In this document: piece by piece, positions 1 through 64,000 of the stretch | Layout of the letters: the number at the start of each line of letters is the position of its first letter | Numbering within the stretch: the first letter of the stretch is position 1 | Source of the DNA: Adineta ricciae | Lineage: Eukaryota > Rotifera > Eurotatoria > Adinetida > Adinetidae | Reading direction: 5' to 3' | NCBI GenBank assembly: GCA_905250025.1 | Contig: CAJNOJ010000182.1 | Coordinates: forward strand, 150,243 to 214,242 | Length of the DNA: 64,000 nucleotides | The notes under the pieces: generated by a model | The model's input: the letters and a program-made list of their open reading frames with translations, nothing else | What the model was told of the DNA's origin: nothing | Databases searched by the model: none | Program-made: the position numbers and the translations under genes

Positions 1-2485
1 GGGAGCGTCGTCATCGACAATCAAATCTAATGGGTACTATACTGAATGTTCATTCGGGTGATTGGATTGTTCGAGAAGCAGGCATTGGTGCTGGTATTGA
101 TTCATATTATGAATACTTATTTAAAGCTTATGTTCTCTTGGGAGAAAAGAATACGGATTATTTAGCTCGTTTTCAAGAACACTATTCCTCGATAATGTCC
201 TACGTTCAACAAGGTGTTGCTATGGTTAATGTTCACATGCATCAACCGTATCGATTAGCGAAAAATCATATGGATGCTTTGTTAGCGTTTTGGCCTGGCT
301 TACAAGTCATGACAGGCGACTTAAAACCGGCGATTGAATTGCACGAAATGTTGTATCAAGTTGTGAAGAAGCATAAATTTTTACCTGAAGCATTTACAAC
401 TGACTATAGAATACATTGGAATTCCCATCCGTTGCGACCTGAATTTGTCGAGTCCACTTATTTTATCTATAAAGTAAAGAAAAAGCATAATTGAAGGAGT
501 AAAAATTACACATCGTTCTTTCGTAGGCCACTGGTGATCCTCATTATCTCGAAGTCGGACGTACAATATTGAACAATTTAGAAGAACACGCTCGTGTTCC
601 ATGTGGTTATGCGGCTATATCCGATGTATCAACTGGTCAACAAGAAGACCGAATGGATTCATTTGTCTTAGCAGAAACATTCAAATATCTTTATCTGCTA
701 TTCGATACAAGTCCACATCGTTATATCGATGTGGATCAATTCGTGTTTACCACCGAAGCTCATATCCTTCCGTTAGATTTATTCGCGTTTCATGTTAACG
801 AAACATTACAGAAAGAATTCGATCGACAGACTTTATTATCTGCACGTCTGTATGAACAAAAGAATCTTTCGTTAACTGAACGATTCAATGAAAAACGAGC
901 GAAGTATAATCAATGTCCTGCGATGGACGATCAATTTCAATCGCACCAGTACAAGGAGAAATTGAGAAGAAATATTCGTGGCGATCAGGATATGACGGAA
1001 ACAGTAACAACGATTTCGGCGATTGAACCAGAAAAACGATCGAAAAAGTAAGAGAGGATCATTTTGAAATTGAAGTACGAATAAAAAGTCCTTTCTAGTG
1101 AATCTCACAATCGCTTGACAGCTTTGGAATTTTCTGCTGTTAACCCTGATCATATCACTCAATTATCGAATATGGGTATACAAATTCAAACAATGACGGA
1201 TGGCCGTAAGAATTGAAAAGATCTTCATTTGACGTAAACAACTTCTCTTCTCTATGCAGGTGTTCAATTGATCCACAATTCAGCCACTGCCGCGTCACAT
1301 GAAGATGCAGAAGATGGTCTTTTGTTCATTCAAGAAATGATAGACATGATGAAGAATATCAATGGATTAAACCCGACATCATCTGAGTCTAATTATCATG
1401 TTCCATTATCGATTATTCCCTTGATAGATAACCCCGAAGGAAAACGGCATAGTTTCGCCGTTGGATCTGCTCAATTTGGAAAACAATTGCACGGCAAATC
1501 AGGAGTAAATCAATCTTGAGTAAAGATTAGAAATTCCCATTTTTTACTTCTAGATATTCGCTCAACTATATGTTGCTCAACCTTTCTCTGCTTGTTCGCA
1601 GCTGTTCTCTTCCCATTTTCTTCACTCACGTATTGGTATTGTTCGACGTGGCGATTGCATGTTCATTGAGAAAGCCCGTCGATTGGAAAATGTTCATGCT
1701 ATTGGAGGAATCGTCATTGATCATAATACTTCGTTGAAATCGTCCACAAATGGCATATTCTCCATGACTGGTGATGGAAATAATGATGTTCATATTCCCG
1801 TTGTGTTAATGTTCAAGGAAGAAGCATTTCATTTGTTACATTTGCTAACAAAATACCCGAATTTGATCGTTTATGTTGGAGACGAACGTTGCTTGAAAGA
1901 AAGTTTCTATGAACAACTCGAACTTCTGGAAAGCCTCGTTGAACCGTGGAATCAAATAACAAATCGCTGGATTTATGGACAAATGTCATTGTTCAAAAAG
2001 AGATCTACCTGCCCGATGGTGCCAGAGAAGCTAAAAGAATTCGAGCAGAAAATTCAATCACAACTAGAAACAATAGACACGCCGCCTGTCGTTCAATTTG
2101 AACATTTTACTGATACTAGTACGGAATCGAAATTATGTGAAATTCAAAATTACATACTAATACTTTTGTTTTGCTATTTCTTATTTTAGACGATAACAAA
2201 TCTGTTGACGAAATCACGTCACAATTATTCGCCAGTCTCAATCTGACAACTGCAAATCTCGGTGGTCAATTATATAACATTGAAGCGTATCGTTCAGCAT
2301 TGAATAAAGTAGTTCGTGCTGCCATAGTTTCTGCGAATCAATCTCTCGCAGCAAATAATACCGCTACGCAGAACCAAGAACAAGAAGTGGAAATTCCTGT
2401 AATCATCGAGCAAGAACCATTGACGACAACAGCGGACACTAGGGAATATACAGAGAAAAGATCCGAGTCCGAAGAGAAAAGCTGA
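1..2485 (+). CDS. EDEM3: EDEM3-like ER mannosidase, block A copy, 5' truncated by the window
   Basis: This is the partial copy of the gene that is complete at 11770-15213. The window begins inside exon 6, with codon phase starting at base 3. Exons by splice-site matching are 1-473, 527-1047, 1099-1205, 1260-1504, 1554-2136 and 2190-2485. It encodes the second half of the GH47 alpha-mannosidase domain, including the HPLRPE and FTTEAH motifs, followed by the protease-associated (PA) domain that marks EDEM3 among EDEM proteins, and a Gln/Glu-rich tail. The family trims mannose from misfolded glycoproteins in the ER lumen for ER-associated degradation. No nonsense codon or frameshift is visible, and protein differences from the block B copy are few and concentrated near the C-terminus. 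Confidence 0.85.
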
Positions 2486-2857
2486 GTGACAGAGAAATAC
2501 GTTCATATTTCTCGCCGGTGATAATAAATTATGTTATATTTTGTTTTCAGTTTTGCTAGTCGTCGAGTTTGCAGTTCGATTGAAATAACCTACCAAGAGA
2601 TCTTCTACAACTAAATAAAAATGTATATGACTATTGTTTCACAGTTATTCCTTTCGTTTCCTTCTCTTTTCTTTTGTTACTAATAAACACCTACGCAACC
2701 GATCTATTTCTTTTCTCAAAGGAAACCTATATCAATTTAATCTCTAGTACGTTTTCTAGCATTAATTTAGCGTGTAAAACACAAACAAAGACAAAAAGAA
2801 AAGAACTACATGTACAATAAAACGCAACAACAAAAAAAACGAAGGAGTCATTTTTGA
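2486..2857. other. Convergent 3' spacer
   Basis: This spacer separates the EDEM3 stop (+) from the stop of the Cys-rich gene (-). AATAAA hexamers at about 2523 and again near 2611 are plausible EDEM3 poly(A) signals. Nothing else is recognisable. The matching spacer in block B is 15214-15593. Confidence 0.6.
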
Positions 2858-4038
2858 CTATTTATAGATTTGTTTCATCAGTTTGTTAATAGTTTCTGAA
2901 TCTAATCGATGCACACCAGATAAATGTCGCCGAATACTTTTTCGAGTGATTTCTTGCGTTGAACATGGCATATTTGTAATAGGATCGTTGATTGCCAATG
3001 GACATTTGACTTTATGAAGTGGATCAAACAATGTCAATGTCGTATCAGTTGTTATCGAAAACAATTTACTAGTAGATGGATCTTGTTGATAAATCATTGC
3101 TTTTACCAGACGAATCGAGACTTGACGTTTGAAGCCATGTTTGGAATTGAAATGTTGATACAAACAAATCTTTTTAGTTGGACCTTTTGATTTCGTACAC
3201 AATTGATGTTGATGGTAGTCTTGAAATAAACCGAATGCGCCATCGAATGTTAGTGGACATTCGCCGAGATATGAACCGCAGGACATTGATTGGCCGAGTT
3301 TTTTCTTAGATGTTCTTCGTTTAGTTTTTATATCGTAATCTGAATCGTCTGTTCTATTGTTCTGATCCACATAATCATACTCTGGTTTAAAAAAAAACAA
3401 AAAAGAAGTTTTTGACACTTTACTGCAATGTCTTACCTTCATCACTGAATTCTTCGGTTGTATTTACATTGAAATCTAAATAACAGATTTTGAACAATAA
3501 TTGGTAAAATATCCTTTATTTCAATCGCACTTTCATCGTTTTTCCAGGGTGTTATTTCATTCCACCATTCAATTTCTTTTGGCTGACTAGATATTTCAAA
3601 TCGTTTAATCAATTCAAATCTTTCCCAAAAGAATTCTTACATATGTGACGTAACTATTTCTTTATTTTCATCGCCATCGAAATAATTCGAATTTTTCATC
3701 GATAACGGTACTTCGGATAGGTGTTGATCTTCTTGATTAGTACATTCTTTGAGTAGATCAGGAACATTTTTTTGTTCTTCAGCATCGGAATCAAGTGTAA
3801 CAGCTAAACGATATCATACGACATGTTTGCACTCTTAACAAAACGACATACTTGACGACGAATGGTCCAAATCTTCTTTCTCATCGATTCCCGATGTCTG
3901 ATGAGAAAGCCAATGGCGATAACAGAGCATATGTTCACAATGAGTTTTGCATAGAAAAACATGAATGGGTGGAGCACCCAATACGGGAAAACATGTTGGT
4001 TGTGTGCAATATCCCTTACCAGAGAGCATCTTTGGCAT
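2858..4038 (-). CDS. Uncharacterised cysteine/histidine-rich protein, block A copy
   Basis: I do not recognise the family. The model joins five exons on the minus strand: 3852-4038, 3641-3803, 3531-3586, 3437-3475 and 2858-3381. It totals 969 nt, or 322 codons plus stop. The N-terminal 70 residues carry paired cysteines and histidines (CTQPTC, then CKTHC and CYRHW) that look like a treble-clef or B-box-like zinc site. The middle is acidic and low in complexity. The C-terminal half holds a conserved block with GECPLTFDGAF, the string YHQHQLC, and a Cys/His spacing that could bind a second metal. Every intron is under about 65 nt. The exon structure is identical in block B, which supports it as a real gene. 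A nuclear or ubiquitin-related role would be guesswork. Confidence 0.6.
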
Positions 4039-4329
4039 GATAAATATAGTCGGATATGTTTCACGTGTTCGTTTTTGTGCCACATATATATGGCGACAAA
4101 ATAGATGACGGACGACAGGAAAGGAAAAAAGGATTAGAGAAAAGTGAACAAATAGTTGAAAACGTTTCGAGACTGAAATTTTGAATTCGTTGTTTTGTAC
4201 CTGGAAGAGTCGGAGATACTTTTTCGTTTTTCTTTTCTATATTTTTATTCCAGAATTCTCATGTCATGTGAAGTTATATTCAAACAAAGATCGCAAAAAA
4301 TATAATGAAAATCTTCAATATAAACACTA

Positions 4330-5896
4330 TCACTGTTCTTCTTTCAGATTTCGATCAATAGTGATAACACGTTCGTCAATGAAACTGTTTTCATCAGTAT
4401 CGTCGTCGTTATCGGTTAAACTCAATTCTTGTCCAGTGGTTTTCGTCGGTTGAGATTGTTGAATAAATTCTGTTAATGTGCGTTCGGTACAGCGAGCTAT
4501 AAAACGTATCAGTGGCCGTAAATCGCCATCATTTGCTTGATCAAGACAAGCGTAATAGGTTAAACGTTCTGTTTTCTTAATAATCACAGGTGGAAAACCG
4601 GATCTCATTAAAATCAAATTCATTAACAAACGACCTGTTCGGCCATTTCCATCAATAAACGGATGAATATAAACAAATTTGTAATGTGCGATAGCAGCTA
4701 ATTCAATTGCATGAAGATCTCTCGTATCTTCTAATGAATTTAACCAAACTAGGAAATCTTCCAGATATCCGTCGACTTCACTGGCAGCCGGAGGAACAAA
4801 TGATCCAACATAAACTTGATGTTCACGTAACTGACCGGCTTGAACGGGATCGACAAAACCTAAAACTCGTCGGTGAATTTCGAAGATATCTTCGCGTTTG
4901 ATCGAACCGAGACGATTCACTAATGTACAATTAACGTATTGCAAAGCTAAGTCGAGTCCAAGAACTTCTTGCTGCTCAATTAGAGATTTTCCACCAATGG
5001 CCATGCGTGTTTCAACAATATGCCGCGTTTCACGCAGATTCAACGTATTTCCTTCGATGGCATTCGAATGATAAATGTGTAAATAATAAGCATCACGTTT
5101 AGCACGTCGTAAATAAGGATTTGTGTCCGGAATTCGATAGAGTTCTTGAAGAAGATTATCAATGAACGTAAAATGTTTCTGATCGATTTCTTCAACTAAT
5201 GGTAATGTGCGTTTTTTCAGTTCTAAAGCACGAGGATTGGTTGGTTGATTGAAAAGTGCGCGCGTGTATAAACTATCAGCATGTATCAAATCTTTATGAT
5301 GATATTCGAGAAATTGACCATATTCGACGAGAATTTCGGAATTATAAGGATCGAGTGTTAGAGCATGTTCGAAAACTTTGCGTGCCTTTTCAAACTTGTT
5401 TTCAACGATTAAACGAAGCGCGAGATGAAGTGCAGTTTCTGCTTCTTGTCGAAGATCTTGAAAAACACATAACAGAAGTCGATTGTCAGAAAAAAAACCT
5501 AACGAAAAACTTACCACTAGACACGTTCTTTTCTTTAATCTGGTCTTTGGTATACTTGCGTTCTGTATTTGAAGGTTCGCGTTGACGATGCTGTGCTTGC
5601 AATTCATTCTTCTTCGCTGATGAACATTGCACAGATGTAACGCCCGCTGGGAAAAAAACATGACGGGAAGTGAGTAAACTGAGCGACGATGATGATGATG
5701 ATATCGATGAAAATGGTGGCGATGAAACTTTAATTAATAAATGTGGGATTAAAATATTAACAATAATTGTAGTGGTAAATGAAAGAAGAAGAAATAAACA
5801 TAACGTTGTAAGAGATTGACGGACGTCAATCGAAGGACAACATTGTGCCAGTCGGTGAAAACTCCGTCGAAATATAATTCGATAAAATAGTGTCAT
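4330..5896 (-). CDS. FICD: FICD/HYPE-like protein adenylyltransferase, block A copy
   Basis: Two exons are joined by a 58-nt intron (exons 5515-5896 and 4330-5456; 502 residues). An N-terminal hydrophobic segment makes it a type II ER membrane protein, followed by TPR repeats and a Fic domain. The Fic motif HPFIDGNGRTGR is intact, as is the autoinhibitory helix motif SNAIEGN. The inhibitory glutamate in that motif marks FICD-type enzymes, which AMPylate and de-AMPylate the ER chaperone BiP. The intron in this copy is one base longer than in block B. That shifts the frame if it is not spliced, which is direct evidence that it is an intron. EDEM3, another ER quality-control gene, sits in the same block. 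Confidence 0.9.
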
Positions 5897-6115
5897 TGAT
5901 TATGATTCTATTCAAGACGGTAGCGGAGAACATGATAGATAATATTTAATGGTAAAGAGATGAATAAGCTACGTGAAGATCATGACTATCTTCAAGAATT
6001 TTATGAATCTAAAAAAAGACAAACAAAAACATTTTCTTTACTAACATTAGAAAAATCGATCTAGTAAACACAGGTGGATGTTAACTGAATGATTCTAGCA
6101 GAAACGTAGGCCTTT

Positions 6116-6703
6116 TTATCTAGCTTTTTGTTGTTCGAATAATTCTTGAATTTGTTGCGTTGCTGTTACTTGTGGAAATTCCATTTCAGTCAGATCGTTG
6201 TCGGGATATGTTCGCAATGTTCGATCAGTTGGTTTATTTGTAAATGGTGTCCATATGCCTTGAGTCGACGGTGAATCCGTATGCATTTTCTTTAATAGTC
6301 TCCATTGTGGATCACCTTGTTGTGTCAACAAACTGTGTATCCACCAATTCACATGCTGTCGATCACAATTTGATAGTGGAATCCATTGACGATCACCACT
6401 TAGATATTCTCCGATTAGATTTGGTGCTCGGTGACGACGTGGTTGAACATATATAACAACATACGGATGTTGACGAGCAAATGCTGTTAAATCATTAGCA
6501 ATCCATTCTCGTGTGCCGTACGATGTACGAAATTCTTTACACACTTGAATCGTCAAGCGTTGCAGTTGACAAACATATCGCGAACCGACACCATTCTGCA
6601 GATGAGTTGAGATGTACTTTCCAGGTGTTATTTCATCGAATGAATGAAACGAACGAATCGATTGTTTTGGTAATGAAACGAAACGACGGAGTAGCTGAAA
6701 CAT
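6116..6703 (-). CDS. mrpl43: Mitochondrial ribosomal protein mL43, block A copy
   Basis: This encodes 195 residues with the L51/S25/CI-B8 thioredoxin-like fold of mL43. Diagnostic stretches include NGVGSRYVCQLQRL, a central FARQHPYVVIYV strand-loop and the C-terminal HTDSPSTQGIWTPFTNKP. The open frame extends 14 codons further to an ATG at 6745. I chose 6703 because a polypyrimidine tract and CAG acceptor (tttctgtattcag) lie immediately before that ATG, suggesting a 5'-UTR intron. The basic N-terminus (LLRRFVSLPKQ) also fits mitochondrial import. The protein belongs to the large subunit of the mitoribosome. Confidence 0.88.
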   Translation of the reverse strand: MFQLLRRFVSLPKQSIRSFHSFDEITPGKYISTHLQNGVGSRYVCQLQRLTIQVCKEFRTSYGTREWIANDLTAFARQHPYVVIYVQPRRHRAPNLIGEYLSGDRQWIPLSNCDRQHVNWWIHSLLTQQGDPQWRLLKKMHTDSPSTQGIWTPFTNKPTDRTLRTYPDNDLTEMEFPQVTATQQIQELFEQQKAR

Positions 6704-6800
6704 CTGAATACAGAAAGAAACTATATATCGTGCGAAAAATAGCAAGATGTCTGATGTGAAGCGTATGACTGGTACGGAACTTAATCCAACAGTTAAATAA

Positions 6801-6801
6801 N
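6801..6801. other. Single ambiguous base N at a probable contig join
   Basis: The homology between blocks A and B stops exactly here, and the H2B reading frame is cut at the same base. Two unrelated breakpoints on one undetermined base are best explained by an assembly join. Confidence 0.85.
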
Positions 6802-6906
6802 TCGTCGACGTCTAGCTTTTTTATCAGAGCCTTTGGCACCCGATGAACCTTTGGTTGTCTTTGTAACGGCTTTTTTTGAGCCTTTTGATGGAGTTTTTGG
6901 TGGCAT
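6802..6906 (-). CDS. Histone H2B, N-terminal 35 codons only
   Basis: The reading frame starts MPPKTPSKGSKK and ends in KKARRRR, which is the typical basic N-terminal tail of H2B, just where the histone fold would begin. It is cut by the N at 6801, and what follows is the spacer upstream of mL43, so the histone-fold part is missing from the assembly here. The gene is divergent from H2A with 284 bp between the start codons, the usual metazoan H2A/H2B arrangement. I regard it as a real gene truncated by assembly rather than a pseudogene. Confidence 0.85.
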
Positions 6907-7676
<770 letters not shown>

Positions 7677-7728
7677 ATATTCTTGACCTAGTCATATCAT
7701 AACATCAAGATATTCTAAAAAACCCAAC

Positions 7729-7744
7729 AGCCCTCTTTAGGGCT
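7729..7744 (+). promoter_or_regulatory. Histone mRNA 3' stem-loop
   Basis: The sequence agccctctttagggct forms a perfect 6-bp stem with a 4-nt loop, 52 nt after the H2A stop. It matches the shape of the replication-dependent histone processing signal bound by SLBP. A purine-rich stretch (aaggagaaaa, about 7769-7779) lies where the U7 snRNA target would be. Confidence 0.8.
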
Positions 7745-8950
7745 AAAAAACTTTAAATTCATACATGTAAGGAGAAAATATTAAACATATAAAACGTTTT
7801 GTTGTCCTGTATTCGTCAAATAAATCTTCGATGTGTCAAATATCACAATAATGACTGGACAGATTCGTAAACGACGACAAACGTCCACGAGATGTTTGAA
7901 TTTCAATCAAACGTATTGCTGATGAATAGAGTCAGTGTTAAATTAGTCGAAAGGTTGGAAATCAAGGCGATATGTTCCAGTAGAAAAGAGCAAAAGACAA
8001 TTAATTCGATGATAAAACTGATCAATATGTTGAGAACAAGTAATAGCATTGAATAACTTAAAATTCATTCATGGTTTATGCGAACTAAAACACAATGCAT
8101 AGATTGAAAATTGTTTGACAAAAAGCAAAACATCAACTTTCTTATCTATAAACTTCAAACGAAAGATACGCGAACTACAACTATTTACTTTGAGTTAGAA
8201 CGAAAAGAAAAGACAAACAATGTCTGTAACAAACGTGTTGTTTTGTACAATTATAAATGAATATGTGAATTATAGAAAATGGTATCCTCGAGTTCATGCA
8301 GTTCGAAAGATACCAATTATTATTTTCAGCGTGTTCCTTCTTCAGCATAGATCAAGGCAAAGAATCCATAGATCTTTACTTTAGTTAAGCGTGCGTCCAA
8401 AGAATTACCTCGCTAAAGTGCAAAACATAATCTCGATTAGGGTAAAATTCAAAATCTGATAGAGAAAAACAAATTGAAGGATAGAGTAATTATGTAAGGA
8501 TGCCTTTCAATGGCCAGATTATTTTCCCTATGGTGGTAACAAACTAAACGTAACAGTGACACAGATTTCAAGCAAGATATGATCTACTGAGGATGCTTCT
8601 GAGATGAGGTGCACTGATTAGTTATTCCCTTTGCCGAACCTTGGTAACTAAAGCTAATTCTTATCAGATATTAAGCAATATATATCCTTTTTTTCTTTAT
8701 AACCTGTAATTTTTCTGAAATAATTTACAAAGAAAGGTTTTTCTTTTATAGAATCAATGTCATCAACAGGATTATTTCTTCCAAAAGAATAACGAATGTA
8801 ACCTATAAACATCCTCGTCAAAATAGCATTTAGCTTTTCGTGATAAGAACTTTTCTATAGAAAGAATATTCATTTGGGAAACATCTCTCCAATATTTCCC
8901 ATTGTAAACTCGACATTTAATCAAATGCTCAAATAATTCAGGACCCATTA
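7745..8950. other. Intergenic stretch, no gene recognised
   Basis: The stretch is AT-rich. Scattered short open frames on both strands show no family motif, and none is supported. A minus-strand frame at 8772-8963 has protein-like composition, but I cannot link it to anything. Confidence 0.5.
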
Positions 8951-10010
8951 GTGACATTCGCACTCAATAGTCAAATCAATCAATGATGATTTATACCAAG
9001 TAAATCAAAAGATTCTCATCTTGGGCTTTTTGGAATTTCTCAGAAATACTTTTACTTACCCTCAAAGAGAACTTCGGTTCAATACATCATGTTGTATCTA
9101 TTCACTTTGCGTATCAGTAATCGATATCATAAATCTATCATTGAACGCATCTACAAATTATCCAACTATTCAGTACAATACTGATATTCCGTGGTATTCA
9201 TTCTCGATCCTTGCACCAACGGCCTAGCGTCACTCTATATGCTCCTATGCTATTCGATCTATAATACGGCATATTTTGCGGTTCGACTCAACTAGAAACA
9301 ATAAGTATTTTGTACATGGTACTGATCGGTCTAAATCGACCTTTATTGATGCTCACTTATCAGAATATTAGCCGAAATCGTCGACGAGTAGTACGTACAA
9401 TAGTTTGAAATCTTTCGTTTTCGAACGTTTCGTTTATTAATATTCGATTTTTATGGTAATGGAATTGTCATCAATTGACGAAGCGCTCGAACTCCATTCA
9501 TCATAATGATAGTAACTCAAGTGCTGGTTACTAGTTTCTTTTCTTTACAACATAGATTATCATCTATATGTGCTTTACAATTTCCGGAAAAGGTTTCGAA
9601 GGTGTAGGCCATTGGTCAATTCTAATGTTTGCCGTTTTTTTCTGAGTAATGATTTGTATTACATAAGTAACGTCAAATCCTTTTATCTATCACTCTTAAC
9701 TTGCAGTTTATTTCGAAAAATCTTTGTCAAAAGTTTCGGTAAATTATTACCATGGCGTATCTTAGAATAACTTGTACCCGGTACATCCGTCAATACTGTA
9801 ACCAGAACGGCTCGTTTCAATCAACAGCAGCCAGAGATGTATATAGATCTTCTGAAGACATGTCGATGCCTTTTTTGTTTTGTTCGTCAATATATTCGAG
9901 GATAACTATGCAATTTATTTTAACACATATTGACATAGTCTGCGAGTTATTCACAGAAGCATTGAACTTGGTCTGTACCCGCGTTGAGATCATTGATGAG
10001 CTTTAGTGTT
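8951..10010 (+). pseudogene. Possible decayed rhodopsin-like GPCR
   Basis: A short open frame at about 9021-9227 reads like the first transmembrane helices of the large rotifer GPCR family: a TFTYPQRELRFNTSCCIYSL-type segment followed by a hydrophobic stretch. The frame is then lost. Further plus-strand fragments to about 10010 contain basic loop-like runs but no continuous seven-helix frame. An intact GPCR lies about 430 bp downstream on the same strand, so a dead tandem relative is plausible. The evidence is weak. Confidence 0.3.
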
Positions 10011-10442
10011 TATTAAAATTATGTTTGCAGCAAAAAAAATAATCTTGCAAGCGACTTTCAAAGATATTTTCTTGCGATTAACATAAGCAGGGAAGAATCC
10101 AGAATTCCTTGTAGAGTTTCATCCTTTTCTGCTAGATTTTGCTTCGAGATTAGTAAAGAAGGCGAGGATTTATTAAATCCGAGCATCAGAACACCTTGCC
10201 TAATGCTCAATTATCATTGGCAGAGTCTGCTAAATGTTTTACCAAGTGTTTCTGTCCGAAGCGATTCTAGACGAAAAAAAATGTAATGAAAGAAAACAAA
10301 TGCTATTTTTGTTCCATCTTAAAGACATCTTATGACAAAAAGCCTTACAAAAGGAAGATATTTTGCATATTTAATCCCACGTAGGAGAAAAATATTCAAT
10401 TATAGATACTAAGAAGGTTATATAGAAGTTGTTACTTAGACA

Positions 10443-11342
10443 ATGTTCACAAATATGTTCTACACGATCAATTTTTCCATAGAGATCTTTTTCGCGATTG
10501 TTGCGTTAATGTTTGCAGTCACGACACTAGTTCTTTTCATCATTAATCGACAATGTCGTACTATCACCAATCTATTATTATGCAATACCGTCACTGCTGC
10601 CATTCTTTACTACGTCCCATTTCTGTTTTCAGTAGCTTACAGTCTCAGCGAAGGCTGGTCTTCGTATCAACCAGCATGTATCCTGCGTGGTTATATATTT
10701 ACTGTTGCTTGCACTGCGCTGTGCTACTCATACTTGATTCAGACAATTAGTCGATTATTTTTTTGTGTATTTTTTAAATGTAAAAAATTACAAACCTGGT
10801 TCGTGCATTGGATCATGATTCTTATTAATTGGATTCTGGCTTTTGTCATACCACTGGTTCCTATAATCTATGATGGGTATATCTTTGAAGACGAATCTCG
10901 TCTTTGCATTCCAACAACGAAAAATATCCCGTCAGCACTATACGTGATGTGTCTTGCGTATATTTTGCCAACATGTGCACTAGCGGTGATTTATGGTATT
11001 ATTCTTCGTCATATACGTCAATCTTCGCGTCGAATTGTGAGTTTTGTAGCGGAAACATCAAAGGCAATTGTGACGACGAATCAAACGTTGCCGAATTACA
11101 AGCGTGAAATCGAAATTCTGAAGAAAGTTTTTGTTTTATTGAATATTTTAATATTTGCTGGATCATTTTATGTCATATCCACGTTCTGGAATTGGATTCA
11201 ACCACAAGCTGCACCAAAATTTCTGTGTTCAGTTGCTATTGAAATGATAACAATTTTCATTGCAGTGATGCTAGTTACTCTGTTTTTCATGAGTAAAGAT
11301 CTGAGAATTGCTTTAGTGAATTACATAAGCTGTGTACATTGA
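10443..11342 (+). CDS. Rhodopsin-like GPCR, single exon
   Basis: The protein has 299 residues and seven hydrophobic helices. TM1 spans about 8-33, TM2 about 43-65, TM3 about 83-108 with a cysteine at its start, TM4 about 122-142, TM5 about 164-188, TM6 about 227-250 and TM7 about 258-283. The N-terminus is very short and the DRY position reads ISR, so it is a divergent class A-like receptor of the expanded rotifer chemosensory or peptide type. It is intronless, unlike most genes here. The ligand cannot be inferred. Confidence 0.75.
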   Translation: MFTNMFYTINFSIEIFFAIVALMFAVTTLVLFIINRQCRTITNLLLCNTVTAAILYYVPFLFSVAYSLSEGWSSYQPACILRGYIFTVACTALCYSYLIQTISRLFFCVFFKCKKLQTWFVHWIMILINWILAFVIPLVPIIYDGYIFEDESRLCIPTTKNIPSALYVMCLAYILPTCALAVIYGIILRHIRQSSRRIVSFVAETSKAIVTTNQTLPNYKREIEILKKVFVLLNILIFAGSFYVISTFWNWIQPQAAPKFLCSVAIEMITIFIAVMLVTLFFMSKDLRIALVNYISCVH

Positions 11343-11769
11343 CGTTGACTTTCAGATGTTTGAGTTAACTAAATATATATAGAGTTCTCTTCTTCATCTG
11401 TACTAAAGTGACATCTCTATGAAAGCCTTGCTGTACAAGGCACGATTCGTTTATGTTGATGCCCATTAGAATCAACCAAAATATTTTCGTTCGATGTACA
11501 AGCGAAGATTATCATTGACTGATAAATCAAACGAAAACGCAAATATCCTTTTTTCCTCTTCTCATCAATTCATTCCGTAGACAGACAGTCCAACATGTGG
11601 TGCATTTGCTCTTACTAATCAAATGAATCTATAATATTGTTTCTCTTCTGTTTTTCTATCAGTATAAATTACGTTCAGAACACGTATGTGATCGAATTGT
11701 CCTACTGTAGCACTTTTATATGCAAACTGATCATGTTTCTTTTTTTGTTTTAAGTTTTAATCAAAGAAA
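11343..11769. other. Spacer before EDEM3
   Basis: This is 427 bp of AT-rich sequence between the GPCR stop and the EDEM3 start. Nothing specific is visible beyond a T-rich tract just before the start codon. Confidence 0.4.
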
Positions 11770-14700
11770 ATGTGTGTCAAAATTGTCCAAGTCGTTTTCC
11801 TAATCTCCGCCATAATGGCAATGTCGCCTGAGGAAAAATCGAAACTTCGTGTACGAGTTCTCGATATGTTTAAGCATGGCTTTGGATCTTATATGGTAAG
11901 TCAATGCAGCTCGTGTTTCAAGTTTTTCTGTAAACTCGACGTAAATGTTTTCATATAGAAATACGCTTTTCCAGCTGATGAGTTAATGCCGTTGAGGTGA
12001 GAGTACAGAATGTTTGAAAAGACGATTACTTCTTGCTTTTGTAGTTGTAAAGGCCGATATCGTGGTTCTGAACCATCTCGAGGTGATATCGATGATGCTC
12101 TTGGAAAGTAAGCAAACATCTTTTCAATGAGTGGACAAATGAAACGCGTATGTATATTCTAGTTTCTCCTTAACACTTGTTGATAGCTTGGACACATTAG
12201 CGGTGAGTGATTGCCATCGTGGCTTGAATGTTGTCGGACATGGATTTTTGATTTAGGTGCTGGGAATGTTTGATGAATTCGAACACGCTGTTCGTCAAGT
12301 CATTCAACACGTCTCTTTTGATCGCGATGTTATTGTGTCTGTTTTCGAAACAAATATTCGGATGATTGGGTAATTTATTTTACAGGGTAGAAGACATTCT
12401 TGATTCTTTGTATAATGTTTAGTGGACTTCTCGGTGGTCACATCTCAGCTAAATATATCAATTCATATCATCCATTGCGCTTATCATGGTATCGTGATGA
12501 ACTATTGGTTTTAGCACATGACTTAGGCCTTCGACTGCTACCGGCTTTTAATACATCAAGTGGTTTGCCCTTACCACGTGTGAATCTTCGTCATGGAATC
12601 GATCTGACATTGTCGAAAAGTGACCGCGAGCGTTTCACTTGTACGGCTTGTGCTGGAACATTGATATTAGAATGGGCTACTCTCTCGCGACTGACGGGCA
12701 ACTATCTGTTCGAACAGTATGCCGATCGTGCGATGTCATATCTGTGGGAGCGTCGTCATCGACAATCAAATCTGATGGGTACTATACTGAATGTTCATTC
12801 AGGTGATTGGATTGTTCGAGAAGCAGGCATTGGTGCTGGTATTGATTCATATTATGAATACTTATTTAAAGCTTATGTTCTCTTGGGAGAAAAGAATACG
12901 GATTATCTAGCTCGTTTTCAAGAACACTATTCCTCGATAATGTCCTACGTTCAACAAGGTGTTGCTATGGTTAATGTTCACATGCATCAACCGTATCGAT
13001 TAGCAAAAAATCATATGGATGCTTTGTTAGCGTTTTGGCCTGGCTTGCAAGTCATGACAGGTGATTTAAAACCGGCGATTGAATTGCACGAAATGTTGTA
13101 TCAAGTTGTGAAGAAGCATAAATTTTTGCCTGAAGCGTTTACAACTGACTATCGAATACATTGGAATTCACATCCGTTGCGACCTGAATTTGTTGAATCC
13201 ACTTATTTTATCTATAAAGTAAAGAAAAACATAATTGAAGGAGTAAAAACTACACATCTTTCTTTCGTAGGCCACTGGTGATCCACATTATCTCGAAGTC
13301 GGACGTACAATATTGAATAATTTAGAAGAACACGCTCGAGTTCCATGCGGTTATGCAGCTATATCCGATGTATCGACTGGTCAACAAGAAGATCGAATGG
13401 ATTCATTTGTCTTAGCAGAAACATTCAAATATCTTTATCTGCTATTTGATACAAGTCCGCATCGTTATATCGATGTGGATCAATTTGTGTTTACCACCGA
13501 AGCTCATATCCTTCCATTAGATTTATTCGCGTTTCATGTTAATGAAACATTACAAAAAGAATTCGACCGACAGACTTTATTATCTGCACGCCTGTATGAA
13601 CAAAAGAATCTTTCGTTGACCGAGCGATTCAATGAAAAACGAGCGAAGTATAATCAATGTCCTGCGATGGACGATCAATTTCAATCGCACCAGTACAAGG
13701 AGCAATTGAGAAGAAATATTCGTGGCGATCAGGATATGACAGAAACAATAACAACGACTTCGGCGATTGAACCAGAAAAACGATCGAAAAAGTAAGAGAA
13801 GCTCATTTTGAAACTTAAGTACGAATAAAAGTCATTTCTAGTGAATCTCACAATCGCTTGACAGCTTTGGAATTTTCTGCTGTTAATCCCGATCATATCA
13901 CTCAGTTATCGAATATGGGTATACAAATTCAAACAATGACTGATGGCCGTAAGAATTGAAACGATTTTTATTCGATGTCAACAAATTCTCTTCTTTATTC
14001 AGGTGTTCAATTAATCCACAATTCAGCCACTGCCGCGTCACATGAAGATGCAGAAGATGGTCTGCTGTTTATTCAAGAAATGATGGACATGATGAAGAAT
14101 ATCAATGGATTAAACCCAACATCATCTGAGTCTAATTATCATGTTCCACTATCGATTATTCCCTTGATAGATAACACTGAAGAAAAACGGCATAGTTTCG
14201 CTGTTGGATCTGCTCAATTTGGAAAACAATTGCACGGCAAATCAGGAGTAAATCAATCTTGAGTAAAGATTGAAAATTCTCATTTTTTTACTTCTAGATA
14301 TTCGCTCAACTACATGTTGCTCAACCCTTCTCTGCTTGTTCGCAGCTGTTTTCTTCCCATTTTCTTCACTCACGTATCGGCATTGTTCGACGTGGTGATT
14401 GCATGTTCATCGAGAAAGCCCGTCGATTGGAAAATGTTCATGCTATTGGAGGAATCGTCATTGACCATAATACATCGTTGAAATCGTCGACAAATGGCAT
14501 ATTCTCCATGACTGGTGATGGAAATAATGATGTTCACATACCCGTTGTGTTAATGTTCAAGGAAGAAGCATTTCATTTGTTACATTTGCTAACAAAATAC
14601 CCGAATTTGATTGTTTATGTTGGAGACGAACGTTGTTTGAAAGAAAGTTTCTATGAACAGCTCGAAGTTCTGGAAAGTCTCGTTGAACCGCGGGATCAAA

Positions 14701-15213
14701 TAACAAATCGCTGGATTTATGGGCAAATGACATTGTTCGAAAAGAGATCTACCTGTCCAATGGTACCAAAAAAGCTAAAAGGATTCGAGCAGAAAATTCA
14801 ATCGCAACCAGAACCAATAGACACGCCGCCTATTGTTCAATTTGAACATTTTACTGATACTAGTATGGAATCGAAATTATGTGATTAATATTTTTCTTTT
14901 GCTATTTCTTATTTTAGACAATAACAAACCTGTTGACGAAATCACATCGCAATTATTCGCCAGTCTCAATCTGACAACTGCAAATCTCGGTGGTCAATTG
15001 CATAACATTGAAGCATATCGTTCAGCATTGAATAAAGTAGTTCGTGCTGCCATAGTTTCTGCGAATCAATCTCTCGCAGCAAATACTACCGCTACGCAGA
15101 ACCAAGAACAAGAAGTTGAAATTCCTGTAATCATCGAGCAACAACCATTGACGACAACAATGGACACGAGGGAATATACAGAGAAAAGATCCGAATCCGA
15201 AGAGAGAAACTGA
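11770..15213 (+). CDS. EDEM3: EDEM3-like ER degradation-enhancing alpha-mannosidase, complete (block B)
   Basis: The eleven-exon model is 11770-11895, 11959-11996, 12045-12107, 12163-12202, 12257-12369, 12423-13218, 13271-13791, 13842-13948, 14003-14247, 14298-14880 and 14918-15213. It stays in frame throughout and gives 975 residues, close to human EDEM3. A signal peptide (1-17) targets the ER. The GH47 domain carries the catalytic VFETNIR (Glu120), the glycine-rich [24 protein letters not shown] and the calcium-site FTTEAH (about 467-471). The protease-associated domain (about 684-790, with [10 protein letters not shown]) separates EDEM3 from EDEM1 and EDEM2. It trims mannose from misfolded glycoproteins for ERAD. 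Poly(A) signals AATAAA follow at 15250 and 15342. Confidence 0.92.
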
Positions 15214-15593
15214 GTGATAGAGAAATACGTTCATATTTCTTACCGGTGATAATAAATTATCTTATATTTTGTTTTCAGTTTTGCTAGTCGTCGAGTTTGC
15301 AGTTCGATTGAAATAACCTACAAAAAGATCTTTTACAACCAAATAAAAATGTATATGACTCTTGTTTCACAGTTATTCCTTTCGTTTCTTTCTCTTTTCT
15401 TTTGTTACTAATAAACATCTACGAAACCGATCTATTTCTTTTCTCAAATGAAACCTATATCAATTTAATCTCTAGTACGTTTTCTAGCATTATTTAGCGT
15501 GTAAAACACAAACAAAGACGAAAAGAAAAGAGCTACATATACAATAAAACGCAGCAAGAAAAATACGAAAAAGAAGGAAGGAGTTATCTTTTA
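15214..15593. other. Convergent 3' spacer (block B)
   Basis: This is the block B counterpart of 2486-2857. It holds two AATAAA signals for EDEM3 and nothing else recognisable. Confidence 0.6.
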
Positions 15594-16776
15594 CTATTTA
15601 TAGACTTGTTTCATCAGTTTGTTAATAGTTTCTGAATCTAATCGATGTACACCAGATAAATGTCGTCGAATACTTTTCCGAGTGATTTCTTGCGTTGAAC
15701 ATGGCATATTTGCAATAGGATCGTTGATTGCCAATGGACATTTGACTTTATGAAGTGGATCGAACAATGTCAATGTCGTATCAGTTGTTATAGAAAACAA
15801 TTTGCTAGTAGATGGATCTTGTTGATAAATCATTGCTTTTACCAGACGGATCGAGACTTGACGTTTGAAGCCGTGTTTCGAATTGAAATGTTGATACAGA
15901 CAAATCTTTTTAGTTGAACCTTTTGATTTTGCACATAATTGATGTTGATGATAGTCTTGAAATAAACCGAATGCTCCATCGAATGTTAGTGGACATTCGC
16001 CGAGATATGAACCGCAGGCCATTGATTGGCCGAGTTTTTTCTTAGTTGCCTTTCGTTTAGTTTTTATATCGTAATCTGAATCGTCCGTTCTATTGTTCTG
16101 ATCCATATAATCATACTCTGTTTAAAGAACAAAAAATGACTTTTTCACACTTTACTGCGATGTCTTACCTTCATCACTGAATTCTTCGGTTATATTTACA
16201 TTGAAATCTAAATAACAGATTTTGAACAATAATTGGTAAAACATTCTTCATTTCATAAGTCGTATTACTTTCATCGTTTTTCCAGGGTGTTATTTCATTC
16301 CACCATTCAATTTCTTTTGGCTGACTAGATATTTCAAATTGCTTAATCAATTCAAATCTTTCCCAAAAGAATTCTTACATAAGTAACGCAACTATTTCTT
16401 TACTTTCATCGTCATCGAAATAATTCGAATTTTTCATCGATAAAGGTACTTGAGATAGGTGTTGATCTTCTTGATTAGTACATTCTTTGAGTAGATCAGG
16501 AACATTTTTTTGTTCTTCAGCATCGGAATCAAGTGTAACGGCTAAGCGATATCATACGACATGTTTGCGCTCTTAACAAAACGACATACTTGACGACGAA
16601 TGGTCCAAATCTTCTTTTTCAACGATTTCCGATGTCTGATGAGATAGCCAATGGCGATAACAGAGCATATGTCCACAATGAGTTTTGCATAGAAAAACAT
16701 GAATGGGTGGAGCGCCCAACACGGGAAAACATGTTGGTTGTGTGCAGTATCCTTTACCAGAGAGCATCTTTGGCAT
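15594..16776 (-). CDS. Uncharacterised cysteine/histidine-rich protein, block B copy
   Basis: Exons are 16590-16776, 16379-16541, 16269-16324, 16169-16207 and 15594-16117 (322 residues), matching block A exon for exon. The start at 16776 is the first ATG in the frame that runs into the zinc-like Cys/His region (CTQPTC, CKTHCGHMLCYRHW). Introns are 45-61 nt. Compared with block A, substitutions are mostly conservative and all Cys/His positions are kept. The family is unknown to me. The arrangement of an N-terminal Cys/His module, acidic middle and C-terminal Cys/His module is the only structural hint. Confidence 0.62.
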
Positions 16777-17066
16777 GATAAATATAGTCGGATATGTTTC
16801 ACGTGTGCGTTTTTGCGCCACATATATATGGCGACAAAATAGATGACGGACGACAGGAAAGGAAAAAAGGAGTAGAGGAAAGTGAACGAATAGTGGAAAA
16901 CGTTTCGCGACTGAAATTTTGAATTCGTTGTTTTGTACCTGGAAGAGTCGTAGGTACTTTTTCGAAAGTTTTGGTATTTTTATTCCAGAATTCTCATGTC
17001 ATATGAAGTTACATTCAAACAAAGATCGCAAAAAAAATATAATGAAAATCTTCAATATAAACACTG

Positions 17067-18629
17067 TCACTGTTCTTCTTTAATATTTCGATCAATAGTG
17101 ATAACGCGTTCGTCAATGAAACTGTTTTCATCAGTATCGTCGTCGTTATCTGTTAAACTCAATTCTTGTCCAGTAGTTTTCGTCGGTTGAGATTGCTGAA
17201 TAAATTCTGTTAATGTGCGTTCGGTGCAGCGAGCTATAAAACGTATCAGTGGCCGCAAATCGCCATCGTTTGCTTGATCAAGGCAAGCGTAATAGGTTAA
17301 ACGTTCTGTTTTCTTAATAATCACAGGTGGAAAACCGGATCTCATTAAAATCAAATTCATTAACAAACGACCTGTTCGGCCATTTCCATCAATAAAGGGA
17401 TGAATATAAACAAATTTGTAATGTGCAATAGCAGCTAATTCAATTGCATGAAGATCTCTCGTATCTTCTAATGAATTTAACCAAACAAGGAAATCTTCCA
17501 GATATCCGTCGACTTCACTGGCAGCCGGAGGAACAAACGATCCAACATAAACTTGATGTTCACGTAACTGACCGGCTTGAACGGGATCGACAAAACCTAA
17601 AACTCGTCGATGAATTTCGAAGATATCTTCGCGTTTGATCGAACCGAGACGATTCACTAATGTACAATTAACGTACTGCAAAGCTAAGTCGAGTCCAAGA
17701 ACTTCTTGCTGTTCAATTAGAGATTTTCCACCAATGGCCATGCGTGTTTCAACAATATGCCGCGTTTCACGCAGATTCAATGTATTTCCTTCGATGGCAT
17801 TCGAATGATAAATGTGTAAATAATAAGCATCACGTTTAGCACGTCGTAAATAAGGATTTGTGTCCGGAATTCGATAGAGTTCTTGAAGGAGATTATCAAC
17901 GAACGTAAAATGTTTCTGATCGATTTCTTCAACCAGTGGTAATGTGCGTTTTTTCAGTTCTAAAGCACGAGGATTGGTTGGTTGATTGAAAAGTGCGCGC
18001 GTGTATAAACTATCAGCATGTACCAAATCTTTATGATGATATTCGAGAAATTGACCATATTCGACGAGAATTTCGGAATTGTAAGGATCGAGTGTAAGAG
18101 CATGTTCGAAAACTTTGCGTGCTTTTTCAAACTTATTTTCATCGATTAAACGGAGCGCGAGATGAAGTGCAGTTTCCGCTTCTTGTCGAAGATCTTGAAA
18201 AACACACATAACAGGAGTCGATTGTCGGTAGAAAACTAACGAAAACTTACCACTAGACACGTTCTTTTCTTTAATTTTGTCTTTGGTATACTTGCGTTCT
18301 GTATTAGAAGGTTGGCGTTGATGATGCTGTGCTTGCAATTCATTCTTCTTCGCTGACGAACATTGCACAGATGTGACGCCGGCTGGAAAGAACACATGAC
18401 GGGAAGTGAGTAAACTGAGCGACGATGATGATGATATCGATGAGAGTGGTGGCGATGAAACTTTGATTAATAAATGTGGGATTAAAATATTAACAATAAT
18501 TGTAGTGGTAAATGAAAGAAGAAGAAATAAACATAAAGTTGTAAGAGATTGACGAACATCAATCGAAGGACAACATTGCACTAGTCGATGAAAACTCCGT
18601 CGAAATATAATTCGATAAAATAGTGTCAT
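17067..18629 (-). CDS. FICD: FICD/HYPE-like protein adenylyltransferase, block B copy
   Basis: Exons are 18251-18629 and 17067-18193, giving 501 residues. Residues 28-51 form a signal-anchor helix, about 130-200 hold TPR-like repeats, and the Fic domain follows. The Fic motif spans His391-Arg402 (HPFIDGNGRTGR) and the inhibitory motif SNAIEGN lies at 257-263 with Glu261. FICD enzymes sit in the ER membrane facing the lumen and switch BiP activity by reversible AMPylation. The 57-nt intron has no stop and is a multiple of three, so the unspliced frame is continuous through it. The block A intron is 58 nt, which shows that splicing is the normal state. Confidence 0.92.
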   Translation of the reverse strand: MTLFYRIIFRRSFHRLVQCCPSIDVRQSLTTLCLFLLLSFTTTIIVNILIPHLLIKVSSPPLSSISSSSSLSLLTSRHVFFPAGVTSVQCSSAKKNELQAQHHQRQPSNTERKYTKDKIKEKNVSSGKFSLVFYRQSTPVMCVFQDLRQEAETALHLALRLIDENKFEKARKVFEHALTLDPYNSEILVEYGQFLEYHHKDLVHADSLYTRALFNQPTNPRALELKKRTLPLVEEIDQKHFTFVDNLLQELYRIPDTNPYLRRAKRDAYYLHIYHSNAIEGNTLNLRETRHIVETRMAIGGKSLIEQQEVLGLDLALQYVNCTLVNRLGSIKREDIFEIHRRVLGFVDPVQAGQLREHQVYVGSFVPPAASEVDGYLEDFLVWLNSLEDTRDLHAIELAAIAHYKFVYIHPFIDGNGRTGRLLMNLILMRSGFPPVIIKKTERLTYYACLDQANDGDLRPLIRFIARCTERTLTEFIQQSQPTKTTGQELSLTDNDDDTDENSFIDERVITIDRNIKEEQ

Positions 18630-18849
18630 TGATTATGATTCTATTCAAGACGGTAACGGAGAACATGATAAATAATATTTAATGGTAAAGAGACGAATAA
18701 GCTACGTGAAGATCATAACTATCTTCAAGAATTTTATAAATCTAAAAAAAAAACAAACAAAAACATTTTCTTTACTAACATTAGAAAAATCGATCTAGTA
18801 AACACAGGTGAATGTTAACTGAATGATTCTAACAGAAACGTAGGTCTTT

Positions 18850-19437
18850 TTATCTAGCTTTTTGTTGTTCGAATAATTCTTGAATTTGTTGCGTTGCTGT
18901 TACTTGTGGAAATTCCATTTCGGTCAGATCGTTGTCGGGATATGTTCGCAATGTTCGATCAGTCGGTTTATTTGTAAATGGTGTCCATATGCCTTGAGTC
19001 GACGGTGAATCCGTATGCATTTTCTTTAATAACCTCCATTGTGGGTCACCTTGTTGTGTCAATAAACTGTGTATCCACCAATTCACATGCTGTCGGTCAC
19101 AATTTGATAGTGGAATCCATTGACGATCGCCACTTAGATATTCTCCGATTAGATTTGGTGCTCGATGACGACGTGGTTGAACGTATATCACAACGTACGG
19201 ATGTTGACGAGCAAATGCTGTTAAATCATTAGCAATCCATTCTCGTGTGCCGTACGATGTACGAAATTCTTTACACACCTGGATCGTCAAGCGTTGCAGT
19301 TGACAAACATAGCGCGAACCGATACCGTTCTGTAGATGAGTTGAGATGTACTTTCCGGGTGTTATTTCATCGAATGAATGAAACGAACGAATCGATTGTT
19401 TTGGTAATGAAACGAAACGACGGAGTAGCTGAAACAT
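18850..19437 (-). CDS. mrpl43: Mitochondrial ribosomal protein mL43, block B copy
   Basis: The encoded protein has 195 residues and is almost identical to the block A protein. The start at 19437 is chosen because the acceptor-like tttctgtattcag directly precedes the ATG in both copies. It contains the conserved mL43 core (RYVCQLQRL, PYVVIYV) and the C-terminal TPFTNKP. It lies 220 bp downstream of FICD's start, on the same strand. It is a large mitoribosomal subunit protein. Confidence 0.88.
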   Translation of the reverse strand: MFQLLRRFVSLPKQSIRSFHSFDEITPGKYISTHLQNGIGSRYVCQLQRLTIQVCKEFRTSYGTREWIANDLTAFARQHPYVVIYVQPRRHRAPNLIGEYLSGDRQWIPLSNCDRQHVNWWIHSLLTQQGDPQWRLLKKMHTDSPSTQGIWTPFTNKPTDRTLRTYPDNDLTEMEFPQVTATQQIQELFEQQKAR

Positions 19438-19663
19438 CTGAATACAGAAAGAAACTATATATCGTGCGAAAAATAGCAAGATGTCTGATGTGAAGCGTAT
19501 GACTGGTACGGAATTTAATCCAACAGTTAAATAATGGAATGGTCGATAGGTGTCGGTAGATTATTTTATTGATTTCAATGTACATAGAATTCTACTATAC
19601 TGTAAAAACTAGAAACTAAAAAAGGCATTATTGAACTGTTACAAAAAAAACGGGAAAATATTC

Positions 19664-20602
19664 TCAAAAAACAACCAATCGACTTTCATATCGATTCAGA
19701 TGAACACTGTTAAATTGTCTTTTCAGAACGTCCTGATAATTCCATTCTTCACTTAATTCCTGAGACCGATGAATGTATAAATCAAATTTAAATTGATTAA
19801 GTTTTCTTAAATGACTAGAAATCATCGATAAAAGCCAATCATAATACTGTAAATGATGCATGACACTAGCATTGATCGAGATTGACCGAGATATTCTCAA
19901 CTGTTCGAGATTAGGTACACATAACAAATAACTTTCTAAAATCTCATCATCCCACGGGTAATCGTCGTACTTCATATTGATGAACAATCGCTTCAGATTG
20001 ATATGCTTGATAAAATTTGTCTCGATTTTCGATCTTGTTGGTAATTTAAATTTCAGAATCGATAAATTTGGACATGCAAGCAGAACCGATGTGTAAATCG
20101 ATGCATTAATGTCATTGAACCTTAAAAATCGTATAGATAACGATCGTGTCCAATCTTGCGGTGCACTTGGCGATCTCATTCGAGATATATAACAACATTT
20201 CAGAGAAGGAAAAACATCCGAGAAGATCTTAGTACGGAGATCCGGCATATAAAACGGATGGATTTTATGATAAATAGCTAAATATTCTAAATTCGGCAAT
20301 GTATGTCCATTGAATTGCACAAGAAATTCTTCGGTAACGTAGTCGAGAATGAGACGGCGAATGTTTGGAAAGCAGACGAGTTTATCTGGAATCGTTTTCT
20401 CAATAATCAATGTGCGAATGTATGGATACGCTTGAGTTTGATTGTCTTGTTCGTTCGTCGAGTACGTCAGATGAGTTAAAGACTGAATGAGATAATTGAA
20501 GCGAAAGTTAAGATTATAAAAAGCTTGGAAAAGTTGCGGAGCTTTGAGATATTTGAACAATTCAATTAATAACTCATTGGGTAAACGTTCTAAGCCAGAC
20601 AT
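19664..20602 (-). CDS. F-box protein 1 of the array
   Basis: A single exon encodes 312 residues. The F-box lies at about 3-48 (GLERLPNELLIELFKYLKA). Degenerate leucine repeats follow, then the array's C-terminal signature YYDWL...NQFKFDL and YESRLVVF. F-box proteins bind SKP1 and present substrates to an SCF ubiquitin ligase, with the C-terminal repeats reading the substrate. Just upstream of the ATG is an acceptor-like ttctag followed by ATTAGTTGT, also found before member 3, which suggests a conserved 5'-UTR intron. Confidence 0.8.
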   Translation of the reverse strand: MSGLERLPNELLIELFKYLKAPQLFQAFYNLNFRFNYLIQSLTHLTYSTNEQDNQTQAYPYIRTLIIEKTIPDKLVCFPNIRRLILDYVTEEFLVQFNGHTLPNLEYLAIYHKIHPFYMPDLRTKIFSDVFPSLKCCYISRMRSPSAPQDWTRSLSIRFLRFNDINASIYTSVLLACPNLSILKFKLPTRSKIETNFIKHINLKRLFINMKYDDYPWDDEILESYLLCVPNLEQLRISRSISINASVMHHLQYYDWLLSMISSHLRKLNQFKFDLYIHRSQELSEEWNYQDVLKRQFNSVHLNRYESRLVVF

Positions 20603-20698
20603 ATGTACAACTAATCTAGAAAAAGAAAGAAATATACATGGAAAGTTTGTAATTCATGAAATATGTTTATTCAAAAAATAATTTCCAGAAAACTTCAT

Positions 20699-21793
20699 TT
20701 ACATTGATTCTCTACAAATTATTAGTTGAGCTTGATATTCCTGTTCAGTATGTACATTACTAAAATCACTTTGTATTTGTTCGAGAAGATTCTCATGAAG
20801 AATTATTCGTAATTGTTCATCAGTTGATATATGAAAATAGAATTTAAATATTCGTAGACACGGCAGACGACGATTTATTATTGATTTCAACCAATCACAA
20901 TATTGAATGTAATCGAGAATATTGTGGGAATAGTTTCGCCGATGAATATCAAGTTGATGAAGATTCTGTACATATGATAAAAGCGTACTTAACGTATGAT
21001 CATCATCTGACCAGTCTGAGTTCGTTAGGTTGATAACCATACGTTTAAGATTGATGTGTTGAAAAGTATTTGTTGAAGTATCATTTGGTGATTGTATAGA
21101 AAACTTGAGAAACGATAAGTTTGGACAAGTTCGAAGTATGATTTCATAAATCATCAGATCGATCAGGTCAGTTTTCAATATTCGTATCATCGGTGAATGC
21201 TCGGATTGTTGAATCGTCAATAAGCCCTCTTGTCCATATAGTTCACACGAGTATAACTTTGGAAAACGATTGGAAAAGATTTCGTTATGTAAAAGATTGA
21301 TCTCATACATTGTGTATTTATATAGAACAGATAAATGTTCTAAATGTGGCATAATATTTCCTTTCAACAGTCCGAGTACTTTCGGTATTGGACTTTTCAG
21401 TTTTAACCGACGAACGTTAGGGAAATGTTTAGGATTGAAGTCAATCCATTCATCAACGATTAGTGTATAGACATAGAAGGAAAACAGTTCATCGTTCGAT
21501 TTGAGGTTTACTGGTACTTTCATGTGATAGGATAGTTGAAGATATTGAAACGATTGAATCAGATCATTGAAACGTTCGTTGAGATTGTGAAATGAACGAA
21601 AGAGATCGCGAGCATTGAGATATCTAAAAGTACCTGTAAGCAATTCATTTGGAAGATCTTCTAGCCGAGATTTGCGTTTGTTTGCCGTCTAAAGAATAGC
21701 ATTTTGTCGACAACAAGCTCGCAGAACTATGCAGACACTTACTTTCAACGGAGTTATGATCGTACCGTGGTACTTGCATATTACGATATTCAT
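20699..21793 (-). CDS. F-box protein 2 of the array, with small first exon
   Basis: The main exon 20699-21688 lacks an ATG in its F-box-encoding part. Joining it across a 54-nt intron to 21743-21793 supplies an in-frame ATG and gives 346 residues. The N-terminus then reads MNIVICKYHG, runs into SRLEDLPNELL and continues through the F-box. The C-terminus has YCDWLKSIINRRLP. The F-box links to SKP1 and the leucine-rich part presumably binds substrate. The first exon is inference from splice signals, while the rest is clear. Confidence 0.7.
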
Positions 21794-21937
21794 CGAAATG
21801 GTGATAAGAATAGAATGTCAGTAGGAGTGCTGAGCGAAAGACAGTTGATCACTATCGTGTTTCGACTTTCAATAGAATTACATAAATATCTAAAGATGAT
21901 CTAGAAGAAACAAATATACAGGTAAACATTTGCATTT

Positions 21938-22865
21938 TCATTCGTAAATGATGAGTCGAGACTGATATTTATGACAATGAAAATTAAGAAATTTTTCTTC
22001 TAGTTGAGATAAGACATTCGATTCATTATAGATTTGTCCTTGAATAATTTTGAAGTAGAATTTAAATTGTTGCAAGAATGCTAAATATACAAATAATTTC
22101 GATGCTAACCAGTCATATTCCAGTAGAGAATCTGTCAATTTTGAACTAAACATCGATCGATAAACAATCAAATGTTCGATATTTGGTGCACATGATAAAT
22201 AACTATCGAAAACGTGATCAGTCCAAGGCCATTTCATATCCCCAACATCCATGACTAATCTTTTCAGTCTGCTATGTGATTCAATATTCAGTGTAGAATC
22301 ATCGCAACTAAACATTGCTAGTTCCAATGAATGTAAATGTTGACAAGCCTTCAAAATGGCGTGGTAAACAACTAAGGTGATACGTGAAATTCTCAACGTA
22401 CGTAACGATGGTAACGAGGTCCATTCATCTGCAGTAGTCAATGTATCTATCGGAAGAAGAAAAAAACGGATGAAAAGTTCGGCAAAGTGTGCGATATGTC
22501 GTACCGAGATGAGATACGGAAAGATGTTCGAGGTAGGGTAGATTTTGAGAAGTCAGTTGTGATAGAACTCGTTTCAATGGACATTCTAATTTAAGAGAAC
22601 GAATGTTACGAAATTGATTAAGATCGATCAATATCGCTCGACCGACGATGAGTGTGTGGGTGAAATGAGGAAATAGATGAAGATCATTGATTTGATTATC
22701 AGCGAAGATTTGCATATGGAAAATTAAGTTGAGTTGCTGAGAGGATTTGAGCAGGTTATTGAGACGAGTGTTGAGTTGATAAAACAATTGAAATAGATCA
22801 CGAGCATCGAAGTATTGAAACACATCCAAGAGAATTTCATTGGGCAAATCTTCGAATTTATTCAT
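21938..22865 (-). CDS. F-box protein 3 of the array, with an intron replacing a conserved segment
   Basis: Exons 22505-22865 and 21938-22446 join in frame across a 58-nt intron with a T-rich acceptor (289 residues). It begins MNKFEDLPNEILLDVFQYFDAR and ends YQSRLIIYE. The intron sits exactly where other members encode about 30 residues including FSN.FP.L..C, so the spliced protein lacks that segment. Alternatively the gene has suffered a deletion plus frameshift and is dead. The correct splice signals and open frames favour a working gene. Confidence 0.62.
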
Positions 22866-23058
22866 TACGTTGACAACTAATCTAAAAACAAACATTTTCC
22901 ACAATAATTAGATGTACGTTTCAATAGGAATCACAAATCAATTGATCACTTGTTCGCGTGTTAATCGTAGACAAAGCACTTTGTCGTTTTTTTTCACATG
23001 AACGGACGCAATACAAAGCAGACATGTTCACAAAAGTTAAACTTTTCGAGTATGTCTT

Positions 23059-24039
23059 CTAAAGCTTAAAATCTGTCAACGGAATAACTAATCGAGACTC
23101 ATATTGTTTATCATGAACCTCGGTGAAGTGTTCATCTATTCGATTGAGTACAGATTTGATAGTCGCTTTATGGAGTTTGACAAACGTCGAGAAGTGTAAT
23201 TTGAAAACGAATCGGTGGAGGTGTTGTAGGCGAAGATGAATAATCTTCGAAAGCCAATCGTATTCCACGAGTGAAAGTATGCTATTCATATCCCAAATAA
23301 ATCTGTGTATACAAAATTCTTCGAGATTCGGAGTACTGGCAAGGAAATTACTGATGACTTCATCTGTTTCCAGATAATACTGAAGAGGGATTTTCAATAT
23401 CATTTGTTTGATGTTCAGATGCGGATTGATATCACAGCAAGAGAGATCGTCTCTCGGTATATTGAGACGAAGAAAGTGTAGGTCAGGACAAGCCGATAGA
23501 ATTGCTTTGTAAACCAATAGATTGATCATTCTTATATGGAGAATACGTAATGAAGGTGACTGCGTCCAATTGTCAGCTGTTTTGATCAGTCCGAGACCAA
23601 GTAGTTGACAAGATATGAGATGAGGGAAGCCGTTGGAGAAAATTTTTTTATGTAAACCGGTAGCGGATGGTTGATTGACTCGATAGACAATAAGAAGATG
23701 TTCTAAACAAGGTAAAATGTCGTTGTTTTGCAAATAAGTTAACGTTTCATTCAACACATATGTCAAACTAAGACAACGAACATTGATAAAACGATCGAAA
23801 TGACTATTGACCATGGGCCCAATTGATAATTTGTTGATTGCTGTAACAAATCTGTGAGAATGATCTAATTGATTCGCACTCTTCGCTAAGATTGTGAAAG
23901 AAACATTGGTTAATGAAGATAGCAGATTATTAAAGCGAGAATTTAGATTATAAAAAGCATTAAAAAGCGTTTGAGCATTGAAATATTCGAATAATTCCAC
24001 AAAGATTTCATTCGGTAACCATTCAATTTTCGATGACAT
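23059..24039 (-). CDS. F-box protein 4 of the array
   Basis: A single exon encodes 326 residues from the ATG at 24039 (MSSKIEWLPNEIFVELFEYF). An upstream in-frame ATG at 24060 would add seven residues, but members 5 and 6 start right before the F-box, as here. It has a full F-box, a KKIFSNGFPHL segment, a TQSPSLRILHI repeat and the C-terminal EYDWL and YESRLVIPL modules. It is one of the most complete representatives of the array's architecture. Confidence 0.8.
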   Translation of the reverse strand: MSSKIEWLPNEIFVELFEYFNAQTLFNAFYNLNSRFNNLLSSLTNVSFTILAKSANQLDHSHRFVTAINKLSIGPMVNSHFDRFINVRCLSLTYVLNETLTYLQNNDILPCLEHLLIVYRVNQPSATGLHKKIFSNGFPHLISCQLLGLGLIKTADNWTQSPSLRILHIRMINLLVYKAILSACPDLHFLRLNIPRDDLSCCDINPHLNIKQMILKIPLQYYLETDEVISNFLASTPNLEEFCIHRFIWDMNSILSLVEYDWLSKIIHLRLQHLHRFVFKLHFSTFVKLHKATIKSVLNRIDEHFTEVHDKQYESRLVIPLTDFKL

Positions 24040-24206
24040 CTGAAAGAAGTCCAAATACAATCCGATACACGAAGATCATGCTGTACTGTTTATCTACAAA
24101 TAATTCAAGAAAAATTTTTTTATCATCCAATTGCATCTTTCACATTATCGAAAGATAAAACTATTCTGACTGATATATACAGAGCAAAAAAAAGCATTCA
24201 CAAAAG

Positions 24207-25172
24207 TTAAGCCTGATTGATAAGAAGACGATAATTTGTATAATTGTGAAATTTATCCACAAAATTCTTTTTGATCTGACAAATATATTGATTAAAATCC
24301 AATGGATTCATTACACTGGTATTTACTAATTGTAAATAGAAGATAAATTGCTTCAATTGTGGTAAACGACGAAGAATGATCTTGGCAAGCCAATCGAATT
24401 GCTGAAGTTCATTGAGAATATCTGGTAATGCTGCTGAACGTTGAATGACCAACCGTTCTAAACAAGGCATCGTGCAGAAAAATGTTTCGAATATTGTCTC
24501 ATCTGATGGCCACCGAAGATTATTTATGATGAATTTTAACTTCTTCAAATTCCGATGGGATTGCACATTCAATGGCGTTTGATCTAGATGAAATAACGAA
24601 AGACTAAGAGATGACAGATTTGGACAAGCGTTCAGGATCGCCACGTGAATAAGTGAATCATGAGATGAAATACGCAGAGAACGTAGTAATGGCGATTGAC
24701 TCCACGATAATTGTCGTAATTCGATAGATGGAGAATAAACATTAGTTAGATGGCAGAATTTTAATCGAGGAAATTGGTTTGAGAAGATCATCTCGTAAAC
24801 GCCAAGTGTGGAATAGAAACATCGTGGTGAGATTAACGAAATCGTTTCTAAATGAAATCCTTCGTTCATAATTTGACAGATTTGTTCGTGTTTCGAATGA
24901 AAAAGTACCAAATGGCGAACATTGATGTATCGAGAAAGTGTATAAATAACATCGAAATGCACGACCAGTGTTCGGACACGTGAAGCAAATAAATCATCGT
25001 AGAGATCATCTTTAAGCGACCAAATAATTAAGCATAGATGGGTGAGGGATTGAAGAAGAGTATTGAAACGATGATTGAGATTATAGAAACTTCGATATAA
25101 TCTTCGTGCGTCAAAATAATGAAAGATTTCGATTAATATTTCATTTGGTAAATTTTCTAATCGATTTGTCAT
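24207..25172 (-). CDS. F-box protein 5 of the array
   Basis: A single exon encodes 321 residues, starting MTNRLENLPNEILIEIFHYF with the F-box at about 4-48. The middle has MIFSNQFPRLKFCHL and SQSPLLRSLRIS. The C-terminal module reads FDWLAKIILRRLPQLKQFIF. The final YxSRL element is weaker (YTNYRLLINQA). It is a likely SCF substrate receptor with unknown target. Confidence 0.8.
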   Translation of the reverse strand: MTNRLENLPNEILIEIFHYFDARRLYRSFYNLNHRFNTLLQSLTHLCLIIWSLKDDLYDDLFASRVRTLVVHFDVIYTLSRYINVRHLVLFHSKHEQICQIMNEGFHLETISLISPRCFYSTLGVYEMIFSNQFPRLKFCHLTNVYSPSIELRQLSWSQSPLLRSLRISSHDSLIHVAILNACPNLSSLSLSLFHLDQTPLNVQSHRNLKKLKFIINNLRWPSDETIFETFFCTMPCLERLVIQRSAALPDILNELQQFDWLAKIILRRLPQLKQFIFYLQLVNTSVMNPLDFNQYICQIKKNFVDKFHNYTNYRLLINQA

Positions 25173-25252
25173 CTAAAAATCAAAATTCAGTTCCTAATTA
25201 TTGCTATTCGAGAGATGTCGAACACTCCAATACAAAATACGAAAGCATACAT

Positions 25253-26191
25253 TCAATGATGTTTTGTCGTGTAAAGACAAAACGACTTTTCTTGATATGT
25301 GCACTGAATATTCGAATAACATGCGCGGCTGCTTCGAATGCGACGAAGATCGGCATATTGACTTTGATTCGGATACTCGATGATTTGGCAATCAAAACAA
25401 TTCAATTGTAGAAATGATTCCGATATCGATTGTATTAAATTCGTAAATGAACTTGTACACAGATGAAAATCGAGTCGTCTGACGTTGGGTATGACAGGAA
25501 AAAGTGATGCAATATGAAAAATAGACTTCGAAGTTGGGTATTGTGTAAAAATAAAATTCTTCAACGGATGATTTGTTCTAGGAAGCTCGGTCAACGATGA
25601 GTCGAAATCCTGTTGATTAGTCATGCGAATTTGTAGATGAATCAGCTGAGGACATGATTGAAGTATTAAAGGAATAATATTTATGCTTGGCGATGAAAGA
25701 TGAAGAGATTGCAATGATGGAGATTGTGACCATGAGAGTATCGGCGGTATGTCGACAATATTCACATCAGCATAACGAAGAGCTGGGAATCGATTCGAAA
25801 AGAGTTGAGATGCTAAGTGTCTGGTCACGTGTGATTCGAATGCAATTGGTATCGAAAGATAAACAAGATTCGGTACGACATCCGGTTGAATTTGCTTCAG
25901 ATGATGTTCAGTAGCAATGTTTAATATCAGAGAACTTAGATTGATAAATGAATTCAGTTGTATATCTTTCAGTGTTAGAATAACAACTCGACCAATTTGT
26001 TGGGAAAACAGTTGACTAGCAAATGTTTCTGTTTTTGTGGCTAGAATTAATGACAAGTGTTTCAATGAGCGAATTAAATCATTCAAACGTTGATTCAAGT
26101 TCCAAAAGGCCAAAGCTAAATCGTCAATTCTAGTATAAGAATATATTTTCAAGATTAATTCATTCGGAAGATCTTCGAAACGGGTAGACAT
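25253..26191 (-). CDS. F-box protein 6 of the array, divergent C-terminus
   Basis: A single exon encodes 312 residues. The F-box (MSTRFEDLPNELILKIYSY) and the LFSNRFPALRYADV and SQSPSLQSLHLS segments are normal. The shared YDWL...F.F module and the YxSRL end are missing. Instead the last 35 residues are basic and cysteine-rich and end in KHH. Only 80 bp separate its stop from the ATG of member 5. The changed end may come from an old frameshift or from different use of the substrate-binding part. Confidence 0.7.
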   Translation of the reverse strand: MSTRFEDLPNELILKIYSYTRIDDLALAFWNLNQRLNDLIRSLKHLSLILATKTETFASQLFSQQIGRVVILTLKDIQLNSFINLSSLILNIATEHHLKQIQPDVVPNLVYLSIPIAFESHVTRHLASQLFSNRFPALRYADVNIVDIPPILSWSQSPSLQSLHLSSPSINIIPLILQSCPQLIHLQIRMTNQQDFDSSLTELPRTNHPLKNFIFTQYPTSKSIFHIASLFPVIPNVRRLDFHLCTSSFTNLIQSISESFLQLNCFDCQIIEYPNQSQYADLRRIRSSRACYSNIQCTYQEKSFCLYTTKHH

Positions 26192-26215
26192 ATCTGAAAC
26201 AAATATGTTCGATTT

Positions 26216-27178
26216 TTAATTAATTCGGAAAGAATATTTTGATCGGTTGGGGAAAATTTTAAAGAAATTGTCTCTAAATTTCGATCGGTGTTCATTGAAT
26301 TCTGTTTGATCAATGGAAAATAAATTACAAACACGAAGGTGATAAATAAATCGTTTCAATAACGGCAAATATTTCATTAGAATACCACCTAACCAATCAT
26401 AGCTCAGCAGAATATCCAGTGAATTCGTAATTGAGTAAGTCTTATGATAGGACAAGCGTTCCAGATTTGGTAATAGAGTGAATAATGTTGTCAAGTGTTT
26501 CGTGTCATCTAGCCATGTGATATGCGAAATAACTAATTTTAAGCGCCTTAAGTTGAAGTGTGGATTGAAGTGTAGAGATTTGTCATCTAGGATGATTAGA
26601 TCTAAAATTAATGAAGATAAATTGGGCGACGAATTGAGAATAGATGCAGGATTGGATGATGTATGTAAATATTGAAGGTTTGGTGATTGACTCCATTGAA
26701 TATTATTTTCGGGTGATTCAAGTCCACATAGATAACAGAATTTTAGAGAGGGAAAACCGTTTGAAAAGATTTTTTCGTATAGAGAAGAAATGGAAGGTTT
26801 CAAAATGGTGAAAGAAATGTAAAGGTAGACGATCGATCGAAATGATTGAGTATTAATTTGAAGAATTTGTTCGGCAGTTGGCGACCAAATTAATAGATTA
26901 CGTAGATTGAAAAATTGGCTAATTTCAATGTTATCCTGTGAATAGATCATTAGAGTGTGAATTTGTGATGGGAAGTTTTGATGATACTTTTCGAACGAAT
27001 TTATATCAGATGTTCGAAACATAAGTGAGAGACGTGATAAAGATTGAAGAAGACAATTCCAATGCGAATTAAGATGATAAAAAGATCTGTAAAGTTCTTG
27101 AGCATCGAAATATTCAAATAGATTGAATAAAACTTCATTAGGTAGCGATTCTAGCGTAGATATAGATGGTTCAGCCAT
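26216..27178 (-). CDS. F-box protein 7 of the array
   Basis: A single exon encodes 320 residues. An eight-residue lead precedes the F-box (LESLPNEVLFNLFEYF). It has the KIFSNGFPSLKFCYL segment, SQSPNLQYLH and the C-terminal SYDWLGGILMKYLPLLKRFI. Only 24 bp separate its stop from the ATG of member 6. It is the first gene of the array in transcriptional order. Confidence 0.8.
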   Translation of the reverse strand: MAEPSISTLESLPNEVLFNLFEYFDAQELYRSFYHLNSHWNCLLQSLSRLSLMFRTSDINSFEKYHQNFPSQIHTLMIYSQDNIEISQFFNLRNLLIWSPTAEQILQINTQSFRSIVYLYISFTILKPSISSLYEKIFSNGFPSLKFCYLCGLESPENNIQWSQSPNLQYLHTSSNPASILNSSPNLSSLILDLIILDDKSLHFNPHFNLRRLKLVISHITWLDDTKHLTTLFTLLPNLERLSYHKTYSITNSLDILLSYDWLGGILMKYLPLLKRFIYHLRVCNLFSIDQTEFNEHRSKFRDNFFKIFPNRSKYSFRIN

Positions 27179-27659
27179 ATTAATCTAAAAAATTGGAAAG
27201 TTTCCAATAAAATATCCAATTCCGAAAAAGGTTTCTTGCGTTGAGACAAACGAAACCTGGATTTGTTTTTATTATTAGAATAAGATCATCAAACAAAAGC
27301 TTATCAAGTGACTACTGTTGCACCTTATGTTTTACTACATATGACAAACGACGATGACTCATCGAATTTCGATTTTCCATTTCTATTGTACAATTCTCTA
27401 TGCCATTGAGACGTATTTTCAATGGTACCTTCCGGAAAGCTCGTTTAGTTCATCATATTCATATCCTTGCATCAATAATAGGAACTCTAACCTATTCAAG
27501 ACGGGACGTCATCATAATTATACAATTATACATGTACGTTCATAGATGTCGCTGTAACACTTGTTAAAGAAAAATTTATTCTCGTTCTTTTTTGTAAAAG
27601 CAAAGATGGGATTATGTTCGATAAAATGTGAATGGCTATATAGAGATTTATTGCGAATG
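27179..27659. other. Spacer between the F-box array and the acidic protein gene
   Basis: The sequence is AT-rich with no supported gene. It contains the upstream region of F-box 7 and the 3' flank of the next gene. Confidence 0.4.
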
Positions 27660-28271
27660 TTAGTCCGTTTGTTCTTCAGCAGCGTTTTCGTTACTCTCTT
27701 CAGTTTCGAGTAGATCAGCTACTTCCGCGATTTGTTGAATCTCCAAGACTTCTCCCTTTTGATCACGGTCATCACTTGATTTTCCCCTGCAATCTTCACC
27801 ATTGCCCTCTGGTTCTCGCTTACGATCATCATCTTTGGATCGTTCATCACCATCATCACTCTTTGACTCCTCTTCGCTGCTATCTTCGTCAGGCTTCGGT
27901 TCCTCCTTGCGGTCGTCGTCATTCTTTGATTCTTCGTTACCGTCATCATCATTTTTTGGCTCCTCTTCGCTGCTATCTTCGTCAGGCTTCGGTTCTTCCT
28001 TGCGGTCGTCATCATTTTTTGGTTCTTCCTTGTCCGTATCGTTGTGTACACTACCACCGTTTTCCACGCCAGCTTGAGCATCAGTGTTTTGAGCAGATTC
28101 AGTTGAGACATTGAGTGAATCGGTTTTTTGCTCTTCCAAAGCAGTGGTACTCAAGTCTGTTTCGACGGGTGTTGAGAGACCGTCACCATCTCTAGCATTG
28201 ATCATATTTCCACTTTCATCGGCTATCAGTGCCACAACAAGAAAACACAGAATAAAAATTAGTTTCATCAT
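27660..28271 (-). CDS. Secreted, highly acidic repeat protein
   Basis: The protein has 203 residues. A signal peptide (MMKLIFILCFLVVALIA) is followed by a mature chain made almost entirely of Asp, Glu, Lys, Ser, Asn and Pro. Residues about 85-145 hold two copies of a unit with the elements KNDDDRKEEPKPDEDSSEEE. The C-terminal 35 residues are a less repetitive acidic stretch. It has no globular domain and is expected to be disordered. Calcium or mineral binding, or a hydrophilic protectant role, are possible but not shown by sequence. The repeat also leaves long open frames in the other five frames, which are shadows. Confidence 0.7.
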   Translation of the reverse strand: MMKLIFILCFLVVALIADESGNMINARDGDGLSTPVETDLSTTALEEQKTDSLNVSTESAQNTDAQAGVENGGSVHNDTDKEEPKNDDDRKEEPKPDEDSSEEEPKNDDDGNEESKNDDDRKEEPKPDEDSSEEESKSDDGDERSKDDDRKREPEGNGEDCRGKSSDDRDQKGEVLEIQQIAEVADLLETEESNENAAEEQTD

Positions 28272-29173
28272 TGTTCGTGATATGTGCTACTCAATTCTCA
28301 AATATATTCCGAAAAAGCAAACTTTCTTATATTGGCCATACGGCATAGATAGAATTAATTCAACTGAACAAAGACACCATCCGGTGCCCATGAATATCAT
28401 TAAAGTACGTGAGGGCGTTTGTTTGTACTTTTTTTCGCCTTATGATAATATTCCATGGTGTTTTCGAAATGCTTCTGTTCTTGAATCCGTCATTGCTACA
28501 AAAGCTATGCCTGACTGATGTTATTGATTCATATATGCTAATTTCACACTTCTGCAATACTTGAATCAAGTATAACTATCGTCAAGGAGAACCACGAAGG
28601 GTATTTCAGTATTTTAGCAACTTGAACGTGCGTAAGATACATACATATACGTCCTCTTTCCTTGATCTTAGTTCTATATAATTGTGTCATGTTTCTGTAA
28701 CGTCATTCAAAAAGATTTGCTTCCTCGGAAAAAGAAGAGTTTGACAGTTGTAAAAGAAGTCGCCGTGTGCACGGCCATTACATTGATTAGATCGACACAG
28801 GCATGTCCTTTGATTGAAATACTGATTTGATCGAATTGAATTACTCATCGTAATGTGCGCAAGAAGAAACAAAAAGTTAAGATCAATCATTCTTTTTCTT
28901 CTACATGAGTAGGATGTTTATTTTCGTCTTGACAAGGAAGTCAATACATATAATTGGTATGTACAATAAATAAACAACTGAAGAAACGAGAGATCAAACA
29001 TCGCTAGTCATATATTGACATACAAGTCAGCGACGTATTCAGACCATTCTCATTGATCATTATAGTTACCTTCGTGTGTGTATTTCGTACATTGCACAAC
29101 CAAGCATTAGCGATTATATTCTGTACTTTTCATTGACAAAGAATGTTAAATTACTGATGCGAAACCGAACGTA
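28272..29173. other. Spacer, no gene recognised
   Basis: This is 0.9 kb of AT-rich DNA. A minus-strand frame at 28687-28890 starts with a hydrophobic stretch and has several cysteines, but no family signature and no splicing context, so I do not call it. Confidence 0.4.
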
Positions 29174-30224
29174 ATGCATATGCCTAAGGTATCGCATCGT
29201 CGTCACCATCATACCGCTCAAGACGAGCGTGGAAATCTCTTTTCAGCGTTATTTCACATCAATGCAATATCACAAATGTACCACTACCATATTACACCGG
29301 AAATGGGTGTCTATGCGTTGAAATCAATACGTGATCTTGTCTTCATGGGAATTGAATTACTTACTGAAAATACAATGATACAAGTCATATCGTTAAAAGC
29401 ACACAATCGAACTCCATTACGCGATCTAGCTGAAGAATATCTAAGTAATGAAAATCGGTCGTTTGTAGAGTTCGCTTACATTGGGGTAGAGACGTATCAA
29501 GTCGAAACGAATAGTGTCTTATTTCTATGGATATTTTATTGCTTTCTGCATGGACCAACGGGTTTGAAAGTTTTACAGAAAGGTGTTCGATGTTTAACCT
29601 TAGCACGTGCACTTCGCGTAATCACGTTTTCTTTAACCATCTTACCTAATCCAAATCCGAAATGCAAGTTTACAGGACCTGTTGACCCATTCAATTTAAG
29701 TCCTGGTAAAGTTCTTTTGACGCTCACATCGAAAAGAAATGTTTCGAAATCTCTGTTCTTTTTTTCTAGGTGGAGCATGTAATGATTTGTTATATAGTGG
29801 CCATGTTATTGTTTATACCATATCAGCATTAGCTGTCACAATTCTCTGTTCATCATATCCGTTTGCAATATTACGTTTTTTCATACGTGTCTTTATTTGG
29901 ACTCAAGTTATTCAACGAATGATTCGAGCAGTTGTTGAACTACATCACTATTCAGTCGATATGTTTCTTGGTTTATGTGTAACTTTATTAATGTGGCATG
30001 CAGAGGTTTTGTATTATGATTTACCAACTCCACCGCAACCATTGTACCCACATTTAAAAAAACTTTTGTTTCCATTTGATCATGACGGTGTTGTTGATCG
30101 TTACGTTGACCAATTCACTTTATTTTACAAGCATTTTAAACGACAACCGATGAAAACATTGACTAGCTTAATAAAGCATCATGATATCGTTTTACCAGCG
30201 AAAACTCGGATGAAACAAATTTGA
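29174..30224 (+). CDS. Sphingomyelin-synthase-like lipid phosphotransferase
   Basis: Exons 29174-29705 and 29770-30224 join in frame (328 residues). The C-terminal half is a PAP2-like catalytic domain of the SMS/SAMD8 type. It has CNDLLYSGHV with the first catalytic His, and HHYSVDMFLG with the second His and Asp, so the His-His-Asp triad is complete. Upstream are the family's RALRVITFSLTILP segment and hydrophobic helices. Such enzymes move phosphocholine or phosphoethanolamine onto ceramide in Golgi or plasma membranes. The N-terminus is short and not obviously transmembrane, so one or more helices seen in vertebrate SMS seem to be missing or lie in an undetected upstream exon. AATAAA lies at 30283. 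Confidence 0.75.
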
Positions 30225-30651
30225 TAAGATAGAAATCAAATACAATGTGTAGACTTTTGAAAAATATGTATGACGTATTGTGAATAAATATTGGTTTTAT
30301 TGATAAAACATATAGTAGAGTGGTCATTCATGCACAGGTAAGTAGTGACCTCATCTGAATGTTACATGAAGAAACAAAAATAAAAATTAGTTCTCCAAAA
30401 ATCCTAGGCGTCACTTGAATTTCAACATTGAAATAGATTCGAAGTGAAACTATATAGATGTCGGTAATGTTTCGAATAAAACTTGGATTTGGTCCATAAT
30501 GCATCCCAAATATTTAAGGTGAAAATAAGTTTCATTTTGCAATATTTATTTTGTCTTTCATCGAATGGCTAGTGTTTGCCGTGCAAAACTTTATCAGACA
30601 GTTATTCAATTTTCATTCCGAGATCTCTAAGAACCCAAGTTTCGTCTAACA
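30225..30651. other. Spacer between the SMS-like gene and FBXO9
   Basis: It contains the SMS-like poly(A) signal and about 350 bp upstream of FBXO9. Nothing else is seen. Confidence 0.4.
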
Positions 30652-32558
30652 ATGGTAGTGTATTTGCGTCTAGTTCTTAGCGGAAAATCGTCATTCAACT
30701 TTCATCGTAGAATTCCGATCAAGATAGTGATGATTGCGATTACGAAATGACAGAGCAACGTCAAAATGAACGTCGCATTGAACAACAACTTGACGAGTTT
30801 CGTAACAAATGGAAAAAAGAAATTCAACAACGAACTGTCTACGGACACGTTATCAACGATAAACCAAAAGAACAGCAACAAGATGAGACTATCAACAATG
30901 AAGAACAAGTAAAGCAATAAACTGAATTTCCAAGAACACTGCTGTCATGAAACAAAATTTTCAGGCAAAACATTTCTTCGAACGAGCAGCTGAATTAGAA
31001 CGTGAAGCAAAGTTCTACGAAGGTCAGAAGATAACCGATGTACTCGTTCGAAATCTGTTTTGTGCTATTTTTAGCTATAAAATATTATCGAGCAGCGATG
31101 CAGTTGGTTCCTGATATTGAAACTCGTATGGCTCGTAAAGGGCAACAACAATCAAGAACAACAATGGATTCCGATTATCAACTGTATGTACAAGTTGATA
31201 TCGCGAAATTCAACTAAGAGATCATAAACTGTTTTCTGTAGGGAATCCGCTGATGAAAGTCCTCGCACTGGCGATATAACTGAGGATGCAGAGGATCTTG
31301 TGGATACTTTACAACGTATGACCGTCGATGAAAACGAACGTTCAACAATATGCACAAAAAATTTTCCTCAACAAGTAACTTTTCTCGGTTGACATATTTT
31401 TGCCAGATAGTGCTTTCCCTAGGCTACACATATATCCTCCATTCCATCGGAAGTGCTGATTTATATATTTCGTTGGGTTGTCTCATCCGATTTGGACATT
31501 CGTTCATTAGAACAATGCGCTTGTGTCTGTCGTGGTTTTTATATATGCGCACGTGATCCTCAACTATGGAAAACAATTTGTTTTAAAACATGGGGTATTC
31601 ACATCGCAAATGCATCGACAAATATCAATTGGCGACACATGTTTATTAATAGACCACATGTGATTTTTAACGGTAAGAAAAAAAAAACGTTCGCAATCAA
31701 CATCTCGAATATCGAATTTCGTCCGTAGGTGTGTATATCAGTCGTACAACGTATGTCCGCGCAGGTGAACAATCGTTAGATCCATTCTATTCATCATGGC
31801 ATTTGGTAGAATACTACCGATATATACGATTTTTCCCTGATGGTTTGTTTTCTTGATTGTTGAGAGGAATTGTGTTAATCGAAAGTGTTTTTTGTTATTG
31901 TTTAGGTATTGTTTTGATATACACAAGTGGTAAGAGAATGCTTTGGATGTACGAAGGAAAGAAAACTCTATTTATATCATAGCCGATGAGCCACGTTCGA
32001 CAGTGGGTCGCTTGAAAAGTCGATACTCTATTCGTGATTCTTCGCTGTTGTATGGAAACTATCGGTTGCAAAGCAATCGAGTAATGAAACCTTAAAGAAG
32101 TCAATCAGCTTGTTAATATAGTACGACAATTTTAGGTATTAATAGTAGCAAAACGTACGGGACAGCCAAATACTATGGTCACTAATATACAACGACGTGG
32201 TGGAAGAAATATACCAGCACCGGATATCGACCAGACAATGCATATGGTTAGAATTGATTTTACAATCGATAAAACTTCATTTCCTTGCGTGGTTTTTAGG
32301 AGTTTGAAATGTGTAGTACTGGAAAGCGAAAACATAATCAATTGACTTGGGTACACTATGAAATACGATCGATTGATAAGTAAGGACTTTCACTTGCAAT
32401 GATTCGATCTCTCTTCGACGGAAACCTTTTCATTTAGACGTACAGGTATAGAAAGTTCATCACTACTCGATGTAGTCGATGACCGACACAATTTTCCACC
32501 TTTGGTATTCTCACGTGTTAAAAGCTACACAGTATCATCAGAACAACCTCTTAAATGA
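30652..32558 (+). CDS. FBXO9: F-box only protein 9
   Basis: The thirteen-exon model is 30652-30654, 30711-30908, 30965-31022, 31075-31183, 31242-31374, 31423-31672, 31729-31842, 31906-31929, 31983-32080, 32136-32246, 32300-32379 and 32438-32558, with the ATG itself split off by a 56-nt intron. It keeps frame throughout and gives 432 residues, about the length of human FBXO9 (listed intervals are those I could place). A TPR/MIT-like helix region ([15 protein letters not shown]) comes first. The F-box follows ([19 protein letters not shown]), then the highly conserved [18 protein letters not shown] and [13 protein letters not shown] block, ending in RVKSYTV. FBXO9 forms an SCF complex that acts on TEL2 and TTI1. 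AATAAA lies at 32677. It is unrelated to the array at 19.7-27.2 kb beyond the F-box. Confidence 0.9.
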
Positions 32559-32774
32559 CATAATATTTCGAATTGATAACTGTTTTTGGTCTTCATGTAC
32601 ATAAGTTCTCCCTTCTCTTCTGTTTGCATAGATAGATATTTTGTTTTTTCCTCTTTTCCTTTCTTTTTACTTGGTAAATAAATCTAATACGCCAGCGTGA
32701 ATTATTCCTACGAGCTAGAGTGTATTTATTTATCATGGGATGAAGAATAATGCAAAAAAGTAAGTATGAAATAT

Positions 32775-33957
32775 CTATGTCACTTTTCGCCAAAGAGCCC
32801 ATGTAAGCAAACTGGGTTCTGAACCTGCGTACGAACGGTGTGAAGTTACACAACGATATTTTGTACCGTTATACACGACTTCATCACCTTTTTTATACGG
32901 AACTAATAGTGAAGACCACATGGATATTTGTGCGACGGAACGGATAATGGCAGCTGAAGTGGTTATGGGAGTGGTTGTTCTCGTTTTTGTTTTCTTTGAT
33001 GACTTGAATGAGCTCATCTTTGTTGTTGTTGTTGTTGTTGTTGTTGTTTTGGATTGATGTTTCATTGGTGGCAAGGACCAATATTTCGAAAGTAATAGTA
33101 TCCAATAATCAGCTGAAGTCGATGTTGAACTTTTCTTCGTTGTAGTCGCAGCAGCTTTTGAAATGAAAAGTCTCGGTGGACGAATTGTCGTTGTTCGTTT
33201 TGGTGTAATACTGATATCTGAACAACCCATAAATGTTTCATTCTCTTTTCCTAAACCAGGACCCGACTTATTCGTTATTGGATCTCTACCCCAATTATTT
33301 CCTGTTGTATATTTCCATTGAAATACGCAATGTTGACAAGCTAGATTTGAAGGTAATTGTACACGAACAGTGATCATTCCTGAGCCGTGTCGATAAATAT
33401 CGCTATGCTTAGTTGAATTCGAGTCAATGACTGTTAGCAAATGATTATCAAGACATTCCTGTGTAGCATCGGCATCGGGATTGTTATCCACACTGCATAA
33501 ACGAAATTCAAAATATCCTTGATGATTCGCTGATAACTACGTACATGTAAAGTATTTAGACAAAGTTGACTTCTAGGAAATATTCATTTACTTTAACTTT
33601 TACTTCAATTTGTTGACCTTGAGCATAGGTTTGAACTACTTTACCTAGGTACAATCTGCCGCCTTTCTCGAATAATTTCGCAGCTCGATCGTATGGTTCA
33701 CCGCAGATGCCACACTTTCCTCCTAAAGAAAAGATTCTCATCAGTGTCAAGCAATTTCAAGCCAAATATAGACCATTGTTATTCCACTGATGTCCAATTC
33801 CACCACAGAACATTTCCATATGTCCCGAATAAGTACAACACTCTTTGAACGCTGGATCAACAAGCCAAGCTGAACTACGAGCGACGGGTTCGAAGAGATA
33901 ACCATGAGCATCGATTGATATTAGACAAAAGGAAAAGAAAATCAGCAACTTGTACAT
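32775..33957 (-). CDS. AA15-type lytic polysaccharide monooxygenase with chitin-binding tail, copy 2
   Basis: Exons are 33774-33957, 33592-33722 and 32775-33536 (358 residues if the last exon is unspliced). A signal peptide ends IDA and the mature protein starts HGYLFEPVARSSAW, so His1 forms the copper histidine brace. CGGIGHQW, CGICGEPYD and the second brace histidine in ANHQGYFEFRLC follow. A Thr/Lys linker encoded by a (CAA)n tract leads to a CBM5/12-like module (YKKGDEVVYNGTKYRC..SH). The linker region could hide a small in-frame intron. AA15 LPMOs oxidatively cleave chitin or cellulose. This gene lies 300 bp downstream of its paralogue. Confidence 0.82.
33020..33048. repeat. Trinucleotide microsatellite in the LPMO linker
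   Basis: About nine or ten units of TTG/CAA encode a poly-Thr run in the LPMO copy 2 linker. Confidence 0.85.
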
Positions 33958-34259
33958 GATGATCACGTCAACGAACAAACTGATCAAGTGAATCACATAT
34001 GAAAGATTACCTTTGAAATAGAACATTTGATCCTATGGTGTACTTATTCAAAAATCAAGTGAGGTATTGATTACCACCGATGAGAAATGACATGTTCTTG
34101 ACTCAACATTTTTACGTAGTAATCGTTCATACTTCATATTATGAAACCATTCCTCTCGTATGACATCGAATAGATCTGTCAATATGTTGATCATTTTATT
34201 CGCCGAAAAGAATTCATAATATTATACTGTTCACGACTCTTATTAAAATAGATAACTGA

Positions 34260-35364
34260 TTAGTCGATACGTTTCCACCATGCCCATGTAACTGGACTTG
34301 GTTCAGCACCGGGAAATGATGTATGATCGTGAACACAAAGATATTTAGAACCTTCATACATAACAATATCGCCGGTTTTATATTGAACATTGCTGGCTGA
34401 CCACGTTGTGACACCACCTGATGGCCGTGATGTTGTAGCTTGAGCAGTTGTTACTTCTGGACGACTTGTTGACGTAGATAAAGTTCTTGAATTCAAATTC
34501 ATTTGTTAACAACATCGTCATTCATAAAATTCTTTGTTTACCCGGTAGTTATATCAATCGGCGGTAGAGTATTTACAGGTGTACCATTAGCAACAATGGA
34601 GATATCGGCACAGCCCATGAATGTCTCATTTTCAATACCCATACCAAGACCTGATTGACCTGTGAATGGATCAGTACCCCAACTGTTACCTGTTACATAT
34701 TTCCATTGAAAAACACAATGACGACAAGCTACATCGGCAGGAAGTTGAAGGCGAACAGTAATTGCTTCTGAACCATATTTATCAACATCGCGATACTTTG
34801 TCGAATCGGTACCAGCAATTTTCAATACACGACGATCAAGACAATCTTGTGTAGCTTCTGAGTTTGGATTACTATCCAAACTGCATAAACGAAATTCAAA
34901 GTAACCTTTATGGTTTGCTGTTAACTAAGAATAAAAAAGTATAGAAGAATGGTTGTAGACTTGAAAAATTCTACTTCATAGAAACTTACTACAACTGTAA
35001 CATCAATTTGTTGTCCTTGATTGTATGTCTTCACAATCTTACCAAGATACATAGCTCCACCTTTTTCAAATACCTTATTTACTCTATCATATGGTTCACC
35101 ACAAATACTACATTTACCACCTAGAAGATTCTGAGAATATTAGATATCACTAGTTTCACTAGCAGACCAACCATGAGTTGCCCATTGGTGTTGAGTGCCA
35201 CCGCAGAACATTTCCATATGGTTAGAATAGGTGCAACATTGTCGAAACGATTGATCAACAAGCCATGCTGAGCTACGGGCAGGTGGATTAATTAAATAAC
35301 CGTGACCAGAGATCGCTGTAAAACAGTATGTGAGGAAAAATGAAATACGTAAAATAGTATTCAT
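34260..35364 (-). CDS. AA15-type lytic polysaccharide monooxygenase with chitin-binding tail, copy 1
   Basis: Exons 35172-35364, 34990-35120, 34542-34924 and 34260-34485 join to give 310 residues. Signal peptide residues 1-20 are followed by His21 of HGYLINPPARSSAW, the N-terminal copper ligand. CCTYSNHMEMFCGG, CSICGEPYD, ANHKGYFEFRLC and CRHCVFQWKYVTGNSWG are the expected cysteine-rich AA15 landmarks. A short Ser/Thr linker joins a CBM5/12-like chitin-binding domain with YKTGDIVMYEGSKYLC and WAWWKRID. The first two introns are in the same places as in copy 2, which shows a tandem duplication. The enzyme is secreted and likely acts on chitinous structures or food. Confidence 0.85.
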
Positions 35365-35670
35365 TTTTTATGTCAATTAGTAGACTGGGATCGATCTTAT
35401 TTATAGGAGAAATCTTATTTTCGATCAAATTTATCTTATTATCTGTCTAATATTAGCCAAAGATGGTTATAATTCGTGAGAGACAGAAACAGCTGCTTTA
35501 AAAACAATTGAAAAAAAATGGGATGGCCACTATTTTTCCTCGGAGGTATACCAAGCAGTAAAGCGGACTATTTTTCTCAAATCTAGATTGGCATATGAGT
35601 TGTATGATAATAGTGCATTTACAAGTCACATGTGATATTCAATTCACACATATCTTTATTGGATCGACAT
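35365..35670. other. Spacer between LPMO and permease genes
   Basis: This is 306 bp that serves as the LPMO promoter and the 3' flank of the permease. No distinct element was identified. Confidence 0.4.
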
Positions 35671-37298
35671 TTAGATGAAATTTTTATTCATATGAATTTT
35701 ATCGATGTTTATGTTTGCATTCGTCGCTGGCCCATAGAACCAATATCTTGCCGAAAGAACATAAGCAAGTCCAGCAAAGATCAGTACACCTCCAACACCA
35801 ACCGATGCGTAATTCATAGTAACTGCTGTTACCGGATGGACTGGTGGCATAAGGAAGAGAACGACAATAACACTAACCCAAAGGACAGCAACCGTATTGA
35901 TGAGCGTGGAAAACTTTCCCAGATGAAACGGACCGCCAAGAAATATGTTCGGATAAAAAAGTTTACATCCAATTGGTAGCGCATATGATATGTATAAACA
36001 AATTGTTGAAAGACTAGTAATGGCCACATAAGCAGTTGTATTGACTAAATAGAGCAAAGCAGGAAGAAATGCAATAGCACATGATAACCATACAGCATTG
36101 ATAGGACATGATAAACGTGAATGAATCGTATGCCACCAACGAGAACCAGGCTGAAGAGAAGAATTATTGAGAAATAATCGATGAGAGAAATGCATAGTTT
36201 ACCAAAGCATGGTCTCGACTAAAGGCGTAGATCATTCTTGAATTGGCTGTAATTGATGTTAGACCGCAGAACCAACACGCAACTAGTAGAAGAGACATGA
36301 AGACAAGAGTCCATTCGCGACTGAAATTATCAAGTAAAATCTGTGTAATTGGAAAGCCAGTTGGAGTTTGAAGAGTATGATTGTAATCATGTATGCCGAA
36401 GCAAAATGCAATAAGAAAAAGCCAACCGATAACAGCTGAAACTAGTATCGCACTGATCATTCCCCATGGACTTGCTTTATCTGCTTGTTTTGTTTCTTCT
36501 GTCATATGTGCAGATGCATCGTAACCCGTCAGCACATATTGAGCTTGTAGAAGACCCATTAAAATGACATAGACCTTCAGAAAGCAACTATTTAAAAGCC
36601 AGTTCGCATGAGAAAAATTTTCTTTCTACTTTGTTTGTCCATCCGGTTTCATTCTTAAATTCAGTAAAAACAAATTTCATCGATTGATGTCCTGGTTTCG
36701 CACCAACTAACAGTGTGATTGAAACAATTATCGGTGCTAACAACTGCCACCATGTTGATACATACGTCAACCAAGAGAGAAAACGTACACCTAACGAATT
36801 ACATATTCCTTGACTGATGATGATCGATAAATGAATTAAAAGAATATGATATGGTTTAGGCGACCATTGCATATCAAAACACAATGAAATCACACTTGCA
36901 ATTAATGTCGCAAGGCCAAAATCGATTGCTGCTGTCACGGCAAATTGTCCGATTAAATTAAACCAACCTGTAAACCAACTTGCCAATGCTTTGTGTCGTT
37001 GTGGAACGAGTATACCTGTCCAATAATATAGCCCACCTGCTGTCGGATAAGCCGAGCAGATTTCAGCCATACCGAAGACAACAAAGAGAGTGAAAAAACA
37101 AACGACTAACCATCCCCAGATCATCACGACTGGGCCGCCGGTAATCATTCCATAGGAGAAAAGTGACGAAAGACCTGATGTCACACTGATAACTGACAAA
37201 GACATTCCATAATTAGTTAAACAAGTAAAACCTCGTGTTAACTCTTGTTTGTAACCAAGTGACTGAAGACGACGAGCATCTGCATCGATTGTATTCAT
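35671..37298 (-). CDS. APC-family amino-acid/GABA/choline-type permease
   Basis: Exons 36630-37298, 36203-36574 and 35671-36150 join cleanly to give 506 residues. There are about 12 hydrophobic helices. Family landmarks are the N-terminal LGYKQELTRGFTCLTNYGMSLS, the TM1 GPVVMIWGW, AEICSAYPTAGGLYYWTG, TGYDASAHMTEETKQADKA in the middle and SRDHALPGSRWW. This set is typical of fungal GABA or choline permeases and plant/bacterial BAT-type transporters. It differs from animal SLC7 or SLC36 carriers. The introns are short and rotifer-like, so it is native to this genome whatever its origin. The substrate is unproven. Confidence 0.85.
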
Positions 37299-37990
37299 CG
37301 TTAATACTAGTGCACTATCAGCTTGTTTAAATAATTGTTAGTAGACGCATTGAAGTAGAACGATGAAACACTGACATATTGATTGACCTCGATAACGCGA
37401 GATATATGCGTAGTCGAGAGAAAGAACGCGAAAGAATTCTTTACATATCTGAATGATAATAACTTTTTGCTTTCTTTCTCTTTTATGTTCAATAAACCTA
37501 TCTGATTGAAAACGAACATCAACTTTGTCAGATCAGTATCTTTCTCTTTGACATCTTTGTCGACAATAATTTCTTCGATTTGCAGATGTTATTGCTCCAT
37601 GTTTTTTGAATAAAACAATCCTTGATGTCCTGGGCTTTTTTTTCAATAAAATTTTGATTGTCTTAGTTTCCGGTGAGAAAATCAAAGATGTACTATTTGT
37701 AAACAGAAATTCTTCCGATCACAACATAGAACATATTTGAGGAAAAGGTTGTGCACAAATTTTTTGCCGAGAAGAAAAACAAAGATATTCTATTTGTAAA
37801 TATCAAGCCTTTTCAATTATGCTCGATCAGGTCATTGAGATGTGTTCGAGAAAGAAGTTGCTTGCATTCTTTTTCGGAAGGAGAAGAATAAATAGTGTAA
37901 CACGTATTTATTCATCTGTGGAATGGCAAGTGCGAAGAAAACTCAATAGAAAGAGAGAACTTCTCATATGTTGTGATCAACATTGTTAGT
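37299..37990. other. Divergent spacer between permease and Ly6-type genes
   Basis: This is 0.7 kb of AT-rich DNA with promoters of two divergent genes presumably inside. No clear TATA or CCAAT pair is seen. Confidence 0.4.
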
Positions 37991-38585
37991 ATGTCATTTT
38001 CAACGAGGCAACACATGTCAAGCATGCTTTTTACGGTTGTGATATTTCTTCTTTTTGGTGAGAGGAACGACGAGCTCTTGCAGTAATTATCATTGAACTT
38101 GTTTAGGACTCATTCGTCAATTAGATGCTATTCAGTGTTATACATGTAACGAAGGTGGTTTCTACTGCCCTTTACCACTGTATTTCGATGCAGGGGATGA
38201 GAGTAATGAAAACACAATCGATACAGCCGGCTACGATCCAAGTTATTCTTGTATGGTAAGCATATCCAATACGGACGAAGTAATTGTTACTTTGACTCAA
38301 TTATCGCATTCATTCTAGAGCGAACAATCGTGGAATCCAAGTACAGGTGAAACAAAGGTTATTTTACGTGGTATAAAAGACTGTGAAGAAGTAGATGAAG
38401 CAAATCATCGTGTGAGCTGTTGCTCTACGAATTATTGCAATAAACATTTACCAGCAATGAATATCAAGACTTTGGTAGATTTAATGCCAGCAGGTGCGAC
38501 TGAAATCTCAAGTACAAAACGGTATCTGGCATCACTATTATCGATTGCTATGCTTCTCGTCGGTCAACATCTGTTAGTCCATTAG
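37991..38585 (+). CDS. Ly6/uPAR-type small GPI-anchored protein
   Basis: Three small exons (37991-38057, 38107-38255, 38319-38585) give 160 residues. A signal peptide (LFTVVIFLLFG) is interrupted by the first intron. The mature part starts IQCYTCNEGG and contains spaced cysteines ending VSCCSTNYCNK, the classic Ly6/three-finger pattern with the closing CCxTxxCN. A C-terminal hydrophobic tail after a Ser-rich stretch (LASLLSIAMLLVG) fits GPI attachment. Such proteins act at the cell surface as receptor modulators or in septate junctions. No single open frame covers it, so the model rests on splice signals and the cysteine pattern. Confidence 0.75.
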
Positions 38586-39039
38586 CAAGATGAAATAAAC
38601 TTGTTTTCCGCATCCGCATATTCCATTTAAGACTTTTTATTGTGATTGTATATCTTATCAATAAATATCAATATAGTGTAGTCTCAAAGGGAGATTTGTT
38701 GAAATCATCGTACGAACCCACGGAATAAATGCCAAATTCTCTTGTTTTAAAATAAACAATATATATATATATATTCATTGAGAACAATGAAGCATTCTTC
38801 CTCCACCACAAATATTACATGTGCGTAGTGTATACTTGAATACTGAATGATTCCACTTTACATGATCTCGCTAAATAGATGCTATATATATATTGTTAGT
38901 ACTGAAAGAAAAAAAAACACAGTAAAACTGTTGAGACAATAAATAATTTGTTGCAAAAGACGTAACCAACGATTAAAGACAATTTGATGGTCTTAGAAAT
39001 TCTTACACATTTTGAAAACATGTTCCAAGAAGATTCAAT
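38586..39039. other. Spacer with (AT)n tract
   Basis: It contains AATAAA near 38661 for the Ly6 gene and an AT dinucleotide run at about 38757-38774. No gene is seen. Confidence 0.5.
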
Positions 39040-42000
39040 TTAACAAACAGGAGTCAAATAAGCGATTTCATCACTGTTTAAGTCTGTTAGCATTGTGTCA
39101 CCAAATATTGAATGATCAGCAGAAAAGTAGCTGACTCTTGAACTTCTGCTATCATCGCTGCGTTTAAGATCTATGTTTAGTGTATAACCTTGAAAGGATG
39201 TGCGAATATTTGCTCGTGCCACACTTTCGGTAAAATATGCATTACCAATCACGATTACAACTGTTGCTCGATTTAATTGTCGCTTTCGTCGTTTTCTTCC
39301 GGCTGCTGTAAATTCTATCGGTCCATTTGACATCATTAAAATATTGAACTTCAGAAACGTTGCTGGGAACATTGCTTGCAATCGAGTATTTATGGTCGAT
39401 CTGAAATTTTCAAACGCTGACGACATATCGAAATACTCTGTATTGTCATCATTCGCTATCGACAACAACAAACCGAGACTCATATATGCCTCGTGAGCTC
39501 CATCGTTCAAACGACATCTTGACGTGGTCGTAACCGCTGGAGTTCCAATTGTGGATAATCCGGTAGTAGCCTGCAATGCCGTTGTAACCATCGTCGTACT
39601 ACCTTTTGTGCTAGCTGTCGAAGGGCTAGTACTGGATGTGCTTGCGCTGGTGGTCGTTGTCGTTCTAGTCGTCGCACTGGTGGTAGTACTAGTAGTACTG
39701 GTCGTGCTTGTACTACTGGTACTCGTGCTAACACTCGTTGTACTAGTACTGCTGGTAGTGTCAGTTGTCGTTGAGGTGGTGGTCGTACTAGTACTGGTGG
39801 TGCTAGTAGTTACAGTCGTTGTGGTGGTACTGGCGGTACTGGTAGTGCTGGTACTACTGGTACTGGTGGTACTACTGGTGCTGGTGGTACTACTGGTACT
39901 GGTGCTAGTTGTACTGGTGCTGGTGGTGCTTGTAGTTTCAGTTGTTGTTGTGGTCGTGGTGGTACTCGTGGTGCTAGTAGTTGCAGTTGTTGTGGTAGTG
40001 GTGGTGCTTGTAGTTTCGGTGGTTGTGGTAGTAGTGGTGCTAGTAGTCGCAGTTGTTGTGGTAGTAGTGGTGGTACTGGTACTAGTGGTGCTCGTAGTTT
40101 CAGTCGTTGTTGTCGTGGTGGTCGTACTGGTACTGGTGGTGCTAGTAGTTGCGGTAGTAGAGGTGGTACTGGTACTGGTGGTGCTAGTAGTTGTGGTAGT
40201 GGTGGTGGTACTGGTACTGGTGGTGCTCGTAGTTTCAGTTGTTGTTGTCGTGGTGGTCGTACTGGTACTGGTGGTGCTAGTAGTTTCGGTTGTTGTGGTA
40301 GTGGTGGTGGTACTGGTGCTAGTGGTGCTAGTAGTTGCGGTAGTAGAGGTGGTACTGGTACTGGTGGTGCTCGTAGTTTCAGTTGTTGTTGTCGTGGTGG
40401 TCGTACTGGTACTGGTGGTGCTAGTAGTTGCAGTTGTTGTGGTAGTAGTGGTGGTACTGGTACTAGTGGTGCTAGTAGTTTCTGTTGTTGTGGTAGTGGT
40501 GGTGCTGCTGGTACTGGTGGTGCTGGTACTGGTGGTGCTGGTACTGGTGGTGCTGGTACTGGTGGTGCTGGTACTGGTGGTGCTGGTACTGGTGGTGCTA
40601 GTAGTTTCAGTTGTTGTGGTAGTAGTGGTGGTACTGGTACTGGTCGTGCTAGTAGTTTCAGTGGTTGTGGTTGTAGTGGTGGTGGTACTAGTGGTACTAG
40701 TGGTGCTAGTAGTTGCGGTAGTTGTGGTGGTACTGGTACTGGTGGTGCTAGTAGTGGCACTTGTTGTTGTAGTCGTAGTGGTACTGGTACTGGTGGTACT
40801 AGTAGTTTCGGACGTTGTTGTAGTGGCGGTAGTACTGGTACTGGTGGTGCTAGTGGTGGCAGTTGTTGTTGTAGTCGTAGTGGTACTGGTACTGGTGGTG
40901 CTCGTAGTTTCGGTCGTTGTTGTAGTGGCGGTGGTGCTGGTACTGGTGGTGCTAGTGGTGGCAGTTGTTGTTGTAGTGGTGGTGGTACTGGTACTGGTGG
41001 TGCTCGTAGTTTCGGTCGTTGTTGTAGTGGCGGTGGTACTGGTACTGGTGGTGCTAGTAGTGGCAGTTGTTGTTGTAGTGGTGGTGATACTGGTGGTGCT
41101 AGTAGTTTCGGTCGTTGTGGTAGTGGTAGTGGTACTAGTGGTAGTTGCCGTTGTTGTTGAGGTGGTGGTGGTACTGGTACTAGTGCTGGTGCTAGTACTA
41201 CTTGTGCTTGCACTGGTTGTAGTTGTCGTGGTAGAAGTTGTGCTCGATGTGGTGGTAGTCGGGGCTCGAGTAGTAGTGGTTGTAGGTGGATGATAAACGG
41301 TTGTGGACAGCGTGGAGGCTGTGGTTGGTACCGTTAGTATCGTTGTCGGGGACGTAGAAGGTTTTGTAGGTTGAGTCGTGTATGGCGTTGTAGGTTTTCG
41401 TGTTGTCGTTGTTGGAGTAGACATCGTTACGGTGTATAGGTTTTTGATGCAAAGACCAGTGAGCTCGGTAGTTTCTTTGCTAGTGAGTGCTTGATCATAG
41501 GAGTTGGTGAAAATTGAATATTTGGGGGAAAAGGAAGCGAGAGCGGAACTAGAATCGTCGAAAGTATTCAATAGTGTAATGTATTGCGTGGAAGCTCCGA
41601 AACTACTTGCAATCAGCGTGCTATGTTGGTGGCTTGTCAAAAAGATCCGACAAATAACAGTAGTGAGTACCGTATTGGTTTGTGAAATGAAAATTGGGCT
41701 GTCGGAAAACAATAATATTTCTAACTTAACGAAAGTTATACTGAAAGTTGAGAAAATCTTGTTTTGAACAGTGGCAGCAAGATCACGGAGAGTTGAGACG
41801 GGATCAACAAATGCCAGCTGTTCCATGGCAGCAAAGGAACGCTCGAATGTTACACTCATATATGCAGGCATAAAGCGGTCGCAAGTTCTGGCTGATGGGG
41901 GTGGTGAAGTTGTTGAGACACCATCAGGTTCTGGTACAGGGTCAGGAACTGATGGTATATCATCGACTGTAATATCTTTTAGCGCTTTTGCTCTGTATCG

Positions 42001-42543
42001 TGTTATTTCTTCTGGAACAGCATCTGTAAAAGTTGATCTTTGCATATCTATAGTGCTTAATCTTCCACTCGGTTGCCCACTATATTTGTTAATGAGAACG
42101 ATGAGACGTGTATAATTTGTAAGAGCTGTACGAATTTGTTGCGCGGTTTTAGCTTCAGTAAAGTACGCAGATGCATTCAATACTACGAGTGCTGGCGTGT
42201 CTTTCTTTGTTTGGTCCATACCATTCGAAGATCCAGGTACCATAATTGGTTTTACGGAGAAAGCTGTAACAATAACTTTAATGCATGAGCCTGGGAAATC
42301 TGAGTTAAATATGGCGTTTAAACTTTCAATGAAATCTGCCAATGTTGCTCGGGGACTGAAGAAGAAGTCTAATTCATAGACAGCGATAGGGCGATCAATA
42401 GCAAGCTGCATCTCGGATTCAAACACTGGCTTCGCAGTTGGCGTGCTTGTACCGATATATACAACAGCAGCAACCACAACTCCCATGACACTCACAGTAG
42501 CGGCCATTGCGAGAACGCGAGGTACTATAGATGGATCGAACAT
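39040..42543 (-). CDS. Thr-rich mucin-like membrane protein with three copies of an unknown domain
   Basis: The protein has 1167 residues. An N-terminal hydrophobic helix (about 12-32) suggests a type II membrane or signal-anchored protein. Two domains of about 150 residues come next and a third is at the C-terminus. Each has a Phe/Leu-rich start, a core with K.(N/E)ILx(F/M)S..PI, a strand ending in (A/R)(Y/I)F(T/L), and an (S/T)IF(T/G)(N/D) end. They are separated by roughly 550 residues of Thr with regular Ser, Ala and Glu, a heavily O-glycosylatable mucin region. The last domain holds a furin-like RKRRKRQ. Together these suggest a surface or secreted mucin that is cleaved. The start is the first ATG in the frame (42543), just after an acceptor-like site, so an upstream non-coding exon is possible. 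Confidence 0.75.
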   Translation of the reverse strand: MFDPSIVPRVLAMAATVSVMGVVVAAVVYIGTSTPTAKPVFESEMQLAIDRPIAVYELDFFFSPRATLADFIESLNAIFNSDFPGSCIKVIVTAFSVKPIMVPGSSNGMDQTKKDTPALVVLNASAYFTEAKTAQQIRTALTNYTRLIVLINKYSGQPSGRLSTIDMQRSTFTDAVPEEITRYRAKALKDITVDDIPSVPDPVPEPDGVSTTSPPPSARTCDRFMPAYMSVTFERSFAAMEQLAFVDPVSTLRDLAATVQNKIFSTFSITFVKLEILLFSDSPIFISQTNTVLTTVICRIFLTSHQHSTLIASSFGASTQYITLLNTFDDSSSALASFSPKYSIFTNSYDQALTSKETTELTGLCIKNLYTVTMSTPTTTTRKPTTPYTTQPTKPSTSPTTILTVPTTASTLSTTVYHPPTTTTTRAPTTTTSSTTSTTTTTTSASTSSTSTSTSTSTTTTSTTTATTTSTTTTTTTTETTSTTSITTTTTTTATTSTTSTSTTATTTTTETTSTTSTSTTTTTTTTATTSTTSTSTTATTTTTETTSTTSTSTTTTTTTTATTSTTSTSTTATTTTSETTSTTSTSTTTTTTTSATTSTTSTSTTTTTATTSTTSTTSTTTTTTTTTETTSTTSTSTTTTTTTTETTSTTSTSTTSTSTTSTSTTSTSTTSTSTTSTSSTTTTTTTETTSTTSTSTTTTTTTTATTSTTSTSTTTTTTTTETTSTTSTSTTSTTATTSTTSTSTTTTTTTTETTSTTSTSTTTTTTTTETTSTTSTSTTTTTTTTSTTSTSTTSTTATTSTTSTSTTTTTTTTETTSTTSTSTTTTTTTTATTSTTTTTTTETTSTTTTTTTATTSTTSTTTTTTTTETTSTTSTSTTSTSTSSTTSTSSTTSTSSTSTTSTASTTTTTVTTSTTSTSTTTTSTTTDTTSSTSTTSVSTSTSSTSTTSTTSTTTSATTRTTTTTSASTSSTSPSTASTKGSTTMVTTALQATTGLSTIGTPAVTTTSRCRLNDGAHEAYMSLGLLLSIANDDNTEYFDMSSAFENFRSTINTRLQAMFPATFLKFNILMMSNGPIEFTAAGRKRRKRQLNRATVVIVIGNAYFTESVARANIRTSFQGYTLNIDLKRSDDSRSSRVSYFSADHSIFGDTMLTDLNSDEIAYLTPVC
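39600..41450 (-). repeat. Minisatellite encoding the Thr-rich region
   Basis: This array of imperfect repeats encodes units such as ETTSTTSTSTTTTTTTT. A hexamer-like subrepeat is very regular around 40500-40590. It is prone to collapse or expansion in assembly. Confidence 0.9.
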
Positions 42544-45492
42544 GTTTGCCACCACCTTCTAGATAAAATTTTTGTAAAATGCAAACGCTACCATTCACCT
42601 TTACCTGTAAAAGTGATATTAATGTACGTCTAGCAAAGTCATACTCGCGTAAGACGAGAATGGTGTAATTATACAATGAAAGTCGGAACAAGAAAAAAAC
42701 AAACTTTTTTGTCTAGCCCAAATGTATGGGCTTATATTTTTTGTATTAAAAATTAACGGCAACCACGCTATCCACGTAAAGTAAACAAACATTATGCAAA
42801 GCTGCTATCCGTTTTTCTTATCTTGACAGATAATGAATATTATGATTTGATCGGAAGTTGTCTTTTTCAAGTACATAATGCAAATCCGTATTTATTTTAT
42901 TCGAAAAAAATAGTTAAAATTCTTTCGATATAATTGAACAATTGAGCATGAAACTGATTTTTCTTGACATGGTTTTTCGCACCATTCGTGACACATTCTG
43001 ATTCATCGCATGCGACTCGAGGGAATGATGAGTGTTAAAATCATGGAAAGAAATCGTTTATGTATGACACTCGACGACGAATTATTCATCCGTATAAAAA
43101 ATTTCGAAAAACGTGAGTTATATATATTCTTCCGACAAAATATCATGAACGACAGTAATCATATATTGTCAAAGGGCATGTTTCTAATTACCTTATGATA
43201 ATATTCAATAGTTGACTTTTGCTCTATTACCTTAGGATAGCTGGCCTTTACATAGTCGTGTGTCATCGATAAAAAAACAAGATAAAATTTAATTGAAATA
43301 CCTTTCCGAGCTATTAACATCTAATGAATAGATATTTATTCATTTTTTATATTCGTATGAAACGAATAGCGTACAATGCCCTTTGCAATTTTAAATTGAA
43401 ATTTATTTTCTTTGAAACCTAATCTAATTACAAATATTATCTGATAAATAAAATTATCTATTAGATACCTTTGTGTATAAATATAAGCAGATGATAATGC
43501 ACATGTTTACCAATACACCACTACGTTTCAGCACGAATGTTGAAACAACATTTTGTTCATTTTTCAGACACTAAGAAGTATTCTTAGAATTGAAACTTGA
43601 TGCTCTTTCTTAGTTTGTGCTCAGAAGTTTTTCGAAATGAAAATGGAATCGATGAAAGCATATCTTTGGTAGGAGCTGAAAATGACGTTTGTACAAGATA
43701 CTTGACGTACTGTAGTTGTGTATTTCAGTGGAAATCATCTGAGACCAACTTCTAAAGATAAGCTGCTGTTGAATGGAGATATAAAACTATTCTTGGATAC
43801 ACTTTAAATACATTTCAAATCAGAAGAAAACGATAGATCGCGTTATATACAGATTATGCCTTTCATGCATTCAAATATTCTGTTTCACCCCTGACTAATT
43901 ATCGATCAAAGTAAAATTATAAAGCTGTATTCAAATATGTCTACATGCGAAAAGGTCGCGAAAGAAATCCAGGTCTATCTTTCACACTAGTCATTTGTAC
44001 AAACGTCATTTTTAGTTCCTATTAAATATTGACTGCCATCGATTTCATTTCTATTTCGAAAAGCATTCTGAATACATATTGAGAAAGAGCATCGAATTCA
44101 AAGATTGCTTATTAGCGCCTGCAAAATGAACAAACATTTTGTCTCAAGGTTCTTGCAGCAGAGATTAGCTATGGCTAATATACAATGCGTAAATGTCTTA
44201 TTTGAAATTGTAATGCCGCAAAAATGATAGATGTTCAGAGGGGGCATACTAGCATGATGAATGTTGCATCTTTTTGCTTCGAGCTGAATCGGCAGGTGTT
44301 AATAATCAGAAAGAAATCACATTAGATCGTATCAAATGGGGTGAAGGTAATTCAAGTGCACCTGTAAAATATGATTTGCTATATGTTATATCCAGCCAAT
44401 TGAAGAAACGCTCTACAAAACGAGAAATATAAGAGAAAAGAAATATTGGTGGAGAAAGACATGTCAATGATATGCTCGCTAGGTAGATATACGATCTCCG
44501 AGAAGAGATCAAACTGTAGTTATCAATCGACACAATTCTCTTTAGTTTTCCACCGGTAGATATCCCGTGTCGGAAATAACTAGCGGTTTATTTTCGTTCA
44601 TAGCACTGTTTTTTCGTAATTCTGAGCGATAAAATGCAGTGATCTATCCAAGTAGATACAACTAAGTGGTTTAGAAAAATTACCATGATTAATAAGGTGC
44701 ACTTGTTCAATTTCGTCCTTGTCATAAATAAAAACAAAACTTACATTTTGTTAAATTCTAATTCCTAATCGTCGGATCTGTTCGAATAGATACATCAAAC
44801 TGTCCATCCAACTTCATGATAAAAAGAGTTAAAGTCTATTCAACTTGCATATTACAGTGTACTTCCCATGAAATATGTGTTGTACATCAGTGCTTTCATC
44901 AAAACATGTGGTTTTCTTTCCTTTTACTAAAAACTTCATCATAATCGAAACAGAAAGGCATGTGGTGCTCGAAGTGCGTGATTGTATGCCGATTATCATC
45001 ATAAATATATTCTGATGGACGATCAAAGAAGTGAAACAACTTATAACAAAAGCCTATTTCGTTTATCGAACCTCTACTATAATTTATTCGATGTTCTATA
45101 TGGAAGACTTATAAAAACATTGAATTATTTACCATCAGAACAGAAATTTTGTCTTATAAATAGTCAAAAAGAAGTATTTAAGGCAATCTGTGAAGCTTTT
45201 TTTTCATACCATCAGTTTAAAACCATCACGCGTCGGAATGTTTTCGTTCTAATGTCGATGGTTTCAATCATTATTGCTTCCCGACCATGAACGGTATGTG
45301 TGACATGCCAGACTCTCACGTGAATATTATTATATTGTGCAACTCTGCATCACTGAATGTAGTTAATGTTTTACAAAAGCAATCGAGGTAAAGAAACAGA
45401 GTAATAATTTACTGTTAATTGTACATTTATACTTTTATCATAGCGTATATGATACTTATTCAGATCTATTTTTCAGATAGACAAAAACTTTC
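42544..45492. other. Long gene-poor stretch
   Basis: This is 2.9 kb of AT-rich DNA without a recognisable gene on either strand. Short frames, for example 43010-43198, 44306-44533 and 44982-45290, have no family motif. The last of these ends about 200 bp before the MATE gene and might be a small unknown gene, but I cannot support it. Confidence 0.5.
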
Positions 45493-47016
45493 ATGCAAAC
45501 TATTTCAAGCAATGAATTTCGATCGGATGCGAGCCAGATATTCCGTCTTTGCCTTCCATATGTATTCAGCTATGTCCTAGAACTATTATTAATACCAGCT
45601 GTTTCGAATGTTTTCATGGGATGGATTGGTCAGCAGGAATTTAACGCATGTGCATTAGCACGAACTCTCTATTTATTGTTCGGATATTCTGGCTATTTCG
45701 GTTTAACTTATGCTTGTGATACATTATTAAGTCAAGCGTTCGGTGGCAATAAACGGCAGATGGGTGTGGTGATTCAACGAGGATTTCTAATAGGGAGTTT
45801 CGGTGTTCTTTTTTCTTGGATATTTCTTGTTAATATTCGATATTTCATACCATTTATTGAAAAACATGAAGAATCCATTCGACTAATTAATCGATATTTA
45901 CTATTTTCAATGATTACGGTTCCATGTGAAGCATTTTCATTACTGATGCAAAAATTTGTTATCAATCACGGTGTAACATGGCCACTACTAGTCATAAATA
46001 CCATTGGAAATCTCGTTAATATACTTGCTCACTGTTTACTGTTATATGTGTTCAAGTTTAGTGTTGCAGCACCGCCAATAGCGTTCGCTTTGTCGTATTT
46101 GACGATGGGTTTATCGTGTATTATCTATGTTCGACTGTCATCGGTATCAAAAGACACATGGCATCCATGGACACGAAAGTGTCTACAGGATTGGTCAACA
46201 TATGTTATGTTAGGTGTTCCGGGAGTACTTATAAGTTTCCTTCAAAGCCTAGTATACGCTGGTTCGATTCTATTTGCATCTATATTCAGTGAAGATGCCA
46301 TTACAACACAAAATGTCGTCTTTTATGTTGATCTTTGTATTTTTCTCGTTACACTCTCGTTTGCTGTGAGTGCAACCATTGTCCTTGGACGGTATCTTGG
46401 TGCTAATCTATACGAAAAAGCGATACAAGTGAAAAATACAATATACATCATCGTCTGGCTTCCGATTAGTGCAACCATTCTATGTGGTTTACTTGTTATA
46501 TATTGGATTCCGTACTTATTTCATATACCGGATTCAGCCCGAAATTCAACTCGATATTTATTACTAATGGTGATCATTTGTTGTTCAGCCGATTTCTATC
46601 ATCTTTCACAAGCGAGCATATTACGGGCTTGCGGTCGACAATATTTCGATGCTATACTTTCGTTTACATCATATTGTTTTGTTGGTATTCCTGTGGGAAT
46701 TTTGCTGATATTTGTCTTACATTTGAATATGTTTGGATATTGGATAGCTTTGATTGCAAGTTTACTTGTGACCAATATCGTATTTTACATATATATTCGC
46801 AAGATCAATTGGAAAGAGCAAGCCGAAAGGGCACAGATGAACATTACATCCAACAGGCAAGATATTTCAGAACACACCCCGTTATTATCTGCGGACAACG
46901 CAAGGAGCGAACCATCATTATTGGATACGATAAGAACAAAGTTGTTCGTTTTCGTTCTATTGCTTCTTCTGTTCGTATCTTCTCTGGTTTTCTCTTTTAA
47001 ATTCGCTAGCTATTAA
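45493..47016 (+). CDS. MATE-family multidrug and toxin extrusion transporter
   Basis: A single exon encodes 507 residues with 12 predicted helices in two halves of six. Conserved points include FMGWIGQQEFNA.ALA in TM1-2, GLTYACDTLLSQAFGGNKR (the family's CSQAFGAK region), PCEAFSLLMQKF and, in the second half, VSATIVLGRYLGAN. It resembles SLC47-like eukaryotic MATE exporters, which expel organic cations in exchange for protons. A thirteenth hydrophobic segment at the C-terminus (FVFVLLLLLFVSSLVFSF) matches the extra helix of animal MATEs. The lack of introns is unusual next to its neighbours. Confidence 0.88.
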   Translation: MQTISSNEFRSDASQIFRLCLPYVFSYVLELLLIPAVSNVFMGWIGQQEFNACALARTLYLLFGYSGYFGLTYACDTLLSQAFGGNKRQMGVVIQRGFLIGSFGVLFSWIFLVNIRYFIPFIEKHEESIRLINRYLLFSMITVPCEAFSLLMQKFVINHGVTWPLLVINTIGNLVNILAHCLLLYVFKFSVAAPPIAFALSYLTMGLSCIIYVRLSSVSKDTWHPWTRKCLQDWSTYVMLGVPGVLISFLQSLVYAGSILFASIFSEDAITTQNVVFYVDLCIFLVTLSFAVSATIVLGRYLGANLYEKAIQVKNTIYIIVWLPISATILCGLLVIYWIPYLFHIPDSARNSTRYLLLMVIICCSADFYHLSQASILRACGRQYFDAILSFTSYCFVGIPVGILLIFVLHLNMFGYWIALIASLLVTNIVFYIYIRKINWKEQAERAQMNITSNRQDISEHTPLLSADNARSEPSLLDTIRTKLFVFVLLLLLFVSSLVFSFKFASY

Positions 47017-47081
47017 CTATGAATGATGATGATTAAAAACGGACTTCTTAGTTAATACTAATCTTCTTTTAATATCAAAAC

Positions 47082-48323
47082 TTATACTGTGGCGAAATCA
47101 ATAACAATTCTACCATTGATTTTACCGTTTGACATATCATCAAAAATTTGATTGATATCTTTTAACTTGCGTTTTTCCACTTTGCATCCGATTTGATGAA
47201 GTTTTGCAAAATCTAATGCTTCTTGTAAATCCTTTCGCGAACCGAGTGTAGAGCCAATTAGTTCAATTCCACTGGTCACCCATCGAGTTATTGGTATGGA
47301 CATATTACCCTTTGGCATACCTACACCTACGACACGGCCACATCGTTTTACTGATTCAAACGCTTGTTCAAACGCAGTAATTAGAGGTACAGTCACGAAC
47401 GATGCTTCAACACCGCCCACTCTATTACGAATCCATTCGGCATGTTTGTCTACTGGACCATCATAAACTAAGAAAAGCAAAACAGACTAATAATGCTAAT
47501 AATAAGGAAATCTTACCGTCTTCTGCTCCTAATTTTTTCGCTAGATTCGTACTATTCTAAATTGAACTATATGAAAACGATACGATTATTTGAATGTTTT
47601 ACCTTATCACCGGGTTCTACAACTGCCAAAACTTTCATACCCATTGCGATGGCATATTGAATACCCATTGATCCTTCATAATAAAAATCAAACGAACGAA
47701 TTTTTCTACTACGAATGATGATCCAATCCTACCAAGTCCGCCGACACCAACAATTGATATCCATTCTCCTGCTTTCACTCTTGAACTTTTCAAAGCCTTG
47801 TACATCGTTACGCCAGCACAATAAATCGGCGCAGATGTATATGGATCCATGCCTTGTGGCAGTTTAACAGCAAATTTTGTATTCATTAAAACATATTCAG
47901 CAAAACATCCGTGAACAGTCACACCGGATCGAACTAATTTCATACAGAATTCTTCTCGGCCCGATAAACAGTATTCACATTGAAGACATGTTTCATGCAC
48001 CCATGGAATACCGATAACATCTCCTTTTTCCAAATCATCACCTGCATTCGAGCCTAATTCAATCACTTCGCCAATCCCTTCGTGACCAGGTATACGTGGT
48101 AAATATTGTTGAAATATTTCCCAGTCTATTCACAAAATAACATTCGAAGAAAAAGTCTGAGAGATATCAGATTCGTTTTACCTCCACGAATAAAGTGCAA
48201 ATCTGTATGACAGACACCACAAGCAATCATTCTAACTAAAACATCATCGGGTCCTGGTATTGGTACTTCTACGTGTTGAATTTCAAGCAGTTCTTTAAAT
48301 CTGTTTAATACAGCGGCTTGCAT
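47082..48323 (-). CDS. Zinc-dependent alcohol dehydrogenase, AdhP-like
   Basis: Five exons (48182-48323, 47733-48125, 47603-47673, 47517-47556, 47082-47467) give 343 residues. Catalytic zinc ligands are in CGVCHTDLH (Cys38) and PGHEGIGEV. The structural zinc site is the four-cysteine loop CLQCEYCLSGREEFC. The NAD-binding Rossmann motif reads GVGGLGSMG. The IPWVHETC..C..C pattern and the overall length match the bacterial and fungal AdhP/ADH1 group rather than animal class III or medium-chain ADHs. It oxidises small alcohols or reduces aldehydes in the cytosol. It converges on the MATE gene with 65 bp between stop codons. Confidence 0.88.
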
Positions 48324-48919
48324 ATCTATCGAAATAGGTCGTTCGTGAAAAACTATTCAAATGAATAATAAATATATCTCCTTTCTTTGTTTTTTCTTTC
48401 ATGCACCTTTTGTTTATATACGCAAATCCACGTGTTTTATAATTACTAGACTAAATATATCATAGAAACAGTCAAACCAATACGCTCATTTTATGTTTGA
48501 TGGAAATGTAAACACGTTGTACCCTCCGCACTCCTTGGTTTGGGCTTGAGACGAGTACATGAATAGGTTGAGTACAACTGTTCCACTTTAGAGACTCATA
48601 GATAATGAAAATCATGATTTAACATGGAAGTGTTTTCAATGATTTGATGCACACGCCATCTGAATTCATCTTCAAAAATTTTCTTCAGCAATTAGAAGAG
48701 AAAAAGAGTGAAGCACTCTTTTCTCACAGCTATCTGTCAAACTCTAACAGTAACAACCTCTTCTGCATATAGTATTTGACATGTGAATTCTCGCGAAACA
48801 ATATATATTCTCTCTCAAATAGTAAAATACAGAATATGTTGAAAAGATTTATACTTGTCGTTAAGTACGTCAGTGTCATTGCTTCTTCTCATTTATTCAG
48901 TTCTTTCTCGCTTTATAGT
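48324..48919. other. Divergent spacer upstream of ADH and the propeller gene
   Basis: This is about 0.6 kb. A pyrimidine-rich tract and TAG acceptor directly before 48920 suggest that a 5'-UTR intron of the plus-strand gene ends here. Confidence 0.45.
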
Positions 48920-50125
48920 ATGTTTCATTATATTGTATTGATCATATTCATACCATTTGCCACATGCACTATTCCATACGGTCGTATCGCTCAAGCACAG
49001 CTGCTGATAGGACAATTCAATAGTTTTTGGTTATTCAGCCAATCTTCATGGCCACAATGCATGTGCCAAGCACTCCGGTATCGTTCTCTAGCAATAGCCG
49101 CATTTAATTTCTTTCCTTCGAATCAAACATGTCAACTGATCCCAAATAATTTCTCCAATACTTCTATCACGTTTTATATAATCCCATCATCATATTCAAC
49201 GCTCATTTTTGTAACGCAAGATATTATCTATAAACTAACATCCATTTGTTGTTCAGATATCTTTTGGTTGATGAATAACATCCAAGCATCAGCTAGTTTT
49301 ACGAGTATAACAATCACTAAACCAGTTGGCTTAACGTTAGATAATAGTTTGAATAAGTTGATAATAACATACGGCAATACACGATCGATTCAACAAAGAG
49401 ATGCTAATGTGTCTATGTCTGGTAGCAAAACTCTATTCTCGAAAACGAACGCTCAACCAATTACTTATAACGCCGGCTTTTATTTTGTCGGCATTAATCC
49501 GCCAGCTGCATCTTCATCTAACTACTATTATGTTTATAACACCAGTTTGACACGTATTCTTGATTTGCCTTTTCCTCAAGGTGATCCTCAACGTGCAGTC
49601 TGGTTGTATAATAATACTCTAATGTGTTTAATTATTCAGAATGGTCAAAATTCGTCTATAAGTTTTCTTAACTGGAATGCGTCTTCATTCACTTTTACAT
49701 ATAATCGGACTCTGTTAACTCCTTTCGATCAACCATATGGCTTGGCAAAATCAAATGATGACACAACGATTTACGTCAGTGGAAACACATCCGTGATCTA
49801 TCAATTATCTATGAAAACATTTCTCTGGTCGATTCTCGTATCAGATAACAATACTTCTGAGATACCATTGACACTAACTGTTGATTCATGTGGTCAACGG
49901 CTTTGGGCATTGATGTCAGGATTTGGTATTCGAATTTATGATCGAATCTATGGCACTGCCCTTTATGCGTGGAATATGACCGCACTGTTTCCTACTCTTT
50001 ATGATATGGCATTAACACACGATTATGAATTGTATTTGATTGATTATTCACTAAATGAATTGATTCATTACGGTTCGCCTTTGAAACAACAATGTACAAT
50101 CGATGGAATAATAAGATATACCTAA
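48920..50125 (+). CDS. Secreted PAN-like plus beta-propeller protein of rotifer type
   Basis: The protein has 401 residues. The frame extends 48 codons further 5', but this ATG directly follows a splice-acceptor-like TTTATAG and gives a clean signal peptide (MFHYIVLIIFIPFATC). The first 110 residues carry a cysteine pattern (SSWPQCMCQALR, then NQTCQLI) like the PAN/apple-type module common in rotifer proteins. The remaining part has repeated strands with GLTLD, GLAKSNDDTTIYVSG and LTVDSCGQRLWAL, typical of an NHL or six-bladed propeller. There are many N-glycosylation sites (NXS/T). It is likely extracellular, with unknown ligand. Confidence 0.65.
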   Translation: MFHYIVLIIFIPFATCTIPYGRIAQAQLLIGQFNSFWLFSQSSWPQCMCQALRYRSLAIAAFNFFPSNQTCQLIPNNFSNTSITFYIIPSSYSTLIFVTQDIIYKLTSICCSDIFWLMNNIQASASFTSITITKPVGLTLDNSLNKLIITYGNTRSIQQRDANVSMSGSKTLFSKTNAQPITYNAGFYFVGINPPAASSSNYYYVYNTSLTRILDLPFPQGDPQRAVWLYNNTLMCLIIQNGQNSSISFLNWNASSFTFTYNRTLLTPFDQPYGLAKSNDDTTIYVSGNTSVIYQLSMKTFLWSILVSDNNTSEIPLTLTVDSCGQRLWALMSGFGIRIYDRIYGTALYAWNMTALFPTLYDMALTHDYELYLIDYSLNELIHYGSPLKQQCTIDGIIRYT

Positions 50126-50840
50126 GTTATGTACTACTTGATGATGGCATCAATCAATGAGAAAGAATAACTTCGGTAATCGAGTGCCAGCTTTGAAATA
50201 GGGTGTATGTCTTACTTTTAATTTTTTGAAGAAAGAAAATAAAATCTAAAAAGCTATTCCTAGGTGAACATGCTCGAATAATGGTAAAATATAGAAAACT
50301 AAGTGTAATATCGAAGTACGAAGATGGCAAAAGCAAAACATATATTTTCAATTATTCTTGTCGCACCATTTGGAATATTTGGCAGAGTTGTTGTATTCGG
50401 AGGTCTTGTTCTCATACTTGACGCCTCGGTATAATTAAACCCCACACGACTTGTATTGGATACCATGAAGAAGGTACCGAAAAATCTTACTGTCGATCCA
50501 TTACTGAAGTATATGGGAGTTAGAGTTGAGGATGGATATTGACATTGCACATAGATGAACAGCAGAGTCATCGAGTAGACGCAGAAAATAGGATTGAAAC
50601 GAGGTGTGTACATGCTCTTTCCGATGTTTGTAACGAAAATAAAGAAGCAGCTTCTTTCGGTCTTTGTTTTATCAGTGAAAGACGTCAATCGCTGAATGTC
50701 AATGAATTTAAGCTCTTTTTCTTCGACTGGAATAATTTATTAGTGAAAGAAAATAGTACATATGACATTTACGTTAAATGGAAACGATATCTGCGAGATT
50801 AAATACTTGATAGAATAAAAAACGAAACGAAAGATTCAGT
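50126..50840. other. Spacer with an unsure small minus-strand frame
   Basis: The minus-strand frame 50299-50571 begins with a signal-like MTLLFIYVQC, has NXS/T sites, and ends with a hydrophobic tail, as a small GPI protein would. A plus-strand frame overlaps it. Neither has a family match, so I leave both uncalled. Confidence 0.3.
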
Positions 50841-51395
50841 TTAGATTGCATCAACGGATGCATTTTGTTCCTTGACTGTTTTCAATTGTTCTTGAAGAAA
50901 ATCTCGAACTTTAGCAAGAAGATTTGTATCTTCGATAGCTGATTCGTAGAATTTAATGAGAACTTCCTCTCCACGGTGAACTTCGGTGACAATAGCCTGC
51001 TTATCCCGACCGTCAGTAAACCAGGCTTTTACATCGATCCATGTTCGATGAGCGGCAGCAATTGCTGAACCAGATTTGACTCTAAAACATGCCAAACGAA
51101 CACCATTTTCACACTTTCACCAAAACCAAAGTTCTTACGGTTCGACACCTAAATCAACTTGAATAACATTAGATAGTTGACTAATGAGATCAGCACGGCT
51201 AGAAGCTATTTTTTCGAAAAGCATTTGCATAGCTGTATCTTTACAATCCGCAGCGCATTGTTTATATCCATTGTGAGAATCATATAAGGTTTCCAATACA
51301 AGTTGACATTTTTCTGCTGCTTTCCGACGAACAGCAGATGCTTCGTCAGAAGCGACTTGAGAAGCTAGAGCACCAGTGGCAGTATTCGACGACAT
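50841..51395 (-). CDS. DUF2383/PA2169-like four-helix bundle protein
   Basis: Exons 51139-51395 and 50841-51081 join in frame over a 57-nt intron (165 residues). The chain is all-helical. Its landmarks match the bacterial PA2169/DUF2383 family of ferritin-like four-helix proteins: LETLYDSHNGYKQCAADCKD, FEKIASSRADLISQLSNVI, the short loop ending in AAAHRTWIDVKAWFT, DKQAIVTEVHRGEEVLIKFYE and a closing QEQLKTVKEQ. The function in bacteria is poorly defined; stress-linked roles have been suggested. The family is mainly bacterial, so its presence with an intron suggests acquisition and domestication. A hydrophilic N-terminus means it is cytosolic. Confidence 0.75.
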
Positions 51396-53925
51396 ATTTT
51401 TTTCGTACTAATGGCGCGTAAATGCAGAATCGAAACCAGAATTGTGCGTTCTATTTCTATTCCCACGTGTCTATATGCACACGCACTATAAGACCTGTTT
51501 TCTCATTGCATAGCCTTAAAGAATCAATCAAATCGAATTCAGACCACTGAACAAAAGATGTCGTACAACAGTAGACCATTGAACAGAGCATGTGGAAGAA
51601 CGGCAAGTAGTATTAGACTGCTGCCTATTTTGAAAATGTACTCATCACTTGAACAAACTTATTTCCCTTGGCATGTTCGAAGTCCTTGATGCAGCGAATG
51701 ATACGAATTCAAAAAAAATCATCTATTTGATTGTGTCCATCTTTCATTGTACCTTTGACATTCGCTGTTCGAAAAGAACAACTTATCACGTTATTTTATC
51801 ATAGTTTTTATCTCAAAATAACTGATCAGTAATCGCCTGTCATCGGTAACCTTGAGACGATTACATGCAGTTGCGATCAAATCTCAAAGGATTACTACTG
51901 AATGCGAAGTAAATATAGTTAAACATCGAATCAGGCACTTTACTATGTTTATAATAATAAAAAAAGTGTTTTTTTGTTTGTTTACCATCTGTGCAAGTTT
52001 CCTCTAGTTATAACCAATATAATTATTCTGCGCAATTGTCCTTGAGCGAAAACTTTTTCGTCTTGCCAGTACAATTTGCTCTCTCAGATTGCTATCGCCT
52101 AGCTGAGACTACTCGAGTTAACATGATCATCAACAAGTATAATTTCAATGCATAACTGCAAGAAAAAGAGGAATATACAATAATTAACTCTGACAAGAGA
52201 AAGACCAGTTGATGTGCGCATTTGTTGTCAATGTACTTATCGACAGTTGTTGACACAGTAGAAGTTTTACAACTAATGTTCTTTTTTTTCAATACACACT
52301 ATATTTATCCAATGACTGACTTGAAACTGAAGACTTATGATTACATCAAAGTTGCTTTGCCTATTATACAATATAAAGCAGCTATCGAACGATAAATCTC
52401 GGAATTTAGCGAATTAGAAATGCAAAGGAAATGAATATTTAAACACATTTTTCTCTATTGACATTCAATAAATAATTCAATTAAAATCGTGCCTGACATG
52501 TTTATTCAGATACACAATCTTCGCGGACTTCCCGAGGAAAAGGTTCAATTGAGTTTCTCTTCTTTCTGTTTTCTCAAAAATCTTTTGTCTTCCGAGAAAC
52601 ATGTCATTTTCATATATTGATTCAAATCATCTCATTAATTAACTATCGAATGTAAACGAAGCGACCAATGATGTGTCAAAAGAGAAAAAGAGAAAGAAAG
52701 ATTGAATAATGATAACGTATCGGTTTAACAACCGTAACCTTCACGGGTGTGTAGTAACATTTGTATTATTAACTTGAACGTGGTCATGTGTTGTCTTTGT
52801 TACTAGTTCAACACCGTTGATGGACCGAATGCATTGTCTTTTATTGTGTTGATTCCGTTCTCTTTGCATCCGTTCGCAGAATAAATAAAAAGAAACCTGT
52901 ATCTCATCGATTCATTTTTCTGCCTCGTCAGCACTGAAGTTTAACTTTTTCTTGCAAGTCATTCAGACGATTATACATAACAATTAAACAACGCGTAGTG
53001 ACATCTATACATCGAGGAATACTATTGCGATCCGAGCCGAAAAAAGACGTATAAAAATCATCAAGTTGCTTATTTTCAATAAAACTTTTTTTCTTACTTT
53101 GCATGAATTTCAGTGGACATGCTCTGACTCATCTAGTGTTGTTTTTACTTCTACATGTATTCTTCTTCTCCTTCTTCTTCTTCTTCTCTATTACTATACA
53201 AATTGTTTCTATTTATTTTGCCTGTCTCATATTCTCGCCTATTATGCCTATACTATACATAATATAGAACGATCGATGAATAAATTTACATCGCTCAAAT
53301 AGTTTTTTAATGCGTCGACCAGCTCGAGATTGATAGATATAGAAAAACACCCTTTTAGAACGCGATTTTTCAGTCATTCAAGATCGAGAATCAATCGTAC
53401 GGTACGCAGAAAGGCAAATCCAATATTATTCTCTTCAACGTGTTTACCTCTGCAGATCAAATCAATCGCGAGATTTCCCCTTTAAATGAAACTTTTCACA
53501 AGTTTGATAGATCTTATCGCTTTTCATTGACAGATTACTCATACAAAAGAAATAGAGGATTGATTTGGTATTTATTTATCAAAATGATTAATCAAAGTCA
53601 ATATTCGATAAGAGAAGAAGTGAAATTGAATGACACTTGAAAAAGTATTTTCTTCTCTTCACAAAGGTTCTCGTCGTTCGTTTTCTTCTCATTTTCCGCT
53701 TGAGTAATTGCACACTCTCGTTTTGATCCTATCATTTGCAGCATAACTTGGCCTTTTTTTTCCAATTATTTATGATAGACAAATCAGAAATGAGACACTT
53801 ATATTGGAAGTGAGTATTAACCTTGTTCGTTCATTTTGTTAAGTATGTGTGCAGAATATCATAAAATCGAATTCTTCGGTTTTCTTTTTGTTTTATCTCG
53901 CTCATTTTGATTCATTTCAGACATA
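51396..53925. other. Gene-poor stretch
   Basis: This is 2.5 kb without a recognisable gene on either strand. It has a CTT-rich microsatellite at about 53160-53190. The last few hundred bases likely hold the promoter and 5'-UTR of the ankyrin gene, ending in a TTTCAG directly before its start region. Confidence 0.5.
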
Positions 53926-56921
53926 ATGGGTTGTACGAGTGCAAAGGCAAGTAAAGCCGAAGGGGATCTTGATCGATATCATCAGGAGATCTTGCTCGCA
54001 GCACAGAAAGGTGATGATAAACGAATCAAAGAAATCCTCGATGAGCTCGATCGACGGAAGGCAACAACGACGAAAAAAGAAGTACTCAATATGGGTATGT
54101 CAAAAAATTGATACATTGAAAAACTTTGCTTTCGTATTTTGACCACAGTCAGATTGTTGAGAGAATTATTCTCAGAGAGCGTTCTTGCCGTTGGCACTGG
54201 ATATTTCATGTCCTGCTACATGAAAGGTGTTTCCTTGAGATTTATAATCGTTATTTTATGACACGCACATATTTGAACAATCCATTTGTAATCTTACGTC
54301 ATAATAATCAACAATAATTTATACATATGTATCTGTCTAATGTACGCAGAAGATTGAATGGAATATTTGTCTACGTTAAAGACAAACGATACATTGTGGC
54401 GTATGACTCATCATTTTTATCAGAGCAGATTTAGTTTATTTTGATTGAAATTCTCTCCTTGCTCTTATCAAGAAGATATTCCTTCCTTTGTCCATCGTAT
54501 TATGAATAGATGAATGAGTACAAATTATTTTTTCCTTTCAGGTTATCGCGATGCAGACGGCCTGACAGCATTAAGTATCGCCGCTGGAAAAAAACATAAA
54601 ACTGTCACTGAAATGTTAGCTTGTAAGTTTATCGATTTCATAAATCTTTGCCAAGACTTCAATTTGGCCCATTTTCCTTATCTAGCATGTCCAGAAGTAG
54701 AAATAAACAAAGCATCTCTATCTGGGATTACACCACTATTAATGGTTGCTGAAGTCGGATGGCCAGATATTCTCGATATTCTGTTAGATCGTGGTGCTAT
54801 TGTTGATTCGGCTCCATTAGGCAAACGAGCAGAAGAAAATAAAATAGCTGGTTCAACGCCGCTGATTGGTGCAACGAAATACAATCATCCCGAATGTGTC
54901 AAACGTCTGCTTGCACGTCATGCTAATCCTAATCATCAGAATCAATCGGGTATATCAGCATTGATGCTTGCGGCGGAACAAGGATACGTGGAATGCGTTC
55001 GACTACTTGTACAAGCTGGAGCTAATCTCGAATTAGCGCCGAGTGGTACGATGACTCGAATCTAATTCAGTCGAACGATTAACATCGTTCTGTTGTTTTT
55101 TTTTCTAGGCCAATTAGCGTTAACAATGAACTTATGTGGCCAAACACCATTGTTTTGTGCAGCAAAAGAAGGTCGCATAGATATTGTCAAATATTTACTA
55201 GATCACGGCGCTAATCCTCGTGTACAGAATCACTATGGCGTTAGTGCGCTATGGATTCCTGCACAAAAAGGCATGTTACAAGTCGTGGAATTGTTGTTAA
55301 ACGCAGGAGCCGATACACATATCGCACCATTCGGTAATCTAGCTGATGAATTAAATATTACTGGATGGACGCCACTATATGCAGCAATGAAATCTCGAAA
55401 ATTCGATGTAGTGAAGTTATTACTAAAGCGTGGCGCTGATCCTAATGCCGTGACGAAATTAGGCTCAACACCATTTTTATTAGCGTCCGAAATCTGTGAT
55501 TTAGATGTCATTGAAGCGTGTGTTGAAGCTAACGCCGATCTCGATTTTGCACCAAGCGGTCCCGATGCTGACAACTTGAATATTACAGGGCAAACCGCTT
55601 TATTCATGGCTACATTGAAAGATCGTGTTGATGTCGTGAAGTTTCTCATTCATCGAGGAGCACAAGTTAATGTAAAAAACCGTTATGGTGTCTCACCGTT
55701 ACTTCTCTGTGCCGAATCAGGCAATCAAGAACTTGTCCGAGCATTAGTCGAAGCTGGTGCTGATGTGAATGTTACACCCCAAGGAGAATTGGCAGAAGAA
55801 AATCTTCTTGCAGGACAAGTATGAACGAAACAGTGTTTGTATAAGATAAATAAACTTGCATATTGTTTTCCCTGCATTTCAGACGCCTCTTTTCGGTGCA
55901 GCGAAGAAAGGTCACGTCGAAATCTGTGAATATCTCATTCAGAATGGTGCTAACGTGAATGCTGTTACTATGGTATAGCTAGTAATTCATATTTCCTAGA
56001 TAAATTCGTGTTTTTAGACTGGTGCTACAGCATTGTATACGGCTACAGAGGAAGCTCATTTGGATGTTATTGAATTATTAATACGACATGGTGCTGATGT
56101 GAATCGTTCACCCAAAGGACAAGTAGCACGTGATCTTCATATTGAATACCAAACACCTCTGCTAATTGCATGTATGAGAAATTATGATGCAGTCATTCGA
56201 CATTTAATTCGGTCAAATGCTGATGTGAATGTGACATCCGAACGTGGCTCATCGCCATTCCTTGCCATTTGTCAACATAATAATGTCGAAATAGCTCAGT
56301 TATTAATCGAACATGGAGCCCGATATGACGTTGAAGCTAAAAATCTGTATGATGGAAAAATAAATGGCTTAATTGTTGCTGCTGAAGCAGGATCATTTGA
56401 TATTCTACGTTTGCTGGTTGAACGTGGCTTAGATGTGAATTATAAGATCGAAGGAAAAGTACGTTGGATGGATATTTCAAAAGATCGCACGATCACGCTT
56501 TTGTTTTTTAATACTAGGGTGAAACAGCAGGTCGCACACCGTTATTTTGTGCATGTGCGAAAGGTTTTCAAGATATTGTCCAATATTTACTTGAAAAAGG
56601 AGCTGATGTGAATGGAACAGAAAAAGTAAATAATTTTCATTGATAATGCATCAGGTGCTGATGATCGTATGTATATTCATTTAGAGTGGTCTATCATGTT
56701 TGCATATCGCTGCAGCGATGGGTCATGCAGACACCGTTCAAATCTTATGTGAACATGGTGCCAACGTTGATCAACAATTTCGCTTCGAAGAACAAGATGT
56801 CACTGCGTATGACTTAGCAGATTCTCAACAGCATGACAGTGTTTGCCAGGTACTTCAACGTTTTGGTGCACAACAATCATATCAAAGTACATCAGCTAAT
56901 CGGCTAGAGACTAGTAATTAG
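53926..56921 (+). CDS. N-myristoylated ankyrin-repeat protein
   Basis: Eight exons (53926-54094, 54542-54622, 54686-55045, 55109-55818, 55883-55972, 56018-56458, 56518-56625, 56685-56921) give 731 residues. The N-terminus MGCTSAKASKAEG is a myristoylation signal with an adjacent cysteine for palmitoylation, so the protein should sit on membranes. From about residue 55 to the end there are roughly 18 ankyrin repeats (TPL..A...G..D.V..LL..GA..N). Recurrent insertions such as APSG.L.....ITG lengthen alternate repeats. It has no other domain, so it is probably an adaptor or scaffold. The first intron (446 nt) is by far the longest in the gene. Confidence 0.85.
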
Positions 56922-58059
56922 ATAAGTTGCAATTCTCATTGTATATCTGTGACAACGGTCCGTTGTTCGTGCTATATTTATTCTTTTTTGTCTTATACTT
57001 TTGTCATCGATCGACGGTTGCTCTTTTTTCTTTTTCTCATCTTTGAATTTTTCCTCGTTTTGCACAACCATTCGTTCAACTTATATCTGTGTGTAACTTT
57101 CATGCCTTCTTCTTTTCCTCTGTATTGTGTCCATTACTTGCCTGTGCACGAGCTCAATTTTTTTTCAATGTCTGTGTTTATCTTTTCATGTTTTCTCTCT
57201 TCTTTTTCTTTACTGAAGAATTCCTACATGTGTGTGGATGTGCGAGCGTGTGCGTGATCTATAGAAACAGAGTTATTCTAGGAATAAATGTGAACAAAAT
57301 ATTATGTGTGAGATATAAATGATTGACCGCATTTTGTTTTTCTCGAAAGAAATCTCTTCGATCAATGGAATCTCAAGTGAAACTCTTCAATTGCATCGTC
57401 TGATGGATCCTAATTCAGTTTTACGCCTATACCTACCAGGAGGTCTCGATTCCCTGATAGAATATACATGAATTAGTTCACAGTAGGCTGATAGATACGT
57501 TCCAATGACGTCAATTACAGAACCGTCTACACATGTGAAACCTTTAACAATCAATCGCAAAAAAAATTCTTTCACATTTCAACAGAATCCTTTTTTTCTC
57601 TCAATGTAATTCTTTTCATAGATCAATTTACCTTGCCGACGGATGTAGTAAACTTAATAACACGTAACTTCCTTTCTTCTTTCTTTGTCCTTTCAAATTC
57701 GTTTTATTTTCATCTGTAGATGTGTTTTTTTCACATCTATGCCATGCCACATCTACATATACAAACACATTTCTGCGTCATTTTTTTACTACACTATCGA
57801 AAGCGCGTGAGTGTGTGTAGTTTATCTTGCGCAAACGAAAAGCAAAAACTCGAGCGAAAAGTAGTGTTTGCGTGTGATATAATTTTGTACATAATCGCCT
57901 AACAAAAACATACAACATCAAATAGAAAATATCCATTTTGTCATTTGATAGTAACCAACATAGTAAGTTCTGAGGTTGTTTTTAATAAGCTCTTTTCTGA
58001 TGTGTAAAGAACATTTTTATAGTTGATGTTAAATTGAATCCAAGCGGAGAAAAGAAAGG
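56922..58059. other. Spacer, T-rich
   Basis: This is 1.1 kb and includes a long pyrimidine-rich stretch at about 56980-57220. No gene was recognised. Confidence 0.4.
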
Positions 58060-59065
58060 ATGAATCGAAGAACAATCGTTCCATCAGAGGAGATGAGGCA
58101 ACATCATTATCCAGGAGCGATTCCTGCTCAACCGTTTAGTTACGCAAACCAACAACCCATACTGCCGAGGAAATCGATTCAACATGATACAGACGCGTAT
58201 GCTTGACGCGAAAGGAATAGCAAAGCTTTTTCGCAAATCCGCTCTTTTCAATATAGAATTACACACACTCGATCTTTTCAAATGCTTGAAGGATGGATTT
58301 CCGATAGTGAAAAATCAACTCCGTCTAATGCACAATCGGTAAACAAATCAACAGGTAAATGCTTAACCTTTCATTGTCTAGTACTCAGTTACTATCGAAT
58401 CATAGTACTTTGGAAAGGTCAATGCACCATTTTGACCGATAATAATAATCGATTTCCATGACTTATCTTCTCTAGCTGTTCAGCAGAATGCGAGCAGCCG
58501 TCGTTTCAGTGCAGGAGCTCCATCATCGCATCCATCGCGATCGTTTCGCTACCTTCAAGAACAATATGCGAACGATACGGATGCAGTCACAGCGAAAGAA
58601 ATGGTTGGTCTTCGACGAAGTAGCGATGTTCCTAGACCATATCAAACATTGAGACATGATACATCTGAGCAACTTCCAGTCATCCGATCTGAAGCAGTTA
58701 ACAATCGCGAGGATCTTGCCGAAATCTATAATAAACGTAAATATTTGTCGGTACTTTTATGACGAAATCTCAATTCTAAATTCTAGCACCACCCAGCTTT
58801 CGCGAGCGTGAGCCCGAAGCAAGACGTTTCAGTGGTTCGAGAAATCCCTCCCGCACTTTTCGTTTTCTTCAAAAGATGACTCAAGATGATCAACAGAATG
58901 ATGCAACACCTGTTCCTGGTTATATCAAACCTCAACAGTTAATCAGTCAAAGTAATCAATCACAATCAATCACAGGTAACTATTCTCAATGAAGGATTTC
59001 TTGTCTGTTTTGTTTACGTAGACACATCATCGAAATCAATGGGCACGAACGAAAGTGATTTTTGA
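58060..59065 (+). CDS. Small protein with three PDLIM-like S-R-x-F-x-x-L-Q motifs
   Basis: Five exons (58060-58196, 58257-58354, 58476-58736, 58787-58975, 59022-59065) give 242 residues. The protein is hydrophilic and probably disordered. Three copies of a short motif occur: HTRSFQMLEGW, HPSRSFRYLQEQY and NPSRTFRFLQKM, each followed by an acidic or Gln-rich run. PDZ-LIM family proteins have a similar S-x-S-F-x-x-L-Q element before their LIM domains, and an Asp-x-Asp-Ala patch precedes it here too. No PDZ or LIM domain is present, so the relation is tentative. Intron 1 (60 nt) contains an in-frame TGA at 58204 and is needed for the frame. Confidence 0.5.
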
Positions 59066-61893
59066 AAAAAGAACTTTTCTACTTTCTATCCGGTTTCACT
59101 AATTATTGTCAAACGATAACACGCTGCTGAAGAGAGAGAGAATCTTTGTAGTAAAGATTTTTAGAGTACTCATTTATAATAAATATATATTCCTCACTGA
59201 TTGGTCTAAAAGCTATCAAAATTGGATTTACTTTTCTAATCGAATACGAGAGAAAATTTTGATATAATCATAAAACGATCTTGTTTCTTTTCGTTTGACC
59301 TTCATCGAGTCAATAAAAAGTAAAATATGATTGAATTTAACCTTTTCACAAGCTTGAATTTTACCATGTTTCTGAGTCATCTTTTACAAATATCAAGCTC
59401 TATTTTCTCATTTATCCAACTTCAAACTCCGCTTTGTCATACATCAAATGCTACGCATGTACACTCGCTTCATCGTCTCTAATCAGCTTAGTGAATAGAG
59501 TTTCTAATTATAACGTTTAAATGCATATAATCGTCTTTGATAGCTCTTAATGCGAAGAGAACATGTGTTTTCACCATAGCACTGATGTTACCCCAAGATT
59601 CGTGTTTTCAAAATACGACTCGTTCTATTTTGTGTGTTAGGCAGAAGTCAACACACTCTGTCGAGTTCAATATGTCCTTTCTCAACGAGTATAATAATCA
59701 AGCCTGCAATAGTCGAAAAATCATTTTCGCCCATGGAGACAATTTCACAAAAGTTGTATTTTCTCAAAATTATATAATCTCTCATCCCAGAACTTGCAAA
59801 AGCCACACATTTCTATGCATCTCGACTTGCTCTAACCAAAGTGATGCTCATCCGACTCAGAGTGAAAACCTCTATCCAAGAAGGTATAAAATTATACCTT
59901 AGAACCACCCATGTCGAAAAGTACGGACTGGATCCAGAAGGAAGACACCGGAAATCAACGCAAAGTGAAACAGGAATTCTTCGAGAGGATCCAAGGCACG
60001 GAATCATACGGTTCTCTCCGGAACTGAAAGAAAACAGGCAAAACTGCTCGTAGCATCCGGTTAAAAGACTTCTGCTTCCATTTTTCGGTTTCTTCCTGCC
60101 GGAATCCTTGTCCTGAGTAACAAACTAGACTTACGGGTTCTTAACATTTATATACATATATGTAAAGCCAACGCAAGCTTCAAAAGTCGACCAAATCTCA
60201 CATAATTCCATTACTTCAAATGAGATCTATCGTAATATTTTATTGATAATTGTCATCAAGCTGCAGAAAACCTTGCATCAGTCGTATATGTGAACCACAC
60301 TAGTGTTTACACTGTAAGTAGAATTTTCCATGAGAACATGCCTATTCAGTTTTTTACATGTGCCAACATTTATCTAGTTATGCCTCACATCGAAGAATCC
60401 GACGCGGAACTGGGCCGCTCCAGAACATTCTGCCTATTTCATGGAAGCGGGATTTCAATCTGGAATCTCCCGGCCCGGGTCCGTTCGATCAAGTTCAATT
60501 CCAGAGGCAAGATCTTCGAATCTACCAGAAAGAAAATCGCTACCACATAATATATTCTTCCATAACAGATCACCTACATACTACTTATCCACGCACAAAG
60601 CAACGCCTGTGATCCCTGTGTGAGCTGAATATCACCGCGAAAAGTGACTCTCTCTCATTTTCTAAAGTTTGCCGTAGTCTTGCATGTAGGATTTCTCGGA
60701 CTTTGAAGGAACGAGAGGAAAAATCCGGTTGTTTGAATTCCGATAAACTTACGTTTTTCTTTCGGGTTCCGTAAGGATCTAACCGGAACTGTACGAAATG
60801 AGGTGGAAAAGGAGTGCTTTCCTGCTCGTTTCGCTCAGATCCGGATGTCGGAACCGCAATGTCCGTCTTGGATTGAACAGAGCAATGATTGGGAAAGAAT
60901 ATTGTCTGAAAATATTGTTCATTTTTCTGAAGAACTACGAGTTAAACAACACATTAACGAGATACTAAATTGAAAAATTTGCTTCTTAGGAAATGGTTTC
61001 ATCGATACAATATCTGTATGGCGTGAAGAATTGAGCATTTTATCCATATTAACTGTTGGTTGATACATCCAATAATACCATTTGTTGAGCTATTATTTCG
61101 ATCTGTGTGGTAAATTATTACTACCTCCGTTTATTTGATTATTAATGAAACGATTATTTTTTTTATTTAGTCTGAAGCTGTTACCGATAAAAGGTTTCTT
61201 CCAATATCCATTCAGCGCCAGCTTGCTGATAACATCTTAACAATTACAACTGGCAGGTCACTGATTTTTTTTGTTATTAATATTTCAATCAATATACCAT
61301 TGTTAAAGAGAGTTATTAATCGCTTCGATAAAAAGATTCCTTTGTGTTGTTTCGTACTAAGAAAACATATGAAATTAGTGGATGCAATCGGCAGTATTTC
61401 TATAGACTAAGATTCATGTCATCAGTATAAGTTAAAAACTTTTTCGTTTTTCCAATAGCTAATTTGTATATGTATCCGGCTTAATAAATTTCTCTCTTTA
61501 TTTAATGCAACGAAAAGCCATACTCCTTTGAGTTTATAGATTTTCAATTAAAAAAGATGAATTCTAAATACACATCTTTGCATTCTTTTTTCTTTATTGT
61601 TGTGCTGTTTACGTGCACAATATTCAAACAAGCTAGTTCTTTTTCATTTTCCCATCAACTGATGATGAGTCAAGAAGTATTTCGATCGTTTTTATCAGAA
61701 CATTCTTCGTATCAGTTTGAAAAATAAGTATATGATTATACATATAATGAGCCAAACTTGTTGCATCAAAATCACACCTTGAACCAATAATCCATTGAGC
61801 GTCCATGTATCTATAAATGCACCAATGTATTCGATGTATGTTCTAAAGAATGTACAAACCCAATGCAGTGGAGTCAACATATGTATCATTCAT
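59066..61893. other. Gene-poor stretch with an embedded CCGG-rich patch
   Basis: This is 2.8 kb. From about 59880 to 60860 the base composition changes: GC is higher and CCGG/TCCGG words recur (ctccggaact, catccggtt, gccggaatcc, ctcccggcccggg, aaaatccggtt, taaccggaact, gatccggatg). Short open frames there show no known family. The rest is ordinary AT-rich spacer. Confidence 0.5.
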
Positions 61894-62278
61894 GAGTAGC
61901 CTAATTCGACTTATATTATAAATGGACATCTAATAGACTAATCTCAGTTCGAATATAAATAGATGTATATTTGTATAATCCTACACGTTTAGGAATAGAT
62001 AGGGATAGATTTAGTTATACCTGTGTATACCGATGGACGTAAACTGACATAGAGCTCCGCTGAAAGTATTCCTGAGACTATGTATAACAAAATCTATTCC
62101 TATCTATTTGTAAACATACATGAGAGTGGGCTTAGGCAGCGTTGAATCTATCCCTATCTATTCCTAAACTGGCATGGGTGAACAGGCATAGCTAAATCTA
62201 TCGCTATCTATTCCTAAGTATGTGTGGGAGTGTATTAGGAATTCGTCACTTATATTATAAGTCGAATTAAGCAGCTAC
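61894..62278. mobile_element. Nested inverted repeat, MITE-like
   Basis: The inner arms 61979-62024 and 62182-62227 are inverted copies of about 46 bp with only a handful of mismatches (core ttaggaatagatag and gatagattta). The outer arms 61894-61915 and 62254-62278 are a second inverted pair (gagtagc...taattcgacttata). Extra partial copies of the core, aatctat(t/c)cctatctatt, lie at about 62087 and 62143. There is no open frame of transposase size, so it would be non-autonomous. I saw no clear target-site duplication. Confidence 0.6.
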
Positions 62279-63163
62279 TCGTATCATTGCCAATTTCATT
62301 AGAACTTATACCATCTGCATTCATATTATCACCTGTATCAGTATATGTCGCAGATAAACTATTGGTAACCATCTGATCAATACCATGCGAAGCACCAGGA
62401 GATACTGAAGTTCCTTGAGCTTGTGTTGTACTACCTTGTAAACTGTTTCCATTCGCAGCAGCATCGTCGTTGCTGCCATCAAGAACAATATACCGGATCT
62501 CCAAAAGGTAGAAGTAATATTTAGATTGATGATCATGGATGTGAATCGAAAATTCATAATCAATGCAGAAATTTAAGAAACATCTCTATGTAAGAGACTA
62601 ATTCGAAATCTCTTCTAACGGAAAATGATATAGAAGTAAATATTCGTTGGTTTTTTTGTTTGATCAAATATCTTATCGAGTATTTTCTTTGCAATCTCGC
62701 ATTCTGACAGAAGAAAAGGGATCAAGGTAATATAAATCGGTTAGAAGGGTATTGTAGACGTCATATTTTGCTTATCACACATATGCCACGAGAACGCTTC
62801 AGTCGACACATATCCGCCAATATGAATTACATGAGAAGCTATACATAATATATATGTATTGTTCCTCGTCCAAAAGAATAATGAAAATTTCATTGGGACA
62901 AGCAAACAATGACGAAAGGTCAATCGATCATTAAGCGATATCAGCCAGAAAGGATGAAGACAAACATTTTTTTTTATTCTAATATTTCTATCTTCTTAAC
63001 TTCTATTTTATAGACTACATCATTCTCATTATTTTATCATTTACCTCCTGTTGAGAACTCGTTGGATTAAACGTACGATCAAAAATACCTTGAATACGCA
63101 CGAATGCTTTGTTTGATTTCGATGGAGTAAACCGATTCATTTTATGTCCGTCCAGTTTATGAT
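62250..63163 (-). CDS. Uncertain gene, 3' exons only
   Basis: Two possible exons, 63045-63163 and 62250-62498, join in frame to read DHKLDGHKMNRF, then VRIQGIFDRTFN, then QQEIRYIVLDG and a Ser/Asn/Gly-rich tail. No family is recognised. The 5' end was not found, since the only nearby upstream exon breaks the frame. The last ten codons, including the stop, lie in the right outer arm of the inverted repeat, so the element appears to supply the present C-terminus. Confidence 0.3.
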
Positions 63164-64000
63164 CTGCAAATGAATGAAATGTCGTCTATCGCTTATTTTA
63201 TTTTTTTTTTCTGTTTATATGGACGAAGTTAAATAACCTATCTAAGATTGCCATTTCACGCACGTCCTTTCCTTTGTTTGTTAGTGAAGAAGAGAATATA
63301 AGTTATCAGTTTATGTCTTTCACACTGTGTTTGCCTGGATATGTTAAATGAGCGAGGATTTCGTTGATACCTAATGAATAATACAAAATATTCTGGCATG
63401 CATGAGATATCGCATATTTTAATTATTTTCACCAGGGTCTCTACAAATAGACTTTTTCAAATTGGAAAGAAATGTTTAAAAACCTCGGTAGGACATGTAT
63501 AAAAAAAACGAGAACAACACTTAGATAGAAATATGATCTTCGAGTATCCAATTACTCAGAAGTTTCTGTTTCATATTTCATGAATTAAATACAGATGTCA
63601 TTCTATCTATCTTTCTTCTCTTGAAAATCAGTTCGTACTTGCGGATATGAAAAGATGTGCTAATTTTTCTCGATCTATTTCATTCGTAAATCAATTGCAT
63701 TCGTTTCCTCACCAATGCACTGACCAGCGTTTCTTTCGACGATCTCGTTTAGATGCTATTAGACTAGTTAATCAAATGATAATACGTTTACAACCGTCTA
63801 TTAGCGACCTCGTAATTCTGTTAACAATTTCGGAGAGTTTTTTTTTTTGAAGAATTTCATTTTTTTCACCGTGTCTTCTATTTTATTCGTCTCCAAGAAG
63901 AAAAACAACATGTTTTGCATATAATTTTCCTTGATTTGATCATAATACCATGTTGAATAGAAATAATTGGCTCAGCGCCGCCATAAATCTCGTTCGTTCA
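63164..64000. other. Window end, no gene supported
   Basis: The stretch is AT-rich. A plus-strand frame at 63647-63850 has no motif and is not called. Confidence 0.4.

What the first reader, a model, noticed from the sequence alone, without database searches (positions are those of the whole stretch)
1..19534. Two allele-like copies of a four-gene block on one scaffold
The sequence shows 6.8 kb of colinear, same-orientation homology (1-6800 and 12746-19534) at about 3-5% divergence, with all reading frames intact in both. In bdelloid genomes, homologous (allelic) blocks commonly differ by a few percent, while ohnologous copies differ far more. Finding both on one scaffold means either a true tandem or segmental duplication or an uncollapsed haplotype joined by scaffolding. 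Early bdelloid assemblies reported such same-chromosome allele pairs as evidence against meiosis, so which case this is matters.
Basis: partly seen in the sequence, partly recalled or inferred. Interest (0 to 1): 0.75.

Follow-up and report, generated by a model that had tools for sequence, protein, structure and literature searches.

The report
Falsely duplicated alleles at assembly gap
The apparent tandem copy of a gene block in this rotifer genome is most likely the two parental versions of one locus laid end to end by mistake at an assembly gap, so it is an ordinary assembly artefact rather than a real duplication.

Summary
The homology is real but larger than reported. One N lies at window 6801. 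Copy 1 runs from 6.2 kb upstream of the window (C182:144052) to 6800, the last base before the N; copy 2 runs from 6802, the first base after it, to 19534. So about 13 kb on each side of the gap match, touching the gap on both sides. Copy 2's H2B gene is cut by the gap after 35 codons; copy 1's is whole. The flanks have no second allele-like copy in the assembly. Ohnologous contig C4 carries the matched genes of the block once, between matching flanks. Coding divergence (4.8%, dS 0.16) fits published Adineta ricciae homologs (median 4.55%, mean Ks 0.135; PMC5916493). In the same assembly, 3 of 5 single-N gaps seen, this one included, join sequences that repeat each other up to the N; 9 of 400 random points do, all 9 in minisatellite arrays. 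Verdict: a heterotype (haplotypic) false duplication. A genuine tandem duplication with an assembly gap at its junction is not formally excluded, because no reads were available.

The parts
1..6800 (+). Right-hand part of copy 1 (whole copy = C182:144052-157042, 12,991 bp, starting upstream of the window); ends on the last base before the gap
   Evidence: BLASTN self-comparison and MAFFT alignment
6801..6801 (.). Single N: the scaffold gap joining two contigs; the only N in the window
6802..19534 (+). Copy 2 (12,733 bp), beginning on the first base after the gap; its end corresponds to the end of copy 1 at 6800
6802..6906 (-). Histone H2B cut off by the gap after 35 codons; complete in copy 1's region (127 aa, C182:143773-144156, minus strand)
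   Evidence: named by eye from its sequence
7191..7676 (+). Histone H2A with a 39-residue tail beyond LLPKK (bdelloid-type), copy 2; copy 1 at C182:144436-144921
   Evidence: Pfam PF16211 and PF00125; dS 0.058
10443..11342 (+). Rhodopsin-type GPCR-like gene, copy 2
   Evidence: Pfam PF00001 E 3.6e-14; dS 0.187
12400..15213 (+). GH47 (EDEM3-like) alpha-mannosidase-like gene, copy 2; in copy 1 it runs from upstream of the window to 2485. One gene is inferred from several ORFs
   Evidence: Pfam PF01532 on two ORFs; PA domain only at E 0.063, on copy 1's ORF 1659-2157; the EDEM3 label is recalled and inferred
15594..16106 (-). Unnamed gene, copy 2 (copy 1 at 2858-3370)
   Evidence: no Pfam match; dS 0.164
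17067..18629 (-). FICD-like TPR+Fic protein, copy 2 (copy 1 at 4330-5896); the ORF difference between copies lies in an inferred short intron
   Evidence: PF02661, PF13428; alignment
18850..19479 (-). Mitochondrial ribosomal L51/S25/CI-B8-domain gene, copy 2 (copy 1 at 6116-6745)
   Evidence: PF05047 E 2.7e-6; dS 0.152

Best explanation
Two contigs that represent the two allelic haplotypes of the same locus were joined end to end with a one-N gap instead of being merged. Contig A ends at window 6800 and contig B starts at 6802. The last 13.0 kb of A and the first 12.7 kb of B are the two alleles, so the locus appears twice in tandem. Shown: the match touches the gap on both sides, the flanks have no second allele-like copy, the ohnologous region has the matched genes once, coding divergence is at the published homolog level, and two other one-N gaps in the assembly also separate sequences that overlap. 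Inferred: that the copies are alleles, that read depth is halved, and that no molecule spans 6801. Which program made the join is unknown.
For: The only N in the window sits exactly at the copy boundary. Copy 2's H2B stops at the N; copy 1's is complete. Flanks (5.0 kb right, 3.7 kb left) have no second ~95% copy in the assembly; two 10-kb stretches elsewhere show none either, though in those two searches the self-match was not listed. C4:737652-785560 is colinear with both flanks and has H2B/H2A, the GH47 gene and the Fic gene once. Nine clean coding segments, 1547 codons: 4.83% different, dN 0.020, dS 0.162, against A. ricciae homologs at median 4.55% and mean Ks 0.135 (passages of PMC5916493). 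At both single-N gaps of C85, 221 bp left of the N is repeated right of it (100% and 98.6%) while C67 has it once. Random-point control: 9 of 400 points show abutting repeats of at least 200 bp, all 9 inside minisatellite arrays. Ko et al. name gaps between duplicated pairs on one scaffold as a primary characteristic of false duplications (passages of PMC9516828).
Against: Two of the five single-N gaps seen (both on C179) show no overlap within the flanks held, so one N does not always mean an overlap; neither does the one 10-N gap seen. The overlap here (13 kb) is far longer than the 221 bp at C85. A true tandem duplication with an assembly gap at its junction would give the same geometry. 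No reads, depth or second assembly were available.
Confidence: 0.93

Rival explanations
1. A genuine old tandem segmental duplication of about 13 kb, whose junction happens to be the place where the assembly broke.
For: Direct orientation and adjacency; copies under purifying selection, dN/dS 0.12; geometry is the same as for overlapping contigs.
Against: Needs the only N of the window, and the only single N in C182 as fetched (242 of its 214,242 bases were not fetched), to fall exactly at the junction. dS 0.16 would have to coincide with the homolog level. C4 has the matched genes once. Unmerged overlaps occur at two other single-N gaps.
Confidence: 0.05
2. Real physically linked alleles on one chromosome (the structure once proposed for Adineta vaga as incompatible with meiosis).
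For: Allele-level divergence on one scaffold.
Against: Same points as above. Of 25 same-scaffold homologous blocks in the 2013 A. vaga assembly 23 were palindromes, and many collinearity breaks spanned scaffold gaps (passages of PMC5916493). Here the arrangement is direct and sits at a gap.
Confidence: 0.01
3. Chimera created by whole-genome amplification of the sequenced DNA.
For: If the assembly is ARIC003, its DNA was whole-genome amplified (passage of PMC7943196).
Against: A chimera formed from one molecule would not carry 6.3% substitutions across 13 kb, and the junction would be sequenced through and not be an N.
Confidence: 0.01

Closest known systems
Heterotype false duplication (haplotypic duplication) in genome assemblies: PMC9516828, PMC10548655, PMC8178825 (passages of each)
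   Same: Two allele-like copies adjacent on one scaffold, separated by an assembly gap, with allele-level divergence
   Different: Read-depth, k-mer and linked-read criteria could not be tested here
Same-scaffold homologous blocks in bdelloid assemblies (A. vaga 2013: 2 tandem, 23 palindromes; A. ricciae 2018: 2 tandem), PMC5916493 (passages)
   Same: Colinear allele-level gene blocks linked on one scaffold of a bdelloid; tandem orientation as in both A. ricciae cases
   Different: Whether this locus is one of those two A. ricciae cases could not be checked; here a gap at the junction is shown

Membership tests
Heterotype false duplication (criteria of PMC9516828) | Assembly gap between the duplicated pair on the same scaffold | tested here: met
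   N at 6801 exactly between the copies
Heterotype false duplication (criteria of PMC9516828) | Haploid (half) read depth on both copies | not testable with these tools
   no reads available
Heterotype false duplication (criteria of PMC9516828) | Discordant linked or paired reads across the join | not testable with these tools
   no reads available
Heterotype false duplication (criteria of PMC9516828) | One-copy (heterozygous) k-mers in reads | not testable with these tools
   no reads available
Allelic (homologous) pair in A. ricciae | Divergence at the published homolog level and not at ohnolog level | tested here: met
   CDS 4.83%, dS 0.162 over nine segments against median 4.55% and mean Ks 0.135 for homologs, mean Ks 1.267 for ohnologs (PMC5916493); that the species is A. 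ricciae is itself inferred
True tandem segmental duplication | Continuous sequence across the junction | tested here: not met
   The junction is an N
Palindromic allele pair (A. vaga 2013 type) | Inverted arrangement of the two copies | tested here: not met
   Direct orientation
Bdelloid H2A variants (PMC2642717) | C-terminal tail of 28-43 residues beyond LLPKK and no SQ(E/D)-phi end | tested here: met
   39 residues, ending GGEKA; counted by eye

The most novel reading that the evidence does not exclude
A genuine old tandem duplication of an H2B/H2A-GPCR-EDEM3-FICD-ribosomal-domain segment, or two alleles physically linked on one chromosome, has been kept with its genes under purifying selection in a bdelloid rotifer.
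Probability: 0.06. Interest if true: 0.5.

Novelty: not a real feature. Interest (0 to 1): 0.12.

Why it matters
False tandem copies at one-N gaps would inflate gene-family counts and counts of linked alleles in bdelloid genomes, which bear on whether these animals could do meiosis. Scanning every one-N gap of this assembly for matching flanks would show how many more there are.

Tried and rejected
Palindrome: rejected, direct orientation. Amplification chimera: rejected on divergence and the N. Frame damage as a sign of decay: the FICD ORF looks broken in copy 1, but the indels lie in a stretch bounded by GTAAGT and CAAG, read as a short intron. In one search two segments (the H2B fragment and 14900-15213) were read out of frame; H2B was redone in frame, the other was left out. 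The 128-bp exact match at the start of copy 2 could hint at a shared k-mer branch point, but most of it is conserved H2B coding sequence, so I put no weight on it. The 10-N gap at C182:69216 shows no abutting overlap. The 19-kb search of the window's right end was inconclusive for allele copies: 39 of 258 candidates were scored. Identification of the scaffolder failed: PMC7943196 section 17 (read whole) does not say how A. ricciae was scaffolded. That some scaffolders write one N for overlapping contigs they cannot merge is recalled; [quoted passage not shown] Simion et al. 2021 is not held. Flot et al. 2013 was not opened and is known here only through passages of other papers.

Full report
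WHAT IS THERE. The window is C182:150243-214242 of a 130.46-Mb assembly in 1033 contigs. Self-comparison confirms the reported match, 1-6800 with 12746-19534, 94.7% identical over 6821 columns, and shows a single N in the window, at 6801. With the sequence upstream, the match grows to two blocks: window -3538..6800 with 9215..19534 (92.3%, 10,435 columns) and -6190..-3705 with 6802..9211 (88.6%, 2,499 columns). So copy 1 is C182:144052-157042 and copy 2 is C182:157044-169776. Copy 1 ends on the last base before the N; copy 2 begins on the first base after it. A global alignment has 13,098 columns, 11,826 matches, 800 mismatches (6.3%) and 472 gap columns. Per 500 columns the substitutions range from 1.6% to 14.3%, and the last 98 columns have 1.0%.

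GENES. Copy 2 carries, in order: H2B (cut), H2A, a 7-transmembrane receptor gene, a GH47 gene (EDEM3-like; the PA-domain match is weak and was made on copy 1's ORF), an unnamed gene, a TPR-Fic gene (FICD-like) and a gene with a mitochondrial ribosomal L51/S25/CI-B8 domain. Copy 1 has matching segments for these. Its H2B, of 127 residues, is complete, extending left of the homologous block, and an H4-like ORF lies further upstream (H2B and H4 named by eye). Copy 2's H2B stops at the N after 35 codons. Of ten coding segments compared, nine were clean; one, the main FICD part whose range runs into the inferred intron, was set aside (on its own 2.78% different, dS 0.108). The nine give 1547 codons, 4.83% different, dN 0.020, dS 0.162, dN/dS 0.12; single segments range from dS 0 (H2B fragment) and 0.058 (H2A) to 0.207.

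WHICH ORGANISM. GC of the 304 kb first held is 36.5%. Contigs 128, 129 and 130 are 283.9, 277.3 and 281.9 kb (so not strictly sorted) and the last is 10.1 kb. The published A. ricciae ARIC003 assembly has 135.6 Mb, 4302 sequences, N50 283.8 kb at L50 129, GC 35.5% (Table 1 passages of PMC7943196). I infer that G000 is ARIC003 without contigs under about 10 kb; this was not proven.

WHY AN ARTEFACT. First, the N falls exactly on the copy boundary. Second, the surroundings are represented once: the right flank (5.0 kb) and left flank (3.7 kb) have no second allele-like copy, only short matches, several of them to histone genes. Of the block, two parts were searched, window 6802-12746 and 1000-2000: the only long matches are the two C182 copies, apart from pieces under 0.75 kb on C4 and at histone genes on other contigs. 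Two other 10-kb stretches also showed no allele-like copy, but there the self-match was not listed, so they are weaker. Third, C4:737652-785560 matches both flanks of C182 in order at about 68-87% identity and has the matched parts of the block (H2B/H2A, inverted; the GH47 gene; the Fic gene) once within the 90 kb fetched. Fourth, the divergence is that of A. ricciae homologs, median 4.55% and mean Ks 0.135, not of ohnologs, mean Ks 1.267 (passages of PMC5916493).

IN-GENOME CONTROL. I fetched seven further loci with histone-like matches on C179, C116, C85, C67, C31, C15 and C9, picked from hits without knowledge of gaps; C179 was then extended on both sides because a gap had been seen there, and the extension held a second gap. 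With the window, the rest of C182 (less 242 bases) and 90 kb of C4, 349 kb in all, five single-N gaps and one 10-N gap were seen. At three of the five single-N gaps, the finding's own included, the left and right sides repeat each other right up to the N: 13 kb at C182, and 221 bp at each of two gaps on C85 (100% and 98.6%), where C67 has the sequence once. At the two gaps on C179 no overlap was found, with flanks of 4.6 and 10.4 kb, and of 8.0 and 7.0 kb. The 10-N gap shows none abutting. As background, 400 random points on C182 (more than 30 kb from the finding's gap) and C4 gave 9 with abutting repeats of at least 200 bp, 4 of them at 88% identity or more; all 9 lie in minisatellite arrays found by TRF on C182. 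How many of the other 391 lie in such arrays was not counted. A first run of 200 draws gave 8 by a looser rule, but skipped draws were left in its denominator, so I do not use it. Putative allelic pairs on different contigs differ by 5.6% (C179/C116, 1,596 columns) and, in three pieces of C85/C67, by 9.0%, 0.2% and 7.1%; that they are allelic is inferred. The 0.2% piece of C85 lies between its two single-N gaps, which suggests that sequence of C67's haplotype was set between pieces of the other.

LITERATURE. Ko et al. [quoted passage not shown] Nowell et al. 2018 (passages, PMC5916493) found 25 same-scaffold homologous blocks in the 2013 A. vaga assembly (23 palindromes, 2 tandem), only 2, both tandem, in A. 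ricciae, and noted that many collinearity breaks span scaffold gaps. A later A. vaga assembly had a single palindrome (passages of PMC7749112). Van Doninck et al. 2009 (passages, PMC2642717) sequenced four histone-cluster fosmids in each of two bdelloids, forming two co-linear pairs, which fits one locus with two alleles plus an ohnologous pair. A. vaga assemblies are known for uncollapsed haplotypes (passages of PMC8178825 and PMC10548655).

LIMITS. No reads, depth or second assembly could be examined. The geometry alone cannot separate overlapping contigs from a real tandem duplication with a gap at its junction; the case rests on the gap, the single-copy surroundings, the allele-level divergence and the recurrence of the pattern at other gaps.

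Noticed in passing
C85 (locus L038):557-999 and 1667-2109: Two further single-N gaps (L038:778 and 1888), each with exactly 221 bp repeated on both sides; the equal length suggests an assembler or scaffolder parameter. The piece between them is 99.8% identical to C67, its neighbours 91-93%.
   Followed up: partly
C179:31564 and 34983 (loci L040 and L036): Two single-N gaps without flank overlap; relative to C116 the second lacks about 1.85 kb.
   Followed up: partly
C182:144436-144921 and C4:745121-745603: Both ohnologous regions carry an intact long-tailed H2A beside H2B-like sequence, inverted on C4; in the A. vaga and P. roseola histone clusters of PMC2642717 only one of the two co-linear pairs has an H2A.
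   Followed up: partly
window 61890-62280: A roughly 390-bp element matching at least 35 other places in the assembly, up to 99% identical, with short internal inverted repeats; possibly a mobile element or its terminal repeat.
   Followed up: no
window 39625-41285: Minisatellite (TRF: 51-bp period, 22.9 copies, 75% match at window 40034-41136), with arrays 63-66% similar at about C182:17.5-22.7 kb.
   Followed up: no
window 19664-22441: Three neighbouring minus-strand ORFs that look related; the first has a sub-threshold F-box-like match, E 0.008.
   Followed up: no
window 33213-33882 and 34601-35280: Tandem pair about 69% identical, both matching C4 at about 766609-767271.
   Followed up: no
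C182:67712-69158 and 80064-81510: Dispersed direct repeat of 1.45 kb, 94.5% identical, beside the 10-N gap at C182:69216-69225.
   Followed up: no
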